DNA of 64,000 bases, from contig CAMNTQ010000008.1 in assembly GCA_946558695.1 (NCBI GenBank), positions 1 through 64,000 on the forward strand, given 5' to 3'. Both the position numbers and the translations under genes were made by a program. The notes beneath the pieces are model-generated. The model did not search any database. It worked only from the letters and a program-made list of their open reading frames with translations, and had not been told where the DNA came from. How positions within the stretch are numbered: position 1 is the first letter of the stretch; every line of letters begins with the position of its first letter. The stretch is from an uncultured Lachnospiraceae bacterium (GTDB taxonomy: Bacteria > Bacillota > Clostridia > Lachnospirales > Lachnospiraceae). Shown in pieces: positions 1 through 64,000 of this stretch.

Positions 1-130
1 CTTTTCTCCTCTGTTTCAGGATCACGCCGTTCACATTCGGATGCTTCTCATAATATCTTCCATAGGCGCTGATATAGCCCTCCATCATCTCCGATACGAC
101 GTTATCCGGCGAATTAATAATTTTTCTCAT
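1..130 (-). CDS. Dihydroxyacetone kinase DhaK-like protein, N-terminal part (runs off window start)
   Basis: Minus-strand ATG at 130 with purine-rich RBS; translates MRKIINSPDNVVSEMMEGYISAYGRYYEKHPNVNGVILKQRRK, matching the typical DhaK N-terminus (K-x-IN-x-P-x-xVV-x-EM). Not in the ORF track because truncated. Confidence 0.7.
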   Translation of the reverse strand, partial: MRKIINSPDNVVSEMMEGYISAYGRYYEKHPNVNGVILKQRRK

Positions 131-283
131 GCTCCTACCTCTTTTCGCTTATATTATTGGTAATATTATAGCATGTTCTAAATATTTTGAAAATTATTTT
201 GTTAATATTTTCTAAAAATTTAGTGTAATTTATTAATTATTTATTCGCAGCTAATACTCTCATCCGACCATGATATAAAAGAC

Positions 284-311
284 ACTGCCGCACTTTATTT
301 AGCGCGGCAGT
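284..311 (-). terminator. Stem-loop after aldolase gene
   Basis: ACTGCCGC...GCGGCAGT inverted repeat, followed on the minus strand by a short T-rich stretch. Confidence 0.5.
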
Positions 312-342
312 TCCTAAACATACACTTATTTTTGTTTATCTT

Positions 343-990
343 CTATTTTCCTTGCCCATATGAGTTTTTAACGAAATCCTGCATTGCCTTTATATTTTCA
401 TCGGAGATTCCCGCCGGTTTGCCGCCGGTTGCTTCGACCATATAATAAATCTGGGCTGTTACTTCAAGTACTTTCGCCGTTTTAAAAGCGCCGTCCATAT
501 CGCCCGAGACGCATACCGCCCCGTGAGAATGGATCAAACAGCTATTCGATCTTTCTCCCAGCGCTTTTACACAGTTTTCCGCAAGCTCTGCACTGCCCGG
601 AAGCGCATAATCCGCACATCTGCATACATCTCCCAGTATCTGCGCTGCCTCATCAATGATGAGTGGGATATCCTTGCCCTGAGCCGCATACACCATCGAA
701 TAGATTGGGTGCGTATGTATGATCGCATTTACATCTTCTCTGTTTCGATAAACAGACAAATGCATTTCTGTTTCGATGGTTGGCTTTCTTTCGCCCTCCA
801 CGATCGTTCCGTCTAATCTGCATACTACTACGTCATCCTCCACAATCGTATCATAGAGCATTGCGCTTGGAGTCAGATATACAAGTCCGGTCTCTTTATC
901 GCGGAAACTAATATTTCCCCATGTTTCTACAGTAAGGCCGGAGCCTGACATCCTTTTTCCGCTTTCTACAATTAATTGTTTATAATTCAT
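343..990 (-). CDS. Class II aldolase/adducin family protein (AraD/FucA-like sugar-phosphate aldolase or epimerase)
   Basis: GNISFRD, HTHPIYSMVYAAQGKDIPLIIDEAA and HSHGAVCVSGD motifs. Confidence 0.85.
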   Translation of the reverse strand: MNYKQLIVESGKRMSGSGLTVETWGNISFRDKETGLVYLTPSAMLYDTIVEDDVVVCRLDGTIVEGERKPTIETEMHLSVYRNREDVNAIIHTHPIYSMVYAAQGKDIPLIIDEAAQILGDVCRCADYALPGSAELAENCVKALGERSNSCLIHSHGAVCVSGDMDGAFKTAKVLEVTAQIYYMVEATGGKPAGISDENIKAMQDFVKNSYGQGK

Positions 991-1013
991 TCTTTAACCC
1001 TCTTTATACCACA

Positions 1014-2120
1014 TTATTTTGTCGCGCTGATTTCTTCTGCATATTTCTCTGTCTCAGCGAGTGTATCCTTTGCATTGTCGATCGTTACAAGCTTACATCC
1101 TGTATCAATATAAGTTTCCGCTTTCTCTCCCGCGAGAATCTTTGCCATGTTGATAACGCCAAGTTTACCCATCTCTATCGGCTGCTGTGCGCAGGTGGAT
1201 ACAAATTTCTCATCAATTACATACTGAAGACCTTCTGTTACGCCATCGTATGAGAAAATCTTGATCTGCTCCGTAAGACCTGCCTCGTCAACTGCCTGAT
1301 AAGCGCCAATTCCCATCAAATCATTTTCACAGTATACAACCTGAAGATCCGGATTGGCCTGAATAATATTCTGTACCGCTGTATATCCAAGGTCCGTCTC
1401 CCAGTTTGCGTGCTGCTCAGCTACAAGCTCTACAACATCTCCGGCCTTATCCAAGAATCCATTATACCTGTCATCGTCATTGGTCTGTCCCTGAACGCCT
1501 CTTAAGATTGCTGTCTTGCAGCCGTCCGGATACATCTCGGCAACTTTTTCTCCGACCATCTGGCCGCCTACATAGTTATCCGTTCCATAAAACGGGATAT
1601 CCTCACCTAATGTCTTCAATGTATTCTCATCCAGCTTTGTATCAAGATTGATAACAGGAATTCCTGCTTCTTTACACTCCTGAAGAGCTGAGATAAGTCC
1701 TTCGGAAGCTGCCGGCACAAGAATGATTCCGTCTACACCCTGTGACACATAATTCTCAATGATCGTAAGCTGCTCCTCTACCGACTGATGCTCTGCGCCT
1801 GCCTGAATCTCAACCTTCATTCCCAGCGCCTTCCCAGACTGCGCTACTGAATTCGCCACGATGATATGATACTCATTATTCAATGTCATTCCGCAGAAAC
1901 CAATGGTATATTCGCCGTAATCTTTATCTGGAACCTGAGCTTTGATCTCCTCCGCAAGCTTATCGGATACCTCCGCGGAATCATCCACTACTGCCGCATC
2001 AGATGATGTATCATCTGATTTGCCGTCATCACTTCCGCTGTTGTTCCCGCTGCTGCACCCAACTAACATTGCTCCAATCATTGCCACACATAATAATGCA
2101 CTGACTAATTTCTTTTTCAT
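1014..2120 (-). CDS. Sugar ABC transporter substrate-binding lipoprotein (RbsB-like)
   Basis: Lipoprotein signal MKKKLVSALLCVAMIGAMLVGCSS; periplasmic-binding fold signature (GVDGIILVPAASEGLISALQECKEAGIPVINLD). Confidence 0.9.
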   Translation of the reverse strand: MKKKLVSALLCVAMIGAMLVGCSSGNNSGSDDGKSDDTSSDAAVVDDSAEVSDKLAEEIKAQVPDKDYGEYTIGFCGMTLNNEYHIIVANSVAQSGKALGMKVEIQAGAEHQSVEEQLTIIENYVSQGVDGIILVPAASEGLISALQECKEAGIPVINLDTKLDENTLKTLGEDIPFYGTDNYVGGQMVGEKVAEMYPDGCKTAILRGVQGQTNDDDRYNGFLDKAGDVVELVAEQHANWETDLGYTAVQNIIQANPDLQVVYCENDLMGIGAYQAVDEAGLTEQIKIFSYDGVTEGLQYVIDEKFVSTCAQQPIEMGKLGVINMAKILAGEKAETYIDTGCKLVTIDNAKDTLAETEKYAEEISATK

Positions 2121-2170
2121 AGTGTACCCTCCTTAATTTTAGGTGTATAAGTGTATGTTTTTATCAGTAG

Positions 2171-3127
2171 TTATTCTGCTTTCCGCTCTTTTCTCTTATC
2201 TGCAAAAACGGCCACAATAACAACTAACCCTGTAATAACTGTCTGGTAATATGTCGCTACATTCATAATCTGAAGTCCGTTTGTAAGTGTTGCAAGAATG
2301 ATTGCGCCTACGACCGTATTCGCAAGCTTTCCTTTTCCTCCTGACATGGAGATTCCTCCGATAACGGCTGCTGCGATCGCGTTCATCTCATAAGAATTCC
2401 CCGCGCTTGGATCTGCATAAAGAAGACGCGCCAGTAACATGACTCCGGCAAAAGCCGCGAACATACCGCAGAGTATATATACGATTACTTCCAGTTTTTT
2501 CACTTTGATTCCTGACAGGCGGGCGGCGTGGGAATTGCCTCCCAGCGCGTAGATTCCTCTTCCGAATTTTGTGTAAGCGAGAATCAGGATCATAACCGCA
2601 TAAAATACGATTACATACAACACTCCTATGGGCACTACACCAAAAAATTTGGTTTTCATAAGCGCGCCGATCTCTAAAGGAAATCCTGATACAGCCTGTC
2701 CCTCATTTATGATCTGCGCAAGACCTCTGACTGCCTGCATGGAACCTAATGTAGTAATAAAAGCCGGAACCTTGCCATAACTAATCAGAATCCCGTTGAA
2801 AAGTCCTATCACCGCGCCGCAGATCAGACACAGAATAATCGCAACCGGAATTGACATTCCATCTTTGATATTCATGGCAAGAAATATTCCTACGAACCCT
2901 ACAACAGATCCTACGGAAAGATCGATTCCGCCTGTGAGGATCACGATGGATGCACCGATTGCAAGAATCGCGTTAATACTCGCCTGATTTACTATATTCA
3001 TTATATTGTTAATATTCAGGAAATCTTTCCCCATCGCTGAGCAAATAACAGTGAATACAAGAAATATCCCTATCATACCCATATAGATGATCCAGTCCGC
3101 CCAATTAATCTCATGTTTATTTTTCAT
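2171..3127 (-). CDS. Sugar ABC transporter permease (RbsC-like)
   Basis: LTGGIDLSVGSVVGF and YALGGNSHAARLSGIKV motifs. Confidence 0.92.
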   Translation of the reverse strand: MKNKHEINWADWIIYMGMIGIFLVFTVICSAMGKDFLNINNIMNIVNQASINAILAIGASIVILTGGIDLSVGSVVGFVGIFLAMNIKDGMSIPVAIILCLICGAVIGLFNGILISYGKVPAFITTLGSMQAVRGLAQIINEGQAVSGFPLEIGALMKTKFFGVVPIGVLYVIVFYAVMILILAYTKFGRGIYALGGNSHAARLSGIKVKKLEVIVYILCGMFAAFAGVMLLARLLYADPSAGNSYEMNAIAAAVIGGISMSGGKGKLANTVVGAIILATLTNGLQIMNVATYYQTVITGLVVIVAVFADKRKERKAE

Positions 3128-4622
3128 CCTTAACCTCCTCTGCCAGTTCTATTTTCAGAATATCCTGCTGTGTCAGCTCCCCGTCATTATCCAGTATCGC
3201 GCGAAGCTCCCCGCCGCCCATAACTGCAACTCTGTCGCTCATCTTAAGCACTTCTACAAGGTCCGACGATATCATGATAATAGAAGCTTTCTTTTTAATA
3301 AGCTCATACATAATGTTATATATTTCGTCTCTTGCACCAACATCAATACCTCTTGTCGGTTCGTCAAAAATGTATACATCTGCATCCGAATAGAGCCATT
3401 TTGCAATTACGACCTTCTGCTGATTTCCGCCAGACAGATTCTTGGCATCTGTTAATTCAGAAAAAGTCTTAATCTTCAGACTGTCCACATATTCTCTTGC
3501 GGTCTTTCTCTCCTTCCTGCGGTTCAGGAACGGACGGCACAGCTTGTCTAAATTGGGAAGCGCTATATTTTCAGCGACAGAATGCATAAGAATCAACCCC
3601 TCATCTTTGCGGTCCTCACTCAAATATACGATTCCGTTTTTTATATTTTCCGACAGGTTGGTCCCAATCTCTTTCCCTTTATAGAGGACTGTTCCTCTGT
3701 CCTTCTTATAGTCTCCAATGATCGTCTTGGCGGTTTCTGTTCTCCCCGCTCCCACAAGTCCGGCGAATCCAAGTATTTCTCCTCTGTGAAGTTCAAAGGA
3801 CACATTCTTCACCAAATCCTTATATCCCAGATCTTTAACCGAAAGTACCACATCCTCCCTATCAATATTCTTGTTCTCAATCTTTTCAAAGCTTACTTTT
3901 CTTCCTACCATCATTTCCGTAAGCTCATCCTCTGTGGTATCCTTAATATTCACCGTACCTACGTATTCCCCGTCGCGCATAACCGTACAGACATCCCCGA
4001 TTTCAAACAATTCGCTCATACGGTGAGAAATATAGATAATGCCGATTCCCTGGCTCTTGAGTTCCCTTATGATCTCGAATAACATCTCTGTCTCTTTATC
4101 TGTAATCGCTGCCGTCGGTTCATCAAGTACAAGAAGCTTAACATCATTGGAAATTGCCTTCGCAATCTCTACCAACTGCTTTTTCGCCACACTGATCCGG
4201 GATATCAGCGTCTTAGGATTGACATCCAGTCCGATTCTGTCCATATATTCCTTCGCTTCTTTTATCTCCCTTTTATGGTCAACCTTTATGCCATTGGAAT
4301 ACTCTTTTCCAAGAAAAATATTTTCATAGACCGACATCTCAGGAACGAGGTTGAACTCCTGATAAATAACACTGATTCCCTTTTTGATCACATCTCCCGG
4401 CGGCATCTGCGGCAGTTCTTCTCCGTCAAATACAACCGTTCCTTCCTCTCTCGCGTAAGCGCCGGACAATATCTTAATCAATGTAGATTTTCCTGCGCCG
4501 TTTTCTCCGAGAAGAATGTGAACCTGCCCCTTTTTTACAGTGAGCTGTGTATCCTTTAGAACATTTACTCCAAAAAAGCTTTTCGTAATATGTTTCATTT
4601 CCAGAATATTTTCACTCATCAC
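3117..4622 (-). CDS. Sugar ABC transporter ATP-binding protein (RbsA/MglA-like, two ATPase domains)
   Basis: Walker A GENGAGKSTLIK, LSGGNQQKVVIAKWL, DEPTRGIDVGA. Confidence 0.93.
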   Translation of the reverse strand: MMSENILEMKHITKSFFGVNVLKDTQLTVKKGQVHILLGENGAGKSTLIKILSGAYAREEGTVVFDGEELPQMPPGDVIKKGISVIYQEFNLVPEMSVYENIFLGKEYSNGIKVDHKREIKEAKEYMDRIGLDVNPKTLISRISVAKKQLVEIAKAISNDVKLLVLDEPTAAITDKETEMLFEIIRELKSQGIGIIYISHRMSELFEIGDVCTVMRDGEYVGTVNIKDTTEDELTEMMVGRKVSFEKIENKNIDREDVVLSVKDLGYKDLVKNVSFELHRGEILGFAGLVGAGRTETAKTIIGDYKKDRGTVLYKGKEIGTNLSENIKNGIVYLSEDRKDEGLILMHSVAENIALPNLDKLCRPFLNRRKERKTAREYVDSLKIKTFSELTDAKNLSGGNQQKVVIAKWLYSDADVYIFDEPTRGIDVGARDEIYNIMYELIKKKASIIMISSDLVEVLKMSDRVAVMGGGELRAILDNDGELTQQDILKIELAEEVKDEK

Positions 4623-4630
4623 TTCACCCC

Positions 4631-6052
4631 CTATGTGTACGTTTTTGTTTCATACGACTTCGCAATAATACGTCTGATATCAGGAAGTGTAAGCTCTTTG
4701 TCAAAATATTTTAATTGTACGCTTAGATTTCCCATAGATGTACTCTCTCCATAGCACACTACAATTGTTTTGTTCATATAATGCGCAGACAGACTAAGAA
4801 GTATCCTGCTTGCCGCTCCTCCTCCTACAATATATACTTTTTTAAGATCATTTCCCGTCACCTTTTCTATGTCCCGGATCGTCTCTGCATACACGCGCGC
4901 CAAAGAATCGTAAAATGTCCGGAATAATACATCCCATCTCATTTTGCCGCTTACCTGCCCGCTCTCTGTAAGGTAATTCCAGATGGCCTTTGACATGCTT
5001 GCCGGGTTAAAAAATGCAATGTCATTTAAATCTATCACCGCAGTACTGTCACATTGTTCCGCAAGATCCGATATTGTATTCCATGACGTTTTTTCCTTAC
5101 AAATAAAATCATATTCTTTCTTTAACTGGTTAACGATAAACATCCCTGCACTATTCTTCAGCAGTGTGATTCTCCCAAATGCCCCTACTTCATTCGTGAG
5201 GTTCGCTTTTCTTACCTCTTCATTACAAATAGGTTCCTTTAACTCCGTTCCGATCAACGACCATGTACCGCAGCTTATGAAGCCGAAATTTTCTTCCTTT
5301 GCAGGTATCGCGGCCACTGCCGACGCCGTATCATGAGACGGTACGCAGATCACGGGGATATCATAATCCGCACCTATTTCTTCCAGAATATCTTTTCTCA
5401 TATTTCCGATTTTCTCTCCATGTTTTCCTATCTTGCAAAAGATATTCTGGCCGATCCCGAATTTTTCACATACTGCCGGACTTATCTTTTTGTCTCCCGC
5501 AGACATAAGCTGCGTGGTACTCAATTCGCTTGGTTCATTCACCATCTCTCCCGTCAGGAAATAGTTCAAGATATCGGGCACCATAAGACACTTATCCGCC
5601 GCGGAAAGAATATGCGGAAAAAGCTCTTTCATTCCAGCCATCATATACACAGAATTTATCTTATCGCATAAGATTCCTGTCTCATAAAACATCTGTTTTT
5701 CATCTTCGCCGTTAAGCTTTGAAAGCTGATTTTCACCAATCGCATTTCTGTATGAAAGAGGGTTTGAGAGCATATGTCCTTCTTTATCAAAGAACGCAAA
5801 ATCCACTCCCCATGTGCAGACGCCGATCGAGTCTATTCTTTCCTTCTTTGATACGATTTCTTTTAAAGCTGCTTTAAATTCATTGAAAATATGAAGAAGA
5901 TCCCAATAATAGTATTTCCCTATTTTAACCATACTATTTGGTATCTGGCTTATTACTTCGCTCTGAATCCTCCCTTCTTTGTACTGACCTGTTACGATCC
6001 GAAAAGATGAGTTGCCGCAGTCTAGTGCAACCATAGTTTTTTCTTTATTCAT
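4631..6052 (-). CDS. FGGY-family carbohydrate kinase, rhamnulokinase-like
   Basis: GVCTWGVDFAFFD, PSHDTASAVAAIPA, SCGTWSLIGTEL, YIVGGGAASRIL. Confidence 0.85.
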   Translation of the reverse strand: MNKEKTMVALDCGNSSFRIVTGQYKEGRIQSEVISQIPNSMVKIGKYYYWDLLHIFNEFKAALKEIVSKKERIDSIGVCTWGVDFAFFDKEGHMLSNPLSYRNAIGENQLSKLNGEDEKQMFYETGILCDKINSVYMMAGMKELFPHILSAADKCLMVPDILNYFLTGEMVNEPSELSTTQLMSAGDKKISPAVCEKFGIGQNIFCKIGKHGEKIGNMRKDILEEIGADYDIPVICVPSHDTASAVAAIPAKEENFGFISCGTWSLIGTELKEPICNEEVRKANLTNEVGAFGRITLLKNSAGMFIVNQLKKEYDFICKEKTSWNTISDLAEQCDSTAVIDLNDIAFFNPASMSKAIWNYLTESGQVSGKMRWDVLFRTFYDSLARVYAETIRDIEKVTGNDLKKVYIVGGGAASRILLSLSAHYMNKTIVVCYGESTSMGNLSVQLKYFDKELTLPDIRRIIAKSYETKTYT

Positions 6053-6062
6053 AAGTTTCTCC

Positions 6063-6962
6063 TTATTGCACGGAAATTTTTATATGATATTTGTTCTCGT
6101 ACTCTTTTAAAAACTGCAGATCCTTTACTTTAAGCGATTCCATATCTCCCATTTCGTATACGCGTCCCAGACCATGGTATTTATCAAGTCCAAGCCTGTG
6201 ATACGGAAGAAATACCACTTCCTTTACCCGCTCTAATCCTTCTGCAAATCCAAGGAATTTTTCAATGGCATACGGCTCATCATTGCAGCCCGGAATATAA
6301 GGATACCGAAGATAAAGCTCGCCTTTAAAATTTTGATCCATCCATCTGATATTATTTAAAATCTCACGGTTGTCTCTTCCGGTAAGCTCCAAATGCTTTT
6401 CTCCCGAAAAATGCTTATAATCGCAGTAAATAATATCAACATAGTCAGCTATCTCTCTTAATTTTCCTTGCGGGGCCTGCCCGCATGTCTCGATCAGCAC
6501 ATTCCACCCGCGTTCATGTGCCGATACGGAACATTTTTTTATAAAAGAAGCGTATAAAAGAGGTTCGCCGCCGCTGAATGTTATACCGCCTCCGCTTTCC
6601 AGATAATATACCTCATCCTTTGCAAGCTCCTCCATAAGCTCTTCTACCGTATAATCCTCTCCCTGTACCACCCTTGCATCTGCGTAACAGGCATCGATAC
6701 ATTTTTTACACATTGTACATTTCGTGCCGTCCGTGATCATTCCAAACTCAGGATGACGGTAGATCGCCCCGGAGGGGCAGGTCTTAAGACACCGCCCGCA
6801 TCCGGTACATTTGACTGATTTGAATAAGATCTGCGGCTCAAATAACTGTGACTCCGGATTGCCGCACCATTTACACCTTAGAAGGCAGCCTTTTAAAAAT
6901 ACTGTCGTCCGTATTCCGGGGCCATCCTCTGTTGAACATCTTTCAATATTAAATACTCTCAC
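6063..6962 (-). CDS. Glycyl radical enzyme activating enzyme (radical SAM with two 4Fe-4S ferredoxin-type clusters)
   Basis: FLKGCLLRCKWCGNPE (CxxxCxxC), CTGCGRCLKTCPSGAI and CTMCKKCIDACYADAR. Confidence 0.93.
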   Translation of the reverse strand: MRVFNIERCSTEDGPGIRTTVFLKGCLLRCKWCGNPESQLFEPQILFKSVKCTGCGRCLKTCPSGAIYRHPEFGMITDGTKCTMCKKCIDACYADARVVQGEDYTVEELMEELAKDEVYYLESGGGITFSGGEPLLYASFIKKCSVSAHERGWNVLIETCGQAPQGKLREIADYVDIIYCDYKHFSGEKHLELTGRDNREILNNIRWMDQNFKGELYLRYPYIPGCNDEPYAIEKFLGFAEGLERVKEVVFLPYHRLGLDKYHGLGRVYEMGDMESLKVKDLQFLKEYENKYHIKISVQ

Positions 6963-9374
6963 TTATAACGCTACCTCTGTTCTGTTAATGACGTCGTTCT
7001 GCGCAGATTCACCAAGAGAAGTAAAGAGCGCGCTGTAACCAGATACACGAACCATAAGGTCCGAATATTCTTCCGGATTTTTCTGCGCCGCCTTAAGCGT
7101 CTCATTGTCCGTAACATTAAACTGGATCTGCTGTCCGTCCATGCCAAAGAACGCCCGTATCATGCTGACAATCTTTCTCCTTGATTCCTCTGTCGCAATC
7201 GCGGAAGGAGCCAGGCGCATATTAAAGATATTGCCTTTCTGATCCCAGATGGTGGGTATCTTCCCAACAGAATTGCATGCCGCGGTAGCGCCGCTTCTTT
7301 CCGAACCATTCGCCGGAGAAACACCGTTATTCACAGGCGAGCCCGCCGCCCGTCCGTCCGGGGTGGCCCCGATCCTGCTTCCAAATGAAATATTTCCCGT
7401 AACCGGACTCTGGCTGTAAGAGAAACAGCACGGAACCGGACCTTTGCCGTATTTCGAGCTCTTGTAATTATGCCTTAAGCTGGAGCCGATATAATCTTCT
7501 ACCGCAACGACCCATTTATCTGCATAATCATTATCATTACCGAATTTCGGCGCTTTATTTTTCATAAGAAGCTGTATTTCCCCGCCGGTCGGAACCGTGG
7601 CAGTATCCTGAAAATTCGTCCTGCATGCATGTAAAACCTGTTCCATCGTAAGAATCTTCTTGTCAAACACCAGATATTCAATAGCTGTCAGCGCATCGCC
7701 GGAACTGATCGAACCCGCTGTAGGCCCGCCGTCCGCCGAATACAGGGAACCGCCTTCTACCAGATCCAGACATCTTCCGATACAGTCCTCTACAAGCGAT
7801 GACCGGAATGCATTCAGATCGTATCTGATATGTACATCATCATTGACATGCTCTGTAATACAGTTCAGATCCATAAAATATTTGAGCATCTTTTTAAATT
7901 CATCAAATATTTCATCTATGGATGTGCAGCAGGCAATTTCCTTGTCCGTTTTCTTAAACACAATTCCGGTAGCCGGGTCTATGCCGTCATTTAATGTGAT
8001 CTCTAATACCTTCTCTACATTAAGCCACGGCCCCTTTGCAGCAAAATCCCATTTTCCGGGAATCGAGGCTTCAATACATCCGTCCGGACTCCAGTCAACC
8101 AGATCTTCTTCCGCAATCCCCATATCACGCAAGGTTTTAATAAATGCATTGTCATTATAAAACGCAGGCATACCGCCTTTATGTTCAATCGCAGCCTCTA
8201 ACGCATTGTACAGCACTTCATCTTTCGTTCCGTCAAAGTATTTAACAGAAACGGAAGGCGTGATGAGCTTAAGCTCGCGGCAGGACTGAATGCAGAGCAT
8301 CGATACGGCATTGGTCGCGTCCCTGCCGTCTACAGTCTGTCCGCACACCGCCATATTGATAAACATCTGGTAGCCCATAAAGAATTCCGTATCCGGCCAT
8401 GAGCGGAGCTTGTTGATTTCATTACACTTGATAAAGAAACATTCTAAAATCTCCAGCGCTCTTTCTTCCGTGATTCTGCCTTCTCTGATATCCTTCTCGT
8501 ACAGCGGGTATACATACTGATCAAATCTCCCAAGGGATATCGCATGTCCGTTAGATTCCAAATGTACTGCAAGCAGTATGATAAAAATAGACTGTACTGC
8601 TTCTTGGAAAGTCTTTGCCGGATGAAGCGGTACATTGCGGCAGATCTCTGCAAGCTCAGACAACTCCTTCTTATACTCCTCAATACCGCATTTTTCTGCT
8701 TCTTCTTCACATTTATCTGCAATTCTTCCCGCAAAATTGACAACTGCCTGATTGCCAAGAAGAGCCGCATCCAAAAACTGTTTCTTTTTAAGGGAATCCG
8801 GTTCCAGCATATCCAAACTGTCTGCCTTAGCCTGAATCCTTGCCATCACGTCCTCTAACCCTTTTTCAACTACCAGCTTATAATCTGGTATTTCATTTCC
8901 AAGACCTGCCGCGCATACCCATGTTTCATCTGTCACGCCTGCATCCCATGCAGCATTCACTTCATCCGGCAGATTCTTTCTTACATAATCGTAAACGGTC
9001 TTTCCATTCCAGTATTCTGCGCATTCACGCACAAGCTTTTCATCCTCGGGAGTAATATAGAATTTATCTCCCGGTCTGTCCTCCCATCTATACGGCTTTC
9101 CATCAAGTTCATCTAAGATCCACTGTGCCGAATATTCCGGATAGATCGGCGCTCCCTTTGCTGTCTTTGACTGATTTCCTACAATCAACTCTCCCGGTTT
9201 CACCCAGACCGTCATCTGATCCAATACTTCATAAAATGATTTTGCACGTCTGATAATAATCGGAAGCCCATCTGTCTTCCCCATTGATTCTGTAAAAATC
9301 TTACATCTTTCGCCATCTACATACGGTTTCTGTTCCATTAATTCTTTACGTAATTTTTGTATTCGGTAATTCAT
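6963..9374 (-). CDS. Glycyl radical enzyme (PFL-like/dehydratase family), substrate unknown
   Basis: C-terminal glycyl radical loop RVSGYSALF; active-site Cys loop SPDGCIEASIPGKWDFAAKG; adjacent activase. Confidence 0.93.
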   Translation of the reverse strand: MNYRIQKLRKELMEQKPYVDGERCKIFTESMGKTDGLPIIIRRAKSFYEVLDQMTVWVKPGELIVGNQSKTAKGAPIYPEYSAQWILDELDGKPYRWEDRPGDKFYITPEDEKLVRECAEYWNGKTVYDYVRKNLPDEVNAAWDAGVTDETWVCAAGLGNEIPDYKLVVEKGLEDVMARIQAKADSLDMLEPDSLKKKQFLDAALLGNQAVVNFAGRIADKCEEEAEKCGIEEYKKELSELAEICRNVPLHPAKTFQEAVQSIFIILLAVHLESNGHAISLGRFDQYVYPLYEKDIREGRITEERALEILECFFIKCNEINKLRSWPDTEFFMGYQMFINMAVCGQTVDGRDATNAVSMLCIQSCRELKLITPSVSVKYFDGTKDEVLYNALEAAIEHKGGMPAFYNDNAFIKTLRDMGIAEEDLVDWSPDGCIEASIPGKWDFAAKGPWLNVEKVLEITLNDGIDPATGIVFKKTDKEIACCTSIDEIFDEFKKMLKYFMDLNCITEHVNDDVHIRYDLNAFRSSLVEDCIGRCLDLVEGGSLYSADGGPTAGSISSGDALTAIEYLVFDKKILTMEQVLHACRTNFQDTATVPTGGEIQLLMKNKAPKFGNDNDYADKWVVAVEDYIGSSLRHNYKSSKYGKGPVPCCFSYSQSPVTGNISFGSRIGATPDGRAAGSPVNNGVSPANGSERSGATAACNSVGKIPTIWDQKGNIFNMRLAPSAIATEESRRKIVSMIRAFFGMDGQQIQFNVTDNETLKAAQKNPEEYSDLMVRVSGYSALFTSLGESAQNDVINRTEVAL

Positions 9375-9410
9375 TTTTCTGCTCCCTTCTTTGATTTTTT
9401 CATTTCGTTA

Positions 9411-9424
9411 TGTAACTTGTTACA
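9411..9424. promoter_or_regulatory. Candidate LacI-family operator
   Basis: TGTAACTTGTTACA: 6-bp inverted arms in the divergent lacI/GRE intergenic region; core AACTTGTTAC recurs at 9546-9555. Confidence 0.5.
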
Positions 9425-9540
9425 TCAATTCTACTTTTATTTTTCTTTTTTGTCAATATATATTATATATATTGTTAATATTTTATAGTTTTTACACGTG
9501 TTATTTGTGCATAATAATTAAAATATATTCACAAATCAAT

Positions 9541-9556
9541 AGTAAAACTTGTTACT
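9541..9556. promoter_or_regulatory. Second candidate LacI-family operator
   Basis: AGTAAAACTTGTTACT shares the AACTTGTTAC core with the 9411 site and lies upstream of the lacI-type gene. Confidence 0.45.
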
Positions 9557-9648
9557 ATTATTTGTTTCACTATTTTTATATTAACGTGAGAAATTCTGAA
9601 CAAGATATGGTAAAATATTAATACCAGAGAAAGGATCGGATACGAAAT

Positions 9649-10677
9649 ATGGATAATAATTTTTTAGGCATCAGAGAAATTGCGCAGATGGCAAACGTCT
9701 CAACCGCAACCGTTTCACGGGTTATCAATCATCCCGAAAAATGTTCGGAACAGACACGGAAAAAGGTAGAAAAAATCATACAGGAAAATAATTACATTCC
9801 AAACGAAACTATAAAGAATATATTTTCCAAATCATCCAATACGATTGCTATATTTATTTACGATATCAGCAATCCCTTTTTTACCAACCTGATTATGGAA
9901 CTGAACAGCATCTGCTTTAAAGAGCACTATACGCTGCTGATCTGCGACACAGAGAACGACATAGAAAAAGAAAAAGAATACTTGAAGTTCTGTATTGCAA
10001 AGCGCTGTATTGGAATTATTTTAACAGAGGGTATTTCAAACGCGTTATTTAAAAATATAAAGATTCCTTTTGTCTCTCTGGACAGAAAAGAAGGGGACAA
10101 CGTCCCCTTTGTAACATCCGAAAATTATCATATTATACGAAAAGTAATAAATTACTTATATAATCTGGGACATAGAAGAATTGCATTTGTAGGGTCAAAA
10201 CACCAATTTGTTTCCGTAGAAAAAAGATATCAGGGGTATTTAGACGAGTTAAAAGAAAAAAATATTCCTTTTAGACCAGAATATATATACCGCGAAGGGA
10301 AGTCGCTTGACACAAAGCTGGGAAGGCAGGCTCTCCGATATTTCTTATCCCTTTCCCAAATGCCTACAGCCCTTCTCTGCGCCAACGACATGGTGGCGCT
10401 CGGCGTCATCAACGAAGCGAGGTCCATGAATATAGACATACCGGAGACTATGTCCATATGCGGCTTTGACCACGTTTTAGATGAATTCCTTCCTGTGCCG
10501 CTGACTACCGTAGAGCAAAATATATCAAAGATTGCCGAAGAATTATTTTACTCTTTGACCGAAGAGCCCAACACTCCCGCAGAAAAAATCGTAGATTCCA
10601 CCTTTATTCCCGGAAAAACCTGCGCACATGCAGCATCATGGGATAAGACGAGACAAGCCGGAATCTTAGAAAAGTAA
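9649..10677 (+). CDS. LacI-family transcriptional regulator
   Basis: N-terminal HTH IREIAQMANVSTATVSRVINHPEKCSEQTRKKV; divergent to module 1. Confidence 0.93.
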   Translation: MDNNFLGIREIAQMANVSTATVSRVINHPEKCSEQTRKKVEKIIQENNYIPNETIKNIFSKSSNTIAIFIYDISNPFFTNLIMELNSICFKEHYTLLICDTENDIEKEKEYLKFCIAKRCIGIILTEGISNALFKNIKIPFVSLDRKEGDNVPFVTSENYHIIRKVINYLYNLGHRRIAFVGSKHQFVSVEKRYQGYLDELKEKNIPFRPEYIYREGKSLDTKLGRQALRYFLSLSQMPTALLCANDMVALGVINEARSMNIDIPETMSICGFDHVLDEFLPVPLTTVEQNISKIAEELFYSLTEEPNTPAEKIVDSTFIPGKTCAHAASWDKTRQAGILEK

Positions 10678-10684
10678 AATCTTT

Positions 10685-10719
10685 AAAAAAGCCCCCGACT
10701 GATTTTGCCGGGGCTTTTT
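10685..10719. terminator. Bidirectional rho-independent terminator
   Basis: AAAAAAGCCCC...GGGGCTTTTT between convergent genes. Confidence 0.8.
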
Positions 10720-10742
10720 AAGTGTTGCACGCCATATGTTTT

Positions 10743-13616
10743 CTATTTTACAGTTACTTTAATCCCTCTTTTCACACCGTTCGCGGACACAACATACACG
10801 GTACACGATCCTTTTTTCTTTCCTCTGACCGTACCTGTGTTTGACACGGATGCAACCTTCTCATTTGTTGAATAATAACGGTATACAGCTATGTGCTTTT
10901 TCGGAAGCAACTTTTTTCTCTTACTCTGCTTTACGGTCTTGGCTTTAATTTTCTGCGTTTTCCCTTTCTTGACCGTAAGCTTTGTTTTTGAAACTTTGAT
11001 GCTTTTTGCATTTGTATAGCCTTTTTTATTATTTCCCACAACATGGAGTGACAGGCTTTTTGCAATCGTCTTCTTTTTCCCGTTCACGATACGGTATGCC
11101 TGTATCTGTATCTTGTAAGTACCTTTTTTGCTGATTTTCTTCTTTCCAATCTTGCTTATGGCAAGACTCGTCTTTGCGCTTCCTTTGAGTGTTTTCACTA
11201 ATTTGTATTTTTTCCCACATTTTTCTGCATAGATTGCATATCCGGAGGCTTTGCTCACTTTTCCCCACGATACTTTCAGTTTTGTACCGGACATGGACGC
11301 TTTAGCTTTTTGATTGAGCCGTACAGTGTTGGCCGCAATATCAGCTTTTGATATTACAGGCTGTTTTTGAGGTTTATTGGGTTTTTTCACCTGCTCTGGC
11401 TGCTGCTCTGGCTGCGGTTTTGCCGGCTGCTCTGGCTGCGGTTTTGCCGGCTGCTCTGGCTGCGGCTTTGCCGGCTCCTCTGGTTTTTCCTCCTGCAGCT
11501 TCGTCCACTTGGATACAATCTGCGCCGATTCATGGAACTCCATCTCCATATCAAATGGTTCCCATGCATCCGCCTTCTTTATATACCACCCATCAAACTG
11601 ATAACCTTCTCTCTCAGGCGCCTGCGGCAGCACAATCTTCTCCCCGTCCGCCAGAAGATGCGCTTCTGCACTGTCGCCCTTGTCTACAGTAACGATATAC
11701 TTTATTACATCTCCAAAACGAACCGTCCCTGTTCCGGCAATATGTCCGGAGATTTCAGCCATCATTTCTTCCGTAACATCCTCCGGCAGCAAAAGGATTC
11801 CATTTACAACGATGGTATCATTGAGATCGATAAAGTCCGCCAGCGTTTCCTTTGTCAAGTGTGTCTTTGCATCTATAACCGCACCTTCTTCTACGACCAG
11901 TCTGGCCCCCTCCAGCACGTTCAGCTTCATCGCGCTGGCCGATCCCAATGCCGGTTTTAATGTCAGCATCTGCTTATTTTTCAAGGCTGTCTCTCCGCTT
12001 GCGGCATATACATATAATTTATTGTGCATTTCAACGATAAATCCATTGATAATACCCTCGTTAATAACCGAACCATCACGGATTTTCACAGCGTAAAACG
12101 ACGACCCGGCCGCATCTATCGTCCCGCTGTTTTTTAACTGCCCCTGATTCTGAAGCTGTCCTCCCTGAGATATTGTCACGCTGCCGTTATTCTGTAAAAG
12201 ACCGCCCATTTTTGTTGATGGGTCATAATAATTATAGATATAGCCGCCGCTTTGAACATCTATTGTTCCGGCATTCACAACAGAAGCATTCGGACAAATA
12301 TCTATGCTGGCGCCGCTCTGGACATGGATTGTTCCATTATTGATCAGCTTGCTTTTAGGCTGTTTTTGAATGCCCCCCACATTAAAACAATCTCCCTCCG
12401 ACATATTCAGCACAGTCCCTTTCGGGATCGTGAGCGTTGCCGGCGAGTCCTGATACCCTATAGTAATCAGCTTCCGGACGCCAAGTTTCATATTTTCGTT
12501 CCAAACCACGTTTCCAAATACATATCCCGCGGCTAATTTCTCATCACCCGAATCGATCACTCTATCCGCCACGGTAACTTTATCCGTATCTTCATCATAC
12601 GAACACAGCAAATACCAGACCAGATCCCCCTCATGCGGTATAACATACTTCTTCCCGTCAAACAAGACTGCGTTGTTTGAAGCTTTCAAAGGCCATGCAG
12701 ATACAGACGGAATCATATAGTCGCCGCCTTCATTATCCGCAAACAACGTTCCGCCGTTTATCGTGCATCCCTGAGAATAAAGCGTCCCTGAAGCCAAACC
12801 GCTATTCGTATTTCCAACCGCTCTCACATCACTGGACACAAACTCAATATTGCCTGTAGGAGCATTGATTGCAGGCCCATTCCCGTTAATGGCGATCACA
12901 TGGCTGTTTTCAATTCTTATCTTCCGTCCCTGAGACTGCCCTGCAAAAATAGCACTGCTCTCACCGCCGATTCCCGCAGTATTGCTCCTTACTTTTATAT
13001 ATTTACTGTTTCTGAGTACTATATTGCCTCCGGTTGCACCGATTCCTCTGCAAGGATTTGATACTGAACCGTATACGATTTCCATCCGAACAGTATCCGC
13101 TGTAATATTCCCGGAAGCCTGAATGCCGCCGCTCTGACTGTTTATCTTTAACGTCCCGGTTCCGGACAGAGCCACATCAATATTCGGAGCCGCCCCCTCA
13201 CTACTTAACGCACATATTCCGATGCTGCCCGCCGTAATCTGATTTTCACCTTCTACCCTGATATCCACCGGCACACATATGCAGATTCCTATCTTTGCAC
13301 TATTAATCACAGCATTTTTCAGAGTCAACGTCCCGCTGACAACATCCTCACCATCCAGTTTCGGCGTCCAGACAATCTGCCCGTTTCCTGCCGTGTAAGA
13401 GGTTTCTGCCTTCGGAACCTGATTCATCCATTGAAAATTCAGACCTGCTGACGCCGACTGTTCTTTTTCTGCCGTTCTGGCTGTATGAGCGTCTTCCTGT
13501 ATGATTTCATCCGGCGAGCCGCTTTCAACTGCCGCTGCCGCAAGGGGCGTATGAAAAAATATCAGGCTCGCTGTTAAAAGGGCAAGACCCCTTCTGACTT
13601 TCATTCCTCTATCCAT
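10743..13616 (-). CDS. Large secreted/surface protein with carbohydrate-binding-like beta-repeat region, Listeria-Bacteroides (InlB B-type) repeat and C-terminal Ig-like domain
   Basis: Signal peptide; repeated 'SGTIDVQSGG/NNGTIHVQSG' pattern; EGYQFDGWYIKKADAWEPFD; PEQPAKPQ repeats; C-terminal KVSKTKLTVKKGKTQKIKAK...VASVSNTGTVRGKKKGSCTVYV (BIG2-like). No LPXTG seen. Confidence 0.75.
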   Translation of the reverse strand: MDRGMKVRRGLALLTASLIFFHTPLAAAAVESGSPDEIIQEDAHTARTAEKEQSASAGLNFQWMNQVPKAETSYTAGNGQIVWTPKLDGEDVVSGTLTLKNAVINSAKIGICICVPVDIRVEGENQITAGSIGICALSSEGAAPNIDVALSGTGTLKINSQSGGIQASGNITADTVRMEIVYGSVSNPCRGIGATGGNIVLRNSKYIKVRSNTAGIGGESSAIFAGQSQGRKIRIENSHVIAINGNGPAINAPTGNIEFVSSDVRAVGNTNSGLASGTLYSQGCTINGGTLFADNEGGDYMIPSVSAWPLKASNNAVLFDGKKYVIPHEGDLVWYLLCSYDEDTDKVTVADRVIDSGDEKLAAGYVFGNVVWNENMKLGVRKLITIGYQDSPATLTIPKGTVLNMSEGDCFNVGGIQKQPKSKLINNGTIHVQSGASIDICPNASVVNAGTIDVQSGGYIYNYYDPSTKMGGLLQNNGSVTISQGGQLQNQGQLKNSGTIDAAGSSFYAVKIRDGSVINEGIINGFIVEMHNKLYVYAASGETALKNKQMLTLKPALGSASAMKLNVLEGARLVVEEGAVIDAKTHLTKETLADFIDLNDTIVVNGILLLPEDVTEEMMAEISGHIAGTGTVRFGDVIKYIVTVDKGDSAEAHLLADGEKIVLPQAPEREGYQFDGWYIKKADAWEPFDMEMEFHESAQIVSKWTKLQEEKPEEPAKPQPEQPAKPQPEQPAKPQPEQQPEQVKKPNKPQKQPVISKADIAANTVRLNQKAKASMSGTKLKVSWGKVSKASGYAIYAEKCGKKYKLVKTLKGSAKTSLAISKIGKKKISKKGTYKIQIQAYRIVNGKKKTIAKSLSLHVVGNNKKGYTNAKSIKVSKTKLTVKKGKTQKIKAKTVKQSKRKKLLPKKHIAVYRYYSTNEKVASVSNTGTVRGKKKGSCTVYVVSANGVKRGIKVTVK
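11391..11480. repeat. 24-bp tandem repeat (three units plus partial) encoding PEQPAKPQ
   Basis: CTGCTCTGGCTGCGGTTTTGCCGG units at 11403-11426, 11427-11450, 11451-11474 (last with one substitution). Confidence 0.9.
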
Positions 13617-13832
13617 TTGTCTCCCTCCTGTCTTTTATTCGCATAATTTCAGGACAAAACCGCACCTTTTAAGCGCGTCCTAAAATATTATTTGAATTAT
13701 ACGACATATCTTCTTCCATTTTCTGCTTTTGGCGCGAATCGCATGGTTTTGCCGTAAATGGACAAAAAAATACGTGGATATTGTCTTTTATTTGAGATAA
13801 AATAAATGTAAGCTGAACAAATTATATAGGGA

Positions 13833-13843
13833 GGGGGGGGGGG
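13833..13843 (+). repeat. Homopolymeric G tract (11 G) in the ribosome-binding region of the response regulator gene
   Basis: atatagggaGGGGGGGGGGGtataaaaATG; tract ends 7 nt before the ATG at 13851. Confidence 0.85.
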
Positions 13844-13850
13844 TATAAAA

Positions 13851-14582
13851 ATGCGCATCGCTCTGGTAGAAGACTGCGTCTCTGACGCAAAAACGCTATC
13901 CGATTTTTTGACACAATATAAAGAACTGCATTCACCAGAACTTTACTTTGCCCGATACAGTTCCGGCGAGGCATTCTTAGCATCTCCATTTGAAAAATAC
14001 CATCTTGTGTTTATGGATATTTACATGGGGCAAATGGACGGAATCGAGACTGCCCGCCGGATTCTTGAGAAAAACGCCGACTGCCTTATTGTGTTTTTGA
14101 CTGCAAGCAGAGAGGATATCTGGCGCGCGGTAAAGCTTCACGTCTGTTTTGACTATATTGAAAAAGTAAGCTTAAATTACAAAAAGGTTGAGGAAGTCCT
14201 GAATGCTGCATGGAAGAAACTGCGGTTACAGGCAAGAGTTCTGGAATTTTACTCTGGAAAACAAAAAGTCCGCCTGCCTCTTTCTAAGATTCAATATCTG
14301 GTTTCACGCGACAAATATACCTTTCTCATATTGGAAAACGGGCAGGAACTGCGCTACCGCGTTACCTTTTCCTCTCTCCATGCCATTCTGCAAAAGGAAA
14401 CCAGATTTTTGCTCTGCAACAGAGGCATCCTTCTGAATATGGATTTTATCACAAAGGCAACCCGGGACACATTTATAATGTCAGACAATAAATCCTTCCC
14501 CATTCACAAACGAAACCATATAAACATCATGCAAAGATTTAATCATTACCAGTTTGAAAAGCTAGGTGAACAGGAGGTATGA
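13851..14582 (+). CDS. LytTR-domain response regulator (AgrA-like)
   Basis: Receiver: RIALVEDCVSDAKTL, LVFMDIYMGQMDGIETA; C-terminal LytTR domain (FLLCNRGILLNMDFITKATRDTFIMSDNKSFPIHKR). Confidence 0.9.
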   Translation: MRIALVEDCVSDAKTLSDFLTQYKELHSPELYFARYSSGEAFLASPFEKYHLVFMDIYMGQMDGIETARRILEKNADCLIVFLTASREDIWRAVKLHVCFDYIEKVSLNYKKVEEVLNAAWKKLRLQARVLEFYSGKQKVRLPLSKIQYLVSRDKYTFLILENGQELRYRVTFSSLHAILQKETRFLLCNRGILLNMDFITKATRDTFIMSDNKSFPIHKRNHINIMQRFNHYQFEKLGEQEV

Positions 14583-14585
14583 TTT

Positions 14586-15911
14586 ATGGAAAAATTGATA
14601 GCAACTGCTATGTATGCCCGCTCTACCTTCAGCATCATACCGCTTATCTTCTTTTGCTTTATCCCTGTCTGGCAGGATGCGAAAAGGTCACACGCACGCC
14701 TTGCCGCCAAAACCGCCGCCGCCTTTGCATTGATGGAAATCGTCATGTTCCTTATATATTTTCTGCTCCCGCCTGCAGCTGCAGATTTGGTAAATGAATT
14801 TCTTTGCATCGTTGTATTTTTCTATCTGTACCAAAAAGAATTTGCACTTAAGCGTTCCCACCTGTGGTTTATCTTTATGACCGCCTGCCTGCTTGGAGGC
14901 TTTACTTACCTGTTCTACCATTTGGTCAATATATTTTTTCATCCCGCAGCCACTGTTGACGACCCGGTATATACCGACGTCTTTTTACTCCAGCTTGCCT
15001 TTGAATCTATACTGATCCTCGTCCTCGCCCTGCCTGCCCGGCGGTATCTTGGATGGCTGGCACACCATTTCCATGAGGAAAAGGTCTGGAGGATCATCTG
15101 GCTGATACCAACGGGTTTTTTAGCATTTTCCTACGTCTTCATCCCTTATGATAACAGTGTTATGTTTGTAGGACGGTTTATAGAAATATATATCATCACG
15201 ATTTTCATCCTTTTCATTCTCATCCTCCTTATCTATGGTTTGTTTTACAAAATCGCTTACAGCATCACGGAAAATCAGAACATCATCCAAAGAACCGCCC
15301 AGCTGGAAATACAGGCACAGCAATACCATCGGCTCCAAGCTTATATGCAGGAAACCACCCGTCTGCGCCATGATTTCCGCCATCAGCTCACTGTTCTTGC
15401 AGATATGCTGAAAAAGCAGCGCTACAGGGAACTAGAAGAATATCTGGAGCAATCCATCGGCAGTGTTACCGACATGCCCTTAAAGTATTGCTCTTCCCCC
15501 GCCGTTAATGCCATCTTAAACCACTACGTTTCTCTCTGCCGGGAGTTTTGCATAGAGACTCGTCTGAACATACGCCTGAAAGATGATTTTTCTATCGAGG
15601 ACATGGATTTTTGCGTACTGCTGGGGAATCTGCTGGAAAATGCGGCGGATGCCTGCAAAGCCCTCCCCGAAGAAAAGCGCAGAATTACATTGACAGCAGG
15701 ACAGACGTCTGAACACGTCATCGCCCTGCATATCGTAAACCCATATGAACAGCCGCTGTCCATAAAGGGCGGGAAACTCCTTTCCTCCAAGCACGACGGA
15801 GAAGGGCAGGGGCTGAAATCTGTACGGCTGATTACAGAAAAATATGACGGATTTCTCGACATCATCCATGAAAACCATATATTTGAAGTGAAGGTACTGT
15901 TGAACTTTTAA
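14586..15911 (+). CDS. GHKL-type sensor histidine kinase (AgrC-like)
   Basis: N-terminal multi-TM region; LRHDFRHQLTVLADML; C-terminal ATPase LLGNLLENAADAC and GQGLKSVRLITEKYDG. Confidence 0.9.
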   Translation: MEKLIATAMYARSTFSIIPLIFFCFIPVWQDAKRSHARLAAKTAAAFALMEIVMFLIYFLLPPAAADLVNEFLCIVVFFYLYQKEFALKRSHLWFIFMTACLLGGFTYLFYHLVNIFFHPAATVDDPVYTDVFLLQLAFESILILVLALPARRYLGWLAHHFHEEKVWRIIWLIPTGFLAFSYVFIPYDNSVMFVGRFIEIYIITIFILFILILLIYGLFYKIAYSITENQNIIQRTAQLEIQAQQYHRLQAYMQETTRLRHDFRHQLTVLADMLKKQRYRELEEYLEQSIGSVTDMPLKYCSSPAVNAILNHYVSLCREFCIETRLNIRLKDDFSIEDMDFCVLLGNLLENAADACKALPEEKRRITLTAGQTSEHVIALHIVNPYEQPLSIKGGKLLSSKHDGEGQGLKSVRLITEKYDGFLDIIHENHIFEVKVLLNF

Positions 15912-15962
15912 GTAACTCTATGGTACAATTTAAAAAAGAAGCCTGCAAGGGAGGGATAGCGT

Positions 15963-16505
15963 ATGTATTTTCCGAATACAGAAAGAAATACTATATCCGA
16001 AGATATTATTATCGAGAAAGCGAAGCCGGAAGATGCAGAAGAACTGCTCCATATCCTGAAGATCATCGGAGGAGAAACAGACAATCTCACCTTTGGTTCA
16101 GAAGGACTTTCCGCTACATTAAAAGAAGAACAGATTTATCTCGCATCGCTTATAGACTCTGTTTCCTCAGCCATGTTCGTAGCAAGAAAGAATGGGCGAA
16201 TCGTCGGAAATGCCCATTTTACCGGAATGACACGAACGCGGCTAAAGCACAGAGGTACTCTCGGCATTTCTGTACTAAGATCGGAATGGGGACAGGGAAT
16301 CGGACATAGTCTTATGGAAGCTGTCATCGATTTTGCCAAGAATACCGCTCATGTGGAGATCATCTCATTAGAAGTTAAGAGCGATAATGTCCGGGCAATT
16401 GAATTATATAAAAAGTTTGGCTTTGAAAAAACTGGACATTTTAAAGGTTTTCTAAAAATCAATGGGGAATATGCGGACTTTGAACTGATGAACCTGTATC
16501 TATAA
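15963..16505 (+). CDS. GNAT-family N-acetyltransferase
   Basis: LGISVLRSEWGQGIGHSLMEAVIDFA and LEVKSDNVRAIELYKKFGFEKTG. Confidence 0.9.
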   Translation: MYFPNTERNTISEDIIIEKAKPEDAEELLHILKIIGGETDNLTFGSEGLSATLKEEQIYLASLIDSVSSAMFVARKNGRIVGNAHFTGMTRTRLKHRGTLGISVLRSEWGQGIGHSLMEAVIDFAKNTAHVEIISLEVKSDNVRAIELYKKFGFEKTGHFKGFLKINGEYADFELMNLYL

Positions 16506-16522
16506 AACTTATACATTTAACT

Positions 16523-16842
16523 TGACAAACCCTCCACGATCCTCCGAGCCTTCTCGAAAGGCATCTCTACAAAATCCGCAACTTCTTCTATGGAGATGCC
16601 TTTCCTGTATTTTTTCATGATTCGATCTATACATAGTCTACTAACGATGCTTTCCAGTCCCTATATTGTAATCTCTTCATTCTCGTTTTTTCGAACATAT
16701 CATGAAGACACCGGCTCCCATCCCATATTTTTTCCCCATAATAAAATACAACTGTAATCACAGGATTTAATTTATCATCCTTTTTCATCCGTGAGAGAAA
16801 TTCGTCTTCTGTCACCGCTTCCTTCTCTTTTTTCCTTAACAC
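16523..16842 (-). pseudogene. Remnant of an Rpn/YhgA-like (PD-(D/E)XK, PF04754-type) family protein
   Basis: ORF 16627-16842 encodes KLNPVITVVFYYGEKIWDGSRCLHDMFE; after a stop and frame change the typical Rpn C-terminal segment MKKYRKGISIEEVADFVEMPFEKARRIVEGLSS follows (about 16523-16618). N-terminal nuclease core absent. Confidence 0.65.
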
Positions 16843-16905
16843 AAAAACCCTTATACCGCCCCCTCTTTGCCGGGCAAAACATGAGAATACCGGCTGCCTT
16901 TCGGA

Positions 16906-17670
16906 TCATTCTTCCGGGTCTGCAACGATCACTTCCTTTTTAAGCGCGCAAGCTTTTGCAAGAATCTCCGGAGAGGTCTTATTATCCGTGATGATTACGT
17001 CAATCTGGCTTAGGGGGATGGAGTTGCACAGAGAGACGTGCTCGCATTTGGTGTGATCGATCAGAAGGACTACTTTTTTTGCAATGGAGGCAAGCGCTCG
17101 CTTCGTCTCCACAAGCGGATAAGTATGTTCAAAAGCACCGCCCGGTATGCGGAATGCTCTGGCCGAGATAAACGCCACATCCGCCCGGTGCTGTGTCAAT
17201 GTCTCCCGGGAGTCAGTCATAATGGATTTTGTGCGGTGGTAGAGCATGCCGCCGGTTAAATATGTCTGGATATTTTCCTTATTGGACAGTTCTACCGCAG
17301 TCATGAGGTTGGAAGTGATGACTGAAAGCGGAATATTGTCGGGAAGAAACCTGGAAAAGGTGTGGGCGGTGGTGCCGGAGTCAATGCAGATTACGCTGTA
17401 GGGATGCACGAATTTTAACGCGGCTCTGGCAATCGCCTCCTTCTCGTACTGGTGCTCATCAATCTGCTCGTGAAAATAATTCGGCTTTGCCTCTTTCATC
17501 AAGAAAGCGCATCCGTGCTTGCGCCGAATAAGCTTTATATTTTCAAGCTCATTCAGATCGCGCCGGATCGTCATCTCGCTGCAATTGAGCATCTCCGCTA
17601 ATTCTTTCGGCGTACAGATCATCTGATTTTCCAACAGTTCTATAATCTTTGCATGTCGTTCCTTTTTCAT
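16906..17670 (-). CDS. DeoR/GlpR-family transcriptional regulator
   Basis: MKKERHAKIIELLENQMICTPKELAEMLNCSEMTIRRDLNELE; start trimmed to the ATG at 17670 (ORF track extends to 17793). Confidence 0.9.
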   Translation of the reverse strand: MKKERHAKIIELLENQMICTPKELAEMLNCSEMTIRRDLNELENIKLIRRKHGCAFLMKEAKPNYFHEQIDEHQYEKEAIARAALKFVHPYSVICIDSGTTAHTFSRFLPDNIPLSVITSNLMTAVELSNKENIQTYLTGGMLYHRTKSIMTDSRETLTQHRADVAFISARAFRIPGGAFEHTYPLVETKRALASIAKKVVLLIDHTKCEHVSLCNSIPLSQIDVIITDNKTSPEILAKACALKKEVIVADPEE

Positions 17671-17791
17671 CTGAATATCCTTTCGCTGACTAACGATTGC
17701 TGCACAGAAGTGCGCAATTTTTAACATTATAGTAATAATAAAATATGTTTTTACATTTTGCAATATATTATTGCAAAAAATGTTAAAAAAC

Positions 17792-17816
17792 AAACAAAAA
17801 TAGTAAATATTTGTTT
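17792..17816. promoter_or_regulatory. Weak candidate DeoR operator (AT-rich imperfect inverted repeat)
   Basis: AAACAAAAAT ... ATATTTGTTT with one mismatch, in the divergent promoter region. Confidence 0.3.
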
Positions 17817-17846
17817 TTATATAAACACAAACAACAGGATAATATG

Positions 17847-17875
17847 TTGAAATATAAACTTTTTGTAAATATAAT
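17847..17875 (+). promoter_or_regulatory. Sigma-A type promoter for module 2 operon
   Basis: TTGAAA - 17 nt - TATAAT, about 50 nt upstream of the ATG at 17926. Confidence 0.7.
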
Positions 17876-17925
17876 TATCACATAGAAGCAATTTAAAGTG
17901 TTATGTTGATAAAGGAGATACAGCT

Positions 17926-18909
17926 ATGATTAAGATGCCTGAAAAAGAGCGCGCGGTCGGAATGTATAAAAAGATGTACCAGATCCGGCAGTACGAAGAG
18001 ACGATTTATTATCTGTTTCTGGAGGGAATCATGCCGGGAACGATTCATCAGTCCCACGGACAGGAGGCATGTGCGGTCGGGATGATCTATGATTTGAGAA
18101 AAGAGGATTATATTCTGACGACGCACAGACCTGCGGGACATGATCTTGCGAAAGGAGTGTCACTTCGTTCCATGATGTGCGAGATGTTCGGCAAAGCGGA
18201 AGGATGCTGCAAGGGAAAAGGCGGAGCGATGCACACCGGAGATATTGATGTTGGAGCGGTTACGGCGAATGCGATCGTAGGAGGCAACCTTCCGATTGCG
18301 GCAGGAGTGGCATTGCGATGTAAGATGATGAAAACGGACAATGTAACGGTGTGCTTTTTCGGAGACGGCGCAAGTAATGAGGGGGCCTTTCACGAGGCAC
18401 TCAATGCGGCGGCAGTCTGGAAGCTTCCGGTAGTCTATGTGTGTGAAAATAATCTGTATTCAGCCACAACCTCGATTAAGCTTACCTGTAATCTTGAAAA
18501 TGCAGCGGCGGACAGAGGAAGCGCTTATGGAATCCCCAGTGAAGTTGTGGATGGGAATGATGTTCTTGCGGTAAATGAAGCTGGAGCAAGGGCGATTGCA
18601 AGGGCGAGAAGAGGGGAAGGACCGACGATCTTAGAGTTAAAGACATACCGGATCGGCGGACATTCCAGAAACGACGCCTGCGGTTACAGACCAAAGGAGG
18701 AGGAAAAGGAGTGGTTTTCAAAAGATCCGGTTAAGAACTTTCGGAAACGCTTGACCGATGAAAAGGTTATCACAGAAAAAGAACTGGAAAAGATAGAAAA
18801 AGAGATTACAGATGAGATTGAGACAGAAGTAGAATATGCGAAGAACAGCAAGGATCCAGAACCGAAGTCTGCGCTTTGCGACGTATACTGGGAAGGAGGT
18901 ACACGATAA
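17926..18909 (+). CDS. TPP-dependent dehydrogenase E1 component alpha subunit (AcoA/PdhA-like)
   Basis: HQSHGQEACAVG, GKGGAMHTGDIDVGAVTANAIVGGNLPIAAGVAL, GDGASNEGAFHEALN. Confidence 0.9.
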   Translation: MIKMPEKERAVGMYKKMYQIRQYEETIYYLFLEGIMPGTIHQSHGQEACAVGMIYDLRKEDYILTTHRPAGHDLAKGVSLRSMMCEMFGKAEGCCKGKGGAMHTGDIDVGAVTANAIVGGNLPIAAGVALRCKMMKTDNVTVCFFGDGASNEGAFHEALNAAAVWKLPVVYVCENNLYSATTSIKLTCNLENAAADRGSAYGIPSEVVDGNDVLAVNEAGARAIARARRGEGPTILELKTYRIGGHSRNDACGYRPKEEEKEWFSKDPVKNFRKRLTDEKVITEKELEKIEKEITDEIETEVEYAKNSKDPEPKSALCDVYWEGGTR

Positions 18910-19922
18910 TGGCTGAGATGTCGATTGCAGATGCTTTGAAGCTTGCCCTGCAGGAAGAGATGAGACGGGACGAAACGGTGTTCTGTCTCGGAGAGGATGT
19001 AGATATTAAAGGAGGTATGGGAGGCGCGTTTACCGTAACAAAAGGACTCTTGGATGAATTCGGACCGGAGAGGGTGATCAATACGCCGATTGCAGAGATC
19101 TTGATTGCCGGCGTGTGCGTAGGAGCGGGGATGACAGGAATGCGCCCGGTGGCGGATCTGCAGTATGGTGATTTTTTGTTCTGTATGATGGATCAGCTTG
19201 TGAATCAGGCGGCGAAGATGTGTTATATGTCGGGCGGCAAGGTACATATTCCGATGGTTATGCGTGCCCCCTGCGGGGCGACGAACCGGGGAGCGCAACA
19301 TGCACAGAGTCTGGAAAGTTATTTCATCCATGTGCCGGGGCTTAAAGTGATCTGCCCGTCCACCCCTTATGATGCAAAGGGAATGATGAAGCAGGCGATC
19401 CGGGATGATAATCCTGTGCTGGTATTTGAGCATAAGCTTTTATACGGGGGCGCCCGCAAGGAAAAAGACGCCATTAAGACTTCCGGCGAAGTGCCGATAG
19501 ACGATTACACGGTGGAGTTTGGAAAGGCGGCAGTCAGAAGAGAGGGAAAAGATGTAACCATCGTTGCCAATCTTTTGATGAGCTATCGTGCGCAGGAGGC
19601 GGCGAAGGAACTGGAAAAAGAAGGGATAAGCTGCGAGGTGATCGATCCGAGAAGCCTTATGCCTTTTGATTATGAGACGGTAGAGAGGTCCGTGAAAAAG
19701 ACGGGGAAGCTTATGATCGTTCACGAAGATACTTGTAACGGCGGCTGGGGAGCGCAAGTGGCAGCGCATTTTGCGCAGAATTGTATCTTTGACTTGGATG
19801 CGCCGGTAAAAATTGTTGCGGCATACGACACGCCGATTCCGTTTGCCTCACCGATGGAAAATTTCATAATTCCGTCTGCAGACAGAATTAAAGAAGAGGC
19901 AAGGGCATTGGCAGAGTTTTAA
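18909..19922 (+). CDS. E1 component beta subunit (AcoB/PdhB-like)
   Basis: GEDVDIKGGMGGAFTVTKGLLDEFGPERVINTPIAE; start trimmed to the ATG overlapping the upstream TAA. Confidence 0.92.
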   Translation: MAEMSIADALKLALQEEMRRDETVFCLGEDVDIKGGMGGAFTVTKGLLDEFGPERVINTPIAEILIAGVCVGAGMTGMRPVADLQYGDFLFCMMDQLVNQAAKMCYMSGGKVHIPMVMRAPCGATNRGAQHAQSLESYFIHVPGLKVICPSTPYDAKGMMKQAIRDDNPVLVFEHKLLYGGARKEKDAIKTSGEVPIDDYTVEFGKAAVRREGKDVTIVANLLMSYRAQEAAKELEKEGISCEVIDPRSLMPFDYETVERSVKKTGKLMIVHEDTCNGGWGAQVAAHFAQNCIFDLDAPVKIVAAYDTPIPFASPMENFIIPSADRIKEEARALAEF

Positions 19923-19947
19923 AAAAGATGATAAAGGAGAGAAAAAT

Positions 19948-20862
19948 ATGAGCAGAGTATCACTAAAAACATTGATGGAACATGCGTTGGAACAGAAATA
20001 TGCCGTGGGATATTTTGAAAGTTGGAATCTTGAGTCGGCAATTGCGGTAGTGAGGGCGGCGGAAAATGTAAAATCACCCGTCATCATCGGCGTGTGCGGC
20101 ACTTATATCGGAGAACCCATGAGAAAATATAAAGAAAGCCTTACCGTCTATCAGGCGATGCTTTCCCAGATTGCCAAAGAGGCGAAGGTTCCGGTAGCGT
20201 TGCTTCTGAATGAATCAGATGATGAAGAGATGGTAATTCAGGCGGCGGAAAATGGATTTGATATGGTGATGTATGCTCCGGTATTTGCGACGGAAGAGGT
20301 TCCGTTCGATGAGCTGACCAAGATCCAAAAGCGGATCGTTGAGAAAGCGCATAAAAACGGCACGGCGGTTGAGGGCGAAGTAGGAGAGCTTCCGCTTTAT
20401 AATTCCGCAACCGGAAAACTTCATGAGGGAGAGGATACAGATCCTGAACTTTGCGCCGAATTTGTAAAAGAGACGGGTATTGATACAGTGGCCGTCTCTG
20501 TCGGGAACTGCCATCTGAAGGAAGACGGGATGGTGACAATTAATTATGATGCGCTGAAGATCTTGGCAGAAAGAATCGACATCCCCCTTGTTCTTCACGG
20601 AGGCACAAGTATCGCGCGGGAAGATCTCGGGAAGGCAGCCGCTATGGGAGTGGCGAAAGTAAACTTCGGAACGGGTATGAAAAGGGCCGTTTTAAATACT
20701 GTGAAGAAATATCTGGCAGAGCATGAGATCGATCAGATGGATCCCAATGATGTGTTAGGGCGCGGAGGAGAAAAAGATCTTCTTGTATTGGAGCAGGAGG
20801 CAGTCATCAGTTATGTAGAAGAGACGATTCGGGCGATGAACGGGGAAAACAAAGCATTTTAA
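19948..20862 (+). CDS. Class II fructose-bisphosphate aldolase-family protein with divergent active site
   Basis: Family fold motifs (GIDTVAVSVGNCH, IPLVLHGGTS, AKVNFGTGMKRA), but the canonical LDHG/LDHH motif reads LLNES. Confidence 0.85.
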   Translation: MSRVSLKTLMEHALEQKYAVGYFESWNLESAIAVVRAAENVKSPVIIGVCGTYIGEPMRKYKESLTVYQAMLSQIAKEAKVPVALLLNESDDEEMVIQAAENGFDMVMYAPVFATEEVPFDELTKIQKRIVEKAHKNGTAVEGEVGELPLYNSATGKLHEGEDTDPELCAEFVKETGIDTVAVSVGNCHLKEDGMVTINYDALKILAERIDIPLVLHGGTSIAREDLGKAAAMGVAKVNFGTGMKRAVLNTVKKYLAEHEIDQMDPNDVLGRGGEKDLLVLEQEAVISYVEETIRAMNGENKAF

Positions 20863-20875
20863 GCGGGGTAGGAAT

Positions 20876-22159
20876 ATGATTAAAGAGATCAGGATGCCGG
20901 CGGGCGGTCAGACAACGGATGTATCGGTTGTAGGAACATGGCTCGTAAAGATCGGTGATAAAGTGGAGCGCGGCGATGCGCTGCTTGAGATAGAGACGGA
21001 TAAGGCGACACTCACGGTAGAAAGTTATGCGAAGGGCATGGTGCTTGCGCTGCTTGCAGAGGAAGGCGATGAAACTCCGGCGGGAGAAGTAATTGCTCTT
21101 ATCGGTGACGAGAGCGATAAAGAAGAAGTAAAAGCAAGGCTTGCGGGAGAGGACATACTGAAGAACCGGGAACCGGAGAAAGAAAAGAAAAAAACTTTTG
21201 CAGAAGCACCGATGTCAGAAGAAGAATATCAGCCGATTGATAAAAATGCGCTGAAAAGGACGATGACAGAGGCTGCGGTTTCTGAAAATGAGGCAGATGT
21301 TTTGAAACAAAATGCTTTGAAGCAAGACCAGATAAAGGCTATGCCGAATGCAAAGCTTCTGGCAAAAGAACATCATATATCCCTAAAAGATGTGGCAGAG
21401 GCGACCGGGAAAAATATCCTCAAACGTCAGGATGTAGCAGCGTTTCTGAAAAATAATATACAGGAAGATATACTGAAAAAAGAGACGGTCATTCCATTTA
21501 CAAATGTGCGCAGGGTGATTGCCAGACGGATGCTTGACAGTGTACAGAATATTCCGGCATTTACGGTGACGGTTGAGATAGAGATGGCGCAATGCATCGC
21601 ATTACGGGAATTAATAAATTCCGCGGGAGATAACAGAAAAGTCTCTTACAATGACATTTTGTTCAAATGCGTGGAATCAGCGATACGTGCTTATCCATAT
21701 GTGAATGCCTCTTATTCGGACGAGGGAATTATCCTGCATAAAGACGTCAATATCGGACTTGCCGTGTCCGTGGAAGGCGGATTGGTAGTTCCGGTGGTGC
21801 ACGGGGTTCAGGAAAAGAATATTGCGGAGATCGCCGCGTGCAATCGGGAAAATGTCGGAAAAGCTAGGGAAAGAAGACTTTCGTTAGAGGAAATGTCAGG
21901 CGGAACGATCACGCTGTCGAATCTGGGGATGTATCCGGTCGCACAGTTTACTGCTGTTATCAATCCCCCGGAGGTCTGTATTCTGGCAGTGGGCGCGATA
22001 GAAGAAAAACCTGTTTTTACAGACGGAACATGGAGGGCTGTGCCTGTTATGAAGCTGACAGGAAGTTTTGACCATCGAATTGTGGATGGGGCTTATGCAG
22101 CCGAATTCCTGAGCGAATTGAAGAAAACAATCGAGAATCCGGCATTGGCACTGGTTTAA
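20876..22159 (+). CDS. Dihydrolipoamide acyltransferase (E2) component
   Basis: Lipoyl domain EIETDKATLTVES; C-terminal catalytic SFDHRIVDGAYAAEFL. Confidence 0.92.
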   Translation: MIKEIRMPAGGQTTDVSVVGTWLVKIGDKVERGDALLEIETDKATLTVESYAKGMVLALLAEEGDETPAGEVIALIGDESDKEEVKARLAGEDILKNREPEKEKKKTFAEAPMSEEEYQPIDKNALKRTMTEAAVSENEADVLKQNALKQDQIKAMPNAKLLAKEHHISLKDVAEATGKNILKRQDVAAFLKNNIQEDILKKETVIPFTNVRRVIARRMLDSVQNIPAFTVTVEIEMAQCIALRELINSAGDNRKVSYNDILFKCVESAIRAYPYVNASYSDEGIILHKDVNIGLAVSVEGGLVVPVVHGVQEKNIAEIAACNRENVGKARERRLSLEEMSGGTITLSNLGMYPVAQFTAVINPPEVCILAVGAIEEKPVFTDGTWRAVPVMKLTGSFDHRIVDGAYAAEFLSELKKTIENPALALV

Positions 22160-22187
22160 CCCGGATGAATTTGAAAAGTGAAGGTGA

Positions 22188-23573
22188 ATGCAGATGGAAG
22201 AGAACATATATGACTTGATTGTAATCGGGGGCGGTCCGGGCGGCTACGCGGCCGCCGTATCCGCGGCCAAGGAAGGACTTTCGGTATTGCTTTTTGAGGG
22301 CGGTACAGTGGGCGGTACATGCCTGAATGAAGGGTGTATCCCGGCAAAATATCTGCTGGATAAGGCAGCCGCTTTGGAAAAGGTAAGAACACTGACGGAA
22401 AAAGAGATATTCAAAGAGCCGGGGCTGTTCAGCTTTAAGAAGATCCAAAGAGGCAGGGAAGAAGTGATAAAAAAGCTTACGGACGGAGTACGGTATCTTT
22501 TAAAAGCTAATAAGGTAAAAGTGATTCATGGATTTGCGGCGCTTAAGGAAGCCGGAAAGGCAGAGTGCGATGGAAAGACCTATGAAGCAAAGGATATCAT
22601 TATAGCGACAGGCTCCGAGAGTATGAATATCCCTGTTGCCGGAACAGAGTATACGATCGGCAGTGCGCAGGCACTGGCGCTTGAGAGTGTGCCGAAGCGT
22701 CTTGCGATTATCGGCGGCGGGGTAATCGGCATGGAACTTGCAAGCGCCTATTGTTCTTACGGTTCCGAGGTGACGGTGCTGGAGGCAATGCCGTCTTTGT
22801 TTCCCGCCGAGGATAAGAAAATGATTTCTTATATGGAAAAGGAACTTACAAAGCGGGGAGTCCGGATACTGACCGGAAGAAAAGTAAAAGCGATCGAAAA
22901 AGCGGGACAGAGCCGGAGGGTGTTTTTTGAAGGGACTGAGCCGAAAGAGATTTACGCGGATGCAGTTGTTCTGGCGGCAGGACGGAAACCTTCTTATAAG
23001 GGAATCGATGCAGAGAAGCTTGGTCTTGCGCTTACGGAAAAGAAGGAAATACAGGTGGATGAGCATATGCAGACAAATATTCCGCATATCTACGCGATCG
23101 GTGATGTGATCGGCGGCTACCAGCTTGCCCATGCAGCATATGCGGAGGGCGAGACTGCAGTTTCGCATATCCTCGGAAAAGATGGGGAATCGGGGATTTC
23201 TGTAATGCCGAGATGTATCTATACTATGCCTGCCTATGCAGCGGCAGGACTTACGGAAGCGAAAGCAAAAGAGCAGGGGACAGAGACGGTGAAAGGCCAA
23301 TTTTTCTATTCGGGAAATGGAATGGCGCTGGCGGAAGGTGCGGAAGGATTTATTCAGGTGCTGATGGAAAAAGATACAAAGACGACAGTTGGGATACAGA
23401 TTGTAGGAGAAGGCGCGCCGGAGCTGCTTTCATTTGCGGCGCTTGCGGTAAAAAACAGAATGACCTTTGCTGAATGGCAGCAATTCATTGTAGCCCATCC
23501 GTCGCTTTCTGAGATGCTAAAGGAGGCGGCGCTTGACTGTTTTGGAAAGAGCATACACGGTGCGGCAAGATAG
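22188..23573 (+). CDS. lpdA: Dihydrolipoyl dehydrogenase (E3)
   Basis: GGGPGGYAAAVSAAKEG, GGTCLNEGCIPAK redox motif, YAIGDVIGGYQLAHAA. Confidence 0.92.
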   Translation: MQMEENIYDLIVIGGGPGGYAAAVSAAKEGLSVLLFEGGTVGGTCLNEGCIPAKYLLDKAAALEKVRTLTEKEIFKEPGLFSFKKIQRGREEVIKKLTDGVRYLLKANKVKVIHGFAALKEAGKAECDGKTYEAKDIIIATGSESMNIPVAGTEYTIGSAQALALESVPKRLAIIGGGVIGMELASAYCSYGSEVTVLEAMPSLFPAEDKKMISYMEKELTKRGVRILTGRKVKAIEKAGQSRRVFFEGTEPKEIYADAVVLAAGRKPSYKGIDAEKLGLALTEKKEIQVDEHMQTNIPHIYAIGDVIGGYQLAHAAYAEGETAVSHILGKDGESGISVMPRCIYTMPAYAAAGLTEAKAKEQGTETVKGQFFYSGNGMALAEGAEGFIQVLMEKDTKTTVGIQIVGEGAPELLSFAALAVKNRMTFAEWQQFIVAHPSLSEMLKEAALDCFGKSIHGAAR

Positions 23574-23585
23574 GAGGGAAGCTTT

Positions 23586-25136
23586 ATGAAGAGCTATATG
23601 ATAGGCTTAGATTACGGGACAGGCGGAGGAAAAGCGTGTATTATTGATGAGAATGCGGATGTGCTTGCGTATGCTTTCCGGGAGTATCCGATTTACACGG
23701 ATAAGCCGGGATGGTCAGAGCATGATGCGAATAATTATTGGACATTGGCTTGCGATACAATAAAGGAGTGTCTGAAAAAATCTAAAATAGCGCCAGATAG
23801 GATACGCGGGATAGGGATCTCTTCGGCGCAGCCATGTCTGGTAATGATAGATAAAGAAGGGAATCCGATTAACCGCGCTTATAATCTGATGGACAGGCGC
23901 GCAGTCAGTCAGGTGGAATGGCTCCGTGAGCATGTAGGCGTAGACGAGATTTTTCAGATCAACGGGAACCGGATTGAGGACTATCCGACGATGGTCAATA
24001 TTATGTGGGAAAAGGAAAACCGCCCGGAGGATTACAAAAGAATCTGGAAAACGCTTACCATAGACGGATTTGTGCGGTTTAAGATGACGAAGAAGACAGC
24101 TATGAGCTATTCCCACGGCGGATTTTGGGGAGTTGCCTACGATATCCGCAAAAAAGAATTCAAGAAGGAACTTATGGATAAACTTGGCATTGATATGGAA
24201 CTGATGCCAAAGCTGTATCCATGCGAGGAGATTATCGGAGAAGTAACAAAGGAAGCTGCTAAGGAACTAGGACTTGCGCCAGGTATTCCGGTGTGCGCAG
24301 GGCAGGTGGACTGCAACGCGGGCTTCGTCGGAGGCGGCGCCATTATGCCGGGCGATGTCCAGATCAATCTGGGGACATGCGGGGTTATGGGAGTCGTAAA
24401 TGACAGCAGGGAATTTACAGACCTTGTATGCAATGATGCCTATACAACGAATTCATGCAATGATTTTATCTCCATTGCGGTGGTGCTGACCGGGGGGCAA
24501 GTGCTCAGATACCTGCGGGATAATTTCTGCCGGATGGAGCAGGAGACGGCAAAGCTCATGGCGGATATGGACGTCTATGATATTATGAATAAAGAGGCGG
24601 AAAAAGTCCCGGCAGGAAGCGAGGGACTAATTGTGCTCCCGTATCTTGCAGGAGAAAGGACTGTACTGTGGGATGCAAAAGCGAGAGGAACCATATTCGG
24701 GTTGTCCGCGCGCCACACGAAGGGGCATTTGATCCGTGCGTTTATGGAAGGGGTTGCCTACGCGCTTTATGATAATTACCGCTTGATGTTAGAGAAGGGA
24801 ATCAAAGCGAACGCGCCGATCATCCTCAATGAAGGCGGAGCTAAGAGCAGGCTGTGGAGAAGGATTATTACCGATGTGTTCAATGTGCCGACTGCATTTG
24901 TAGAAAACCGTGTAGGAGCACCTTACGGGGATGCAATTCTGGCAGGCGTATCGGCAGGAGTGTGGAAGGATTTTTCCATAGCAAAAGAAAAGGTGAATTA
25001 TATTGATTATATGGAGCCAGATAAGAAGACGCATGAGATGTATATGGAATATTTTAAAATTTACCACAGGCTTTATGGGCACTTGAAAGAAGATTTCTCA
25101 GACTTGTATGAGACAGTGAAACGGTATGAGAAGTAA
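23586..25136 (+). CDS. FGGY-family carbohydrate kinase
   Basis: GLDYGTGGGKACIID, NLMDRRAVSQVEWL, LPYLAGERTVLWDAKARGTIFGLSARHTKGHLIRAFMEGVAYAL, LNEGGAKSRLWRRI. Confidence 0.9.
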   Translation: MKSYMIGLDYGTGGGKACIIDENADVLAYAFREYPIYTDKPGWSEHDANNYWTLACDTIKECLKKSKIAPDRIRGIGISSAQPCLVMIDKEGNPINRAYNLMDRRAVSQVEWLREHVGVDEIFQINGNRIEDYPTMVNIMWEKENRPEDYKRIWKTLTIDGFVRFKMTKKTAMSYSHGGFWGVAYDIRKKEFKKELMDKLGIDMELMPKLYPCEEIIGEVTKEAAKELGLAPGIPVCAGQVDCNAGFVGGGAIMPGDVQINLGTCGVMGVVNDSREFTDLVCNDAYTTNSCNDFISIAVVLTGGQVLRYLRDNFCRMEQETAKLMADMDVYDIMNKEAEKVPAGSEGLIVLPYLAGERTVLWDAKARGTIFGLSARHTKGHLIRAFMEGVAYALYDNYRLMLEKGIKANAPIILNEGGAKSRLWRRIITDVFNVPTAFVENRVGAPYGDAILAGVSAGVWKDFSIAKEKVNYIDYMEPDKKTHEMYMEYFKIYHRLYGHLKEDFSDLYETVKRYEK

Positions 25137-25189
25137 CAAAAAGCTTGTCGTATATTCTAGGCGGCAGGGTTAAGGTTCATGTTAATGCT

Positions 25190-25228
25190 GATTAAAAAGC
25201 ACTTCAGGCAAGGAAGTGCTTTTTAATC
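25190..25228 (+). terminator. Rho-independent terminator of module 2 operon
   Basis: Perfect 16-bp arms GATTAAAAAGCACTTC / GAAGTGCTTTTTAATC, 7-nt loop. Confidence 0.85.
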
Positions 25229-25284
25229 AAGATAGAGAAGTTCTGATTATGCGTGAGTGCAGAAAAAACAGGCAGGCATAACTT

Positions 25285-25950
25285 TTATTCTATATAATCC
25301 CTCCCTGCCACAAGCGCGCTTCTTTTTTTATCCTCCTCCGGCACAAAGCTGTCATCGCTCCATGCGGTAATCGTCAGTTTATCGTCTTCTGACACTTCTA
25401 CAATATTAAGCGCCGCATTGCCAAGCGGTTTTACATTCCACACATCATTGATTTGTTTTCCTTCAAAATGCAGCATAAGGAGTGTCAGACAGATCATATG
25501 AGAAGTGATCAGAATTGTCTTCCCTCTGTTCTCTCTAACAATCCACCAGAATGCTTTAATAATCCTGTCCGACACTTCCTCAAAGGTATCGCCGCCTTCT
25601 ATCCGGCAGTCTTCCGGGCAGTTGCCCCACAGGTATATCTGGCCCGGAAACCGCTCTTCTACTTCATTGCCGTCAAGACCTTCCCACTCTCCGCAGCCGA
25701 TTTCTCGAAGCGCATCATCTTTTATGATCTCAATCTTCCGGTCTCCTTTTATAATCTCTCCGGTTTCATAAGCACGAAGCATAGGGCTTGAATAGATCAC
25801 ATCAATCTGAGTATCCTTCAAAGCCTCCCTCGCATATCCCGCCTGCCGGCGTCCTTTCTCATTAAGCGGAATATCCGCGCTCCCCAAAAATTTACAGAGT
25901 ATATTCCACTCTGTCTCCCCGTGGCGCACCATAATTACCTTTGTGTTCAT
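25285..25950 (-). CDS. Histidine phosphatase family protein (phosphoglycerate mutase-like)
   Basis: MVRHGETEWN, YSSPMLRAYETGEII, ILITSHM. Confidence 0.9.
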   Translation of the reverse strand: MNTKVIMVRHGETEWNILCKFLGSADIPLNEKGRRQAGYAREALKDTQIDVIYSSPMLRAYETGEIIKGDRKIEIIKDDALREIGCGEWEGLDGNEVEERFPGQIYLWGNCPEDCRIEGGDTFEEVSDRIIKAFWWIVRENRGKTILITSHMICLTLLMLHFEGKQINDVWNVKPLGNAALNIVEVSEDDKLTITAWSDDSFVPEEDKKRSALVAGRDYIE

Positions 25951-25963
25951 TATTCAAATCTCC

Positions 25964-26821
25964 TTACTCTTTATCTGCTTCGTCTGCCCTCTTTGCTTTG
26001 CCTGCTCCATCTGCTTCCTCCGCTTTTCCCGCTTCGTCTGCCTTCTCTGCATACCTGCACCGGTCTGTGAGCCATGACTTTACATTGTCCTGTATAACCA
26101 TCCGGCGCATCTCATCCTCAGAAACAGCCTTTAACAGAAGTTCTACATTGGTAAATTTATATTCCTCTGCATATTCCTCCAATGCCTTCTGAAAATCCTG
26201 CTCTGATGGTTTCAGGCCATATTTCTGTGCAATGACATCAGCCACCAGTTCCTGCTTTAAAGAGGCTTTTGCCGCCTCATCAAGATCCTTATCCTCCAGT
26301 TTGATGGTCTTCATATATTCCTCATATTCCATATTTTCCTGCAAAGCATAGGATTCATACAGATCAACCATATTCTGCTTCACTTTTTTCAGGCGCTCCT
26401 TTGGATACTTTTTCACTTCACTGTTATCCATGACCTTTTCCCATACCCGTGTTTCTTCTTCTTTGCGCGCTGATTCCTTTTTCGTATCGTCGATCTGCTT
26501 TTTCAGCTCCGCCCGGTAAGCTTCCACTGTATCTGCCGTATCTGACATAGTTTCTTTCACAATCTCATCTGTGATCTGCGTATCTTCCGGCAGCTCATTC
26601 TTTCTGATATAACTGCTCATCATATGGTTTACGACTTTGTCTACATCTTCTTCTGTCGTCTCATCTATCTCTACTTTCTCTATCTCAATCCCCTGATAAT
26701 TTTCCACTGTCACATACTCGTCCGATATTTTTTTCGGTCCTGCTCCCGCGCAGGCCGTTGTCAGAAAAACCGTCAGCCAAAGAACTGCCGGCAAACCTTT
26801 CACGTATACTTTTCTTTTCAT
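25964..26821 (-). CDS. Trigger-factor-like lipoprotein lacking a recognisable FKBP domain
   Basis: Lipobox VFLTTACAGAG; TF C-domain-like TDEIVKETMSDTADTVEAYRAELKKQIDDTKKESARKEEETRVWEKVMDNSEVKKYP; low-complexity C-terminus (EKADEAGKAEEADGAGKAKRADEADKE). Confidence 0.65.
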   Translation of the reverse strand: MKRKVYVKGLPAVLWLTVFLTTACAGAGPKKISDEYVTVENYQGIEIEKVEIDETTEEDVDKVVNHMMSSYIRKNELPEDTQITDEIVKETMSDTADTVEAYRAELKKQIDDTKKESARKEEETRVWEKVMDNSEVKKYPKERLKKVKQNMVDLYESYALQENMEYEEYMKTIKLEDKDLDEAAKASLKQELVADVIAQKYGLKPSEQDFQKALEEYAEEYKFTNVELLLKAVSEDEMRRMVIQDNVKSWLTDRCRYAEKADEAGKAEEADGAGKAKRADEADKE

Positions 26822-26997
26822 AATACTCTGCCTCCCGATTCTTTTAAGCAATGATGATCTGTCACATCAACTTCTCGATATCCCCCGCAATTGCACTTGA
26901 TCTTCAAAATGCGCGCCGCCGGGCGCACAATATGACGGGGCAGCCTCCCGCCAAGCCAAGAGACTGCCCCTGTATAAAGTAAGAGCGAATTCCCTCT

Positions 26998-28044
26998 TTA
27001 TACCATCTTTACAACACCTTTTATTACTTCATCCTTATGGTTCAGACTGTAGTCAATTGCCTCGATACAATCCTCAAACGGGAACTCATGTGATACAATC
27101 TTTTTCACCGGAATCAGTCCGGATGCTACCGCCGCGATTGCTTTCGGCCACAGATTCCTGTAACGGTATACGGAATAAATGGTTCCTTCCATCGCATTCA
27201 ATGTCGCAATATCAAGCTCAAGTACCGGCTCCGGTGATACGCCTGTCAGCGTAACTTTTCCGCCGCGTTTGATCAGACGGCAAGTCTGCAATGTGGTAAT
27301 GCGGTTTCCTGCACACTCATATACCTGATCTGCACCGCCGCCCGGAAGCGTCTTTGCAAACTCTTCAATGTTCTCTCTCGTGCTGTTGAATACTCTTGTA
27401 GCTCCAACCTCCATCGCCTTTTCCAGACGTTTGTCCATAACGTCGGCTACGTATATCTCGCTGACTCCGCGCGCTTTCAGCGCCATAACAGTACAAAGAC
27501 CGATACAGCCGCTTCCCAGTACGATCGCCGTCTCGCCAACCCTTGCATCAGAAAGCTCCGTTCCGTGCATACCCACAGCCAGAGGCTCGATCATCGCACC
27601 CTCTAATGTGCCTACATTCTCCGGAAGCTTATAGCACATAGACGCATCATGTACGCAGTATTCCGCATTTACGCCGTCTCTCTCGTGAGGAATCGCAAGC
27701 ATCTTAATGTTTGTACACAGATTGTAAAGTCCTTTTCTGCACTCTTCACATTCTCCGCACGGAACAGCAGGCTCGATAGATACCTTATCACCAATCTCAA
27801 ACCCGGTTACTCCTTCTCCGATGGCAGTAACTACTCCGCCCGGCTCATGACCAAGCGCAAGAGGACCGTCAAGCGTCCAGTTCGCAAGCTGTCCTTCCTG
27901 ATAAAAATGAAGGTCAGAACCGCAGATTCCCACATATTCAAGCTTAATCTGGAGCTCTCCCGGACCGGGCTTCGGAATATCCCGTTCCACCCATTCCAGT
28001 TTCTGTTTTCCGGTCAATACACAAACTTTCATCTTTCCTTCCAT
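26998..28044 (-). CDS. Zinc-dependent medium-chain alcohol/polyol dehydrogenase (sorbitol/xylitol dehydrogenase-like)
   Basis: GICGSDLHFYQEG, LGHEPGGVVTAIGEGV, CGECEECRKGLYNLC. Confidence 0.9.
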   Translation of the reverse strand: MEGKMKVCVLTGKQKLEWVERDIPKPGPGELQIKLEYVGICGSDLHFYQEGQLANWTLDGPLALGHEPGGVVTAIGEGVTGFEIGDKVSIEPAVPCGECEECRKGLYNLCTNIKMLAIPHERDGVNAEYCVHDASMCYKLPENVGTLEGAMIEPLAVGMHGTELSDARVGETAIVLGSGCIGLCTVMALKARGVSEIYVADVMDKRLEKAMEVGATRVFNSTRENIEEFAKTLPGGGADQVYECAGNRITTLQTCRLIKRGGKVTLTGVSPEPVLELDIATLNAMEGTIYSVYRYRNLWPKAIAAVASGLIPVKKIVSHEFPFEDCIEAIDYSLNHKDEVIKGVVKMV

Positions 28045-28067
28045 ATCGCATTACCTCTTTTCTAAAA

Positions 28068-29549
28068 TTATTTTGTTAATACTCTGTGAACCGCCGAAAG
28101 CCATCCCTGATACTTATTATCCCGGATCTTTTTCTCCATCCTCGGCTCATATTTTACACGTTTTAATTTTTCAAATATCTTTTCATCCCAGACACCGAGC
28201 GCCAGACCTGCCGCATATGCCGGACCGATTCCAGACAACTCCTCTGAATCCGGAACCTGCACATCTGCCTCGGCAATATCGCTCTGGAACTGCATCAGAT
28301 AAGCATTTCTTGTCGGCCCTCCGTCTACCCGAAGCTCTCCAACCGTCACACCCGCATCTCCGCTCATGGCCTTTACGATATCCGTAATCTGATATGCGAT
28401 ACACTCAACGCCGGCTCTCACAACCTCTGCTTTCCCGGTCGTTCTCGTCATCCCCACAATTGCAGCGGATGCATGGCTGTCCCAGTAAGGCGCCCCAAGT
28501 CCGGAAAATGCCGGTATGAGATAAAGCGAATCATCGGATACCGCTTCTTTTGCAAGTTTTTCCGTCTCCGCCGGAGAATCTATCAGCTTCAGATCATCCT
28601 TCAGCCACGTAATAGTCGCTCCGGTATAATTGAGATTCCCTTCCAGCACATAATTCACCTTGCCGCCCATACTCCACGCCAGCGATGTCACTACTCCGTG
28701 GGTGCTGAGTACCGGCTTTTCTCCGATATTCATCATAATAGATGAGCCGGTACCGTACGTAGATTTGATCATACCGCTCTTAAGACACCCCTGCCCGAAT
28801 AAGGAACCATGAGAATCTCCCAGTACCCCATGTATCGGAATGGGTTTCTTAAAGAACCCTTCAAAGTCCGTCTCGCCAAAGTCAGCATCGGAATCTACAA
28901 CTTCTGCAAGATTCCCCGGATCGATTCCGAATAACTTACAGATATCCTCATCCCACTTCAATTCAAAAATATTGAAAAGCTGCGTTCTTGATGCGTTGGA
29001 GTAATCTGTTTTATAGGATCTCCCTCCTGTCAGCTTAAAAACAAGCCAGCTATCTACTGTTCCATGACAGATTTCTTTCTTTTCTGCTTTTTCTTTCGCA
29101 CCCTCAACATTTTCCAGAATCCATGCAATCTTCGATGCCGGAAAATAAGGGGACAGATTGATTCCGGTTCTCCTTCGGATATTTTCCGCTTCGCCCATTT
29201 TTTCCACGCGCTCGCAGATATCCACAGCCCTTGCACATTGCCATACGATCGCATGTCCGAGAGGCTCACCCGTCACTTTATCCCATGCAAGGGAAGTCTC
29301 TCTCTGGTTACTGATCCCGATGCCCACAACTTCTTCTTTATCAATGCCGGATTCTTCTACCAGTCTCTTTACAACCTCGACCGTGTTCCCGTATATCTCG
29401 GCCGGGTTATGGGAAACCCAGCCTTTTTCATTGATAATCTGCTCGTGCGGTTTGTCGGTGCGCTTGATAAGACTTCCGCTCTCATCAAAAAGAAGCGCTT
29501 TTGTACCCTGCGTACTCTGGTCGATACTGATAATATATTTTTCTGCCAT
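28068..29549 (-). CDS. FGGY-family kinase, glycerol-kinase-like
   Basis: IGISNQRETSLAWDKVTGEPLGHAIVWQ, TDYSNASRTQLFNI, YGTGSSIMMNIG, LRVDGGPTRNAYLMQFQSDI. Confidence 0.88.
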   Translation of the reverse strand: MAEKYIISIDQSTQGTKALLFDESGSLIKRTDKPHEQIINEKGWVSHNPAEIYGNTVEVVKRLVEESGIDKEEVVGIGISNQRETSLAWDKVTGEPLGHAIVWQCARAVDICERVEKMGEAENIRRRTGINLSPYFPASKIAWILENVEGAKEKAEKKEICHGTVDSWLVFKLTGGRSYKTDYSNASRTQLFNIFELKWDEDICKLFGIDPGNLAEVVDSDADFGETDFEGFFKKPIPIHGVLGDSHGSLFGQGCLKSGMIKSTYGTGSSIMMNIGEKPVLSTHGVVTSLAWSMGGKVNYVLEGNLNYTGATITWLKDDLKLIDSPAETEKLAKEAVSDDSLYLIPAFSGLGAPYWDSHASAAIVGMTRTTGKAEVVRAGVECIAYQITDIVKAMSGDAGVTVGELRVDGGPTRNAYLMQFQSDIAEADVQVPDSEELSGIGPAYAAGLALGVWDEKIFEKLKRVKYEPRMEKKIRDNKYQGWLSAVHRVLTK

Positions 29550-30479
29550 CTATACCAACTCCAGTGCTTTCTTTGCAATGCCCTCTGCGTTCATCTCATA
29601 GTAATCGAATACTTCCTTAGATGTTCCGGTAATAACCGGCGCATCCGGCAGAGCAATATTAACCACCTTCTTGGGGCATTCACTTCCTACCACTTGGCTT
29701 ACCATAGAGCCCAATCCGCCGAACGGAGCATGCTCTTCCACAGTGATGACTGCCTTTGCATTCGATGCTGCTTTTACGATTGCATCTGTGTCTAATGGTT
29801 TCACGCAGTACATGTCAACAACTGTCGCGCTGATTCCTTTTTCTTTTAAGATCGCCGCCGCATCTACAGACGGTTTTACCATCTCACCGCATGCAATGAT
29901 CGCAATATCAGTCCCTTCTGTGACAACTGTCGCCTTATCCATCTCAAACGGCACATTGCCTTCTTCGTAGACATCGTCAACCGCGTTTCTTCCCACGCGG
30001 ATGTAAGCCGGCTTGTCATCCTTAAGAAGCTCTTTTGTCAAAAGCTCTGTCTGAAGTCTGTCGCTTGGAAGATAGACTCTCATATTCGGAACTGCGCACA
30101 TTGCCGCAATATCCTGAGCAGAATGGTGGCTCATTCCCAGCGCGCCGTAGCTGACGCCGCCGCTGATGCCGATCAGTTTTACATTCGTATTGGAATACGC
30201 CACATCAACCTTGCACTGCTCATAACTTCTTGTGGACAGGAAACATGCCGGAGACGCCGCGTACGGCTTCTTACCGCATTTTGCAAGTCCCGCGGAGATG
30301 CTTACCAGATTCTGCTCCGCGATACCCGTCTCTACGAATTGATCCGGAAGTTCATTGGCAAAAGGTGTAAATGAAGCGCTCCCTCTAGAATCACTGCACA
30401 GAGCCACAACATCCTTATCCTGTTTTCCTGCTTCTATCAATACATCACAAATTACCTGTTTGTTTGCAATCTTAGCCAT
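29550..30479 (-). CDS. Transketolase C-terminal subunit (split transketolase)
   Basis: DSRGSASFTPFANELPDQFVETGIAEQNLVSISAGLA; overlaps the N subunit gene by 8 bp. Confidence 0.92.
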   Translation of the reverse strand: MAKIANKQVICDVLIEAGKQDKDVVALCSDSRGSASFTPFANELPDQFVETGIAEQNLVSISAGLAKCGKKPYAASPACFLSTRSYEQCKVDVAYSNTNVKLIGISGGVSYGALGMSHHSAQDIAAMCAVPNMRVYLPSDRLQTELLTKELLKDDKPAYIRVGRNAVDDVYEEGNVPFEMDKATVVTEGTDIAIIACGEMVKPSVDAAAILKEKGISATVVDMYCVKPLDTDAIVKAASNAKAVITVEEHAPFGGLGSMVSQVVGSECPKKVVNIALPDAPVITGTSKEVFDYYEMNAEGIAKKALELV

Positions 30480-31305
30480 GAAGCGCCGCCTCCTTTCCTG
30501 CTTTCAGATCTTTTTTGATCTGCTCAAGCTCCTCTGCGTTCGGTACCTTATGATGCCAGTTTGCCTTGTTCTCCATAACAGAAGAGCCTTTGCCCTTTAC
30601 TGTGTTGGCGATCAGCACTGTCGGTTTCCCTTTCACTTCCTTTGCCGCGTCAAATGCAGCCTTCAACTGGTCAATATCATTGCCGTCCGCCACATCGATC
30701 ACATTCCACCCAAAGGATTTCCATCTCTCATGAAGATCATCATGCGCCATAACATCCTCTGTATTACCGGAAATCTGAAGCCGGTTTCTGTCAACAACCG
30801 CACAGAGATTATCAAGCCCATAATGGCTTGCCGCCATCGCGCCTTCCCATACGGAACCCTCTGCGATCTCACCGTCTCCCATAACGGTATATACTCTGTA
30901 ATCTTTCTTGTCCATCTTACCAGCAAGCGCCATGCCTACACTGACCGGAAGCCCGTGTCCTAATGAACCCGAATTCATCTCGATACCCGGAAGCTTATTA
31001 TTGGGATGTCCGATGAACTTAGAACCGAATTTACTAAACTGAGCAATCACATCCCTGATGTCAAAAAATCCCTTTGCAGCCAGAACCGCATAATATGCCT
31101 CTACAGAATGTCCCTTACTCATAATGAACTTATCACGGTCAGGATCATCCATATTCTCAGGACTGATATTCATCTGATCAAAATAAATTTCCGTCAAAAT
31201 CTCCATAACACTCATGTCACCGCCAATATGTCCGGCCTTTCCTTCGACAATCATGTCAATTACATTTTCTCTTAATTCATAAGCTAATGCTTTTAAATTT
31301 TCCAT
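30472..31305 (-). CDS. Transketolase N-terminal subunit (split transketolase)
   Basis: MVEGKAGHIGGDMSVMEILTEIYFD, SKGHSVEAYYAVLA, MGDGEIAEGSVWEGAMAASHYGLDNLCAVVDRN; start trimmed to MENLKALAY. Confidence 0.92.
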   Translation of the reverse strand: MENLKALAYELRENVIDMIVEGKAGHIGGDMSVMEILTEIYFDQMNISPENMDDPDRDKFIMSKGHSVEAYYAVLAAKGFFDIRDVIAQFSKFGSKFIGHPNNKLPGIEMNSGSLGHGLPVSVGMALAGKMDKKDYRVYTVMGDGEIAEGSVWEGAMAASHYGLDNLCAVVDRNRLQISGNTEDVMAHDDLHERWKSFGWNVIDVADGNDIDQLKAAFDAAKEVKGKPTVLIANTVKGKGSSVMENKANWHHKVPNAEELEQIKKDLKAGKEAALHG

Positions 31306-31336
31306 TATCCATTTCCTTTCCGCCGCTTGACACAGC

Positions 31337-32320
31337 CTATTTTTTCTTAAATACACGTGTAACTTTATCACGCATCACCGGATTCTCCTTAATCGCATCA
31401 ACCGTTACAGCAATGAGCACAACGCCGCCAGTAACAACCGTCTCCCAGTAGGAGGATACACGAAGCAGTGTAATGGATGTCGAAACTGTCTGCTGCAGAA
31501 GACCGCCGATTACCGTTCCGATCACGCCGCCGATACCGCCTGTCATAGAAGTTCCGCCGAGTACGGAGGCCGCGATCGTCGGGTTTACCCAGTTCTCACC
31601 GATCGTCGCTTGGAAGGATGCCAGTTTACATGCCATCATAGTACCTGCGATTGCCGCAAGAAGCCCGCTCATAGCGTATACGATCACTTCTACTCTCTCC
31701 GTCTTGATACCAACAATCTTCGCACAGTTTCTGTTACCGCCCAATGCATAGATATGACGTCCGAATTTCGTATATTTCAGCATCATAGTAAGAATCAGGC
31801 AGATGATCGCCATAATAATCACGATCGTCGGAAGGAAACCTCCCAGTACTCCGTTTGCCACAAACTGTGCGCTGGCAGGCATACCTACGATCGGCGAGCC
31901 CTTTGTTACGATGTATACAACGCCTTTGTAAATTTCCGCCGTCGCCAAAGTTACGATAAACGGCGTCAGACGTAAGTATGCGATAAACAATCCGTTGATC
32001 ATGCCGAGCGCAATTCCGATCAGACAGGAAACGAGAATCGAAAGCCACGGATTCACGCCCTGCTCAACCATCAGCTTCGCTGCGCACATACTTGCTACGG
32101 AACCGACAGCCGCAACTGACAGGTCGATACCTCCCGTCAAAAGAACCATCGTCTGTCCAAACGCTACAATAATGATAAATGATGCCGCTCTCGTCAATGT
32201 ACTGATATTATATGCGGTAAAGAAATTCCCGGTAAAAAGATGTACGGCAATTCCTACAAGGATCGTTACGATCAATACCATTCCCGCAGTGGATTTTAAA
32301 AACTCTACTACCTTTTTCAT
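31337..32320 (-). CDS. Sugar ABC transporter permease (RbsC-like)
   Basis: LLTGGIDLSVAAVGSVASM, YALGGNRNCAKIVGIK. Confidence 0.92.
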   Translation of the reverse strand: MKKVVEFLKSTAGMVLIVTILVGIAVHLFTGNFFTAYNISTLTRAASFIIIVAFGQTMVLLTGGIDLSVAAVGSVASMCAAKLMVEQGVNPWLSILVSCLIGIALGMINGLFIAYLRLTPFIVTLATAEIYKGVVYIVTKGSPIVGMPASAQFVANGVLGGFLPTIVIIMAIICLILTMMLKYTKFGRHIYALGGNRNCAKIVGIKTERVEVIVYAMSGLLAAIAGTMMACKLASFQATIGENWVNPTIAASVLGGTSMTGGIGGVIGTVIGGLLQQTVSTSITLLRVSSYWETVVTGGVVLIAVTVDAIKENPVMRDKVTRVFKKK

Positions 32321-32335
32321 ATATAATTACCTCCT

Positions 32336-33823
32336 CTACTTAAATGCCATCTGAAGAACATCTTCCTCTGTGGTATATTCTACGTCGTCTATAAAGCCTT
32401 TCGTATGACCCTGATGCATGACCATTACACGGTCTCCCAGCGCCAACACCTCTTCCATCTCCGAAGAGATAACTACAACCGCAACTCCATTATCCGCCAG
32501 CTCTCTGACAAGCGCATGGATCTCAGCTTTTGCATTGACATCGATACCACGGGTCGGCTCATCCATGATCAGCATCCGGATTCCCTTTGCCATCCAGCGG
32601 GCAACGATAACCTTCTGCTGATTGCCGCCTGACAGATTCTTAATGAGGGCATCCCGTCCTGCCGTTTTAATACGAAATCTGTCGATATACTGATCTGTGA
32701 TCTCACTTGCCTTTTTATAATCGATCAGTCCGTTCTTTTTCAGTTGGTCATAGGAAGGAAGCACCATATTCTCCATAACCGACATACCAGGAGTGATACC
32801 GTCATGCCGCCGTTCCTCAGATACATATCCCATACCAAGCTTGATCGCTATTCTCGGATCGGCAATATCCACTTCTTTTCCTTCTATAAACATCTTTCCA
32901 CCCGGTTCCGGACGTGTAATCCCAAATACGCTTCGAAAGACCTCTGTACGGCCGGCTCCCACCAGTCCGGATACGGCAAGAATCTCACCTTTTCTCACGG
33001 TAAAGCTAACATTCTCAAACTCGCCCTGACGAGTCAGATTCTTTGCCTCGAAGAACACCTCATCCGACACCTTGCGGATTACATGCTGTGATTCCGTAAC
33101 CTTCTTACCGGCCATGTTCGTAACGATCTCTTCTTTTGTGATGTCCTTGATCTCCGTAACTTTTACAAGCTGTCCGTCTCTCATGATCGTCGCACGGTCC
33201 GCCTGAGCCATAACTTCATCCAGATGATGCGTAATAAATATCATGGAGGTTCCAGCCTTTTTCAGTCTCTGCATAGATGCAAACAAGGAATCCGCCTCTT
33301 TATTTGTCAGCACGGCCGTCGGTTCATCAAGGATCAATACCCTCGGCGAATATGCCAGCGCTCTGGCAATTGATACCAACTGCTGATAAGCCGCAGATAA
33401 ATGTTTTACTTTCTGCGTAACATCTATTTCTACATTCAGAAGCTTTAAGAGCTCCACCGCTTCTTTTTCTGCAGTTTTCCAACTAATCTTTACTCCGCTC
33501 ACTCTCTCATTTCCAAGAAAAATATTTTCCGCAATCGACGCTTCCGGAATCAGATTCAATTCCTGCGGCACGATTACGATATGATTGGATGACGCTTCCT
33601 GGGGAGATGATATCCTGATCGGTTTGCCGTCCATCAGAATCTCTCCTTCATCCATAATATACTGTCCTACCAGACAGTTCATCAGAGTACTCTTCCCGGC
33701 CCCGTTCTCGCCAAGCAGCGCATGGATTTCCCCTGGCTTGATACTAAGATCAACTCCATCCAAAGCTCTGGTTCCCGGAAATATCTTTGTAACTCCCTTC
33801 ATTTCAATTACGAATTCGCTCAA
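32336..33823 (-). CDS. Sugar ABC transporter ATP-binding protein (RbsA/MglA-like)
   Basis: GENGAGKSTLMNCL, LSGGNQQKVIVARWM, DEPTRGIDVNAK. Confidence 0.93.
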   Translation of the reverse strand: MSEFVIEMKGVTKIFPGTRALDGVDLSIKPGEIHALLGENGAGKSTLMNCLVGQYIMDEGEILMDGKPIRISSPQEASSNHIVIVPQELNLIPEASIAENIFLGNERVSGVKISWKTAEKEAVELLKLLNVEIDVTQKVKHLSAAYQQLVSIARALAYSPRVLILDEPTAVLTNKEADSLFASMQRLKKAGTSMIFITHHLDEVMAQADRATIMRDGQLVKVTEIKDITKEEIVTNMAGKKVTESQHVIRKVSDEVFFEAKNLTRQGEFENVSFTVRKGEILAVSGLVGAGRTEVFRSVFGITRPEPGGKMFIEGKEVDIADPRIAIKLGMGYVSEERRHDGITPGMSVMENMVLPSYDQLKKNGLIDYKKASEITDQYIDRFRIKTAGRDALIKNLSGGNQQKVIVARWMAKGIRMLIMDEPTRGIDVNAKAEIHALVRELADNGVAVVVISSEMEEVLALGDRVMVMHQGHTKGFIDDVEYTTEEDVLQMAFK

Positions 33824-33877
33824 CTTTCTTCACTTCCTCTACTTCTTTTTTCGAATACAAGTATCAAGTGCCGTTTT

Positions 33878-33922
33878 AAAAAAATCCACGTGACTATGTA
33901 CCGCATAATCACGTGGATTTTT
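33878..33922 (-). terminator. Intra-operon stem-loop / attenuating terminator between binding-protein and ATPase genes
   Basis: AAAAATCCACGTGA...TCACGTGGATTTTT, 14-bp arms; minus-strand T-run follows. Confidence 0.7.
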
Positions 33923-33987
33923 ATTGCTTCGTCCTTTAGTCACTTAGACAAATGATTCCACTTTGTTCTTACTTTAGTTGGTATCTG

Positions 33988-35100
33988 TTATTTGCTGAAA
34001 AGCAGGTCAATATATGTCTGAGCATCATCTTTGAATGCCAATGAAGAACCAACATCTGTAACGTCCTCTGTCGGAGCCTCGCCGTCGATCACTCTGACAG
34101 CCTCGTAGATAGCCTTATATCCCATGTCATAGCAGTTCTGAATACAAGCAACATAAAGGGTGCCGTCTGCAAGGTAGTTCAGTGTACGAAGGTCATGATC
34201 CATACCGCCGATAACAACCTGTCCCGCTTTTCCAGCGTCAGCTACAGCCTGACATGCGCCAACCGGGTTAGACATGTTGTTGCAAAGAATACCGCCAAGA
34301 TCCGGATATGCCTGCATCCATGCTTCTGTAATGGAAATAGCATTCTCAACCATATCGTCATCTCTCTGATCATCTACAACTTCGATTTCCGGATACTTCT
34401 TAACTGTATCATAGAAAGCTTTCAGTCTGTCTTCATGAGAGGTTGCTCCGATTGTTCCTGACAAGAAAGCGATCTGTTTCTTTCCATCTTCTTTCATCTT
34501 CTCGCAAACTGCCTCTGCGATGGAAGCGCCATCGCCGTAGTTATCATTGTTACCTACGAAGAATGATCTTCCGCTGTCCGGAAGGTCGGCAGATGCGAAC
34601 AGACCAACTTTAACGCCGTTGTCGATTGCTGTCTTAACAGCAGGCTCAGTAAGCGACTCTTGGTTAACGTCAACAAGAATCATGTCATATCCCTGTCCAA
34701 CCGCTGTCTCAATGGAGTTAACCTGATCATTTGCGTCAGCTCCTACCGGTGCGTACCACTCATAATCAATGGTAATGCCCTTTGCCTTCATGTCTTCTAC
34801 TGCGCCCTTAACGCCAACTTCGATTGCGTCATACCAGTCATGTACTAACTTGTATGTACAGTAAATCTTATATGTATCTTTCTTTGGTTGATAACTTGTA
34901 TCATAATCCTTGTCTGCAAGTCCTGAAGTATCTGCAGTCTCCGTCGCAGTATTGCCTTCATCCGCCGCAGGCTCTTCTGTCTTTGTCTCTGTGGAAGCTG
35001 CATCATCTCCGCCGTCACTGCTTCCTCCGCTGTTGCTGCATCCAGCCATAGCTAATACCATAGCTCCAACTAATAATAAACTAACTAATTTCCTTTTCAT
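33988..35100 (-). CDS. Sugar ABC transporter substrate-binding lipoprotein
   Basis: MKRKLVSLLLVGAMVLAMAGCSNSG lipobox; periplasmic-binding fold (VGQGYDMILVDVNQESLTEPAVKTAIDNGVKVGLF). Confidence 0.9.
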   Translation of the reverse strand: MKRKLVSLLLVGAMVLAMAGCSNSGGSSDGGDDAASTETKTEEPAADEGNTATETADTSGLADKDYDTSYQPKKDTYKIYCTYKLVHDWYDAIEVGVKGAVEDMKAKGITIDYEWYAPVGADANDQVNSIETAVGQGYDMILVDVNQESLTEPAVKTAIDNGVKVGLFASADLPDSGRSFFVGNNDNYGDGASIAEAVCEKMKEDGKKQIAFLSGTIGATSHEDRLKAFYDTVKKYPEIEVVDDQRDDDMVENAISITEAWMQAYPDLGGILCNNMSNPVGACQAVADAGKAGQVVIGGMDHDLRTLNYLADGTLYVACIQNCYDMGYKAIYEAVRVIDGEAPTEDVTDVGSSLAFKDDAQTYIDLLFSK

Positions 35101-35249
35101 AATGTTCTCCTTTCATTTTAAACCTTTTGTTTTTGTTCTCATCCGGCTTTTGTGAAATTCTCCTCCTTTCCCTTAAATTTTTTCCAGTCATTCAGAATTT
35201 CTGCGCAACAAAATAAATAAATTTTTCACTAAATTTATTTTTCAAAAAA

Positions 35250-35257
35250 TTCGCGAA
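35250..35257. promoter_or_regulatory. Possible LacI-type operator core upstream of module 3
   Basis: TTCGCGAA palindrome with central CG step in an AT-rich promoter region. Confidence 0.3.
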
Positions 35258-35383
35258 AATTTATAATATTTTTGTCTTTTTGTAGCACTTTGACTATTTC
35301 TTAACAGAATTCTTTATGTCTTTTTGACTTTATGACTAAGTTATATCATATTTATCTTCACGCGTCAACTAAATTTTAAATAA

Positions 35384-35430
35384 AAAACCGAGAATTTTGC
35401 TAAATATTATTTAGCAAAATTCTCGGTTTT
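35384..35430 (-). terminator. Terminator of the lacI-type gene
   Basis: Perfect 22-bp arms AAAACCGAGAATTTTGCTAAAT / ATTTAGCAAAATTCTCGGTTTT with 3-nt loop; minus-strand T-run. Confidence 0.85.
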
Positions 35431-35456
35431 ACCGCATCCATTGAATTTACAAGATT

Positions 35457-36470
35457 TTACACAAGTTTCCTGACGCTTTCATTCTCAATCAATCTGGGTT
35501 CAATCTTATATTTTACGTTATACCCTCTTGTCTTTTCTATCTTCTCTACGAGCGCCTTCACCGCAAGCTCTCCCATCTCATTCCCGGGAAGCTGCACCGT
35601 CGTAACTTTCGGTTCAATGAACGAACAGATGGGACGGTTGTCAAACCCAACAAAAGACGCCTCGTCCGGAACTTTGATTCCGCGTCGTTTAAACGCCTGC
35701 ACCGCACGGCACGCCAAAAGGTCATTGTCCGCCAAAAACGCTGTCGGAAGCTTCTGACGTCCGTCCAGATATTTCTCCACATCCTTCTCCGTCTCCGCTT
35801 CCAGATACCCGACTCTCATAACATAATCCTCATGAAAAACCAGCCCCGCCTGCTTCAAACATTGTTTAAACGACTGATACCGCTCGTCAAAACAGATGAT
35901 CGGAAATTTACTCTTAATATATCCGAACTCTCTGTGCCCCATACGGTACAGATACTCGAACCCCTTGTATATTCCCATATAATTGTCTACCGTAACAGCA
36001 TCCACATCCACCGTCGGCAGCGGATTATCCAAAAACACGCAAGGCGCGCTGAGCCTCGCAAAAAACTCCATGTCCTCCGGATACATCTCAACCGCATAGA
36101 TAATATACCCCGCGTACCGGAAATCTTCCATCGCCAGATACCTTTCATTCATCGGCATATTTTTATCCAGATACATCATCGTCATCTTATAATTATTTTC
36201 TTCAACCGCACCGATGATGGCCTCTGACAGATAATTGAAAAAGGGATACTCTTCAATCACCTCACCGCCACACTTATAAATCACGAATCCAATATCCCCT
36301 TTCGCAACATTGCTATCTTTCAAAAGGTATTCGCAGCCTAGTTCCACAACCTTTTTTATAATTTCCTGCCGCTTTTCTTCCCCGACTCCCGGCTTGTTAT
36401 TCAAAACCAATGATACCGCCGCCGGAGACACCCCCAATTCACGCGCGATATCCTTCGCCTTATATCTCAT
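35457..36470 (-). CDS. LacI-family transcriptional regulator
   Basis: MRYKAKDIARELGVSPAAVSLVLNNKPGVGEEKRQEI. Confidence 0.93.
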   Translation of the reverse strand: MRYKAKDIARELGVSPAAVSLVLNNKPGVGEEKRQEIIKKVVELGCEYLLKDSNVAKGDIGFVIYKCGGEVIEEYPFFNYLSEAIIGAVEENNYKMTMMYLDKNMPMNERYLAMEDFRYAGYIIYAVEMYPEDMEFFARLSAPCVFLDNPLPTVDVDAVTVDNYMGIYKGFEYLYRMGHREFGYIKSKFPIICFDERYQSFKQCLKQAGLVFHEDYVMRVGYLEAETEKDVEKYLDGRQKLPTAFLADNDLLACRAVQAFKRRGIKVPDEASFVGFDNRPICSFIEPKVTTVQLPGNEMGELAVKALVEKIEKTRGYNVKYKIEPRLIENESVRKLV

Positions 36471-36495
36471 ATCTCTTTCCTCCCCAGATTCGTCT

Positions 36496-37401
36496 TCACA
36501 TATTTTTTTCAGGCAGCTTATTCACCTTCAGGTTATCCGATACTTCCTGCAGTATTTCAAATGAGTTGATCTCCATTCTCTGGAGCACTCCCATATAAAT
36601 CGCATCCAGCATGGCCTGCTCCGCAACCCTTCTGGCAATCACTTCCTTATCCACCGTAGCGTCCGTCGTTACATTATACAGTACGATATCCGAATATTTT
36701 GTCAATTCTGACTTCCCTGCTTTTGTGATACATATCGTAACCGCGCCGCGCTCTTTGGCGATCCGCATCGCCTCCACAACTTGCTTCGTCCGTCCGCTGT
36801 GAGAAATCGCAATGGCAACGTCTCTCTTTTTTAAATTGCAGGCATTCACGATCTGCACATCCGCATCACTGTCCGCGTAACAATCATAGCCGATTCTCTT
36901 CAATCTCAGACTCGCATAACTGCACGGAAACATGGCATCACCGATGGCAAAGAAACAGATCTTACCGGCTCTCACAATCGCATCACATGCGCGATCATAT
37001 TCCTCAATCGCCGCCACCTCCAGTGTCTTCCTGAGATTCAGTATATTGAGCTTAAATACGCTCTCTACAACTTCCCCCATACTGCGCCCTGACGTAATCT
37101 CATCCGTCTCATCTTTAGCCAAAGGATTGCGGAGTTGCTCGGACAAGAGCCTTTTGAACTGGGCATAACCCGATACGCCGACCGTCCTGCACAGGCGCAC
37201 CACAGTCGCCTCGCCGCAGCCGCAGCGCTTCGCCATCTTCTGAAGCGACATTCCAACCGTCTCATGGGGCGCTTTTAGTACAAATTCCGCAACCTTTTTT
37301 TCTGCCGGAGTAAGGCTTGGCAGCAAAAATTGTGTCGTCGCGAGGATATTCCTTACGCTTTCTGTTCTTCGCATTTTTCCACTCTCTTTTCTCTTTTTCA
37401 T
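36496..37401 (-). CDS. MurR/RpiR-family transcriptional regulator
   Basis: N-terminal HTH (LTPAEKKVAEFVL...MAKRCGCGEATVVRLCRTVGVSGYAQFKRLL) plus SIS domain (DVAIAISHSGRTKQVVEAMRIAKERGA). Confidence 0.92.
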   Translation of the reverse strand: MKKRKESGKMRRTESVRNILATTQFLLPSLTPAEKKVAEFVLKAPHETVGMSLQKMAKRCGCGEATVVRLCRTVGVSGYAQFKRLLSEQLRNPLAKDETDEITSGRSMGEVVESVFKLNILNLRKTLEVAAIEEYDRACDAIVRAGKICFFAIGDAMFPCSYASLRLKRIGYDCYADSDADVQIVNACNLKKRDVAIAISHSGRTKQVVEAMRIAKERGAVTICITKAGKSELTKYSDIVLYNVTTDATVDKEVIARRVAEQAMLDAIYMGVLQRMEINSFEILQEVSDNLKVNKLPEKNM

Positions 37402-37423
37402 ATTCTATATTATCGCATTTTTT

Positions 37424-37572
37424 ACTCCAATTTCAATAAATTATTTTTGGAGTTAATTTTTATAGATTTTGGAGTTTTTGTGTTTAATACACAATATTAT
37501 TTTCATTTTATATTAAATTATTTGTGCATTTTTGCATATTGATAATCCATTTTCTCCAAACTATAATTGGAG
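37424..37572. promoter_or_regulatory. Cluster of five TTGGAG(T)/(A)CTCCAA half-sites: candidate RpiR operators
   Basis: ACTCCAA 37424-37430; TTGGAGT 37447-37453; TTGGAGT 37469-37475; CTCCAA 37554-37559; TTGGAG 37567-37572. Confidence 0.55.
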
Positions 37573-37620
37573 CATACACTAAATTTTTCAAAATTTTATT
37601 TAGAAAGGAATTTGTGTTTC

Positions 37621-38571
37621 ATGAAAAAATCATTTCGCTCCTCACTCATTAACGCTATTGCCAAAAATGCAGAAAACTATCCTGACATGATCGTTTTAAA
37701 CGCAGATTCAGCAAGAGCTCTGAAACTGACCGACTTTTCCAAAGCCTTCCCCGACCGCATGATCGGCGTAGGAATCAGCGAAGCAGATCTGATCGGCACT
37801 GCCGCAGGCCTTGCCGCTACCGGACTTGTCCCCGTAGTAGTCGGATTCTCCATGTTCGTGTCCGAAAAGCCCTTTGAGCAGATACGGCAGGCAATTGCTT
37901 ATCCGAACCTGAATGTAAAAATCGTCGCTACCCACAGCGGACTGTGTGTAGGGCAGGACGGCGCTACGCATCAGGCTTTGGAAGACATGGCCGTCATTCG
38001 TTCGCTGCCGAACTTCAAAGTATTCGCCGCTGCGGATGTAACCGAGACAGAAGCTGCCCTCGAAGCCATGCTAAAACACGACGGCCCCGCATATCTCCGT
38101 TTAGGGCGGGATCTTGCGGAGGATATTTTTGAAGGCCGCAAGAACTTCACTCCGGGAGGCGCAGATATTCTAAGAGAAGGAGACGATGTAACGATTGCGG
38201 CATGCGGGCTGATGGTAGAGCAGGCGCTAATGGCAGCGTGCTCCCTCAGATCGGAAGGCATCCGGGCCACAGTAATGAATGCCTATTCCATCAAACCTCT
38301 TCCGGAACAACTGCTGCTTGAAAAAGCGAAAAAGACCGGCGCCTTTGTCACCGCGGAAGACCACAGCATAATCGGAGGACTGGGAAGCGCCGTGTGCGAA
38401 TATCTCTCAGGAAATTGTCCTGTACCTGTCATCCGCGTAGGTGTCCCGGATCGTTTCGGAGAGTCCGGCACACAGGATGAGCTTTATAAAAAATACGGTT
38501 TGACCGCCGACCATATCATAAAAGCGGCAAAACAGGCCGTCAGCATGAAGACTATGAACGCGAAAGGATAG
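37621..38571 (+). CDS. Transketolase C-terminal subunit (second split transketolase)
   Basis: NADSARALKLTDFSKAFPDRMIGVGISEADLIGTAAGLAATG; start trimmed to MKKSFRSSL preceded by AGAAAGGA. Confidence 0.92.
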   Translation: MKKSFRSSLINAIAKNAENYPDMIVLNADSARALKLTDFSKAFPDRMIGVGISEADLIGTAAGLAATGLVPVVVGFSMFVSEKPFEQIRQAIAYPNLNVKIVATHSGLCVGQDGATHQALEDMAVIRSLPNFKVFAAADVTETEAALEAMLKHDGPAYLRLGRDLAEDIFEGRKNFTPGGADILREGDDVTIAACGLMVEQALMAACSLRSEGIRATVMNAYSIKPLPEQLLLEKAKKTGAFVTAEDHSIIGGLGSAVCEYLSGNCPVPVIRVGVPDRFGESGTQDELYKKYGLTADHIIKAAKQAVSMKTMNAKG

Positions 38572-38581
38572 GTATAACGAT

Positions 38582-39409
38582 ATGTCTAGAAATATTGATG
38601 AATTAAAAATACAGGCAAATACAATCCGAAAAGACATCCTCAAGATGATCTACAATATACAGTCCGGCCATCTCGGCGGTTCTTTTTCCATGGTAGAGGT
38701 ACTGACTGCACTCTACTTCGATGAGATGCACTACGATCCGCACAATCCGTATTTAAAAGACCGCGACCGCTTTGTCCTCTCAAAAGGACATACCGCCCCC
38801 GCCCTCTATGCCACCCTTGCGAATGCAGGGTATTTTCCAAAAGAAAATCTAATGACCTCGTTCCGCCGGATTGATTCCATGATGCAGGGACATCCTGATA
38901 TGAGAAAAACACCGGGTGTAGAGATGACAAGCGGCTCTCTCGGAATCGGCCTGTCCGCCGCAAACGGCATGGCTTTAGGAAACCGTTATCAGGGTATCGG
39001 CGCAAGAGTTTACTGTATGATCGGCGACGGCGAGATCAACGAGGGACAGATCTGGGAGGCCGCCGCCACAGCCTCACATTATCATCTGGATAATCTGGTA
39101 GCGTTCACAGATGTCAACGGACTCCAGAATGATGCCGAGACAAAAAAAGTAAAGGACATGCTTGATATCGCCGAAAAATGGAAAGCCTTCGGTTTTCACA
39201 CCATCGAGATAAACGGCCATGATTTTAACGAGATCTTCGCCGCCCTCGACGCAGCGCGTAATTGCAAAGGCAGGCCAACCGCTGTCATTTCTCACACCAC
39301 CAAGGGCAAGGGCGTATCCTTTATGGAAAACGTAGTCGCTTTCCATGGAAAAACCCCGACAAAAGAAGAGTATGAGAATGGGATGGCAGAACTGGAGCAT
39401 GCGATATAG
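38582..39409 (+). CDS. Transketolase N-terminal subunit (second split transketolase)
   Basis: IQSGHLGGSFSMVEVLTALYFDEM, SKGHTAPALYATLA, IGDGEINEGQIWEAAATASHYHLDNLVAFTDVN. Confidence 0.92.
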   Translation: MSRNIDELKIQANTIRKDILKMIYNIQSGHLGGSFSMVEVLTALYFDEMHYDPHNPYLKDRDRFVLSKGHTAPALYATLANAGYFPKENLMTSFRRIDSMMQGHPDMRKTPGVEMTSGSLGIGLSAANGMALGNRYQGIGARVYCMIGDGEINEGQIWEAAATASHYHLDNLVAFTDVNGLQNDAETKKVKDMLDIAEKWKAFGFHTIEINGHDFNEIFAALDAARNCKGRPTAVISHTTKGKGVSFMENVVAFHGKTPTKEEYENGMAELEHAI

Positions 39410-39421
39410 GAGGAAACAAAT

Positions 39422-40978
39422 ATGAGCACACCAATTTTTATCGGCTGCGATATCGGCACCTCCCACACAAAGGCGGTAGCCGTAAATGCGAATGGAGAAA
39501 TCCTCTCCCAAAGTTCGTCTGCCTACGACATTCTAAAGCCCCGGAACAACTGGGCAGAACAGAATCCAGAAGTATGGCTTGAAGCCGCCGTCTGTACACT
39601 CCGTCAAGTCATCGCGGAAATTCCTTCAAAAAAGGACATTGCATCCATCTGCATCAGCGCTCTGTACGGTGGAACCGGTGTTATGTGCGACGAGCAGATG
39701 GGCTCCGTACGCCCGGTTATCATCTGGATGGACCGCCGCGCCGAGTCAGAAAGCTCCCTGATACGAAAGACACTGGGCGAAGACCGCCTTCTAGAAGTCT
39801 CCGGCAACGGAATTGATTCTTATTTCGGCTATACAAAGCTTTTGTGGGTGAAAGAACACGAACCGGAAAACTGGGTGAAAATCCGCCATATTGTTCCGGT
39901 CCACAGCTATATCATATACAAAATGACTGGAAACTTAAGCGTTGATTACTGTTCCGCCGGCAATGTGGGAGGCATCTACGACTGCAATACCCACTCTTGG
40001 TCGAAGGATATGTGCGAAGAATTGGGAATCCCGTATGATGCACTGCCTCACGACTTCCACGATCCAAGTGATCTGATCGGTTCACTGAACGAAGATTATC
40101 AGAAGAAATTAGGACTTGACCGTCCCGTTCCTCTATGCGCCGGCACGGTTGACTGCATCGCATCCATGCTGAGCGCATCCATCGTCCGCCCCGGAGATAA
40201 CGCGGCAGTTCTGGGAACCTCCCTCAACTGGGGATACATTCACAGCAAGAAACCGGATAATCCGAATCTCGTCTCCATGCCTTACTGCATCGAACCGACA
40301 CGGCTTTGCTACACCTACGGCGGCGCTTCTACTGCCGGCGCGCTGCCAAGATGGTTTGCCCTGAATTTTATGGGGGATGATTCCGGCGAGACTTACGATG
40401 AACTGGAACAGTTGATCCGCAAAAATAATATCGGTCCCGGCAGCGACGGACTGATCGCACTCCCTTATTTTATGGGTGAGCGCACTCCCATCTGGGACGA
40501 AAAGGCCGCCGGAGTTCTATTCGGTCTGACCCTCGCACATACAAAAGCGCATATTTACCGCGCAGTTCTGGAAGCAGTCGCATATTCGCTCCTTCACATT
40601 ATGGAGTCCATGACCGGCTCCGGTATGGCAATCGAGAAAATCATCCTCGTAGGAGGCGGCGCGCGGTCCGCTGTATGGAAACAGATATTTGCAGATATTA
40701 CAAATCTCCCGATCGTAACGCCCGTTCAGGAAATCGAGGCGCCGCTGGGGGATGCATTTATGGCGGCCGTCGGAGCCGGAGCCATTACAGAATATGAGGA
40801 AATCAATTCATGGATCACCATGAATCCTCCGGTTCTTCCCAATAAAGAAAACCACGAATTATATAAAAAGCATTTTTCGCTGTACAAAGAACTGTATCCG
40901 GCCCTGAAAGACATCATGTCCAAGCGGGCGGATATGCTATATAAAATTCAAAAAGGAGAGATAAGCTATGAAAGTTGA
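39422..40978 (+). CDS. FGGY-family carbohydrate kinase (xylulokinase/gluconokinase-like)
   Basis: GCDIGTSHTKAVAVN, IWMDRRAESE, LPYFMGERTPIWDEKAAGVLFGLTLAHTKAHIYRAVLEAVAYSL, ILVGGGARSAVWKQI. Confidence 0.9.
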   Translation: MSTPIFIGCDIGTSHTKAVAVNANGEILSQSSSAYDILKPRNNWAEQNPEVWLEAAVCTLRQVIAEIPSKKDIASICISALYGGTGVMCDEQMGSVRPVIIWMDRRAESESSLIRKTLGEDRLLEVSGNGIDSYFGYTKLLWVKEHEPENWVKIRHIVPVHSYIIYKMTGNLSVDYCSAGNVGGIYDCNTHSWSKDMCEELGIPYDALPHDFHDPSDLIGSLNEDYQKKLGLDRPVPLCAGTVDCIASMLSASIVRPGDNAAVLGTSLNWGYIHSKKPDNPNLVSMPYCIEPTRLCYTYGGASTAGALPRWFALNFMGDDSGETYDELEQLIRKNNIGPGSDGLIALPYFMGERTPIWDEKAAGVLFGLTLAHTKAHIYRAVLEAVAYSLLHIMESMTGSGMAIEKIILVGGGARSAVWKQIFADITNLPIVTPVQEIEAPLGDAFMAAVGAGAITEYEEINSWITMNPPVLPNKENHELYKKHFSLYKELYPALKDIMSKRADMLYKIQKGEISYES

Positions 40979-41657
40979 TTTCAGCAAAGTTGTGGAACTG
41001 AGCCACCGTATGATTCCAAGAGAGGAACCTTTCAACCTGCAGACATGGGTATACGATGTAGATTTCTTAGGGGAGCGCGGAGAACCTCACAGCCCGGGCA
41101 CATGGTATGTATCCGGCGACGTAAATTTCTCCACCCACTGCGGAACTCACGTAGAATTCCCGCTTCACCACGTAGAAGGCGGCATGAACGCCGCTACTTT
41201 CCCCCTTACAAGCCTGATCGGAGAAGCTGTTGTTCTTGATTTTACAGGCAAAAAAGCGGGCGACTGCATGTCGCTTGAAGAATTCAAAGCTTACGACGAC
41301 AAGATTAAAGAAGGAGATATCGTATTCCTTCATACAGGTCTCGACGCAAAATGGCGCACCGAGGACTGGGAGCCGTACCCTTATGTAGCCTGCGATGCTA
41401 TGGAATGGCTGATCAAAGAAAAGAAGATCATCGCTATCGGAACAGATGCAACCTCTCTGGAGAACTTCAACATTCCGGATCAGCCGAATCACAATCTGGC
41501 ATTCAAAAATAATCTGGCAATGGTAGAATCACTGACTAACTTAGACAAGATTGAGAACGGAAGGGCGCTTGTATTCATGCTTCCTCTTAAGATTGTCGGT
41601 ATCGAAGCCTGCCCGTGCCGGATCATCGCGATCAATGACGGAGGAATCCTTCTGTAA
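40968..41657 (+). CDS. Cyclase-family (PF04199-type, kynurenine-formamidase-like) metal-dependent hydrolase
   Basis: FSTHCGTHVEFPLHHVEGG resembles HxGTHxDxPxH; GTDATSLE; last gene of module 4. Confidence 0.85.
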   Translation: MKVDFSKVVELSHRMIPREEPFNLQTWVYDVDFLGERGEPHSPGTWYVSGDVNFSTHCGTHVEFPLHHVEGGMNAATFPLTSLIGEAVVLDFTGKKAGDCMSLEEFKAYDDKIKEGDIVFLHTGLDAKWRTEDWEPYPYVACDAMEWLIKEKKIIAIGTDATSLENFNIPDQPNHNLAFKNNLAMVESLTNLDKIENGRALVFMLPLKIVGIEACPCRIIAINDGGILL

Positions 41658-41677
41658 TTTTTAATTCAATCATCAAC

Positions 41678-41724
41678 AAAACCGCTGCAGAATAGATCAT
41701 CGCTTATCTATTTTGCAGCGGTTT
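41678..41724. terminator. Terminator of module 4
   Basis: AAACCGCTGCAGAATAGAT...ATCTATTTTGCAGCGGTTT followed by CCTTTTTT. Confidence 0.8.
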
Positions 41725-41917
41725 CCTTTTTTAATAACAATTAAATCCTATATACTGCTTCTCTTTTGTCTTTTTATTCTGGAAGATCGCTGTTACACCT
41801 ACGTTTTTCCGCATTTGATATAGCTTTTATTTTTAATCTTTTTCACTTTTTTCCCTTTATAGTATTCTATAGAGCTAAGCTTCCATCCCTTTGCCGCCCT
41901 TCTTTTAAGACTTTCCT

Positions 41918-42493
41918 TTAAGACTTTTTCAGGAAATCTACATAGCATTTATTCATGTCGCAGTAACCGGCGATTCCCGCCACCTTCCCTTTCATGGTGT
42001 ACTGCCACATATCTACATCCGGCACTGTGGGCTTTTTGCCGTAACGGGCAACCCATCTGGAATACCGTTTCAGTCCCTTAAGGTAATTTTTCCACCAATT
42101 CTGATTGGCATATACGCCGCAGCGATATCCCTTCTTTTCCACAATCCTGCCAAACTCCTCTGCAGCAGTCTTTGCAAATTTCTCATTCCCCGGCTGTTCC
42201 AGATCGATATACAGCGGAAACTGTATCCGATGACCCTTTGCCTTTTTCAAAATAATATCCGCTTCTTTTCTCACCGTCTTCTTATCCTTCGCTCTGGAAT
42301 AAATATACAGGCCGAACGGAATTCCATATTTTTCGCATTGCGCAATGTTTCTGTCACATTTGCTGTCCATTTTACTAACACTGTCCGCCACCCGGATAAT
42401 CACGCCCCTGATACCGCTCTTTTTTACTTTTTTCCAATCAATTTTTCCCTGATAATAGGATACGTCTATTACGGTAAACTTAAATTTTGCCAT
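41918..42493 (-). CDS. GH25-family lysozyme-like protein (no signal peptide apparent)
   Basis: FTVIDVSYYQGKIDWKKVKKSGIRGVIIRVAD, FPLYIDLEQPGNEKFA, MWQYTMKGKVAGIAGYCDMNKCY. Confidence 0.88.
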   Translation of the reverse strand: MAKFKFTVIDVSYYQGKIDWKKVKKSGIRGVIIRVADSVSKMDSKCDRNIAQCEKYGIPFGLYIYSRAKDKKTVRKEADIILKKAKGHRIQFPLYIDLEQPGNEKFAKTAAEEFGRIVEKKGYRCGVYANQNWWKNYLKGLKRYSRWVARYGKKPTVPDVDMWQYTMKGKVAGIAGYCDMNKCYVDFLKKS

Positions 42494-42777
42494 AAAATTC
42501 GCACCACCGTTATAAATCATTTTGTTATAGAATATCCGCCCTTCTGCAAATCGGTGCGCAAATCAACAAAATTATTCGTCTGGAATCACATCTTAAGTTG
42601 TTTTTAAGAAATTTTCGATTTGTTTTAGATATTTAACATATTTTAGACACATTTATCTTTTATACTTGTAGTCAGATAGTTGATAAAGAACTTATCACTA
42701 TCTCCCCCTCATAAAAGTATGCATAAGAAATTATGCAGCACTTTACTCTCATTCCTTTTAGATAACTATAACAACAA

Positions 42778-42814
42778 CGAAAACCTCACATTCCGCAAGG
42801 TTGTGAGGTTTTCG
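42778..42814 (-). terminator. Terminator of nickel/cobalt transporter operon
   Basis: CGAAAACCTCACA...TGTGAGGTTTTCG, 13-bp arms, just after the ATPase stop. Confidence 0.75.
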
Positions 42815-42829
42815 CCGTCTCTGATGATA

Positions 42830-43582
42830 TTAAAATGATATTTTTCTTGAAAACGACAAGGGCAGTTCCAGTCCATGCTGTTCTAAAAGCTCTTTGTCCG
42901 TCAATATCTTTTTTGCCTCTCCGTCAGCCGTAATCTTCCCGTCTGAAAGAAGTACCACTCTCTCACAGGTATCATACACAAAATCCAGATCGTGGCTTGC
43001 GATCAGCTTTGCTCCCGGCAGTTCATTCAGGATGCGGATAAGATTCCGCCTGTTTTTGGGATCTAACGCCACGGACGGCTCGTCAAGGAGCATAAGCTTT
43101 ACTCCCACGGAAAGCACCGTCGCGATTGCCGCCAGTTTCTTTTCTCCTCCCGACAACCGATAGATCTGTCTGTCCTTTTTATCTTCCATATGCACCTTCT
43201 TAAGCGCTGACATTGCGGCCTCGTATATTTCTTCCTCGCTTTTTCCATAATTTCTCGGCGCAAATGCAACATCTTCATATACTGTTGACATAAAGAGCTG
43301 ACTGTCTGAATCCTGAAACACATAACCGATTACTGTACGGATTTTATTTAAATTCTCTTTTTTCATCTCAAACTCCGAAACCAGCACTTTCCCTTCCTGC
43401 ATATCAAGAAGTCCGGTAAGGAGCTTTAAAAGCGTAGATTTACCGGCGCCGTTTTCCCCGATCAAACCCACACTTTCCCCATCCTCCATATGAAGATTCA
43501 GATTGCTCAATACGTGATTCCCTGCTTTATTCCGCAGGCTGCCGTAGGTAAAAGAAAGATCTTCGATTTCCAGTATACTCAT
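42830..43582 (-). CDS. Nickel/cobalt ECF-type transporter ATPase (CbiO/NikO-like)
   Basis: GENGAGKSTLLKLLTGL, FQDSDSQLFMSTVYEDVAFAPRN, LSGGEKKLAAIATVLS. Confidence 0.9.
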   Translation of the reverse strand: MSILEIEDLSFTYGSLRNKAGNHVLSNLNLHMEDGESVGLIGENGAGKSTLLKLLTGLLDMQEGKVLVSEFEMKKENLNKIRTVIGYVFQDSDSQLFMSTVYEDVAFAPRNYGKSEEEIYEAAMSALKKVHMEDKKDRQIYRLSGGEKKLAAIATVLSVGVKLMLLDEPSVALDPKNRRNLIRILNELPGAKLIASHDLDFVYDTCERVVLLSDGKITADGEAKKILTDKELLEQHGLELPLSFSRKISF

Positions 43583-43655
43583 ACTTACTCTCCTTATATT
43601 TTGCTGATTTCCAAACTATCCTATGTGTGCACGCATCGTATATCTTCCTCTGTTA

Positions 43656-44423
43656 TCATATCATTCTTACGCATACCAGTACCATGCTCCAGACAAACAC
43701 ATACAGATAATCACTGCCCCCTGCCCTTTTCTTGCACCGCAAATGAAATTCCCCGTTATAACCCCGCAGCGTCATACTGTCATACACGTTCTGCGCCCTG
43801 TCCATGCTGCGCAGCAAAAGCTGTCCCACCATAGTTCCCCATACTTTATAATGAACCCCCTTCTGCCCCGGAGCACGAAGCGTATAGGCATCCGTCATCC
43901 GTTGGATTTCCTTCAGAAAAAGAATCATGTATCGGTAAACCAGCATAAGAACGGTTACAAACATCTTTGGCATGTGCATCTTCCGAAGCGCATAGCAGAT
44001 ATCCTCCATCGAAGTCGTAACCATCAGCAGATAGGATGCGGATACTGCAAAAATCCCTTTGAACATCAATGTCACCGCAGAAACCATGCCTCCCGTAACG
44101 GTCACCGTTCCCAGACGGAACATCACTTCCCTGTCAAAAAACGGATTGGCAATTCCTACCAGACAGACCAAAAGGAGCACAGCCTTCATCCGTTTCAGCA
44201 GAAGCTTCACAGAAATATCCCCAAGTACAAATAATATGATCAGGTAAATCCCCATTTTCAGAACACCCGGCAGATCATATTTTCCAAAAGAGACTGTGAG
44301 CAGAATAAAAATGAGCGTCACAAAGAGCTTTGGCAGGGGATGAATCCCCTGCAGCCAACCGCACTTTCCCGCTTCCATATCCATTTTATGAAGATCCACG
44401 ATCGCATCACTTATCCTGTTCAT
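43656..44423 (-). CDS. Nickel/cobalt transporter transmembrane protein (CbiQ/NikQ-like)
   Basis: LMVYRYMILFLKEIQRMTDAYTLRAPG and GTMVGQLLLRSMDRAQNVYDSMTLRGYNG. Confidence 0.88.
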   Translation of the reverse strand: MNRISDAIVDLHKMDMEAGKCGWLQGIHPLPKLFVTLIFILLTVSFGKYDLPGVLKMGIYLIILFVLGDISVKLLLKRMKAVLLLVCLVGIANPFFDREVMFRLGTVTVTGGMVSAVTLMFKGIFAVSASYLLMVTTSMEDICYALRKMHMPKMFVTVLMLVYRYMILFLKEIQRMTDAYTLRAPGQKGVHYKVWGTMVGQLLLRSMDRAQNVYDSMTLRGYNGEFHLRCKKRAGGSDYLYVFVWSMVLVCVRMI

Positions 44424-44502
44424 CTTTAAAGCTTCCCCTACATTTTTTTATTTTGTAAAGAATCCTCTCACCGGCACATTTTGCATAGTTTTTATATGCT
44501 GC

Positions 44503-45501
44503 CTATCTTTTTTTGTATTTCATTTTCTTTATCAGCACACAAACGCATACGCACACCGCCAGCACGGCCACTCCACCGAAAATTCCTGAGACAGACGTCC
44601 CCGCTGCGCTGTCAGACGCTTTGAATGCATAGTCCGGAAGAAATGCGGTCATGCCTTGAAGCTTCTCTGCAATCTGATACACGCTTCCACTGGCCGCCAA
44701 TTCAGCTGTTCCTGCAACCTTCTCCATGGACCACTCCAGACCGTCAGGATAACCTGAGGCAAACAAGGATATCACTCCCCCGATCACAAGTGTCAGCATC
44801 GCCAGAGCCGCAATCGTACCCCTCCGGCTCATGCGCCCTGCCGCCTTTCTATCAGCCCGCTCATATCCATACAGAATCTCCGGGCGCGCCTCATAGATAA
44901 ACACCAGCACCGCGGCTGTGATCAATCCCTCTACCAGCCCGATCGCCAGATGGATCGGCTGCATCATTCCTAAAAATACTGCAAAAGGCAGTTCTGTAAT
45001 TCCAGAAAGCAACGTCTCTATCGTAACCGAAAACGCTCCCAACTGCAAGCCCGCAATGCAGCCAATGACGGAAGCTGCCGTAATGGTTCCTCTCGTCATA
45101 TTTTTTTGGTTCAGCAGCCGCCAGACAAGAAATCCTCCAATAAAACATCCGTAAAAAGCCATGTTCCACACATTACACCCTAATGCCAATAGTCCGCCGT
45201 CCGCAAATAACAGACATTGAATCGTCAATATGGCAATCATCGTCAGGAAACCCGCGCAGGGCCCTAAGATCGCACTGAGAAGCATGCCTCCGCACAGATG
45301 TCCCGACGAGCCTGTTCCCGGAATGGTGAAATTGATCATCTGGGCTGCAAATACAAATGCCCCCATCACCCCCATCACCGGCACCTTCCTATCCAAATCC
45401 TCCAATTTCACTTCCTTCACAGAATACGCAGCAGCCGCTGTAGATACTGCGTACATTGTCCCTGCTACCGCTGGCGATACCAGCGCATCCGCCATATGCA
45501 T
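44503..45501 (-). CDS. Nickel/cobalt transporter substrate-capture protein, CbiM fused to PDGLE/NikN-type domain
   Basis: MHMADALVSPAVAGTMYAVS N-terminus; GTGSSGHLCGGML; C-terminal ASGYPDGLEWSMEKVAG. Confidence 0.9.
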   Translation of the reverse strand: MHMADALVSPAVAGTMYAVSTAAAAYSVKEVKLEDLDRKVPVMGVMGAFVFAAQMINFTIPGTGSSGHLCGGMLLSAILGPCAGFLTMIAILTIQCLLFADGGLLALGCNVWNMAFYGCFIGGFLVWRLLNQKNMTRGTITAASVIGCIAGLQLGAFSVTIETLLSGITELPFAVFLGMMQPIHLAIGLVEGLITAAVLVFIYEARPEILYGYERADRKAAGRMSRRGTIAALAMLTLVIGGVISLFASGYPDGLEWSMEKVAGTAELAASGSVYQIAEKLQGMTAFLPDYAFKASDSAAGTSVSGIFGGVAVLAVCVCVCVLIKKMKYKKR

Positions 45502-45516
45502 AATCTTCTTCCTCCT

Positions 45517-46269
45517 TTAATTCTTTTCATGTACTGCTAATTTATTAATCTGAGCCGCCATGTATCCGGCGCCATATCCATTGTCAATGTTAACTACCGC
45601 GATACCGTTCGCACAGGAATTAATCATCGTAAGCAGCGCCGACAATCCATGCATGCTTGCCCCATAACCTATGGATGTCGGAACAGCGATCACCGGCTTA
45701 TCTACCAGTCCGCCGATCACACTGGCAAGAGCACCTTCCATACCGGCAGCCGCCACCACACAGTTGGCGCTTTGTATCGTCTCTACCCGGGAGAGCAGCC
45801 TGTGGATTCCGCTCACTCCCACATCATAGATACGCTCCACATGATTTCCAAAGAATTCTGCCGTCAAAGCGGCCTCCTCCGCCACCGGAATATCAGCCGT
45901 TCCGGCCGTACAGACCGCTATCTGCCCCACTCGGTTTTTATCTCTTTTTTCAATCTTTAAGATTCTCGACAACGCATCGTACTCTGCCTCTGGAAATCTG
46001 TCCTGTATCAGCGCCGCCTGTTCCTTAGAGGCGCGCGTCCCCAGAACTTCTCCCTCTGCCTCATAGAGTCTCTCATATATCTTAAGCAGATGATCATCTG
46101 CTTTTCCGCTGCAGAATACCACTTCTGCAAACCCGGAACGAAGCTTTCTATGAGTATCAAGTTTCGCATAGCCCAGCTCTTCAAGCGGCTGCCTCCTGAA
46201 ATACCTTTCCGCTTCGCCGACAGACATCTCTCCTGTCTTTACCTGTTCTAAAACCTTCCTTGCATCCAT
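45517..46269 (-). CDS. larB: Nickel pincer cofactor biosynthesis protein LarB
   Basis: AIR-carboxylase-like domain: VCTAGTADIPVAEEAALTAEFFGN, VGVSGIHRLLSRVETIQSANCVVAAAGMEGALASVIGGLVDKPVIAVPTSIGYGAS. Confidence 0.9.
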   Translation of the reverse strand: MDARKVLEQVKTGEMSVGEAERYFRRQPLEELGYAKLDTHRKLRSGFAEVVFCSGKADDHLLKIYERLYEAEGEVLGTRASKEQAALIQDRFPEAEYDALSRILKIEKRDKNRVGQIAVCTAGTADIPVAEEAALTAEFFGNHVERIYDVGVSGIHRLLSRVETIQSANCVVAAAGMEGALASVIGGLVDKPVIAVPTSIGYGASMHGLSALLTMINSCANGIAVVNIDNGYGAGYMAAQINKLAVHEKN

Positions 46270-46352
46270 CTGCAAACCCTCCATACTTTTTACTTCCGGT
46301 ACATTCTGAATTGCCGATCCAAAAACTTAAAACCTTTCGCGTATCGCAGAAA

Positions 46353-46391
46353 AAGGCGCACAGATTTCCATTCTGGAAATCCGTACGCCTT
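46353..46391 (-). terminator. Stem-loop terminator upstream of larB / after the DUF3842 gene
   Basis: 18-bp stem (two G-U on minus strand) with 3-nt loop, followed by minus-strand TTTTTC. Confidence 0.65.
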
Positions 46392-46523
46392 CTGGCATAC
46401 ATTTTTATCTCTGGAACTTATTTTTGGACTTATATGTGATCACTGTATCTCCGGTGCTGCTGCGCCGTCTCAGACAGCTTCTGCCATCTGCTTTCTATAT
46501 ACCACATATCACGTCTGCATACA

Positions 46524-46943
46524 CTATCTGCATTCTTCCGCTGCGCATTCTCTAAGCTGTTCTATTACGGCCTCTATCATATAGCTCATAGATGTACTCT
46601 TCACTCCGACAATCACATTGTTGCACTGATTCATGGGAATCAGCAGCTTCTTCGCCCCGCTCTGACCGACTGCCGCCGCCATAACCGGCGTAATCTCGCC
46701 GTGCATGGAATCTGCTATGGCAATCCCGACAGGCCCGATAATAACGTCTGATTTCCTGCAGCCTACGATTACGGCATTCTCTCCGGTTGCCGCATAGTCC
46801 GCTCCGGCTTTCAGCATATTAGATGCCGCCAGAGAATTCGTACCGACAGCTCCAACCTGCGCCTGCGGAAATTCCTTCTTCACAGACATGACCAGCTGCT
46901 TACCCATACCGCCGCCCTGTGCATCTATAATCAATATCTTCAT
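46524..46943 (-). CDS. DUF3842-like small protein
   Basis: MKILIIDAQGGGMGKQLV...AGADYAATGENAVIVGCRKSDVIIGPVGIAIADSMHGEITP. Confidence 0.7.
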   Translation of the reverse strand: MKILIIDAQGGGMGKQLVMSVKKEFPQAQVGAVGTNSLAASNMLKAGADYAATGENAVIVGCRKSDVIIGPVGIAIADSMHGEITPVMAAAVGQSGAKKLLIPMNQCNNVIVGVKSTSMSYMIEAVIEQLRECAAEECR

Positions 46944-47162
46944 GAAAAATCCTCATTTCTTCGTCATCTCCGAAATGATTATAACAAATGTAAGGCACCG
47001 TGTCTATAAACACTTTTTTATAATCTGTCATTATCACGCATCTTCCTCATATATTCATCGACATTTTCCCCCCGATCACTTGGTATTACTAAGCTATCCC
47101 AGTCTATCTGCTTTTTTCTTTCTGGCAGTTGGATGATCAAGCAGAATCTCTCTTCCGCATTT

Positions 47163-48104
47163 TTAAGCAAATGTTATCACCGTCCCGGTCTTTCCTTCCA
47201 GTGCATCAATTGCTTTATCAAGGCTTGTGATGATCGCCTTTTTATCGGGATAGGTACGCGCGAATTTCATAGCCGCCTCCACCTTCGGCAGCATGCTTCC
47301 CGGGGCGAACTGTCCTTCTTCGATGTACTGTACCGCTTCCTTAAGGCTCATATGATCCAAGTCCTGCTGATTTTCCCTGCCCCAGTTCACTGCCACCTTT
47401 TCCACCTCTGTCAGAATCATAAGCACATCCGCATCCACCTGTTCTGCCAAAAGTTCTGCTGCAAAATCCTTATCAATCACTGCCGCTACGCCTTCCAGCG
47501 TTCCGTCCATTCTCTCTACCACAGGAATCCCGCCGCCGCCGCAGGAGATGACGATAGAAGAGTCCCACAGCTTTTTGATGGCCTCAATCTCTACAATCCT
47601 TCTCGGGATCGGGGACGCAACGACTCTGCGCCAGCCCCTCCCGGCATCCTCTTTCATGGTGTAGCCTTTTTCTTCGGTTAAAACTTTTGCCTCTTCCTCA
47701 CTGTAAAACGGTCCGATCGGCTTTGTCGGATTTGTAAAGCCCGGATCATGCTCATCTACTACCATCTGGGTAGCCACCGTAAGTACCGGACAGTTCCGGT
47801 TCCTAAGGCTTAACGCATATTTTAATGCCTGCTGAATGTGATATCCGATATATCCCTGACTCATGGCCCCGCACACGTCAAAAGGCATTGCGGGCGTCAC
47901 ATCTTTCGCCGACTCCGAAGCAAGAAGGATACGTCCAACCTGCGGCCCGTTGCCGTGCACGATGGCAACCTCATATCCCTGACTGCTGATATCCGCAATT
48001 CTTTCGCATGTACGCTTTACTACCTCAAGCTGCCCTGCCGCCGTCGGCGCGCTGCCCTTTGACTGCAGCGCATTCCCTCCCAGCGCGATTACAATCTTTT
48101 CCAT
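47163..48104 (-). CDS. arcC: Carbamate kinase
   Basis: MEKIVIALGGNALQ, HGNGPQVGRILL, ISCGGGGIPV; start trimmed from 48167 to 48104. Confidence 0.95.
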   Translation of the reverse strand: MEKIVIALGGNALQSKGSAPTAAGQLEVVKRTCERIADISSQGYEVAIVHGNGPQVGRILLASESAKDVTPAMPFDVCGAMSQGYIGYHIQQALKYALSLRNRNCPVLTVATQMVVDEHDPGFTNPTKPIGPFYSEEEAKVLTEEKGYTMKEDAGRGWRRVVASPIPRRIVEIEAIKKLWDSSIVISCGGGGIPVVERMDGTLEGVAAVIDKDFAAELLAEQVDADVLMILTEVEKVAVNWGRENQQDLDHMSLKEAVQYIEEGQFAPGSMLPKVEAAMKFARTYPDKKAIITSLDKAIDALEGKTGTVITFA

Positions 48105-48182
48105 ATTCTTATTACCTTTCTCCTTGTATCTTTTTGTGTAAAACTTTATAATTAAATCAGAAGTCATCCGGAGGTCTTACAT

Positions 48183-49439
48183 ATGTCAAAAATTGTACCA
48201 ATCCAAAGTATATACTGCTCAAAAGAAGATGAAACAAGGCTGTGCAGCTTCGACATTGAAGTTATATCCGAGCGCACTACCCCTCTGATACATCCCATGT
48301 CAAGATTATGGCTGATCAATGAAGGCGAAGGCACGCTCCTTTTGAATGATAAAAAATATCCGCTCAAAAAAGGAACCCTCGTCTCTGTACTTCCGTGGCA
48401 GATTACCGACATTATAGAAGTAAAATCTCCGCTTCAATTTTTTGTCATGGCATATTATTTTGATAATATCAATGAAATCATTAAAACATTTTATAATCCG
48501 GACAGCGTGAATCTGTCCGTATCACAGTTTATGTCCAAAACTCCGGTAGTATCCTTTGACGAGCAGCGATACGTCCAGACGCGGCAATTGTTCCTGCAGA
48601 TCAGAGAAGAGCTTAATGCCCAGTCGCAGATGGATTCCTTAAACACAGAATCTGCTCCGGAATCTCTCGCCCTCGGGAAGCTTTATATCACTAACAAGCT
48701 GATAGAAATCATCGTGTCATTTATCCGCACCCGCCATACCTCGCCGGCGCCGGAACCTTACACGCAGACCAGCGAAATCTTCCAGTACTTGTACACTCAT
48801 CTGAATGAGAAGATCACGCTTTCCATGCTGTCACAGCATTTTTATATGAGTGAATCCGCAATCAGCTCCTATATTAAAAAAACAACCGGATTGTCCTTTT
48901 TCGATCTGCTGAATGAAATGCGCGTGGGCAAGACGATAAACTATCTGCTGTACACGGATTTTACGCTGGAAGAACTGGCCGAGATCCTCGGTTTCGTTGA
49001 CAGCGCTCATATCAGCAAGGTATTTCTGGCACGAATCGGCATGAAAGCAAATGATTTTCGGAAAACCTACCAGTCTATCGGGGATAAATGCCGTATCAAA
49101 GACCGGCAGGTTTTCTATGCAATCGTCTCTTATATATACAGGAATTATGCCGAAGACCTGCAGCCGAAAAATGTAAGTGAACATTTCCACATATCTCCGA
49201 AGGAATTAAACCGCATCCTTCTGTTTCAAGTGGAGATGAATTTTGGCGACTACCTGAACTATATTCGGGTAAACCGGGCGTCTGAGCTTCTTCTTACGAC
49301 CGATAAAAGCATTCTTACCATCGCTCTTGAGGTCGGTTACAATACGGAAAAGACACTGACACGCAATTTTCTGCGCTTCCGGTCTATGACTCCGGGGAAA
49401 TTCCGCCGCTCTACAGAGCTTCAGGAAAATGGAATCTAA
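48183..49439 (+). CDS. AraC-family regulator with two C-terminal AraC-type HTH domains
   Basis: First HTH EKITLSMLSQHFYMSESAISSYIKKTTGLSFFDLLNEMRVGKTINYLLYTDFTLEELAEILGFVDSAHISKVF; second EDLQPKNVSEHFHISPKELNRILLFQVEMNFGDYLNYIRVNRASELLLTTDKSILTIALEVGYNTEKTLTRNF...MTPGKFR. Confidence 0.88.
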   Translation: MSKIVPIQSIYCSKEDETRLCSFDIEVISERTTPLIHPMSRLWLINEGEGTLLLNDKKYPLKKGTLVSVLPWQITDIIEVKSPLQFFVMAYYFDNINEIIKTFYNPDSVNLSVSQFMSKTPVVSFDEQRYVQTRQLFLQIREELNAQSQMDSLNTESAPESLALGKLYITNKLIEIIVSFIRTRHTSPAPEPYTQTSEIFQYLYTHLNEKITLSMLSQHFYMSESAISSYIKKTTGLSFFDLLNEMRVGKTINYLLYTDFTLEELAEILGFVDSAHISKVFLARIGMKANDFRKTYQSIGDKCRIKDRQVFYAIVSYIYRNYAEDLQPKNVSEHFHISPKELNRILLFQVEMNFGDYLNYIRVNRASELLLTTDKSILTIALEVGYNTEKTLTRNFLRFRSMTPGKFRRSTELQENGI

Positions 49440-49441
49440 CG

Positions 49442-50545
49442 CTATTGGATAACTCCAAGCCCCTTTGCTACAAGCGTGATGAAATCCTGTACATTTGTAA
49501 CGATAGTCGTTGCGCTTAAGCTTCCTCTGTCTAACAGTTTATTTACTACAAACTCATCTGCGTCAACGGTATAGAGATATACCGGACGTACCGTGCCGTC
49601 TTCAAGGACACGGAAGGACGGCGTCATATTTCCGGTGGCAATGGTATGAAGCATCGTAGCAAGACAGATGACCGTCGTAGCGCCGCAGATCTGCTCTCTC
49701 ATCACATTCGCGGCTTCATATACGTCCCCGATTACCTCCGGGAGCGGGCCGTCGTCACGGATCGAACCAGCCAGCACGATCGGCACATTATTTCTTACAC
49801 AGCTGCAGATAATTCCGTCATCCAAGTCGTATTCTTTGATAAATTGCGGAATAGAACCGCTTCTTCTTACCTTGTTGCACACATCCAGATGGTTATAATG
49901 TCCGTTCGGCTGTGATTTCTGCGTGTAAATATCCTGTCCGAGAGCCGTGTGAAGAAGCGCGCCTTCTAAGTCGTGGGTTGCAAGGGCATTTCCCGCAAGC
50001 AATGCCTGTCCATATCCATTGTCGAACAGCGCCGCCATCGCAGCTCTTGCATCCGCATCGAATGCAAAGGCCGGTCCCATAACCCATACGACTTTTCCGC
50101 CATGCTCTTTTTCGTATCTCAAAAGTTCAAACAATTTGTCATAATCCCGCGCATAGGATGTCTCGCGGCTTCTTCCCTGACGGAATACGAACTGGTCGTC
50201 AATCCCCTCGCTGTCATCTTCAAAACCATGACAGTGCATATAGATGCCGTCCTCACATTTCTCCGTTCTGCCGAGCATAACCTTATCGCCTTTTTTTAAG
50301 TTTCTTGCTTCTACAACCGCAAGACGTCCGTCATCGCAGAGGACAACACAGGAGTCCATACGGCTCTCCTCTGCCAGCTTCCACTCGCCGTCTATCTTAA
50401 AATATTCCGGGTACATGGAAGTGCTGTGGTAATTATCCGGCGCTACGCCGTCTTTTTTTGATATTTCATATACCGCATCCGGCGCATTTACAAATCTTTC
50501 CTGCGTAAAATCCGGGTGATGATATTTTGGCATTTCAAATGACAT
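49442..50545 (-). CDS. LOR/SDH-domain protein (TIGR00300-type; archaeal-type ornithine cyclodeaminase, as in the C-terminal half of cyanobacterial AgrE/ArgZ)
   Basis: MDSCVVLCDDGRLAVVEARNLKKGDKVMLGRTE and GHYNHLDVCNKVRRSGSIPQFIKEYDLDDGIICSCVRNNVPIVLAGSIRDDGPLPEV. Confidence 0.8.
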   Translation of the reverse strand: MSFEMPKYHHPDFTQERFVNAPDAVYEISKKDGVAPDNYHSTSMYPEYFKIDGEWKLAEESRMDSCVVLCDDGRLAVVEARNLKKGDKVMLGRTEKCEDGIYMHCHGFEDDSEGIDDQFVFRQGRSRETSYARDYDKLFELLRYEKEHGGKVVWVMGPAFAFDADARAAMAALFDNGYGQALLAGNALATHDLEGALLHTALGQDIYTQKSQPNGHYNHLDVCNKVRRSGSIPQFIKEYDLDDGIICSCVRNNVPIVLAGSIRDDGPLPEVIGDVYEAANVMREQICGATTVICLATMLHTIATGNMTPSFRVLEDGTVRPVYLYTVDADEFVVNKLLDRGSLSATTIVTNVQDFITLVAKGLGVIQ

Positions 50546-50626
50546 ACTATTTCTCCTCTCATGGGGCAGACTGCCAAACACAGCCTGCCGCTCTTATATT
50601 TATCTGTCCGATCTGCTTGGGAATCC

Positions 50627-51619
50627 TTAACACAATGTCGCGTATACAACCGCCTTGATGGTGTGCATACGGTTCTCGGCCTCATCAAATACAACCGACT
50701 GCTTTGACTCGAATACTTCGTCCGAAACTTCCATCTCATTAATCCCGAACTTCTCCGCAATCTGAGCGCCGATCGTTGTATTCGTATCATGGAAGGACGG
50801 CAGGCAGTGCATGAAGATCGCGGTATCCTTTGCCATCTTCATAACATCAGCATTTACCTGATACTTCTTAAGAAGGTTGATTCTCGTCTCCCATACTTCG
50901 TCCGGCTCGCCCATAGAAACCCAGATATCTGTATAGATCACATCCGCGCTTGCCGCGCCTTCTTCCACGCTCTCTGTCAGACGGACCTCACAGCCATTCT
51001 CCGCAGCGATCTCTCTTGCAGTCTCTACAAGAGACTCCTCCGGGAACAGCTCTTTCGGTGCGCAGGCTGTAAAGTTAAGCCCCATCTTCGCACATGCGAT
51101 CATAAGAGAGTTGCCCATGTTATTTCTTGCATCGCCGAAATAAGTAAAATTAAGACCTTTAAGTCTTCCAAAATTCTCCTCGATCGTTAGAAGGTCAGCA
51201 AGCATCTGCGTCGGGTGGAACTGATCCGTCAGACCGTTCCATACCGGGACTCCTGCATACTTGGCAAGCTGCTCTACCAGCTCCTGGCTAAAGCCTCTGT
51301 ACTCGATACCGTCATACATTCTGCCGAGTACTCTTGCCGTATCGGCGATACTTTCCTTCTTTCCCATCTGGCTGCTGCCCGGATCAAGATAAGTTACGCC
51401 CATACCAAGATCCATGCCTGCCACTTCAAAAGAGCAGCGTGTTCTCGTAGATGTCTTTTCAAATAATAATACAATATTCTTTCCTTCCAGATATTTGTGC
51501 GGTATGCCTGCACGCTTCATATCCTTAAAATTCTTTGCAAGGTCAAGGAGATAACGAATCTCCTTTGATGAATAGTCTAAAAGTTTTAAATAATTTCTTC
51601 CTCTGATATTTGTTGCCAT
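50627..51619 (-). CDS. argF: Ornithine carbamoyltransferase
   Basis: [43 protein letters not shown]; start trimmed to [15 protein letters not shown]. Confidence 0.95.
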
Positions 51620-51726
51620 GATTATAATCTCCTTTTCTTTTATTTGTGCGTACAAAGAGCAAGCTGATATGCAAAGCCGGTCTCTGCCGCGAATGTAATA
51701 TCTGTCGCCAGACAAAATTACCTCTT

Positions 51727-52953
51727 CTAAATAGATTCTCTCTCTAAGGGCATGCTCATGCACCTCGGGCCGCCTCTTCCTCTTGAAAGTTCTGAGCTTG
51801 TCATCTCCAAAACCCGGATTCCATTCTCACGCAGGATCTGATTTGTCACATAGTTACGGTCATATACAACCACTTTCCCCGGCTCGATACAAAGGGTATT
51901 GGAACCATCATTCCACTGCTCACGCTCCGATGCGATCGTATCTTTGCCGCCGCACTGAATCAGCGTAACCTTGTCAAGTTCGAGATGTTCCGCAAGAACC
52001 TCTGCCAGCGAAGCGCGTGTCTCTGTTACTTTGATTTCTTCCTTTTTATCGCTCTTTTTTATCTCAAAGATTCTAAGTGTTCCAAGTATGCCCGGATGTA
52101 TCGTGAATTTATCGTAATCCACTTGAGTACATACCGTATCCAGATGCATAAACGCACGGATCGCCGGAATGTCAAGAGCAAGTATCGTCTCGATCTCAGC
52201 GCTCTCATCCCCGAAAATACGCTGCGCCAAAAGCTCTATCGCCTCCGCCGTAGTTCTCTGCGAGATACCGATCGCCAGCACTTTATTACTCAGATTCAGG
52301 ATATCGCCGCCCTCTATCGCATAAGGCAGCTCTCTCTTATAGTAAAACGGCGTACGTCCCGCAAATTCCGGATGATACTCCAGCACATATTTTCCAAAAA
52401 GCGTCTCTCTTCTTCTCGTTCTGGAATACATGCAGTTCAGGCTGACGCCGTCTCCGATACATGCAAATGGATCTCTTGTAAAATAAAGGTTTGGAATCGG
52501 GTCCAAAATAAACTGGCTGTCCGTTTTTACCAGATTCACAAGCGGACGATTCGTTTTCATCTCTAATTCTCCTACCCTTACACCCGACATCATCTTTAAA
52601 ACCAGTTCTTTTTCATCTCTGATCTCCATAAGATAAGAAGTAAGAGATTCTCTCATCTTCTCGTCAGCCACTTTCCCTTCCGCAACAAACTGTTCGACAA
52701 ATTGTCTCTTTAATTCCTCATTGCTTTTCAGGACCTCCGACGTCAGATCCTCCAGATATACAACCTCGACTCCCTCACCCCGCATAATCCCTGCAAATAA
52801 GTCGTGTTCATTCTGCGCCGTCCTAAGATAAGGAATATCATCAAAGAGTAAACGCTCCAGATCCCCGGGCACCAGATGTTCCAGTTCCTTTCCCGGCCTG
52901 TGGAGCATGACTTTCTTTAATTTTCCAATTTCACTTTTCACGTGGATTGCCAT
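51727..52953 (-). CDS. arcA: Arginine deiminase
   Basis: [68 protein letters not shown]. Confidence 0.96.
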
Positions 52954-53342
52954 GTCTTACCTCCTCATTTTTCCTGTTGTTCACTTCCGTGTCTTACTGT
53001 ATTCTATTATAACCGTTTTCAGCAGGTTTTGTTGGACAAATCTCAGATAATCACAAGTATTTTAATCGGTTATTTTTTTGAGCTTGGGAATCTGAACACA
53101 CTGTTTTCTTATTCCAATTTCCGGGTTCTTCCTAAAAAATCAATTTAAAATACAACAAAAAATGGAAAAAAAGTCCTATTGCTCAATAAAAGTAAGACCT
53201 TTGAAGGGTAATTCTAATAATTTTGAATATAATAAAATGGAGCAAAAATAGATGAATTTTTTGATTTAGTGCAAGATAAAAGGAAATTGAGTGTTAATTT
53301 ACGGGAAGTGATAGCTATGTATAAGAAGAGGGAATCATCACT

Positions 53343-53383
53343 TTCACACAATACTTTGCAGTAAATGCAAAGTATTGTGTGAA
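53343..53383. repeat. Perfect 18-bp inverted repeat without a T-run
   Basis: TTCACACAATACTTTGCA gtaaa TGCAAAGTATTGTGTGAA just downstream of the MATE stop codon. Confidence 0.9.
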
Positions 53384-53391
53384 CAGTAACA

Positions 53392-54756
53392 CTACCGGAG
53401 CCACTTCCCGCTCCGAAGCCTTACCACGCAAAGCGCCGTCCGCACCATACAGTCCGTTCCCATGATAATCCAGACCGTTACAATTCCCACATGAAAAACT
53501 AAAACCGCCGTCCAAACCATGACAATCCGCATTCCCCACATACCAATCAGACTCACAAGGAAAGAAAAACTTACATCTCCCGCTCCTCTGAAGATACCGC
53601 TTGAAATCACAAAAAAAGAATAAAATATCTCTGTCAGGGCCGCAACCAAAAGCGTCTTTGTCCCAAGCATTACCACATCCAAATCACTGCTGAAAAGCTG
53701 CATGATATAACGGGAGCCAAATGCCACCGGAATACAAAACAGCTCGATAAGAACTACGCTCCAAAAGCATATGTATTTCATATAGCTGATTGCCAGTTCC
53801 TTCCTTCCCGCACCTAAAGCCTGCCCGATCAGTGCCGTTGCCGTGTAAGACATACCGAATGCCGGCATGTACAGCACTCCTTCTATCTGAGCGGTGAGAT
53901 AATGCGCCGACAGCGCAACTGTTCCTAACGATGCCAGAATAGAAGTTAAAACCACCTGTCCGAAATTCAGCGTCCAGCGCTCCAAAAGCACCGGTATCCC
54001 GATTTTTTTCAAAGTTAAAAGCGTATCCTTACTGACCGCATATGCCTTCCTCTCCATGACAAGTCCAAACGCGGATTCTTTCCTTCGCATAGCAAAAAGG
54101 AGCATAAGCGCCAAAAACACCTGTGAAGCACAGGTGGCTGACGCCGCCCCTTTTATCCCCATCCCGGCTCCCCAGATGTGAATGCTCCTGCTGCCAAAAA
54201 GAATGTCCCGCTCCGGGTAGATCAGCAGAAAATTCCCGATGATATTCCCGATATTGGCAACGATACTGAGCATAAGCGGAAGCCTTGTATTTCCCGTAGA
54301 CCGGAAATTAGATGACAGCATGACGGCAAGCGACTGGGGAAGCATCCCGTACCCGATGATCCGAAGATACACCCTCGCATGGGGAACCACATCTTCTGCC
54401 GCCCCCATCCACACGGGAATCATCTGATGAAAGCACAGTATCAGCGTCACAAGGAACAGTCCGGTGCACACCGCACAGGTGACTGACTGCAGCCCCAGAC
54501 TTTTTGTCTTAGCAGAGTTCTTCTCACCTACGGAACGCGCAATCATATAGGAAAATCCTGTACTTGCCGCTCCCATCAGTCCATTGCTCACCCAGACAAA
54601 TACGACATTTACCGCAACGGATGCCGTAGCTACCGCTCCCAGCGAACCAACCATCGCAGTATCCACCAGCGATGCCATACAGGCAAGGAGCTGTTCTAGC
54701 ATCGCCGGCCACGCTATCATTATAATCGTTTTTGAAATTCCTTTATCAAATTTCAT
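53392..54756 (-). CDS. MATE-family efflux transporter
   Basis: IIMIAWPAMLEQLLACMASLVDTAMVGSLG; 12-TM pattern; HYLTAQIEGVLYMPAFGMSYTATALIGQALGAGRKE. Confidence 0.92.
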   Translation of the reverse strand: MKFDKGISKTIIMIAWPAMLEQLLACMASLVDTAMVGSLGAVATASVAVNVVFVWVSNGLMGAASTGFSYMIARSVGEKNSAKTKSLGLQSVTCAVCTGLFLVTLILCFHQMIPVWMGAAEDVVPHARVYLRIIGYGMLPQSLAVMLSSNFRSTGNTRLPLMLSIVANIGNIIGNFLLIYPERDILFGSRSIHIWGAGMGIKGAASATCASQVFLALMLLFAMRRKESAFGLVMERKAYAVSKDTLLTLKKIGIPVLLERWTLNFGQVVLTSILASLGTVALSAHYLTAQIEGVLYMPAFGMSYTATALIGQALGAGRKELAISYMKYICFWSVVLIELFCIPVAFGSRYIMQLFSSDLDVVMLGTKTLLVAALTEIFYSFFVISSGIFRGAGDVSFSFLVSLIGMWGMRIVMVWTAVLVFHVGIVTVWIIMGTDCMVRTALCVVRLRSGKWLR

Positions 54757-54776
54757 CTAAGATTAATTCCTTACTT

Positions 54777-56309
54777 TTATTCTTTATTCCAGACTTCACT
54801 TTCTATACCGATGTCAGAGGAAACAAATCTCTCCCCGTCTGTCTTGATGTAATCCTTCAATGCAGCATATACATATCTTGCTCCAATAAGAATAACCGGC
54901 GCATTTACAAATACAAGCGCAATATTGATAAAGTCTGTCACATTCCAGAGATTATCAAGCTCCTGCCCGGAAAGCACGCACAGAATACCGATCGGGACAA
55001 AAATCAGAGAACCCAGTGCGCGTACCAGATTCGTACATCTTGCAGACTTAGTAATTCTTGTTCCGGCAATAACCGCAAAGGATACAAGTCCCAGCAAGGT
55101 AGTAAATGCAAATAAAGCATAACATACACATATAATAAATGCTACAACAGAATCTCCTGCTGTTCCGGGAACTAAAGCCTGCGTGGACTGAAGAAATACA
55201 TCAATTGTAGAAGATTTCAGCGTCTCCCAGTCATATGCCGCATTGTCCCACAGATGAGCGCCGCATACAACATATCCTGTCAGTGTACAGATAATAATCG
55301 TATCCAAGAAGACGCCGATTGCCTGTATAAACCCCTGTGAACATGGATGATCCTGCTCCGCTACTGCCGCCGACATGGTAATCGTGCCCTGACCAGCCTC
55401 ATTTGAAAGCAGTCCGCGCTTAATTCCCTGTGACAATACAATACCGAAACCTCCGCCAAATACCGCCTGCGGCTTGAACGCGCCTACAACAATCGCCTGG
55501 ATAAACGACGGAAAATATTGGATGTTGAGAACTACCAGAACTAAAATGATTCCGCCATAGATAACTGCCATAACCGGCACCATCTTATCCGTGATCGCTG
55601 TAACTCTCTTGATTCCCCCAAACACTGCGGCGGCAACACCGATGACCAAAATCACTGCAATCGCGTAATACAACGGAGAAGTTCGGTTTGTCTCAGCTCC
55701 TGTCAGCGTTTCCACTGCTTTTCCGGTTGCCGTAAATACATGGAACGTCTGAATCGGAATACTTGACATCGCGTAGGCAATAAATGCCACTGCAAGCATA
55801 ACTCCAACGCCTTTCTTATTGCCCAAAAGCTTTTGTCCATAGTAAGGAAGCCCTCCTACGTATTCATCCTGATCCTTCTCCTTAAAAATCTGCGACAGAG
55901 TTGCTTCAATAAATGAGCTTGCCATTCCAAATAATGCGGATATCCACATCCAGAAGATCGCTCCCGGTCCGCCGACCGCTACTGCTCCGGTAACGCCTGT
56001 AAGATTTCCCGGCCCAACGCGCATCGCTGTGCTTAACAGAAACGACGCTAGCGGGCTTACGCCCACATCGCCTTTCTTTTTCTTAGTCAGGCTCTTAATT
56101 CCCGCCTTAAAGAACCGAAACTGGACTCCTCTTGTCCTTACTGTAAAGTAAATCCCCATGCCGACCAGCAATACAATGGCAAACGGAAAGTTACCGATCA
56201 CCGGTATATTGGCATACCATTCAAAATTTGTCGGAAAGCTCCACAAAAAATCTGTAACCGGAGCCATCGCTATAAACCAACTGTCTACTATATCAAAAAT
56301 TTTCTGCAT
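54777..56309 (-). CDS. Sodium:alanine/glycine symporter family (AGCS) transporter
   Basis: MRVGPGNLTGVTGAVAVGGPGAIFWMW, GIKRGLLSNEAGQGTI; start trimmed to MQKIFDIVDSWF. Confidence 0.92.
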   Translation of the reverse strand: MQKIFDIVDSWFIAMAPVTDFLWSFPTNFEWYANIPVIGNFPFAIVLLVGMGIYFTVRTRGVQFRFFKAGIKSLTKKKKGDVGVSPLASFLLSTAMRVGPGNLTGVTGAVAVGGPGAIFWMWISALFGMASSFIEATLSQIFKEKDQDEYVGGLPYYGQKLLGNKKGVGVMLAVAFIAYAMSSIPIQTFHVFTATGKAVETLTGAETNRTSPLYYAIAVILVIGVAAAVFGGIKRVTAITDKMVPVMAVIYGGIILVLVVLNIQYFPSFIQAIVVGAFKPQAVFGGGFGIVLSQGIKRGLLSNEAGQGTITMSAAVAEQDHPCSQGFIQAIGVFLDTIIICTLTGYVVCGAHLWDNAAYDWETLKSSTIDVFLQSTQALVPGTAGDSVVAFIICVCYALFAFTTLLGLVSFAVIAGTRITKSARCTNLVRALGSLIFVPIGILCVLSGQELDNLWNVTDFINIALVFVNAPVILIGARYVYAALKDYIKTDGERFVSSDIGIESEVWNKE

Positions 56310-56354
56310 ATTCTTTCCTCCTATGCATGTTCCTACTTTCAATGAAACATTTCT

Positions 56355-57074
56355 TTACAATTCCACATGACTGTTATTGGCAAACACCGGGTATGCCGCT
56401 TCTGCATGCACAAGATTCGTCCTTACGCACATCTCCGCATACGCTATTGCTATAAAGGCGGGATCAAAGATTTTTACCGGCAGTTCGCTCTCAATCCTTT
56501 TTCCATACCCTGCCATGCCAAGGCAGCCAAGTATGATCCCATCCGCCCGGTCTTCCTCCACAGCCTTTCTGCATACCGCTCTAATGTACTCTTCCGCCGC
56601 TTCCGAATTGCTCCTCAGCTCTCCGATTGGAATATCCAGAGCCCTCACAGACGCCATCTTTTCACGGGCAATCCCATTTCTCATCAGTCTCCGGTATGTC
56701 CTTGGGATATTGACGCTCTCGGATGTCAATACCGTAAAGCGGTTGCAGAGCATGGATGCCGCCGCCAGCGACGTTTCCCCCGGTCCGATCACCGGAATCC
56801 GCACATTCTCCCGCATCGCATCGATTCCCACATCACTGAAACAGTAGATGACAATCGCATCATACCCTTCCTTTTCTGCCTTGATGCTCTCCTTTACCAT
56901 CTCCGCGGCTGCAAAAGCCTCGTCCGTATTGCAGTCCAGCTCATCCGGCCCTCTCTTGATGCAGTCCACCGACACTGCCGCATCAGAAGAGAGCGCTGCG
57001 CCAAGCATCTCCTCTCTTGCATCCATTGTCTCCCGGCTCATGGCCTTGTCAGACATAATGACTTTTATCTTCAT
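56355..57074 (-). CDS. Asp/Glu/hydantoin racemase family protein
   Basis: Both catalytic-Cys neighbourhoods present: IVIYCFSDVGIDAMRE and IILGCLGMAGYGK. Confidence 0.85.
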   Translation of the reverse strand: MKIKVIMSDKAMSRETMDAREEMLGAALSSDAAVSVDCIKRGPDELDCNTDEAFAAAEMVKESIKAEKEGYDAIVIYCFSDVGIDAMRENVRIPVIGPGETSLAAASMLCNRFTVLTSESVNIPRTYRRLMRNGIAREKMASVRALDIPIGELRSNSEAAEEYIRAVCRKAVEEDRADGIILGCLGMAGYGKRIESELPVKIFDPAFIAIAYAEMCVRTNLVHAEAAYPVFANNSHVEL

Positions 57075-57141
57075 AGTTATTCACCCTTTTCGCTGCTTCA
57101 TGCTGCGGTTTATTCATATGCTTCATTCCCTGATATCACAA

Positions 57142-57189
57142 AAGACATAGTATTCATACTCTGTTCTTACCGTACAAATACCATGTCTT
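57142..57189 (-). terminator. Weak stem-loop between NhaC-type and racemase genes
   Basis: AAGACATAGTATT...AATACCATGTCTT, 13-bp stem with one G-U, 22-nt loop, short minus-strand TTTT. Confidence 0.4.
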
Positions 57190-57222
57190 ATTAAGAGAAT
57201 GAGTTTTATATTTATTTTATCA

Positions 57223-58779
57223 TTATCCTTGTTCCGGTTCTTTCACTTGTCCGTTCTTTTTTACTGACATCTTATGCAGCACATAGATAACCGGTACTAA
57301 CACCACGATTCCGCCAACCAGAGTAAGAGGCGTTGAAACCCATCCTGCGATCAAGAACAGGATGCCGCAGACGATTCCTGCTGTCACTGCATAAGGCATC
57401 TGCGTCTCAAAGTGGTCGATATGATCGCATGCCGCTCCGATCGATGCCATGATCGTTGTATCAGAAATCGGCGAGCAATGGTCTCCTACAACCGAACCGC
57501 TGATGATCGCTGCACTGATCACCGGAAGAGATACGCCTAAGTTAATTGCCATCGGCATACCGATCGGGAAGAGGATCGCCATCGTACCCCAGGAAGTCCC
57601 TGTTGCAAAGGACATCACCGCGCCCATCAGATACAGGATAAACGCCAGCACTCCCGGATTTAAAAACCCTTGCGTAATCTTAACAAGATAGTCTGCCGTT
57701 CCCATCGTTCCATTTACGCCGGACAGTGACCATGCAAGCGTCAGTACCACGCACATGAACATCATGTTTGCCCAGCCGCCTTCCACAATCTTCATACATT
57801 CGCCGAATGTATAGATCTTGTTTTTGATACACAGGATGATCAGCACGATCAGACCGCTCAAAAAGCCTGACGCAATCGCAGTCCTGATGTCGCTTCCTGC
57901 AACTTTCGTATGCCAGATGCCTAATTTTGTCAGATAAGCAAAGATCACAACTAACAGTACAACCAACGGAATTACCATTGTGCTTACCTTCGCTTTTTCC
58001 GGATCAACCTCCGGTCCCTTTGCTTCACCGCGCATCGGCGTACCGCCCTCTCTGATCGTCTGCCCGGTCTTCATGGCTCTGTTCTGCGCCTTTAACATCG
58101 GGCCGTAATCCCATGATGTAACCGCCATGATTCCGGCCATGATCAGCGTCAGGATCGCATAGAAGTTAAAGGGGATACACTGTGTAAATATCTCAAACCC
58201 ATTGGTATTGGTGATGGCGGCATTCTGAAGCTCCGTGTCAATCAGTCCCTGCGTGTACACGCCCCATCCGATGATGGGAACCAGCGCACAGATTGGCGTG
58301 GTGGTACAGTCCAGTATGTATGAGAACTTTTCTCTGGAAACACGCAGCTTTTCAGCTAACGCCTCAAAGATCGGCCCTACCATCAAAGAGTTTCCGTTAT
58401 CCGTAAACCATACGATCAGACCGCCGATCCAGATTCCTGTCTCGCACTTCATACGGGAATTCACCCATTTTGTCACTTTATTCGTAAATGCATAGGCGCC
58501 GCCTGATTTTGTCAGCAGAGCAACAAACCCTCCTATGATCGTCATCATGATAAGCCCCTGTACATTTACCTCGTCTAATAAAGCGCCGAAGATATAATCG
58601 TGAATCATTGTAGTAAAACCCATCAGCGGATTAAAACCTGCCACGATCGTAGCGCTCACATAGACCGTCACAAACAATGACACAATAATATTTTTTGTCA
58701 AAAGTGCCAGCGCAATGGCAAGCACTGGGGGAACTAATGAAAGTATTCCGTAATTAACAACCGTTTCCACAGCATCCAT
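57223..58779 (-). CDS. NhaC-family Na+/H+ antiporter-like transporter
   Basis: LVPIIGWGVYTQGLID, ATGTSWGTMAILFPIGMPMA, GSVVGDHCSPISDTTIMASIGAACDHIDH. Confidence 0.88.
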   Translation of the reverse strand: MDAVETVVNYGILSLVPPVLAIALALLTKNIIVSLFVTVYVSATIVAGFNPLMGFTTMIHDYIFGALLDEVNVQGLIMMTIIGGFVALLTKSGGAYAFTNKVTKWVNSRMKCETGIWIGGLIVWFTDNGNSLMVGPIFEALAEKLRVSREKFSYILDCTTTPICALVPIIGWGVYTQGLIDTELQNAAITNTNGFEIFTQCIPFNFYAILTLIMAGIMAVTSWDYGPMLKAQNRAMKTGQTIREGGTPMRGEAKGPEVDPEKAKVSTMVIPLVVLLVVIFAYLTKLGIWHTKVAGSDIRTAIASGFLSGLIVLIILCIKNKIYTFGECMKIVEGGWANMMFMCVVLTLAWSLSGVNGTMGTADYLVKITQGFLNPGVLAFILYLMGAVMSFATGTSWGTMAILFPIGMPMAINLGVSLPVISAAIISGSVVGDHCSPISDTTIMASIGAACDHIDHFETQMPYAVTAGIVCGILFLIAGWVSTPLTLVGGIVVLVPVIYVLHKMSVKKNGQVKEPEQG

Positions 58780-58808
58780 ATTCTCTTCCTCCTTTTTGTC
58801 ATTTCACT

Positions 58809-60191
58809 CTAAAAGCTGTCCAGCCATTCCTTCTCTTTTGCAATCTGCCTTCTAACCTCAGATGGGGCCGTTCCGCCGTAAGACACTCTTGCTTCTACAC
58901 ATGCCGGGATACTGATATCACCCAACGTCTCTTTTGTAACTCTGCTGTCAATTTCTTTCAGCTGCTCGTCTGTCAGATCTTCAAAATCGCAATTGTTGTT
59001 CTCACATGCCTTCACCATGCGCCCTACGATAGAGTGCGCCTCCCTGAACGGGATTCCCTGTTTTGCAAAATGCTCCGCGATATCTGTGGCATTTAAGAAA
59101 CCTTTTCCCATCTGCTTTTCAATCTGATCCATCCGAAACTCCGTATTCTCAAGCATCTTTGCGAAAATAGTGATACTCGCCTTCCATGTGTCGATTGCAT
59201 CGAACAGACTCTCCTTGTCCTCTTGAAAATCCTTGTTATAAGCGAGCGGCGTTCCCTTCATAACCGTGAGAAGCTGCATTAAGTCGCCATATACTCGTCC
59301 GACCTTTCCTCTTAAAAGCTCCGCCATATCCGGATTCTTTTTCTGCGGCATGATACTGCTGCCCGTGCAGAAACTATCGTCAATAGCAATATAGGAAAAC
59401 TCCGATGTATTCCACCACGTAAATTCCTCCGCCCATCTTGACAGATGCATCATAGAGATCGCCGCATCACTTAAAAATTCAAGACTGTAATCGCGGTCGC
59501 TTACACTGTCCATCGCATTTTCCGTCGGGGCTGTAAAGCCTAAAAGCTCTGCCGTTCTGTGACGGTTCGTCGGCAGTGTCGTTCCTGCCAGCGCACATGC
59601 TCCCAACGGACAGTAATTCATTCTCTCATAGGTGTCGCTAAGTCTCTGCAAATCTCTCTTAAACATCTGAAAATATGCCATAAATACAAATCCAAGCGTA
59701 ATCGGCTGTGCATGCTGCAGATGCGTGAACCCGATGGTAATCTCATCTGCGTATTTCTCTGCCTTGTCTAAGATAACAGATTCCAGATAGCGCAGGCGGT
59801 CCATAATCTCCTTAATCTCTCTCCTGACGTAGAGCCTTCCGTCAACTTGGCACTGATCGTTCCGGCTTCTCGCTGTGTGAAGCTTTTTTCCCACATCGCC
59901 GATCCTCTGAATCAGCCGGCTCTCGATTCCCATGTGGATATCTTCATCATCCACATTAAATACGATCTCACCGTTTTCAATACTTTTACGGATATCTTCG
60001 AGTCCTGCTATGATCGCATCCTTCTCCTCCATAGAAACGATTCCCTGCTCGCCCAGCATCGTCACGTGAGCAATGCTTCCGTCAATATCGTCATTGTACA
60101 TTCTCTGGTCGAACCCAATAGAGGCATTGAACTTCTTTACAATGTCGTCCATCTCTTTTTCAAATCTGCCTCCCCATAAACTTTCTGCCAT
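58809..60191 (-). CDS. argH: Argininosuccinate lyase (or close family member)
   Basis: LWGGRFEKEMD, HTARSRNDQCQVD, GFTHLQHAQPITLG, GSSIMPQKKNPDMAELLRGK. Confidence 0.88.
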   Translation of the reverse strand: MAESLWGGRFEKEMDDIVKKFNASIGFDQRMYNDDIDGSIAHVTMLGEQGIVSMEEKDAIIAGLEDIRKSIENGEIVFNVDDEDIHMGIESRLIQRIGDVGKKLHTARSRNDQCQVDGRLYVRREIKEIMDRLRYLESVILDKAEKYADEITIGFTHLQHAQPITLGFVFMAYFQMFKRDLQRLSDTYERMNYCPLGACALAGTTLPTNRHRTAELLGFTAPTENAMDSVSDRDYSLEFLSDAAISMMHLSRWAEEFTWWNTSEFSYIAIDDSFCTGSSIMPQKKNPDMAELLRGKVGRVYGDLMQLLTVMKGTPLAYNKDFQEDKESLFDAIDTWKASITIFAKMLENTEFRMDQIEKQMGKGFLNATDIAEHFAKQGIPFREAHSIVGRMVKACENNNCDFEDLTDEQLKEIDSRVTKETLGDISIPACVEARVSYGGTAPSEVRRQIAKEKEWLDSF

Positions 60192-60209
60192 TTTCTTATA
60201 TTCCTCCTT

Positions 60210-61046
60210 TTACTTGTTTTTCAGACAATACTCATAAATTTCGCCGCCCGTCGCGAACCACACGCCTTCATGCCCGGTCATGAATTCTAAAAATTCTCTG
60301 ACCAAAGCCGTCCGTCCCGGACTTCCGGTTGTCTGCGGATCAAGCTGCATAGTGTAGCACAGATTATGATTATAATGTCCTGTAAATTCATCCTTCCAGT
60401 TGGAAAGAACATTACTGTAATTCGCGATACGCCCTTGTCCGAATGGGAATGCCGGACGATAGTTGAATGCAAAATACGGAAGGTCAAAGTTCGCCCACTG
60501 CATCGGGATCTGCAAGATCTCATCCCCGCACTCATTCACATTCATAAAATACGGCCTATCGTCATCAAAAAGGTCACTGGAATAGTTCATTCCATTTTCC
60601 CGCGCTATATTTAGCGTCTCAAGCATAAGATCGCCGATGGGCGCGCGGAATCCCTTTGGCTTCTTACCGCAGGCTTTCTCGATCGCTTCTGCCGCTTTTT
60701 CAATCCGCTTCCTCTGCTCCTCATAGTCAAGCAAAGAAAAATTCTCATACTCATAACCATGGCACGCAATCTCATGACCTCTGTCTGCGATCTCCCTCAA
60801 AGCTTCGGGATAAACTTCCGCCGTCTTCCCCGGAGCGAAAAATGTCGCTTTCATTTCAAACTCGTCAAAAAGATCAAGGAGCCGCGGCAGCCCATGGGAC
60901 ATGCCATATTGACCAAGAGAGAGTGTCTTAGGCATATCCGCCGCTTTCTTATCCAGAGAAAGCCAGAAGAACTCCGCCGAGAGATTCACGGTTATAAATG
61001 CCGCACATTTTTTGCCTTCCGGCAATTTCATACCTTTTGCATACAT
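60210..61046 (-). CDS. Polysaccharide deacetylase-family protein with degenerate catalytic motifs
   Basis: Paralog of the next gene (LSLGQYGMSHGLPRLLDLFDEFEMKATFFAPG, GFRAPIGD, GSPGR) but TVNLSAEF, HGYEYE and LDPQ replace FDLDGD, HGYTHE and MHPQ. Start trimmed to MYAKGMK. Confidence 0.82.
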   Translation of the reverse strand: MYAKGMKLPEGKKCAAFITVNLSAEFFWLSLDKKAADMPKTLSLGQYGMSHGLPRLLDLFDEFEMKATFFAPGKTAEVYPEALREIADRGHEIACHGYEYENFSLLDYEEQRKRIEKAAEAIEKACGKKPKGFRAPIGDLMLETLNIARENGMNYSSDLFDDDRPYFMNVNECGDEILQIPMQWANFDLPYFAFNYRPAFPFGQGRIANYSNVLSNWKDEFTGHYNHNLCYTMQLDPQTTGSPGRTALVREFLEFMTGHEGVWFATGGEIYEYCLKNK

Positions 61047-61051
61047 TGCTT

Positions 61052-61939
61052 TTATACCTCCCCTCTCTCGTCGCTTTCCGAGTCCGTCCGATTCTTCCTC
61101 GGATATGCTTTTTTCCAGTACTCTGCAATCTCGCTTCCTGTTGCCACCCACACGTCTTTGTGAGAAGTCACTTCCTTTAAAACTTCCTCCAACACAAGGT
61201 TTCTCCCCGGCGCTCCAGAAATCTGCGGATGCATTAAGAAAGAAATACACATTCCCATATCATAATAACCTCTGAACTCCCGGATATCGTTATCCTGTAC
61301 GTTTCTGTAGCAGCTGATCCGGTCAAGTCCCGCAGGCTCCGCAGGATATACACTGTATGCCTGCGCTACATAGTCGTCCAGTTCCCATTTTGACGGAATC
61401 TCGACCAGATCAGATTCTTCTCCGTCAAGAATCGTATAATAGGGCTTATCGTCACCCCTCATAGAGCTGGAATAGGAAAATCCCATCTCCGATAAAATAT
61501 ACGGCGTGCGCACATGCCAATCTCCTGACGGTGTACGGAATCCGACCGGCTCCTTTCCTGTAAGCTCCTTAATAATTTTCTGGGTCTTTTCGATAATCTC
61601 CCTCTGTTCCTCTACAGTCTTTTCTACAAATCTCTCATGAGTATACCCGTGATTGCCGATCTCATGTCCGGCTGCGGCAATCCTTTTTACCACTTCCGGA
61701 TTGCACTCTGCCACAAAACCGGGTACATAAAAGGTTGCCTTTACTCCATATTTGTCCATCAGATCCAGTATCATGTCCACACATCTGTTTGGTCCGTACT
61801 GACCGATAGAACGGGCGCGAATCAGCTTTTCTGTATTCGGCTCGTCCGCCGACATATTCCGCCAGATCACGTCACCGTCCAAATCAAAGCTGAACATGAC
61901 CGCGCTCTTTTTGCCCTCCGGCCACTTTACTCTCTCCAT
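61052..61939 (-). CDS. Polysaccharide deacetylase-family protein (PgdA/PuuE-like) with intact motifs
   Basis: FSFDLDGD, GHEIGNHGYTHERF, GFRTPSGDWH, FLMHPQISGAPGR; start trimmed to MERVKWPEG. Confidence 0.87.
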   Translation of the reverse strand: MERVKWPEGKKSAVMFSFDLDGDVIWRNMSADEPNTEKLIRARSIGQYGPNRCVDMILDLMDKYGVKATFYVPGFVAECNPEVVKRIAAAGHEIGNHGYTHERFVEKTVEEQREIIEKTQKIIKELTGKEPVGFRTPSGDWHVRTPYILSEMGFSYSSSMRGDDKPYYTILDGEESDLVEIPSKWELDDYVAQAYSVYPAEPAGLDRISCYRNVQDNDIREFRGYYDMGMCISFLMHPQISGAPGRNLVLEEVLKEVTSHKDVWVATGSEIAEYWKKAYPRKNRTDSESDERGEV

Positions 61940-62032
61940 CCTTTTTACACTCCTTTCTCTTCCGCGGCAGATTTCACTCTGCCGCTTTCCTCTGATCCAT
62001 GGATTGCTCCCTGCCGGCGCACTCACGCAATC

Positions 62033-63208
62033 CTACTTTCTTGCTGCGCCTGTCTTCCTTGCCGCTTCTGCTACAGCCGCCGCTACAGCCTTTCCGACTC
62101 TCTTATCAAATGCCGCTGGTATGATATAGTCCGCATGCAGCTCTTTTGGCGTAATCAGATCCGCTAATGCTCCCGCTGCCGCCAGCTTCATCTCCTCATT
62201 GATCTCACTTGCCCTTACATCGAAGGCTCCGCGGAATATGCCCGGAAACGCCAGCACATTATTGATCTGGTTCGGGAAATCACTTCTTCCTGTCGCCACA
62301 ATCGCCGCCCCGCCTGCTTTCGCATCCTCCGGGAAAATCTCCGGCGTCGGATTTGCACAGGCAAAGATAATTGCATCCTTAGCCATCGTTTTTACCATCT
62401 CAGCCGTCAATGCTCCCGGCGCCGAGACACCGATAAAAATATCCGCTCCTCTTATAACCGTCTCTAATTTGCCTTGAAGCTTTTGCGGATTCGTAAGCCG
62501 GGACATTTTTTCTTTCATAGGATTCATGCCGGCTTCTCTGCCTTCGTAGATTGCGCCGGTACGATCGCACATCGTAATATCCGGGAATCCATAGTTTAAA
62601 AGAAGCCTCGTGATGGAGGTTGCTGCCGCGCCTGCTCCATTTACAACAATCCTCACATCCTCCTTCTTTTTTTCTACCACCTTCAGCGCATTCATCAGTC
62701 CCGCCAGCGTGATCACAGCCGTGCCATGCTGATCATCATGGAATACCGGAATATCACACAACTCTTTTAAACGGTCTTCAATCTCAAAACATCTCGGCGC
62801 CGCGATATCCTCCAGATTAATCCCTCCAAAACTTCCAGAAATGAGATAGATCGTCCTTACAATCTCATCCACATCCTTAGACTTGATACAAAGAGGAAAT
62901 GCATCCACTCCTCCAAACTCCTTAAATAACACACATTTTCCTTCCATAACCGGCATACCCGCCTCCGGTCCAATGTCGCCGAGTCCCAGCACCGCCGTAC
63001 CGTCCGTGACAACCAGACACATGTTGTGCCTTCTGGTCAGTTCATAGGATTTGTCTACATCCTTCTGTATCTCAAGGCAAGGCTGCGCGACTCCCGGCGT
63101 ATACGCCAAAGACAGATCTCTCTCGTCATTGACCGGAACTGTTGATACAACTTCGATCTTCCCTTTCTTCTCGTAATGAAACGATAAACTCTCTTCTGCT
63201 ATTCCCAT
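62033..63208 (-). CDS. NAD(P)-dependent malic enzyme
   Basis: [53 protein letters not shown]. Confidence 0.93.
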
Positions 63209-63409
63209 GCTTTACTCCTTTTCTCCGCCCTGCTCATCCGCTTAGTCACTTAGTCTCTAAGTTATTTATAAACTATTCTTGCTGCTTCGTCAATATCTTT
63301 CAGCAAATTCAACTGTAAGATACAAATTATATGATAAATTTTGTCCATTATTCACATGTCTCATTGGCACTAATGACAAAAAGCGTGATAATTTCTGACA
63401 TTTTACTGT

Positions 63410-64000
63410 CTATTTTAGATTATCAATCGAAGCCTGAAGATGTTCGTACATCAATTTTCCGGCTTCCTTTTCATCTCTTCTCCGGATCGCGCGGATGATC
63501 TGGCGGTGTGATTCTAATTCTTCCTCACCGGACACTGCCTCTAATACATCTGAAAATTTCCCATACATCATATCAAAAATCGCATCTAATACAATTTCCA
63601 AAGTCTGTGTCATAAATATACTGCCCGTTTTTGCAGCATATAATTTATGCAGTTTAAATTCTCCTTCTGTCTTTCCTGTTTCCCGAAAACGCCGCTCAAG
63701 CGCTTTGTACGCCCGTTCCAACTCATCGATATCCTTTTCTGCAGCGTTGCGTATAATCAATTCAACTCCTTTTACCTCTAAGACCTGCCTCACTTCATAG
63801 GCCTCCATCATAGAACAGCGCTCCAGATTCTTGCTCAGGCTTTCCGTGCTCTCGCTTAACTGCGACTGGGTCCGTAAGAATCTCCCCTTTCCCTGATGCG
63901 AAACAATCACTCCCCTGCTCTCCAATACCCGGAAAGCTTCCCTTAAGACATTTCTGCTGACATCTAACTGCTCCATCAATTCTCTCTCCGGCGGAAGCTT
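63410..64000 (-). CDS. GntR/FadR-family transcriptional regulator (truncated by window end)
   Basis: KLPPERELMEQLDVSRNVLREAFRVLESRGVIVSHQGKGRFLR; C-terminal FCD-like helices. The frame stays open to 64000. Confidence 0.88.
   Translation of the reverse strand, partial: KLPPERELMEQLDVSRNVLREAFRVLESRGVIVSHQGKGRFLRTQSQLSESTESLSKNLERCSMMEAYEVRQVLEVKGVELIIRNAAEKDIDELERAYKALERRFRETGKTEGEFKLHKLYAAKTGSIFMTQTLEIVLDAIFDMMYGKFSDVLEAVSGEEELESHRQIIRAIRRRDEKEAGKLMYEHLQASIDNLK

Follow-up and report, generated by a model that had tools for sequence, protein, structure and literature searches.

The window, by which we mean the whole 64,000-nucleotide stretch of Lachnospiraceae DNA analysed here, carries a run of forward-strand genes in the order E1alpha, E1beta, FBA-NE, E2, E3 and FGGY sugar kinase, with a DeoR-family regulator gene lying divergently. 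The third gene of the run encodes the class II aldolase-fold protein, here called FBA-NE, with which this study is concerned. The features of the locus are the following:

16906..17670, minus strand: DeoR-family regulator, divergent (the longest ORF, which begins at a TTG, reaches 17793; the lengths of its orthologues point to a start near 17670)
17926..18909, plus strand: E1 alpha subunit (PF00676) of a TPP-dependent dehydrogenase, with no second E1 of this family in the genome
18909..19922, plus strand: E1 beta subunit (Transket_pyr and Transketolase_C)
19948..20862, plus strand: FBA-NE, class II aldolase-fold protein with N88-E89 at the positions of the catalytic Asp and the first zinc His
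20209..20214, plus strand: codons of N88-E89 (aat gaa) in LLLNESDDEE, read directly
20512..20514, plus strand: codon of H189, a retained metal-type His (VSVGNCH/GNCH), from the reading and the 14-row alignment
20596..20598, plus strand: codon of H217, a retained metal-type His (LVLHGG), from the reading and the 14-row alignment
20876..22159, plus strand: E2 acyltransferase carrying a lipoyl domain at its N terminus; the lipoyl Lys (ETDKA) and the HxxxDG motif (DHRIVDG) were seen by direct reading
22188..23573, plus strand: E3 dihydrolipoyl dehydrogenase (TIGR01350, 460 bits, cut-off 409)
23586..25136, plus strand: FGGY sugar kinase, with an orthologue (48% identity) in the Arthrobacter FBA-NE cluster

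All parts of a dehydrogenase complex (E1alpha, E1beta, lipoyl E2 and E3) are thus encoded, and the catalytic motifs (lipoyl Lys, HxxxDG, CxxxxC) are present. The E1alpha scored below the cut-offs for housekeeping PDH subunits (336.6 vs 393.9 bits for TIGR03182 and 254.2 vs 411.4 bits for TIGR03181). The FGGY kinase found its best PDB match in LsrK and missed the LsrK equivalog cut-off (217.7 vs 528 bits).

The window contains four FGGY kinases and further sugar clusters. One of these (343-9374, minus strand), which also includes a ribose-type ABC transporter, has the appearance of a glycyl-radical pathway for a sugar or polyol:

6963-9374, minus strand: glycyl radical enzyme of the PFL2-3 family, under the cut-offs of the named dehydratases
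6063-6962, minus strand: glycyl radical enzyme activase
4631-6052, minus strand: FGGY kinase
343-990, minus strand: FucA/AraD-type class II aldolase

A third sugar cluster (26998-35100, minus strand) comprises a Zn-dependent alcohol dehydrogenase, a glycerol-kinase-like FGGY protein, a ribose-type ABC transporter and a split transketolase (29550-30479 and 30472-31371, minus strand); it adjoins the FBA-NE operon in the loci L006 and L008, and partly in L012. Another split transketolase, with its C half first, is found at 37567-41657 (plus strand) together with a putative cyclase and an FGGY kinase that is 30% identical to the FBA-NE-linked one.

The FBA-NE reading frame is intact (304 aa and a stop), its coordinates and strand were confirmed, and its match to PF01116 (9.7e-55; 186.5 bits against a curated Pfam cut-off of 25.5) places it in the class II aldolase superfamily, where its closest solved relatives share about 30% identity with it. 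In the residue alignments the segment 'VALLLNESDDEE' was placed on VAIHLDHG of the solved FBAs 7ncc, 7nc7 and 3q94 and of YdjI (6ofu), so that the canonical L-D-H reads L-N-E, with D replaced by N at position 88 and H by E at position 89. The original prediction, that LDHH had become LNES at the catalytic Asp and zinc His, is therefore borne out, both by these alignments and by the N-E pair in 27 of 27 family members. Its further remarks also proved accurate: the canonical VMID of the VMIDAS/DGS segment reads VMYA at residues 107-110, and the His residues of VSVGNCH and LVLHGG (H189 and H217) are the same in every row of the 14-row alignment. A by-eye mistake or a frameshift was ruled out, as the ORF is unbroken and the N-E replacement conserved.

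FBA-NE consequently lacks the catalytic Asp (D109 in FbaA, within LDH), this being Asn in all 27 members, and does not have the three-His metal site, H189 and H217 being present and the first His being Glu in every member. It also scored under every curated FBA equivalog or subfamily cut-off, among them TIGR01859 (184.6 vs 343 bits), TIGR00167 (160.9 vs 215.6) and TIGR01858 (141.2 vs 443.6). With the Asp and the third His missing and every one of these cut-offs unreached, we do not accept FBA-NE as a fructose/tagatose-bisphosphate aldolase.

With regard to the fold, an AlphaFold2 model built from the 14-row alignment (pLDDT 88.6) gave only class II aldolases as top Foldseek matches, at TM values of about 0.8-0.9 (3q94, 7ncc, the SqiA sulfofructose-phosphate aldolases 8q5a and 8q59, and the GatY-type 1gvf), indicating a (beta/alpha)8 barrel. 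As judged by the secondary structure of this model, residues 88-89, 189 and 217 lie at or just past barrel strands, a position from which E89 could replace the zinc His. The alignment and the strand-end position together suggest a 2-His-1-Glu site with E89 as a putative ligand. An alignment restoring an Asp/His pair had been named as evidence that would overturn the prediction; sequence alignment and secondary structure both went against a normal site.

The N-E pair occurs in Lachnospiraceae, in Planctomycetota and on one Arthrobacter plasmid, the copy on the latter being cut off by the start of the record. The Lachnospiraceae genomes carrying FBA-NE encode separate ordinary class II aldolases elsewhere, and these kept D-H in 21 of 21 cases (20 from relatives carrying the family and one from the window's own genome). 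Profile scores separated the two groups, with FBA-NE proteins at 262 bits or more and others at 161 or less, and the N-E sequences formed one clade (support 99/96), in which the truncated Arthrobacter sequence sits on a long branch. No variation was seen at N88, E89, E142, E144, H189 or H217 across the 14-row alignment (A2). An additional family-fixed change is E24 in YFESW (Y22-F23-E24-S25-W26), where the canonical motif is xFN; this stretch is absent from the truncated Arthrobacter copy. The Gly following the second metal His is also lost (H-G has become H-[LIVF] after H189), and the phosphate loops HGGT(S/G) and K-V-N-x-G-T are mostly kept.

A genome-wide scan yielded nine further Lachnospiraceae orthologues with 72-94% identity (from Hespellia, Faecalicatena, Extibacter, Ohessyouella and other species) and a planctomycete homologue with 38%. 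Profile searches recovered the protein in 4 of 395 Planctomycetota sampled across the phylum, 3 of 248 in one order and 11 of 45 in another. The family is nevertheless sparse, as the same kind of search in 295 genomes of the window's order and 292 of its class returned solely the window's own FBA-NE; tblastn of plasmids with this protein gave matches of about 30-35% among those listed, with no clear family member. Among Lachnospiraceae, dN/dS was about 0.03-0.05 for pairs with unsaturated dS, which rules out a pseudogene. The N-E swap is thus neither decay nor a one-off but a conserved family trait, and the altered site is a real and fixed variant inside the class II aldolase superfamily. The earlier expectation that a normal aldolase mechanism is unlikely gains weight from this conserved swap under purifying selection, from the missed equivalog cut-offs and from the separate ordinary aldolases.

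An E1alpha gene adjoins FBA-NE in 25 of the 27 loci (10 of 10 in Lachnospiraceae, 14 planctomycete loci and Arthrobacter), and the conservation of N-E in orthologues beside E1/E2/E3, which had been proposed as a check, was found throughout. The two remaining loci, L025 and L027, are on contigs of 3.1 and 3.9 kb; L025 is a deep-branching member and E1 is absent from its 3.1 kb contig. The E1alphas beside FBA-NE form one clade (97/98) across three phyla, apart from six plasmid E1s and other planctomycete E1s. Moreover, seven Lachnospiraceae genomes each encode no PF00676 E1 other than the linked one, which hence does not duplicate a housekeeping PDH. As each partner falls into a single clade (99/96 for FBA-NE and 97/98 for E1alpha), co-migration of the two as a functional pair is the most likely history, and together they have the look of an inherited module belonging to a catabolic pathway for sugar.

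The gene order varies between the groups. Lachnospiraceae relatives share the order of the window, often followed by a lipoate-protein ligase and a DAK-type dihydroxyacetone kinase. In Planctomycetota the order is DeoR, FBA-NE, lipoyl/E2, E1alpha and E1beta, with a PfkB kinase (nearest PDB structure YdjH) after FBA-NE in 5 of 14 loci; in the other 9 no PfkB adjoins, which makes a phosphorylated substrate less than certain. Some planctomycete loci also contain sugar transporters, a D-lyxose/mannose-isomerase-like cupin or, in six cases, GH38 glycoside hydrolases. The Arthrobacter order is FBA-NE, fused E1alpha-beta, lipoyl protein, FGGY kinase, regulator, ABC transporter and a second FGGY kinase, the latter being the orthologue of the window's kinase.

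Several of these loci have features of their own. One planctomycete operon (L050, 540-9428, minus strand) combines FBA-NE and E1/E2 with PfkB, an LsrF thiolase, an Rpe-like epimerase, an SDR and a D-lyxose-isomerase-like cupin; this LsrF is a true one (501.6 vs 297 bits), an enzyme whose substrate is a 1-deoxy diketone phosphate. As judged by ORF length and sequence, a lipoyl domain is apparently fused to E1alpha in L011, L026, L040, L042, L044, L045 and L047; these fusions have no E2 core, so the acyltransferase of that complex must come from elsewhere. A conserved protein of about 620-750 aa beside the operon in L046 (4148-6223, minus strand) has homologues in seven planctomycete loci in all, and neither it nor they gave a Pfam match. 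An FBA beside E1/E2/E3 in Rhizobium sophoriradicis (L053) is canonical, reading LDHG, and hence is not a family member.

The presence of the swap in three phyla, nearly always beside a dedicated complex, points to a new step of sugar breakdown and not to ordinary glycolysis. The explanation we favour, at somewhat under an even chance, is that FBA-NE is a metal-dependent ketose isomerase or epimerase feeding an acyloin to E1/E2/E3 for oxidative splitting to acyl-CoA. The metal ligands, the reaction type, the order of steps and the substrate class in this scheme are what we infer. FBA-NE would have lost fructose-bisphosphate cleavage and would isomerise or epimerise a ketose, probably phosphorylated, with a metal held by H189, H217 and E89 (a 2-His-1-carboxylate arrangement) in place of the 3-His zinc site, leaving E24, E142 and E144 available for acid-base roles. 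The product would be an alpha-hydroxyketone (acyloin), whose carbonyl would be attacked by the TPP of the co-inherited E1alpha-beta/E2/E3 complex and whose C-C bond would be split oxidatively, giving acyl-CoA and NADH from one half and an aldehyde (phosphate) from the other, chemistry akin to that of acetoin dehydrogenase or to an oxidative reverse of DXP synthase.

Precedents exist for the separate parts of this scheme. E. coli FbaA D109A has no FBP activity and epimerises F6P at C4 at a near wild-type level, and the carboxylate E175 has been suggested as a zinc ligand in FbaA (PMC5434028). Isomerase/epimerase chemistry can thus be reconciled with loss of the Asp, whereas FBP cleavage cannot; the idea of such chemistry, already put forward in the original prediction, has a direct precedent in this mutant. 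E. coli PDH E1 can be mutated to form DXP (PMC3424233), which makes DXP-like acyloins plausible substrates of the FBA-NE-linked E1. In an adjacent branch of the E1 phylogeny, the E1 genes adjoin DRL oxidoreductases (DXR-type-II family, PF21135), whose characterised relatives convert DXP to MEP (PMC3847144); DRL would be a second skeleton-rearranging enzyme that goes with an E1 of this kind. LsrF yields acetyl-CoA and DHAP (PMC8016206). Together, the behaviour of FbaA D109A, the DXP-forming E1, the DRL-linked branch and the LsrF of L050 suggest, by analogy, a pathway ending in acyl-CoA through the splitting of a ketose-like alpha-hydroxyketone that FBA-NE would prepare. The sugar kinase, DeoR, sugar transporters and isomerase-like cupin beside FBA-NE in various members speak for the explanation; most of the phosphate-binding loops being kept, the absence of an adjacent PfkB from nine of the 14 planctomycete loci, the lipoyl-E1alpha fusions without E2 core and L025 without E1 count against it.

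The retained loops HGGT(S/G) and K-V-N-x-G-T would fit retro-aldol chemistry as well, and a rather unlikely alternative is a retro-aldolase acting on another ketose-1-phosphate, in which a different acid (e.g. E24 or a loop Glu/Tyr) stands in for the Asp, DHAP and an aldehyde are formed, and either the aldehyde or a different intermediate is processed by the complex. The PDB match of the planctomycete PfkB to YdjH agrees with this, the pairing of a YdjH/YdjI-type PfkB kinase with a class II aldolase being a known arrangement. However, we know of no natural E1 with a free aldehyde as its main substrate, every member has another residue in place of the catalytic Asp and of one metal His, and FBP cleavage is abolished in FbaA D109A (PMC5434028). 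That FBA-NE is still an ordinary FBA/TBP aldolase with a site misaligned by eye is scarcely credible: despite the overall identity of about 30-35% and the shared fold, N-E was obtained both when HMMER aligned the protein to solved FBAs and in the family alignment, every equivalog cut-off was missed and ordinary FBAs are encoded elsewhere in the genomes, so this reading is already contradicted.

Loss of the aldol acid together with retention of the C1-phosphate loops would be explained if FBA-NE abstracted the C3 hydrogen of a ketose-1-phosphate and expelled the C1 phosphate, the type of expulsion that methylglyoxal synthase performs on DHAP. The resulting 1-deoxy-2,3-diketone would provide the E1 complex with an acetoin/diacetyl-like substrate to be cleaved to acetyl-CoA and an acid, but PfkB is not adjacent in 9 of the 14 planctomycete loci, and we consider this proposal very improbable. 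A non-catalytic pseudo-aldolase, serving as a scaffold or sugar-phosphate sensor of the dehydrogenase complex, is improbable as well: it would accord with the change of both canonical catalytic positions and the strict E1 linkage, yet H189, H217, E142, E144 and the phosphate loops show little or no variation, and the N-E pair, far from drifting, is the same in all members.

Returning to the isomerase/epimerase explanation, we propose tentatively, with slightly less confidence than in the scheme itself, that FBA-NE founds a non-aldolase class II branch (a 2-His-1-Glu isomerase/epimerase) which, with its dedicated lipoyl-dependent E1 complex, would make up an undescribed route from sugar (phosphate) to acyl-CoA via oxidative acyloin cleavage, common to gut Lachnospiraceae, Planctomycetota and the Arthrobacter plasmid. 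If so, an aldolase fold has been turned into a different enzyme through two neighbouring residues and a few more, and anaerobic gut bacteria having no other PDH-type E1 would split sugar, not pyruvate, with a lipoyl complex. Automatic annotation labels such genes class II fructose-bisphosphate aldolase (e.g. the Arthrobacter copy) and so hides an apparently distinct catabolic module. FBA-NE and the ordinary paralogues within one genome also form a clean pair for studying the loss of aldol cleavage in class II aldolases.

In the open-access literature searched, we found no description of a pairing of FBA-NE with an E1 complex, which does not prove that none exists. Compared with the class II FBP/TBP aldolases (FbaA, GatY/KbaY, IolJ, YdjI and SqiA; PF01116), FBA-NE has the same fold and family by Foldseek and Pfam and retains two of the three metal His and most phosphate-loop residues, but it differs in the Asp to Asn, first metal His to Glu and Asn to E24 changes, in the missing Gly past the second metal His, and in its place by a TPP dehydrogenase instead of glycolysis or galactitol genes. 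Acetoin and pyruvate dehydrogenase complexes likewise have E1alpha, E1beta, lipoyl E2 and E3 in one operon, and a lipoate-protein ligase is also close by in several FBA-NE relatives; here, in contrast, an aldolase-like gene and a sugar kinase gene are mixed in with those of the complex, and the E1alpha belongs to a clade of its own under the PDH E1alpha cut-offs.

The LsrK-LsrG-LsrF pathway of autoinducer-2 catabolism resembles the present system in the PDB match of the FGGY kinase to LsrK, in the LsrF of one planctomycete operon and in an acetyl-CoA-forming end step. The kinase is, however, far under the LsrK cut-off and no LsrG was seen; autoinducer-2 degradation as the whole answer was rejected on account of this kinase score and the GH38 enzymes in six planctomycete loci, and the planctomycete glycoside hydrolases and sugar isomerase point to a glycoside-derived sugar. 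Plasmid operons joining a DRL oxidoreductase to E1alpha-beta/E2 were seen in L053 (7603-13763), L057 (6607-11341) and L058 (6550-11307), one of them beside PTS genes, and possibly represent a catabolic use of the DXR-II family. Such operons of Rhizobiales/Rhodospirillales plasmids share with ours a related E1 pair and an enzyme from a family that can rearrange a sugar-phosphate skeleton, whereas DRL itself, an NAD(P)-dependent oxidoreductase, has no relationship to FBA-NE.

Follow-up and report, generated by a model that had tools for sequence, protein, structure and literature searches.

Several described systems share components with the locus analyzed here. In C. thermocellum, the gene cluster Clo1313_0073-0080 is induced by xylose and includes a xylitol dehydrogenase (PMC5322536), and its binding protein type is represented by CbpD, for which a 2022 study found no binding of any tested sugar by ITC or NMR (PMC9601137). 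D-apiose degradation I (aplK, aptA, aptB) combines import, an FGGY kinase and a split transketolase, and the sulfo-transketolase pathway (SqwGH) of Faecalicatena and Clostridium also employs a split transketolase for sugar catabolism in gut Lachnospiraceae (PMC11659671). Enzymes of the PF04199 family have amides and esters, cyclic or linear, as their substrates (PMC4243253, PMC6117287, PMC5341072).

Here we analyze a window of 64,000 nucleotides from an uncultured Lachnospiraceae bacterium, in which a minus-strand gene for an RpiR-family regulator faces the plus-strand genes TktC, TktN, FGGY kinase and PF04199 cyclase (Table 1). All five genes lie where a preliminary description of this DNA had placed them, and the close packing and terminator that it reported are borne out, with 10 bp between TktC and TktN, 12 bp between TktN and the kinase, and an 11-bp overlap between kinase and cyclase. 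The arrangement is not due to chance, because the order RpiR, TktC-TktN-FGGY-cyclase is kept in 11 of 11 genomes, together with LacI. The conservation of the neighborhood, on which the preliminary description had staked its reading, was thus found to extend to the cyclase gene, which accompanies the kinase and transketolase genes in every one of the 11 genomes. The overlap between kinase and cyclase is not kept in relatives, where 3-145 bp separate the kinase stop codon from the cyclase reading frame, and we rejected it as a conserved translational coupling.

These four plus-strand genes make up the right arm of a sugar-use locus that has two arms and is conserved among gut Lachnospiraceae. 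Beside this arm, and conserved with it, are genes for a LacI-family regulator, a CUT2 ABC transporter (spanning 31337-35100 with its binding protein), a second split transketolase, a GlpK-like kinase and a Zn-dependent dehydrogenase, and an ABC transporter was present beside the module wherever that flank was read among the 11 genomes. The earlier view of a module without transporter or dehydrogenase is accordingly correct for the rightward transcript, but not for the locus, where both adjoin and are co-conserved. The left arm also occurs on its own, and the retrieved loci of this kind (L111-L113) yielded no RpiR homologue. A TIM-barrel isomerase beside the left arm in one genome (G085) was rejected as a core part, since none of the tested genomes from the genus of the window has it. 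Literature searches returned no description of this gene set, and no characterized four-gene pathway was matched in the literature and resources searched, as the preliminary description had anticipated.

Table 1. Features of the two-armed locus (positions are those of the window)
Feature	Coordinates	Strand	Basis
Zn-dependent polyol-type dehydrogenase	26998..28044	-	NCBIfam
GlpK/AplK-like FGGY kinase	28068..29549	-	GlpK subfamily model 596 bits; 36% identical to E. coli AplK
Left split transketolase: TktN 30472-31371, TktC 29550-30479	29550..31371	-	NCBIfam
CUT2 ABC transporter: ATPase 32336-33823, permease 31337-32320	31337..33823	-	ORFs; orthologues in L002-L010
CbpD-type sugar-binding lipoprotein	33988..35100	-	PF13407; PDB 7x0p CbpD E=1.2e-138
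LacI-family regulator	35457..36470	-	PF00356/PF13377; syntenic in 11/11 genomes
RpiR-family regulator (HTH_6 + SIS) of right arm	36496..37401	-	Pfam/NCBIfam
Divergent control region	37402..37620	.	promoter scan, palindrome search
TktC, C-terminal subunit of split transketolase	37621..38571 (longest ORF from 37567)	+	PF02779/PF02780
TktN, ThDP-binding subunit of split transketolase	38582..39409	+	PF00456
FGGY kinase, [AG]LYGG-motif subfamily	39422..40978	+	FGGY_N/FGGY_C
PF04199 cyclase-family metalloprotein, Glu63 variant	40968..41657	+	Pfam, alignment, tree, AlphaFold, PDB fold matches
Intrinsic terminator of right arm	41679..41724	+	19-pair stem, then CCTTTTTT

The LacI and RpiR genes are adjacent, with short or overlapping gaps in 10 of 11 genomes (25 bp here, -8 to 46 bp in nine of ten relatives, and 170 bp in L009); they probably form one operon, and LacI is the probable regulator of the left arm. 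The promoter scan of the divergent control region identified a strong divergent plus-strand promoter (TTGATA-N17-TATAAT, 37539-37567) and a minus-strand promoter at 37436-37409. The TTG at 37567 that opens the longest TktC reading frame falls at the -10 box of the former, and the most likely start of TktC is the ATG at 37621, after a AGAAAGGA site. The region also contains five CTCCAA/TTGGAG half-sites, two of them arranged as palindromes (37425-37452 and 37554-37572). This palindrome pattern occurs twice in the window, both times in the control region (shuffles give 0.05), and at least one TTGGAG half-site is found in this region of all ten genomes examined. Judging from this sequence pattern, the half-sites are the probable RpiR operator, through which RpiR would repress the right arm until a sugar phosphate lifts the repression.

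In gene complement the left arm matches the C. thermocellum cluster, comprising a GlpK-type kinase, a split transketolase, a polyol dehydrogenase, a CbpD-type transporter and a phosphoglycerate mutase (PMC5322536), and the xdh gene of that cluster is, by gene content, the probable counterpart of the left-arm dehydrogenase. As published, however, the cluster contains a single kinase and transketolase pair and no PF04199 gene, and the right arm is without counterpart there. Similarity to the D-apiose system is seen mainly in the left arm, where the kinase shares 36% identity with E. coli AplK and the two transketolase subunits share 44% and 36% with AptA and AptB, respectively. The left TktC has an AptB-like active site, sharing with AptB the loss of His461 (here Ser) and Asp469 (here Leu), but it keeps Arg520, which AptB lacks. 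In contrast, AplK and the right-arm kinase share only 23% identity, and the right TktC retains His461 and Asp469, leading us to reject the right arm as a D-apiose pathway; the E. coli apiose cluster contains no cyclase gene.

The right-arm transketolase is of the split type, with separate ThDP-binding and pyrimidine/C-terminal subunits that carry the substrate-binding residues. TktC combines the pyrimidine-binding (PF02779) and C-terminal (PF02780) domains and has the C. hydrogenoformans split transketolase as its closest PDB chain (6yaj, E=6.5e-92), while TktN is closest to 6yak (E=8.6e-89). The active-site positions of TktC read R358/A385/F434/H461/D469/H473/R520; following motif roles described in PMC11659671 or generally known for transketolases, the sugar-phosphate residues Arg358, His461, Asp469, His473 and Arg520 are retained and Ser385Ala is fixed, a signature that would fit a sugar-phosphate ketose donor. 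The Ser385 to Ala change is shared with the sulfo-transketolase pathway, but SqwH has Asp instead of His461 and uses an unphosphorylated sulfosugar, in a pathway described without a kinase step and with no mention of a cyclase (PMC11659671). The right TktC reads R-A-F-H-R in place of the sulfo-transketolase motif RAFDR, and no sulfosugar isomerase was recognized in the conserved arms, which hold a kinase. On the basis of the His461 signature and the kinase, we rejected a sulfoquinovose route.

The right-arm kinase scores 336 bits against the XylB model TIGR01312, below its cut-off of 380.25, and has LYGG where classical xylulokinases have QMHG; we consequently rejected its assignment as a classical xylulokinase. 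The [AG]LYGG motif is found in its orthologues and in SDR-linked relatives of 42-44% identity. It could still be argued that xylulokinase and transketolase make the right arm a redundant route for D-xylulose, with the cyclase as a passenger, given the XylB score and the xylose induction of the left-arm homologue in C. thermocellum, which comes with a xylitol dehydrogenase (PMC5322536). We regard this as very improbable: besides the sub-threshold score and divergent motif, XylB proteins above the cut-off are encoded elsewhere in five of five genomes tested, and in 11 of 11 genomes the supposed passenger shows stronger conservation than the kinase, being the most conserved protein of the module.

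The cyclase matches the PF04199 HMM with 92.7 bits (cut-off 23.1) and is the sole PF04199 gene found in this genome (assembly 89% complete). Its AlphaFold model (pLDDT 94.3) has a KynB-like fold, matched with Foldseek probability 1.00 to 8f9x, 5nmp, 1r61 and 4cog; its best fold matches in the PDB belong to PF04199, and those with a name are hydrolases. In the alignment, the ligands H57, H61, H175 and E187 and the general base H67 are intact, but Glu63 replaces the metal-bridging Asp, giving HCGTHVEFPLH for the family motif HxGTHxDxPxH. Because the protein departs from the motif but satisfies both the HMM and the fold comparison, we file it as a variant within PF04199 and not as a standard member. 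Kynurenine formamidase was rejected, as the arylformamidase model TIGR03035 gives 62 bits against a cut-off of 223 and Glu63 occupies the position of Asp56, strictly conserved in KynB. Compared with KynB, isatin hydrolase and the esterase MGS0169, the fold, metal-ligand positions and general-base His are common, whereas identity in the fold comparison is 18-25%, the bridging Asp is Glu and the gene context is sugar-catabolic. Phylogenetically, the cyclase belongs to a clade of 19 (support 100/99) with distinctive residues W46, Q172 and S188, encoded beside sugar ABC transporters and often with FGGY kinases. Each of the 32 E63-group members, distant Lachnospiraceae included, has Glu for Asp; this Glu also occurs in a separate group (L027-L039) beside other genes, so that Glu63 is not sufficient as a clade mark and was rejected as unique to the clade. 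A plasmid search for relatives yielded only 26-31% matches among the best listed, with unrelated context in the one inspected.

The role of the cyclase is best approached through a related Lachnospiraceae locus, L098 (ROK/SDR-FGGY-(aldolase)-TktN-TktC-MFS), which has the same kinase subfamily (42%), similar TktN (53%) and TktC (50%) subunits and the Ser385Ala change, but in which TktN precedes TktC and an SDR dehydrogenase takes the place of the cyclase. We know of no characterization of a module of this type. By analogy with this one related locus with TktNC, the cyclase probably supplies the ketose used by the kinase, because a dehydrogenase fills its place there. The explanation we favor, tentatively and with somewhat less than even confidence, is a two-armed locus for an imported monosaccharide or alditol, with cyclase, kinase and TktCN acting in succession in an RpiR-controlled right arm. 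The CbpD-type transporter would import the sugar or alditol for both arms, import being probably shared because the module is divergently joined to the arm encoding transporter, dehydrogenase, kinase and transketolase; a point against this reading is that the step is left without a ligand, since none of the sugars tested was bound by CbpD, to which the binding protein is most closely related among solved structures (PMC9601137). The PF04199 protein would act first, as a metal-dependent hydrolase or ring-opener releasing a free ketose from an imported derivative (a lactone, ester or other cyclic form), the LYGG-type kinase would phosphorylate this ketose, and TktCN would transfer its two-carbon unit to an acceptor aldehyde, for example glyceraldehyde 3-phosphate, and so feed the pentose phosphate pathway. 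In the left arm, the dehydrogenase, AplK/GlpK-like kinase and AptAB-like transketolase would process another ketose, possibly a branched one.

The cyclase most likely hydrolyzes an imported sugar derivative or opens its ring, and aldose-ketose isomerization is possible. Lactone opening appears compatible with known family activities and with the position of the gene, but a lactone hydrolase would normally yield an aldonate, a poor match for a ketose kinase and a transketolase. That the protein is instead a metal-dependent isomerase new to its family, completing an isomerase-kinase-transketolase pathway for an imported aldose, seems unlikely. It does occupy the ketose-supplying place held by the SDR in L098, xylose isomerase TIGR02630 is absent from five of five module-bearing genomes tested, and the clade combines its Glu for the metal-bridging Asp with distinctive residues. 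To our knowledge and in the cited papers, however, all PF04199 enzymes hydrolyze bonds or cyclize, and the hydrolase general base H67 is retained; the absence of TIGR02630 is uninformative on other isomerase families, and the species may not use aldopentoses. Against our favored order, the module has no isomerase, and the transporter might thus import a ketose directly, in which case the cyclase would have another task. The cyclase could also work on a side product or within the left arm, and not before the kinase. Another reading, which we likewise consider improbable, takes the cyclase as a hydrolase that detoxifies or salvages a reactive or acylated by-product, the kinase receiving its ketose directly from the transporter or the left-arm dehydrogenase. 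That dehydrogenase could feed both kinases, PF04199 enzymes hydrolyze small esters and amides (PMC5341072), and in L044 and L046 the cyclase gene adjoins transporter genes with no recognized kinase in the fetched stretch; against this, its co-occurrence in 11 of 11 genomes and its top conservation among the module genes suggest a role in the main path.

The left-arm result offers a possible reason why the CbpD cluster responds to xylose though CbpD bound no tested sugar: the true substrate of the cluster may be an apiose-type branched sugar or an alditol. For the right arm, it is conceivable, if rather doubtful, that the Glu-bridged PF04199 clade constitutes a new family of sugar-processing metalloenzymes, either aldose-ketose isomerases or ring-openers, from which FGGY kinases and ThDP enzymes of gut Lachnospiraceae receive ketoses. 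PF04199 is known for amide and ester hydrolysis, and a clade tied to sugar transport, kinase and transketolase would extend the family to carbohydrate catabolism and would name a sugar for which gut Lachnospiraceae compete.

The five right-arm genes lie where the preliminary description had placed them, as the coordinates of open reading frames and domains confirm, and the terminator it reported at the end of the arm was found. In the divergent region (219 bp) we detect five CTCCAA/TTGGAG half-sites, with the paired pattern occurring twice across the whole window, both times in this region, against 0.05 occurrences expected; we infer that these half-sites form a putative RpiR operator.

Coordinates of right-arm features and of the gene beyond the left arm
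Feature	Position	Strand
RpiR	36496-37401	-
TktC	37621-38571; longest ORF from 37567	+
TktN	38582-39409	+
FGGY kinase	39422-40978	+
PF04199 protein (cyclase, CYC)	40968-41657	+
Promoter TTGATA-N17-TATAAT	37539-37567	+
Terminator: 19-pair stem, then CCTTTTTT	41679-41724	
Phosphoglycerate mutase-like gene, further on past the left-arm dehydrogenase	25285-25950	

The module had been described as having no transporter or dehydrogenase, which holds for the right arm itself but overlooks an adjoining second arm that encodes both. A LacI gene lies 25 bp beyond RpiR, and past it the left arm runs leftwards with genes for a binding protein, ABC ATPase, permease, TktN, TktC, GlpK-like kinase and Zn-dehydrogenase. 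Between this dehydrogenase and the phosphoglycerate mutase lies a small lipoprotein of trigger-factor-like appearance (25964-26851), and four relatives (L054-L057) carry genes resembling it in the flanks that were fetched. A third kinase/ThDP module (16906-25136) has DeoR (-) facing E1-alpha, E1-beta, class II aldolase, E2, E3 and FGGY kinase, an unusual blend in which an aldolase and a sugar kinase join a 2-oxoacid or acetoin dehydrogenase complex; two relatives (L057 and L113) have a comparable gene set adjoining the left arm.

The order LacI-RpiR/TktC-TktN-FGGY-CYC is identical, strands included, in all genomes in which a close cyclase was found (the window, relatives L002-L010 and genome G085, among them Hespellia stercorisuis, Dorea sp. 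D27, Extibacter muris and Faecalicatena contorta), so that the cyclase is co-conserved with kinase and transketolase throughout, and binding protein and ABC genes accompany the module wherever the flank was read. The 11-bp kinase/cyclase overlap noted previously is genuine but specific to the window, the other close-cyclase genomes having a gap of 3-145 bp. Of the module genes, the cyclase is the most conserved (87-97%) and the kinase is one of the least conserved (66-87%). In Extibacter muris (L007:7464-8296) a frameshift, which may be a sequencing error, divides TktN between two frames. Only five genomes in a same-family sample of about 400 hold a cyclase orthologue. Three genomes (G258, G170, G084) have the left arm, with binding proteins 60-63% identical, yet lack a close cyclase, and the stretches fetched from them yielded no RpiR homologue; the right arm therefore looks like an addition onto an older left arm.

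The two transketolases differ at the active site. In an alignment with E. coli AptB and the Carboxydothermus hydrogenoformans split transketolase (6yaj), in what we take to be E. coli TktA numbering, the right TktC retains Arg358, His461, Asp469, His473 and Arg520, with Ser385 replaced by Ala in the window and all nine aligned orthologues; in the left TktC positions 461 and 469 are Ser and Leu, where AptB has Asn and Leu. Given these residues and their phosphate-orienting role (RAFDR in the sulfosugar transketolase; PMC11659671), the right enzyme looks like a sugar-phosphate transketolase and the left one like an apulose-type transketolase. Against E. coli AplK, AptA and AptB (genes named in PMC13001218), the left-arm kinase and transketolase show 36-44% identity, and in L113 the genes after the left arm, assigned by eye as dihydroxyacetone kinase and triose-phosphate isomerase, are consistent with dihydroxyacetone as its product. 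Since AptB is without Arg520, assigning the left arm to apiose is no more than a lead.

The left-arm binding protein matches Clostridium thermocellum CbpD (7x0p; E=1.2e-138), and the arm matches the gene set of the eight-gene cluster Clo1313_0073-0080, which is up-regulated by xylose and contains a xylitol dehydrogenase and the CbpD transporter (PMC5322536, PMC7471329). CbpD bound none of the sugars tested by ITC or NMR, and its pocket is monosaccharide-sized (PMC9601137). Because the homologous left arm (26998-35100) combines an apulose-type transketolase signature with an AplK-like kinase, the real substrate of this cluster, labelled xylose-related, may be an apiose-type sugar or alditol.

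The cyclase structure, predicted with confidence (pLDDT 94.3), matches exclusively PF04199-type PDB folds at E<=0.001, the named ones being hydrolases (isatin hydrolase, KynB, Ruegeria cyclase-phosphotriesterase). Metal ligands His57, His61, His175 and Glu187 and general base His67 are intact, whereas the bridging Asp56 of KynB is Glu63 here. Glu63, Trp46 and Tyr47 are invariant within a clade of nineteen cyclase relatives (support 100/99); Glu63 recurs in a second group (L027-L039) and is thus by itself no marker of sugar function. Clade members outside window-type loci adjoin sugar ABC transporters (L041/L042, L043, L044/L046; with CUT1-type genes in L045, L048 and L082), which describes the clade and is not a contrast with Asp-type relatives, whose fetched flanks were mostly short. 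L041/L042 read RpiR/CYC-SBP-ABC-permease-SIS-dehydrogenase-DRL-FGGY (SIS, isomerase; DRL, PF21135), perhaps a branched-sugar or reductoisomerase route. In L082 (4745-7426), E1-alpha and E1-beta ThDP genes come immediately after a 51% cyclase relative; an L-fucose-isomerase-like gene and a pair of URO-D genes lie close by. A second, independent association of PF04199 with transketolase is seen in L047 (7555-10043) and L051 (4973-10573), where PF04199 genes of the ordinary Asp type lie close to TktN-TktC and an SDR, alongside ABC or TRAP transporters.

The right-arm kinase scores 336 bits against the xylulokinase model, below the cut-off of 380, and has the motif LYGG in place of the QMHG of classical xylulokinases. 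LYGG also occurs in 42-44% identical Lachnospiraceae kinases, two of which (L097 and L098) neighbour a ROK-type regulator, an SDR and an MFS transporter, as do 44% relatives on Priestia plasmids. After the LYGG-type kinase in L098 come an aldolase fragment and a TktN-TktC pair bearing Ser385Ala, as in the right arm, and the SDR presumably supplies a ketose to the kinase. Chiefly because the cyclase occupies, in the right arm, the place that the SDR has in L098, a comparison with one locus, we infer that the cyclase may provide the right-arm kinase's substrate. It could possibly do so as an isomerase, the simplest completion of the pathway and one in keeping with the absence of xylose isomerase (TIGR02630) from five genomes tested, but we know of no precedent for a PF04199 isomerase. 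Our first choice is that the cyclase would hydrolyse or ring-open an imported sugar derivative to yield the ketose, since amide and ester hydrolysis is the known chemistry of PF04199 (PMC4243253, PMC6117287, PMC5341072). A lactone itself, one of the options suggested in the preliminary description, fits less well because its opening gives an aldonate.

The right-arm locus is real and conserved, and no description of its gene set was found in the literature and database resources searched. Its parts are known: it is a variant of the kinase-transketolase sugar locus in which one of the enzyme families, PF04199, would have an unfamiliar role.
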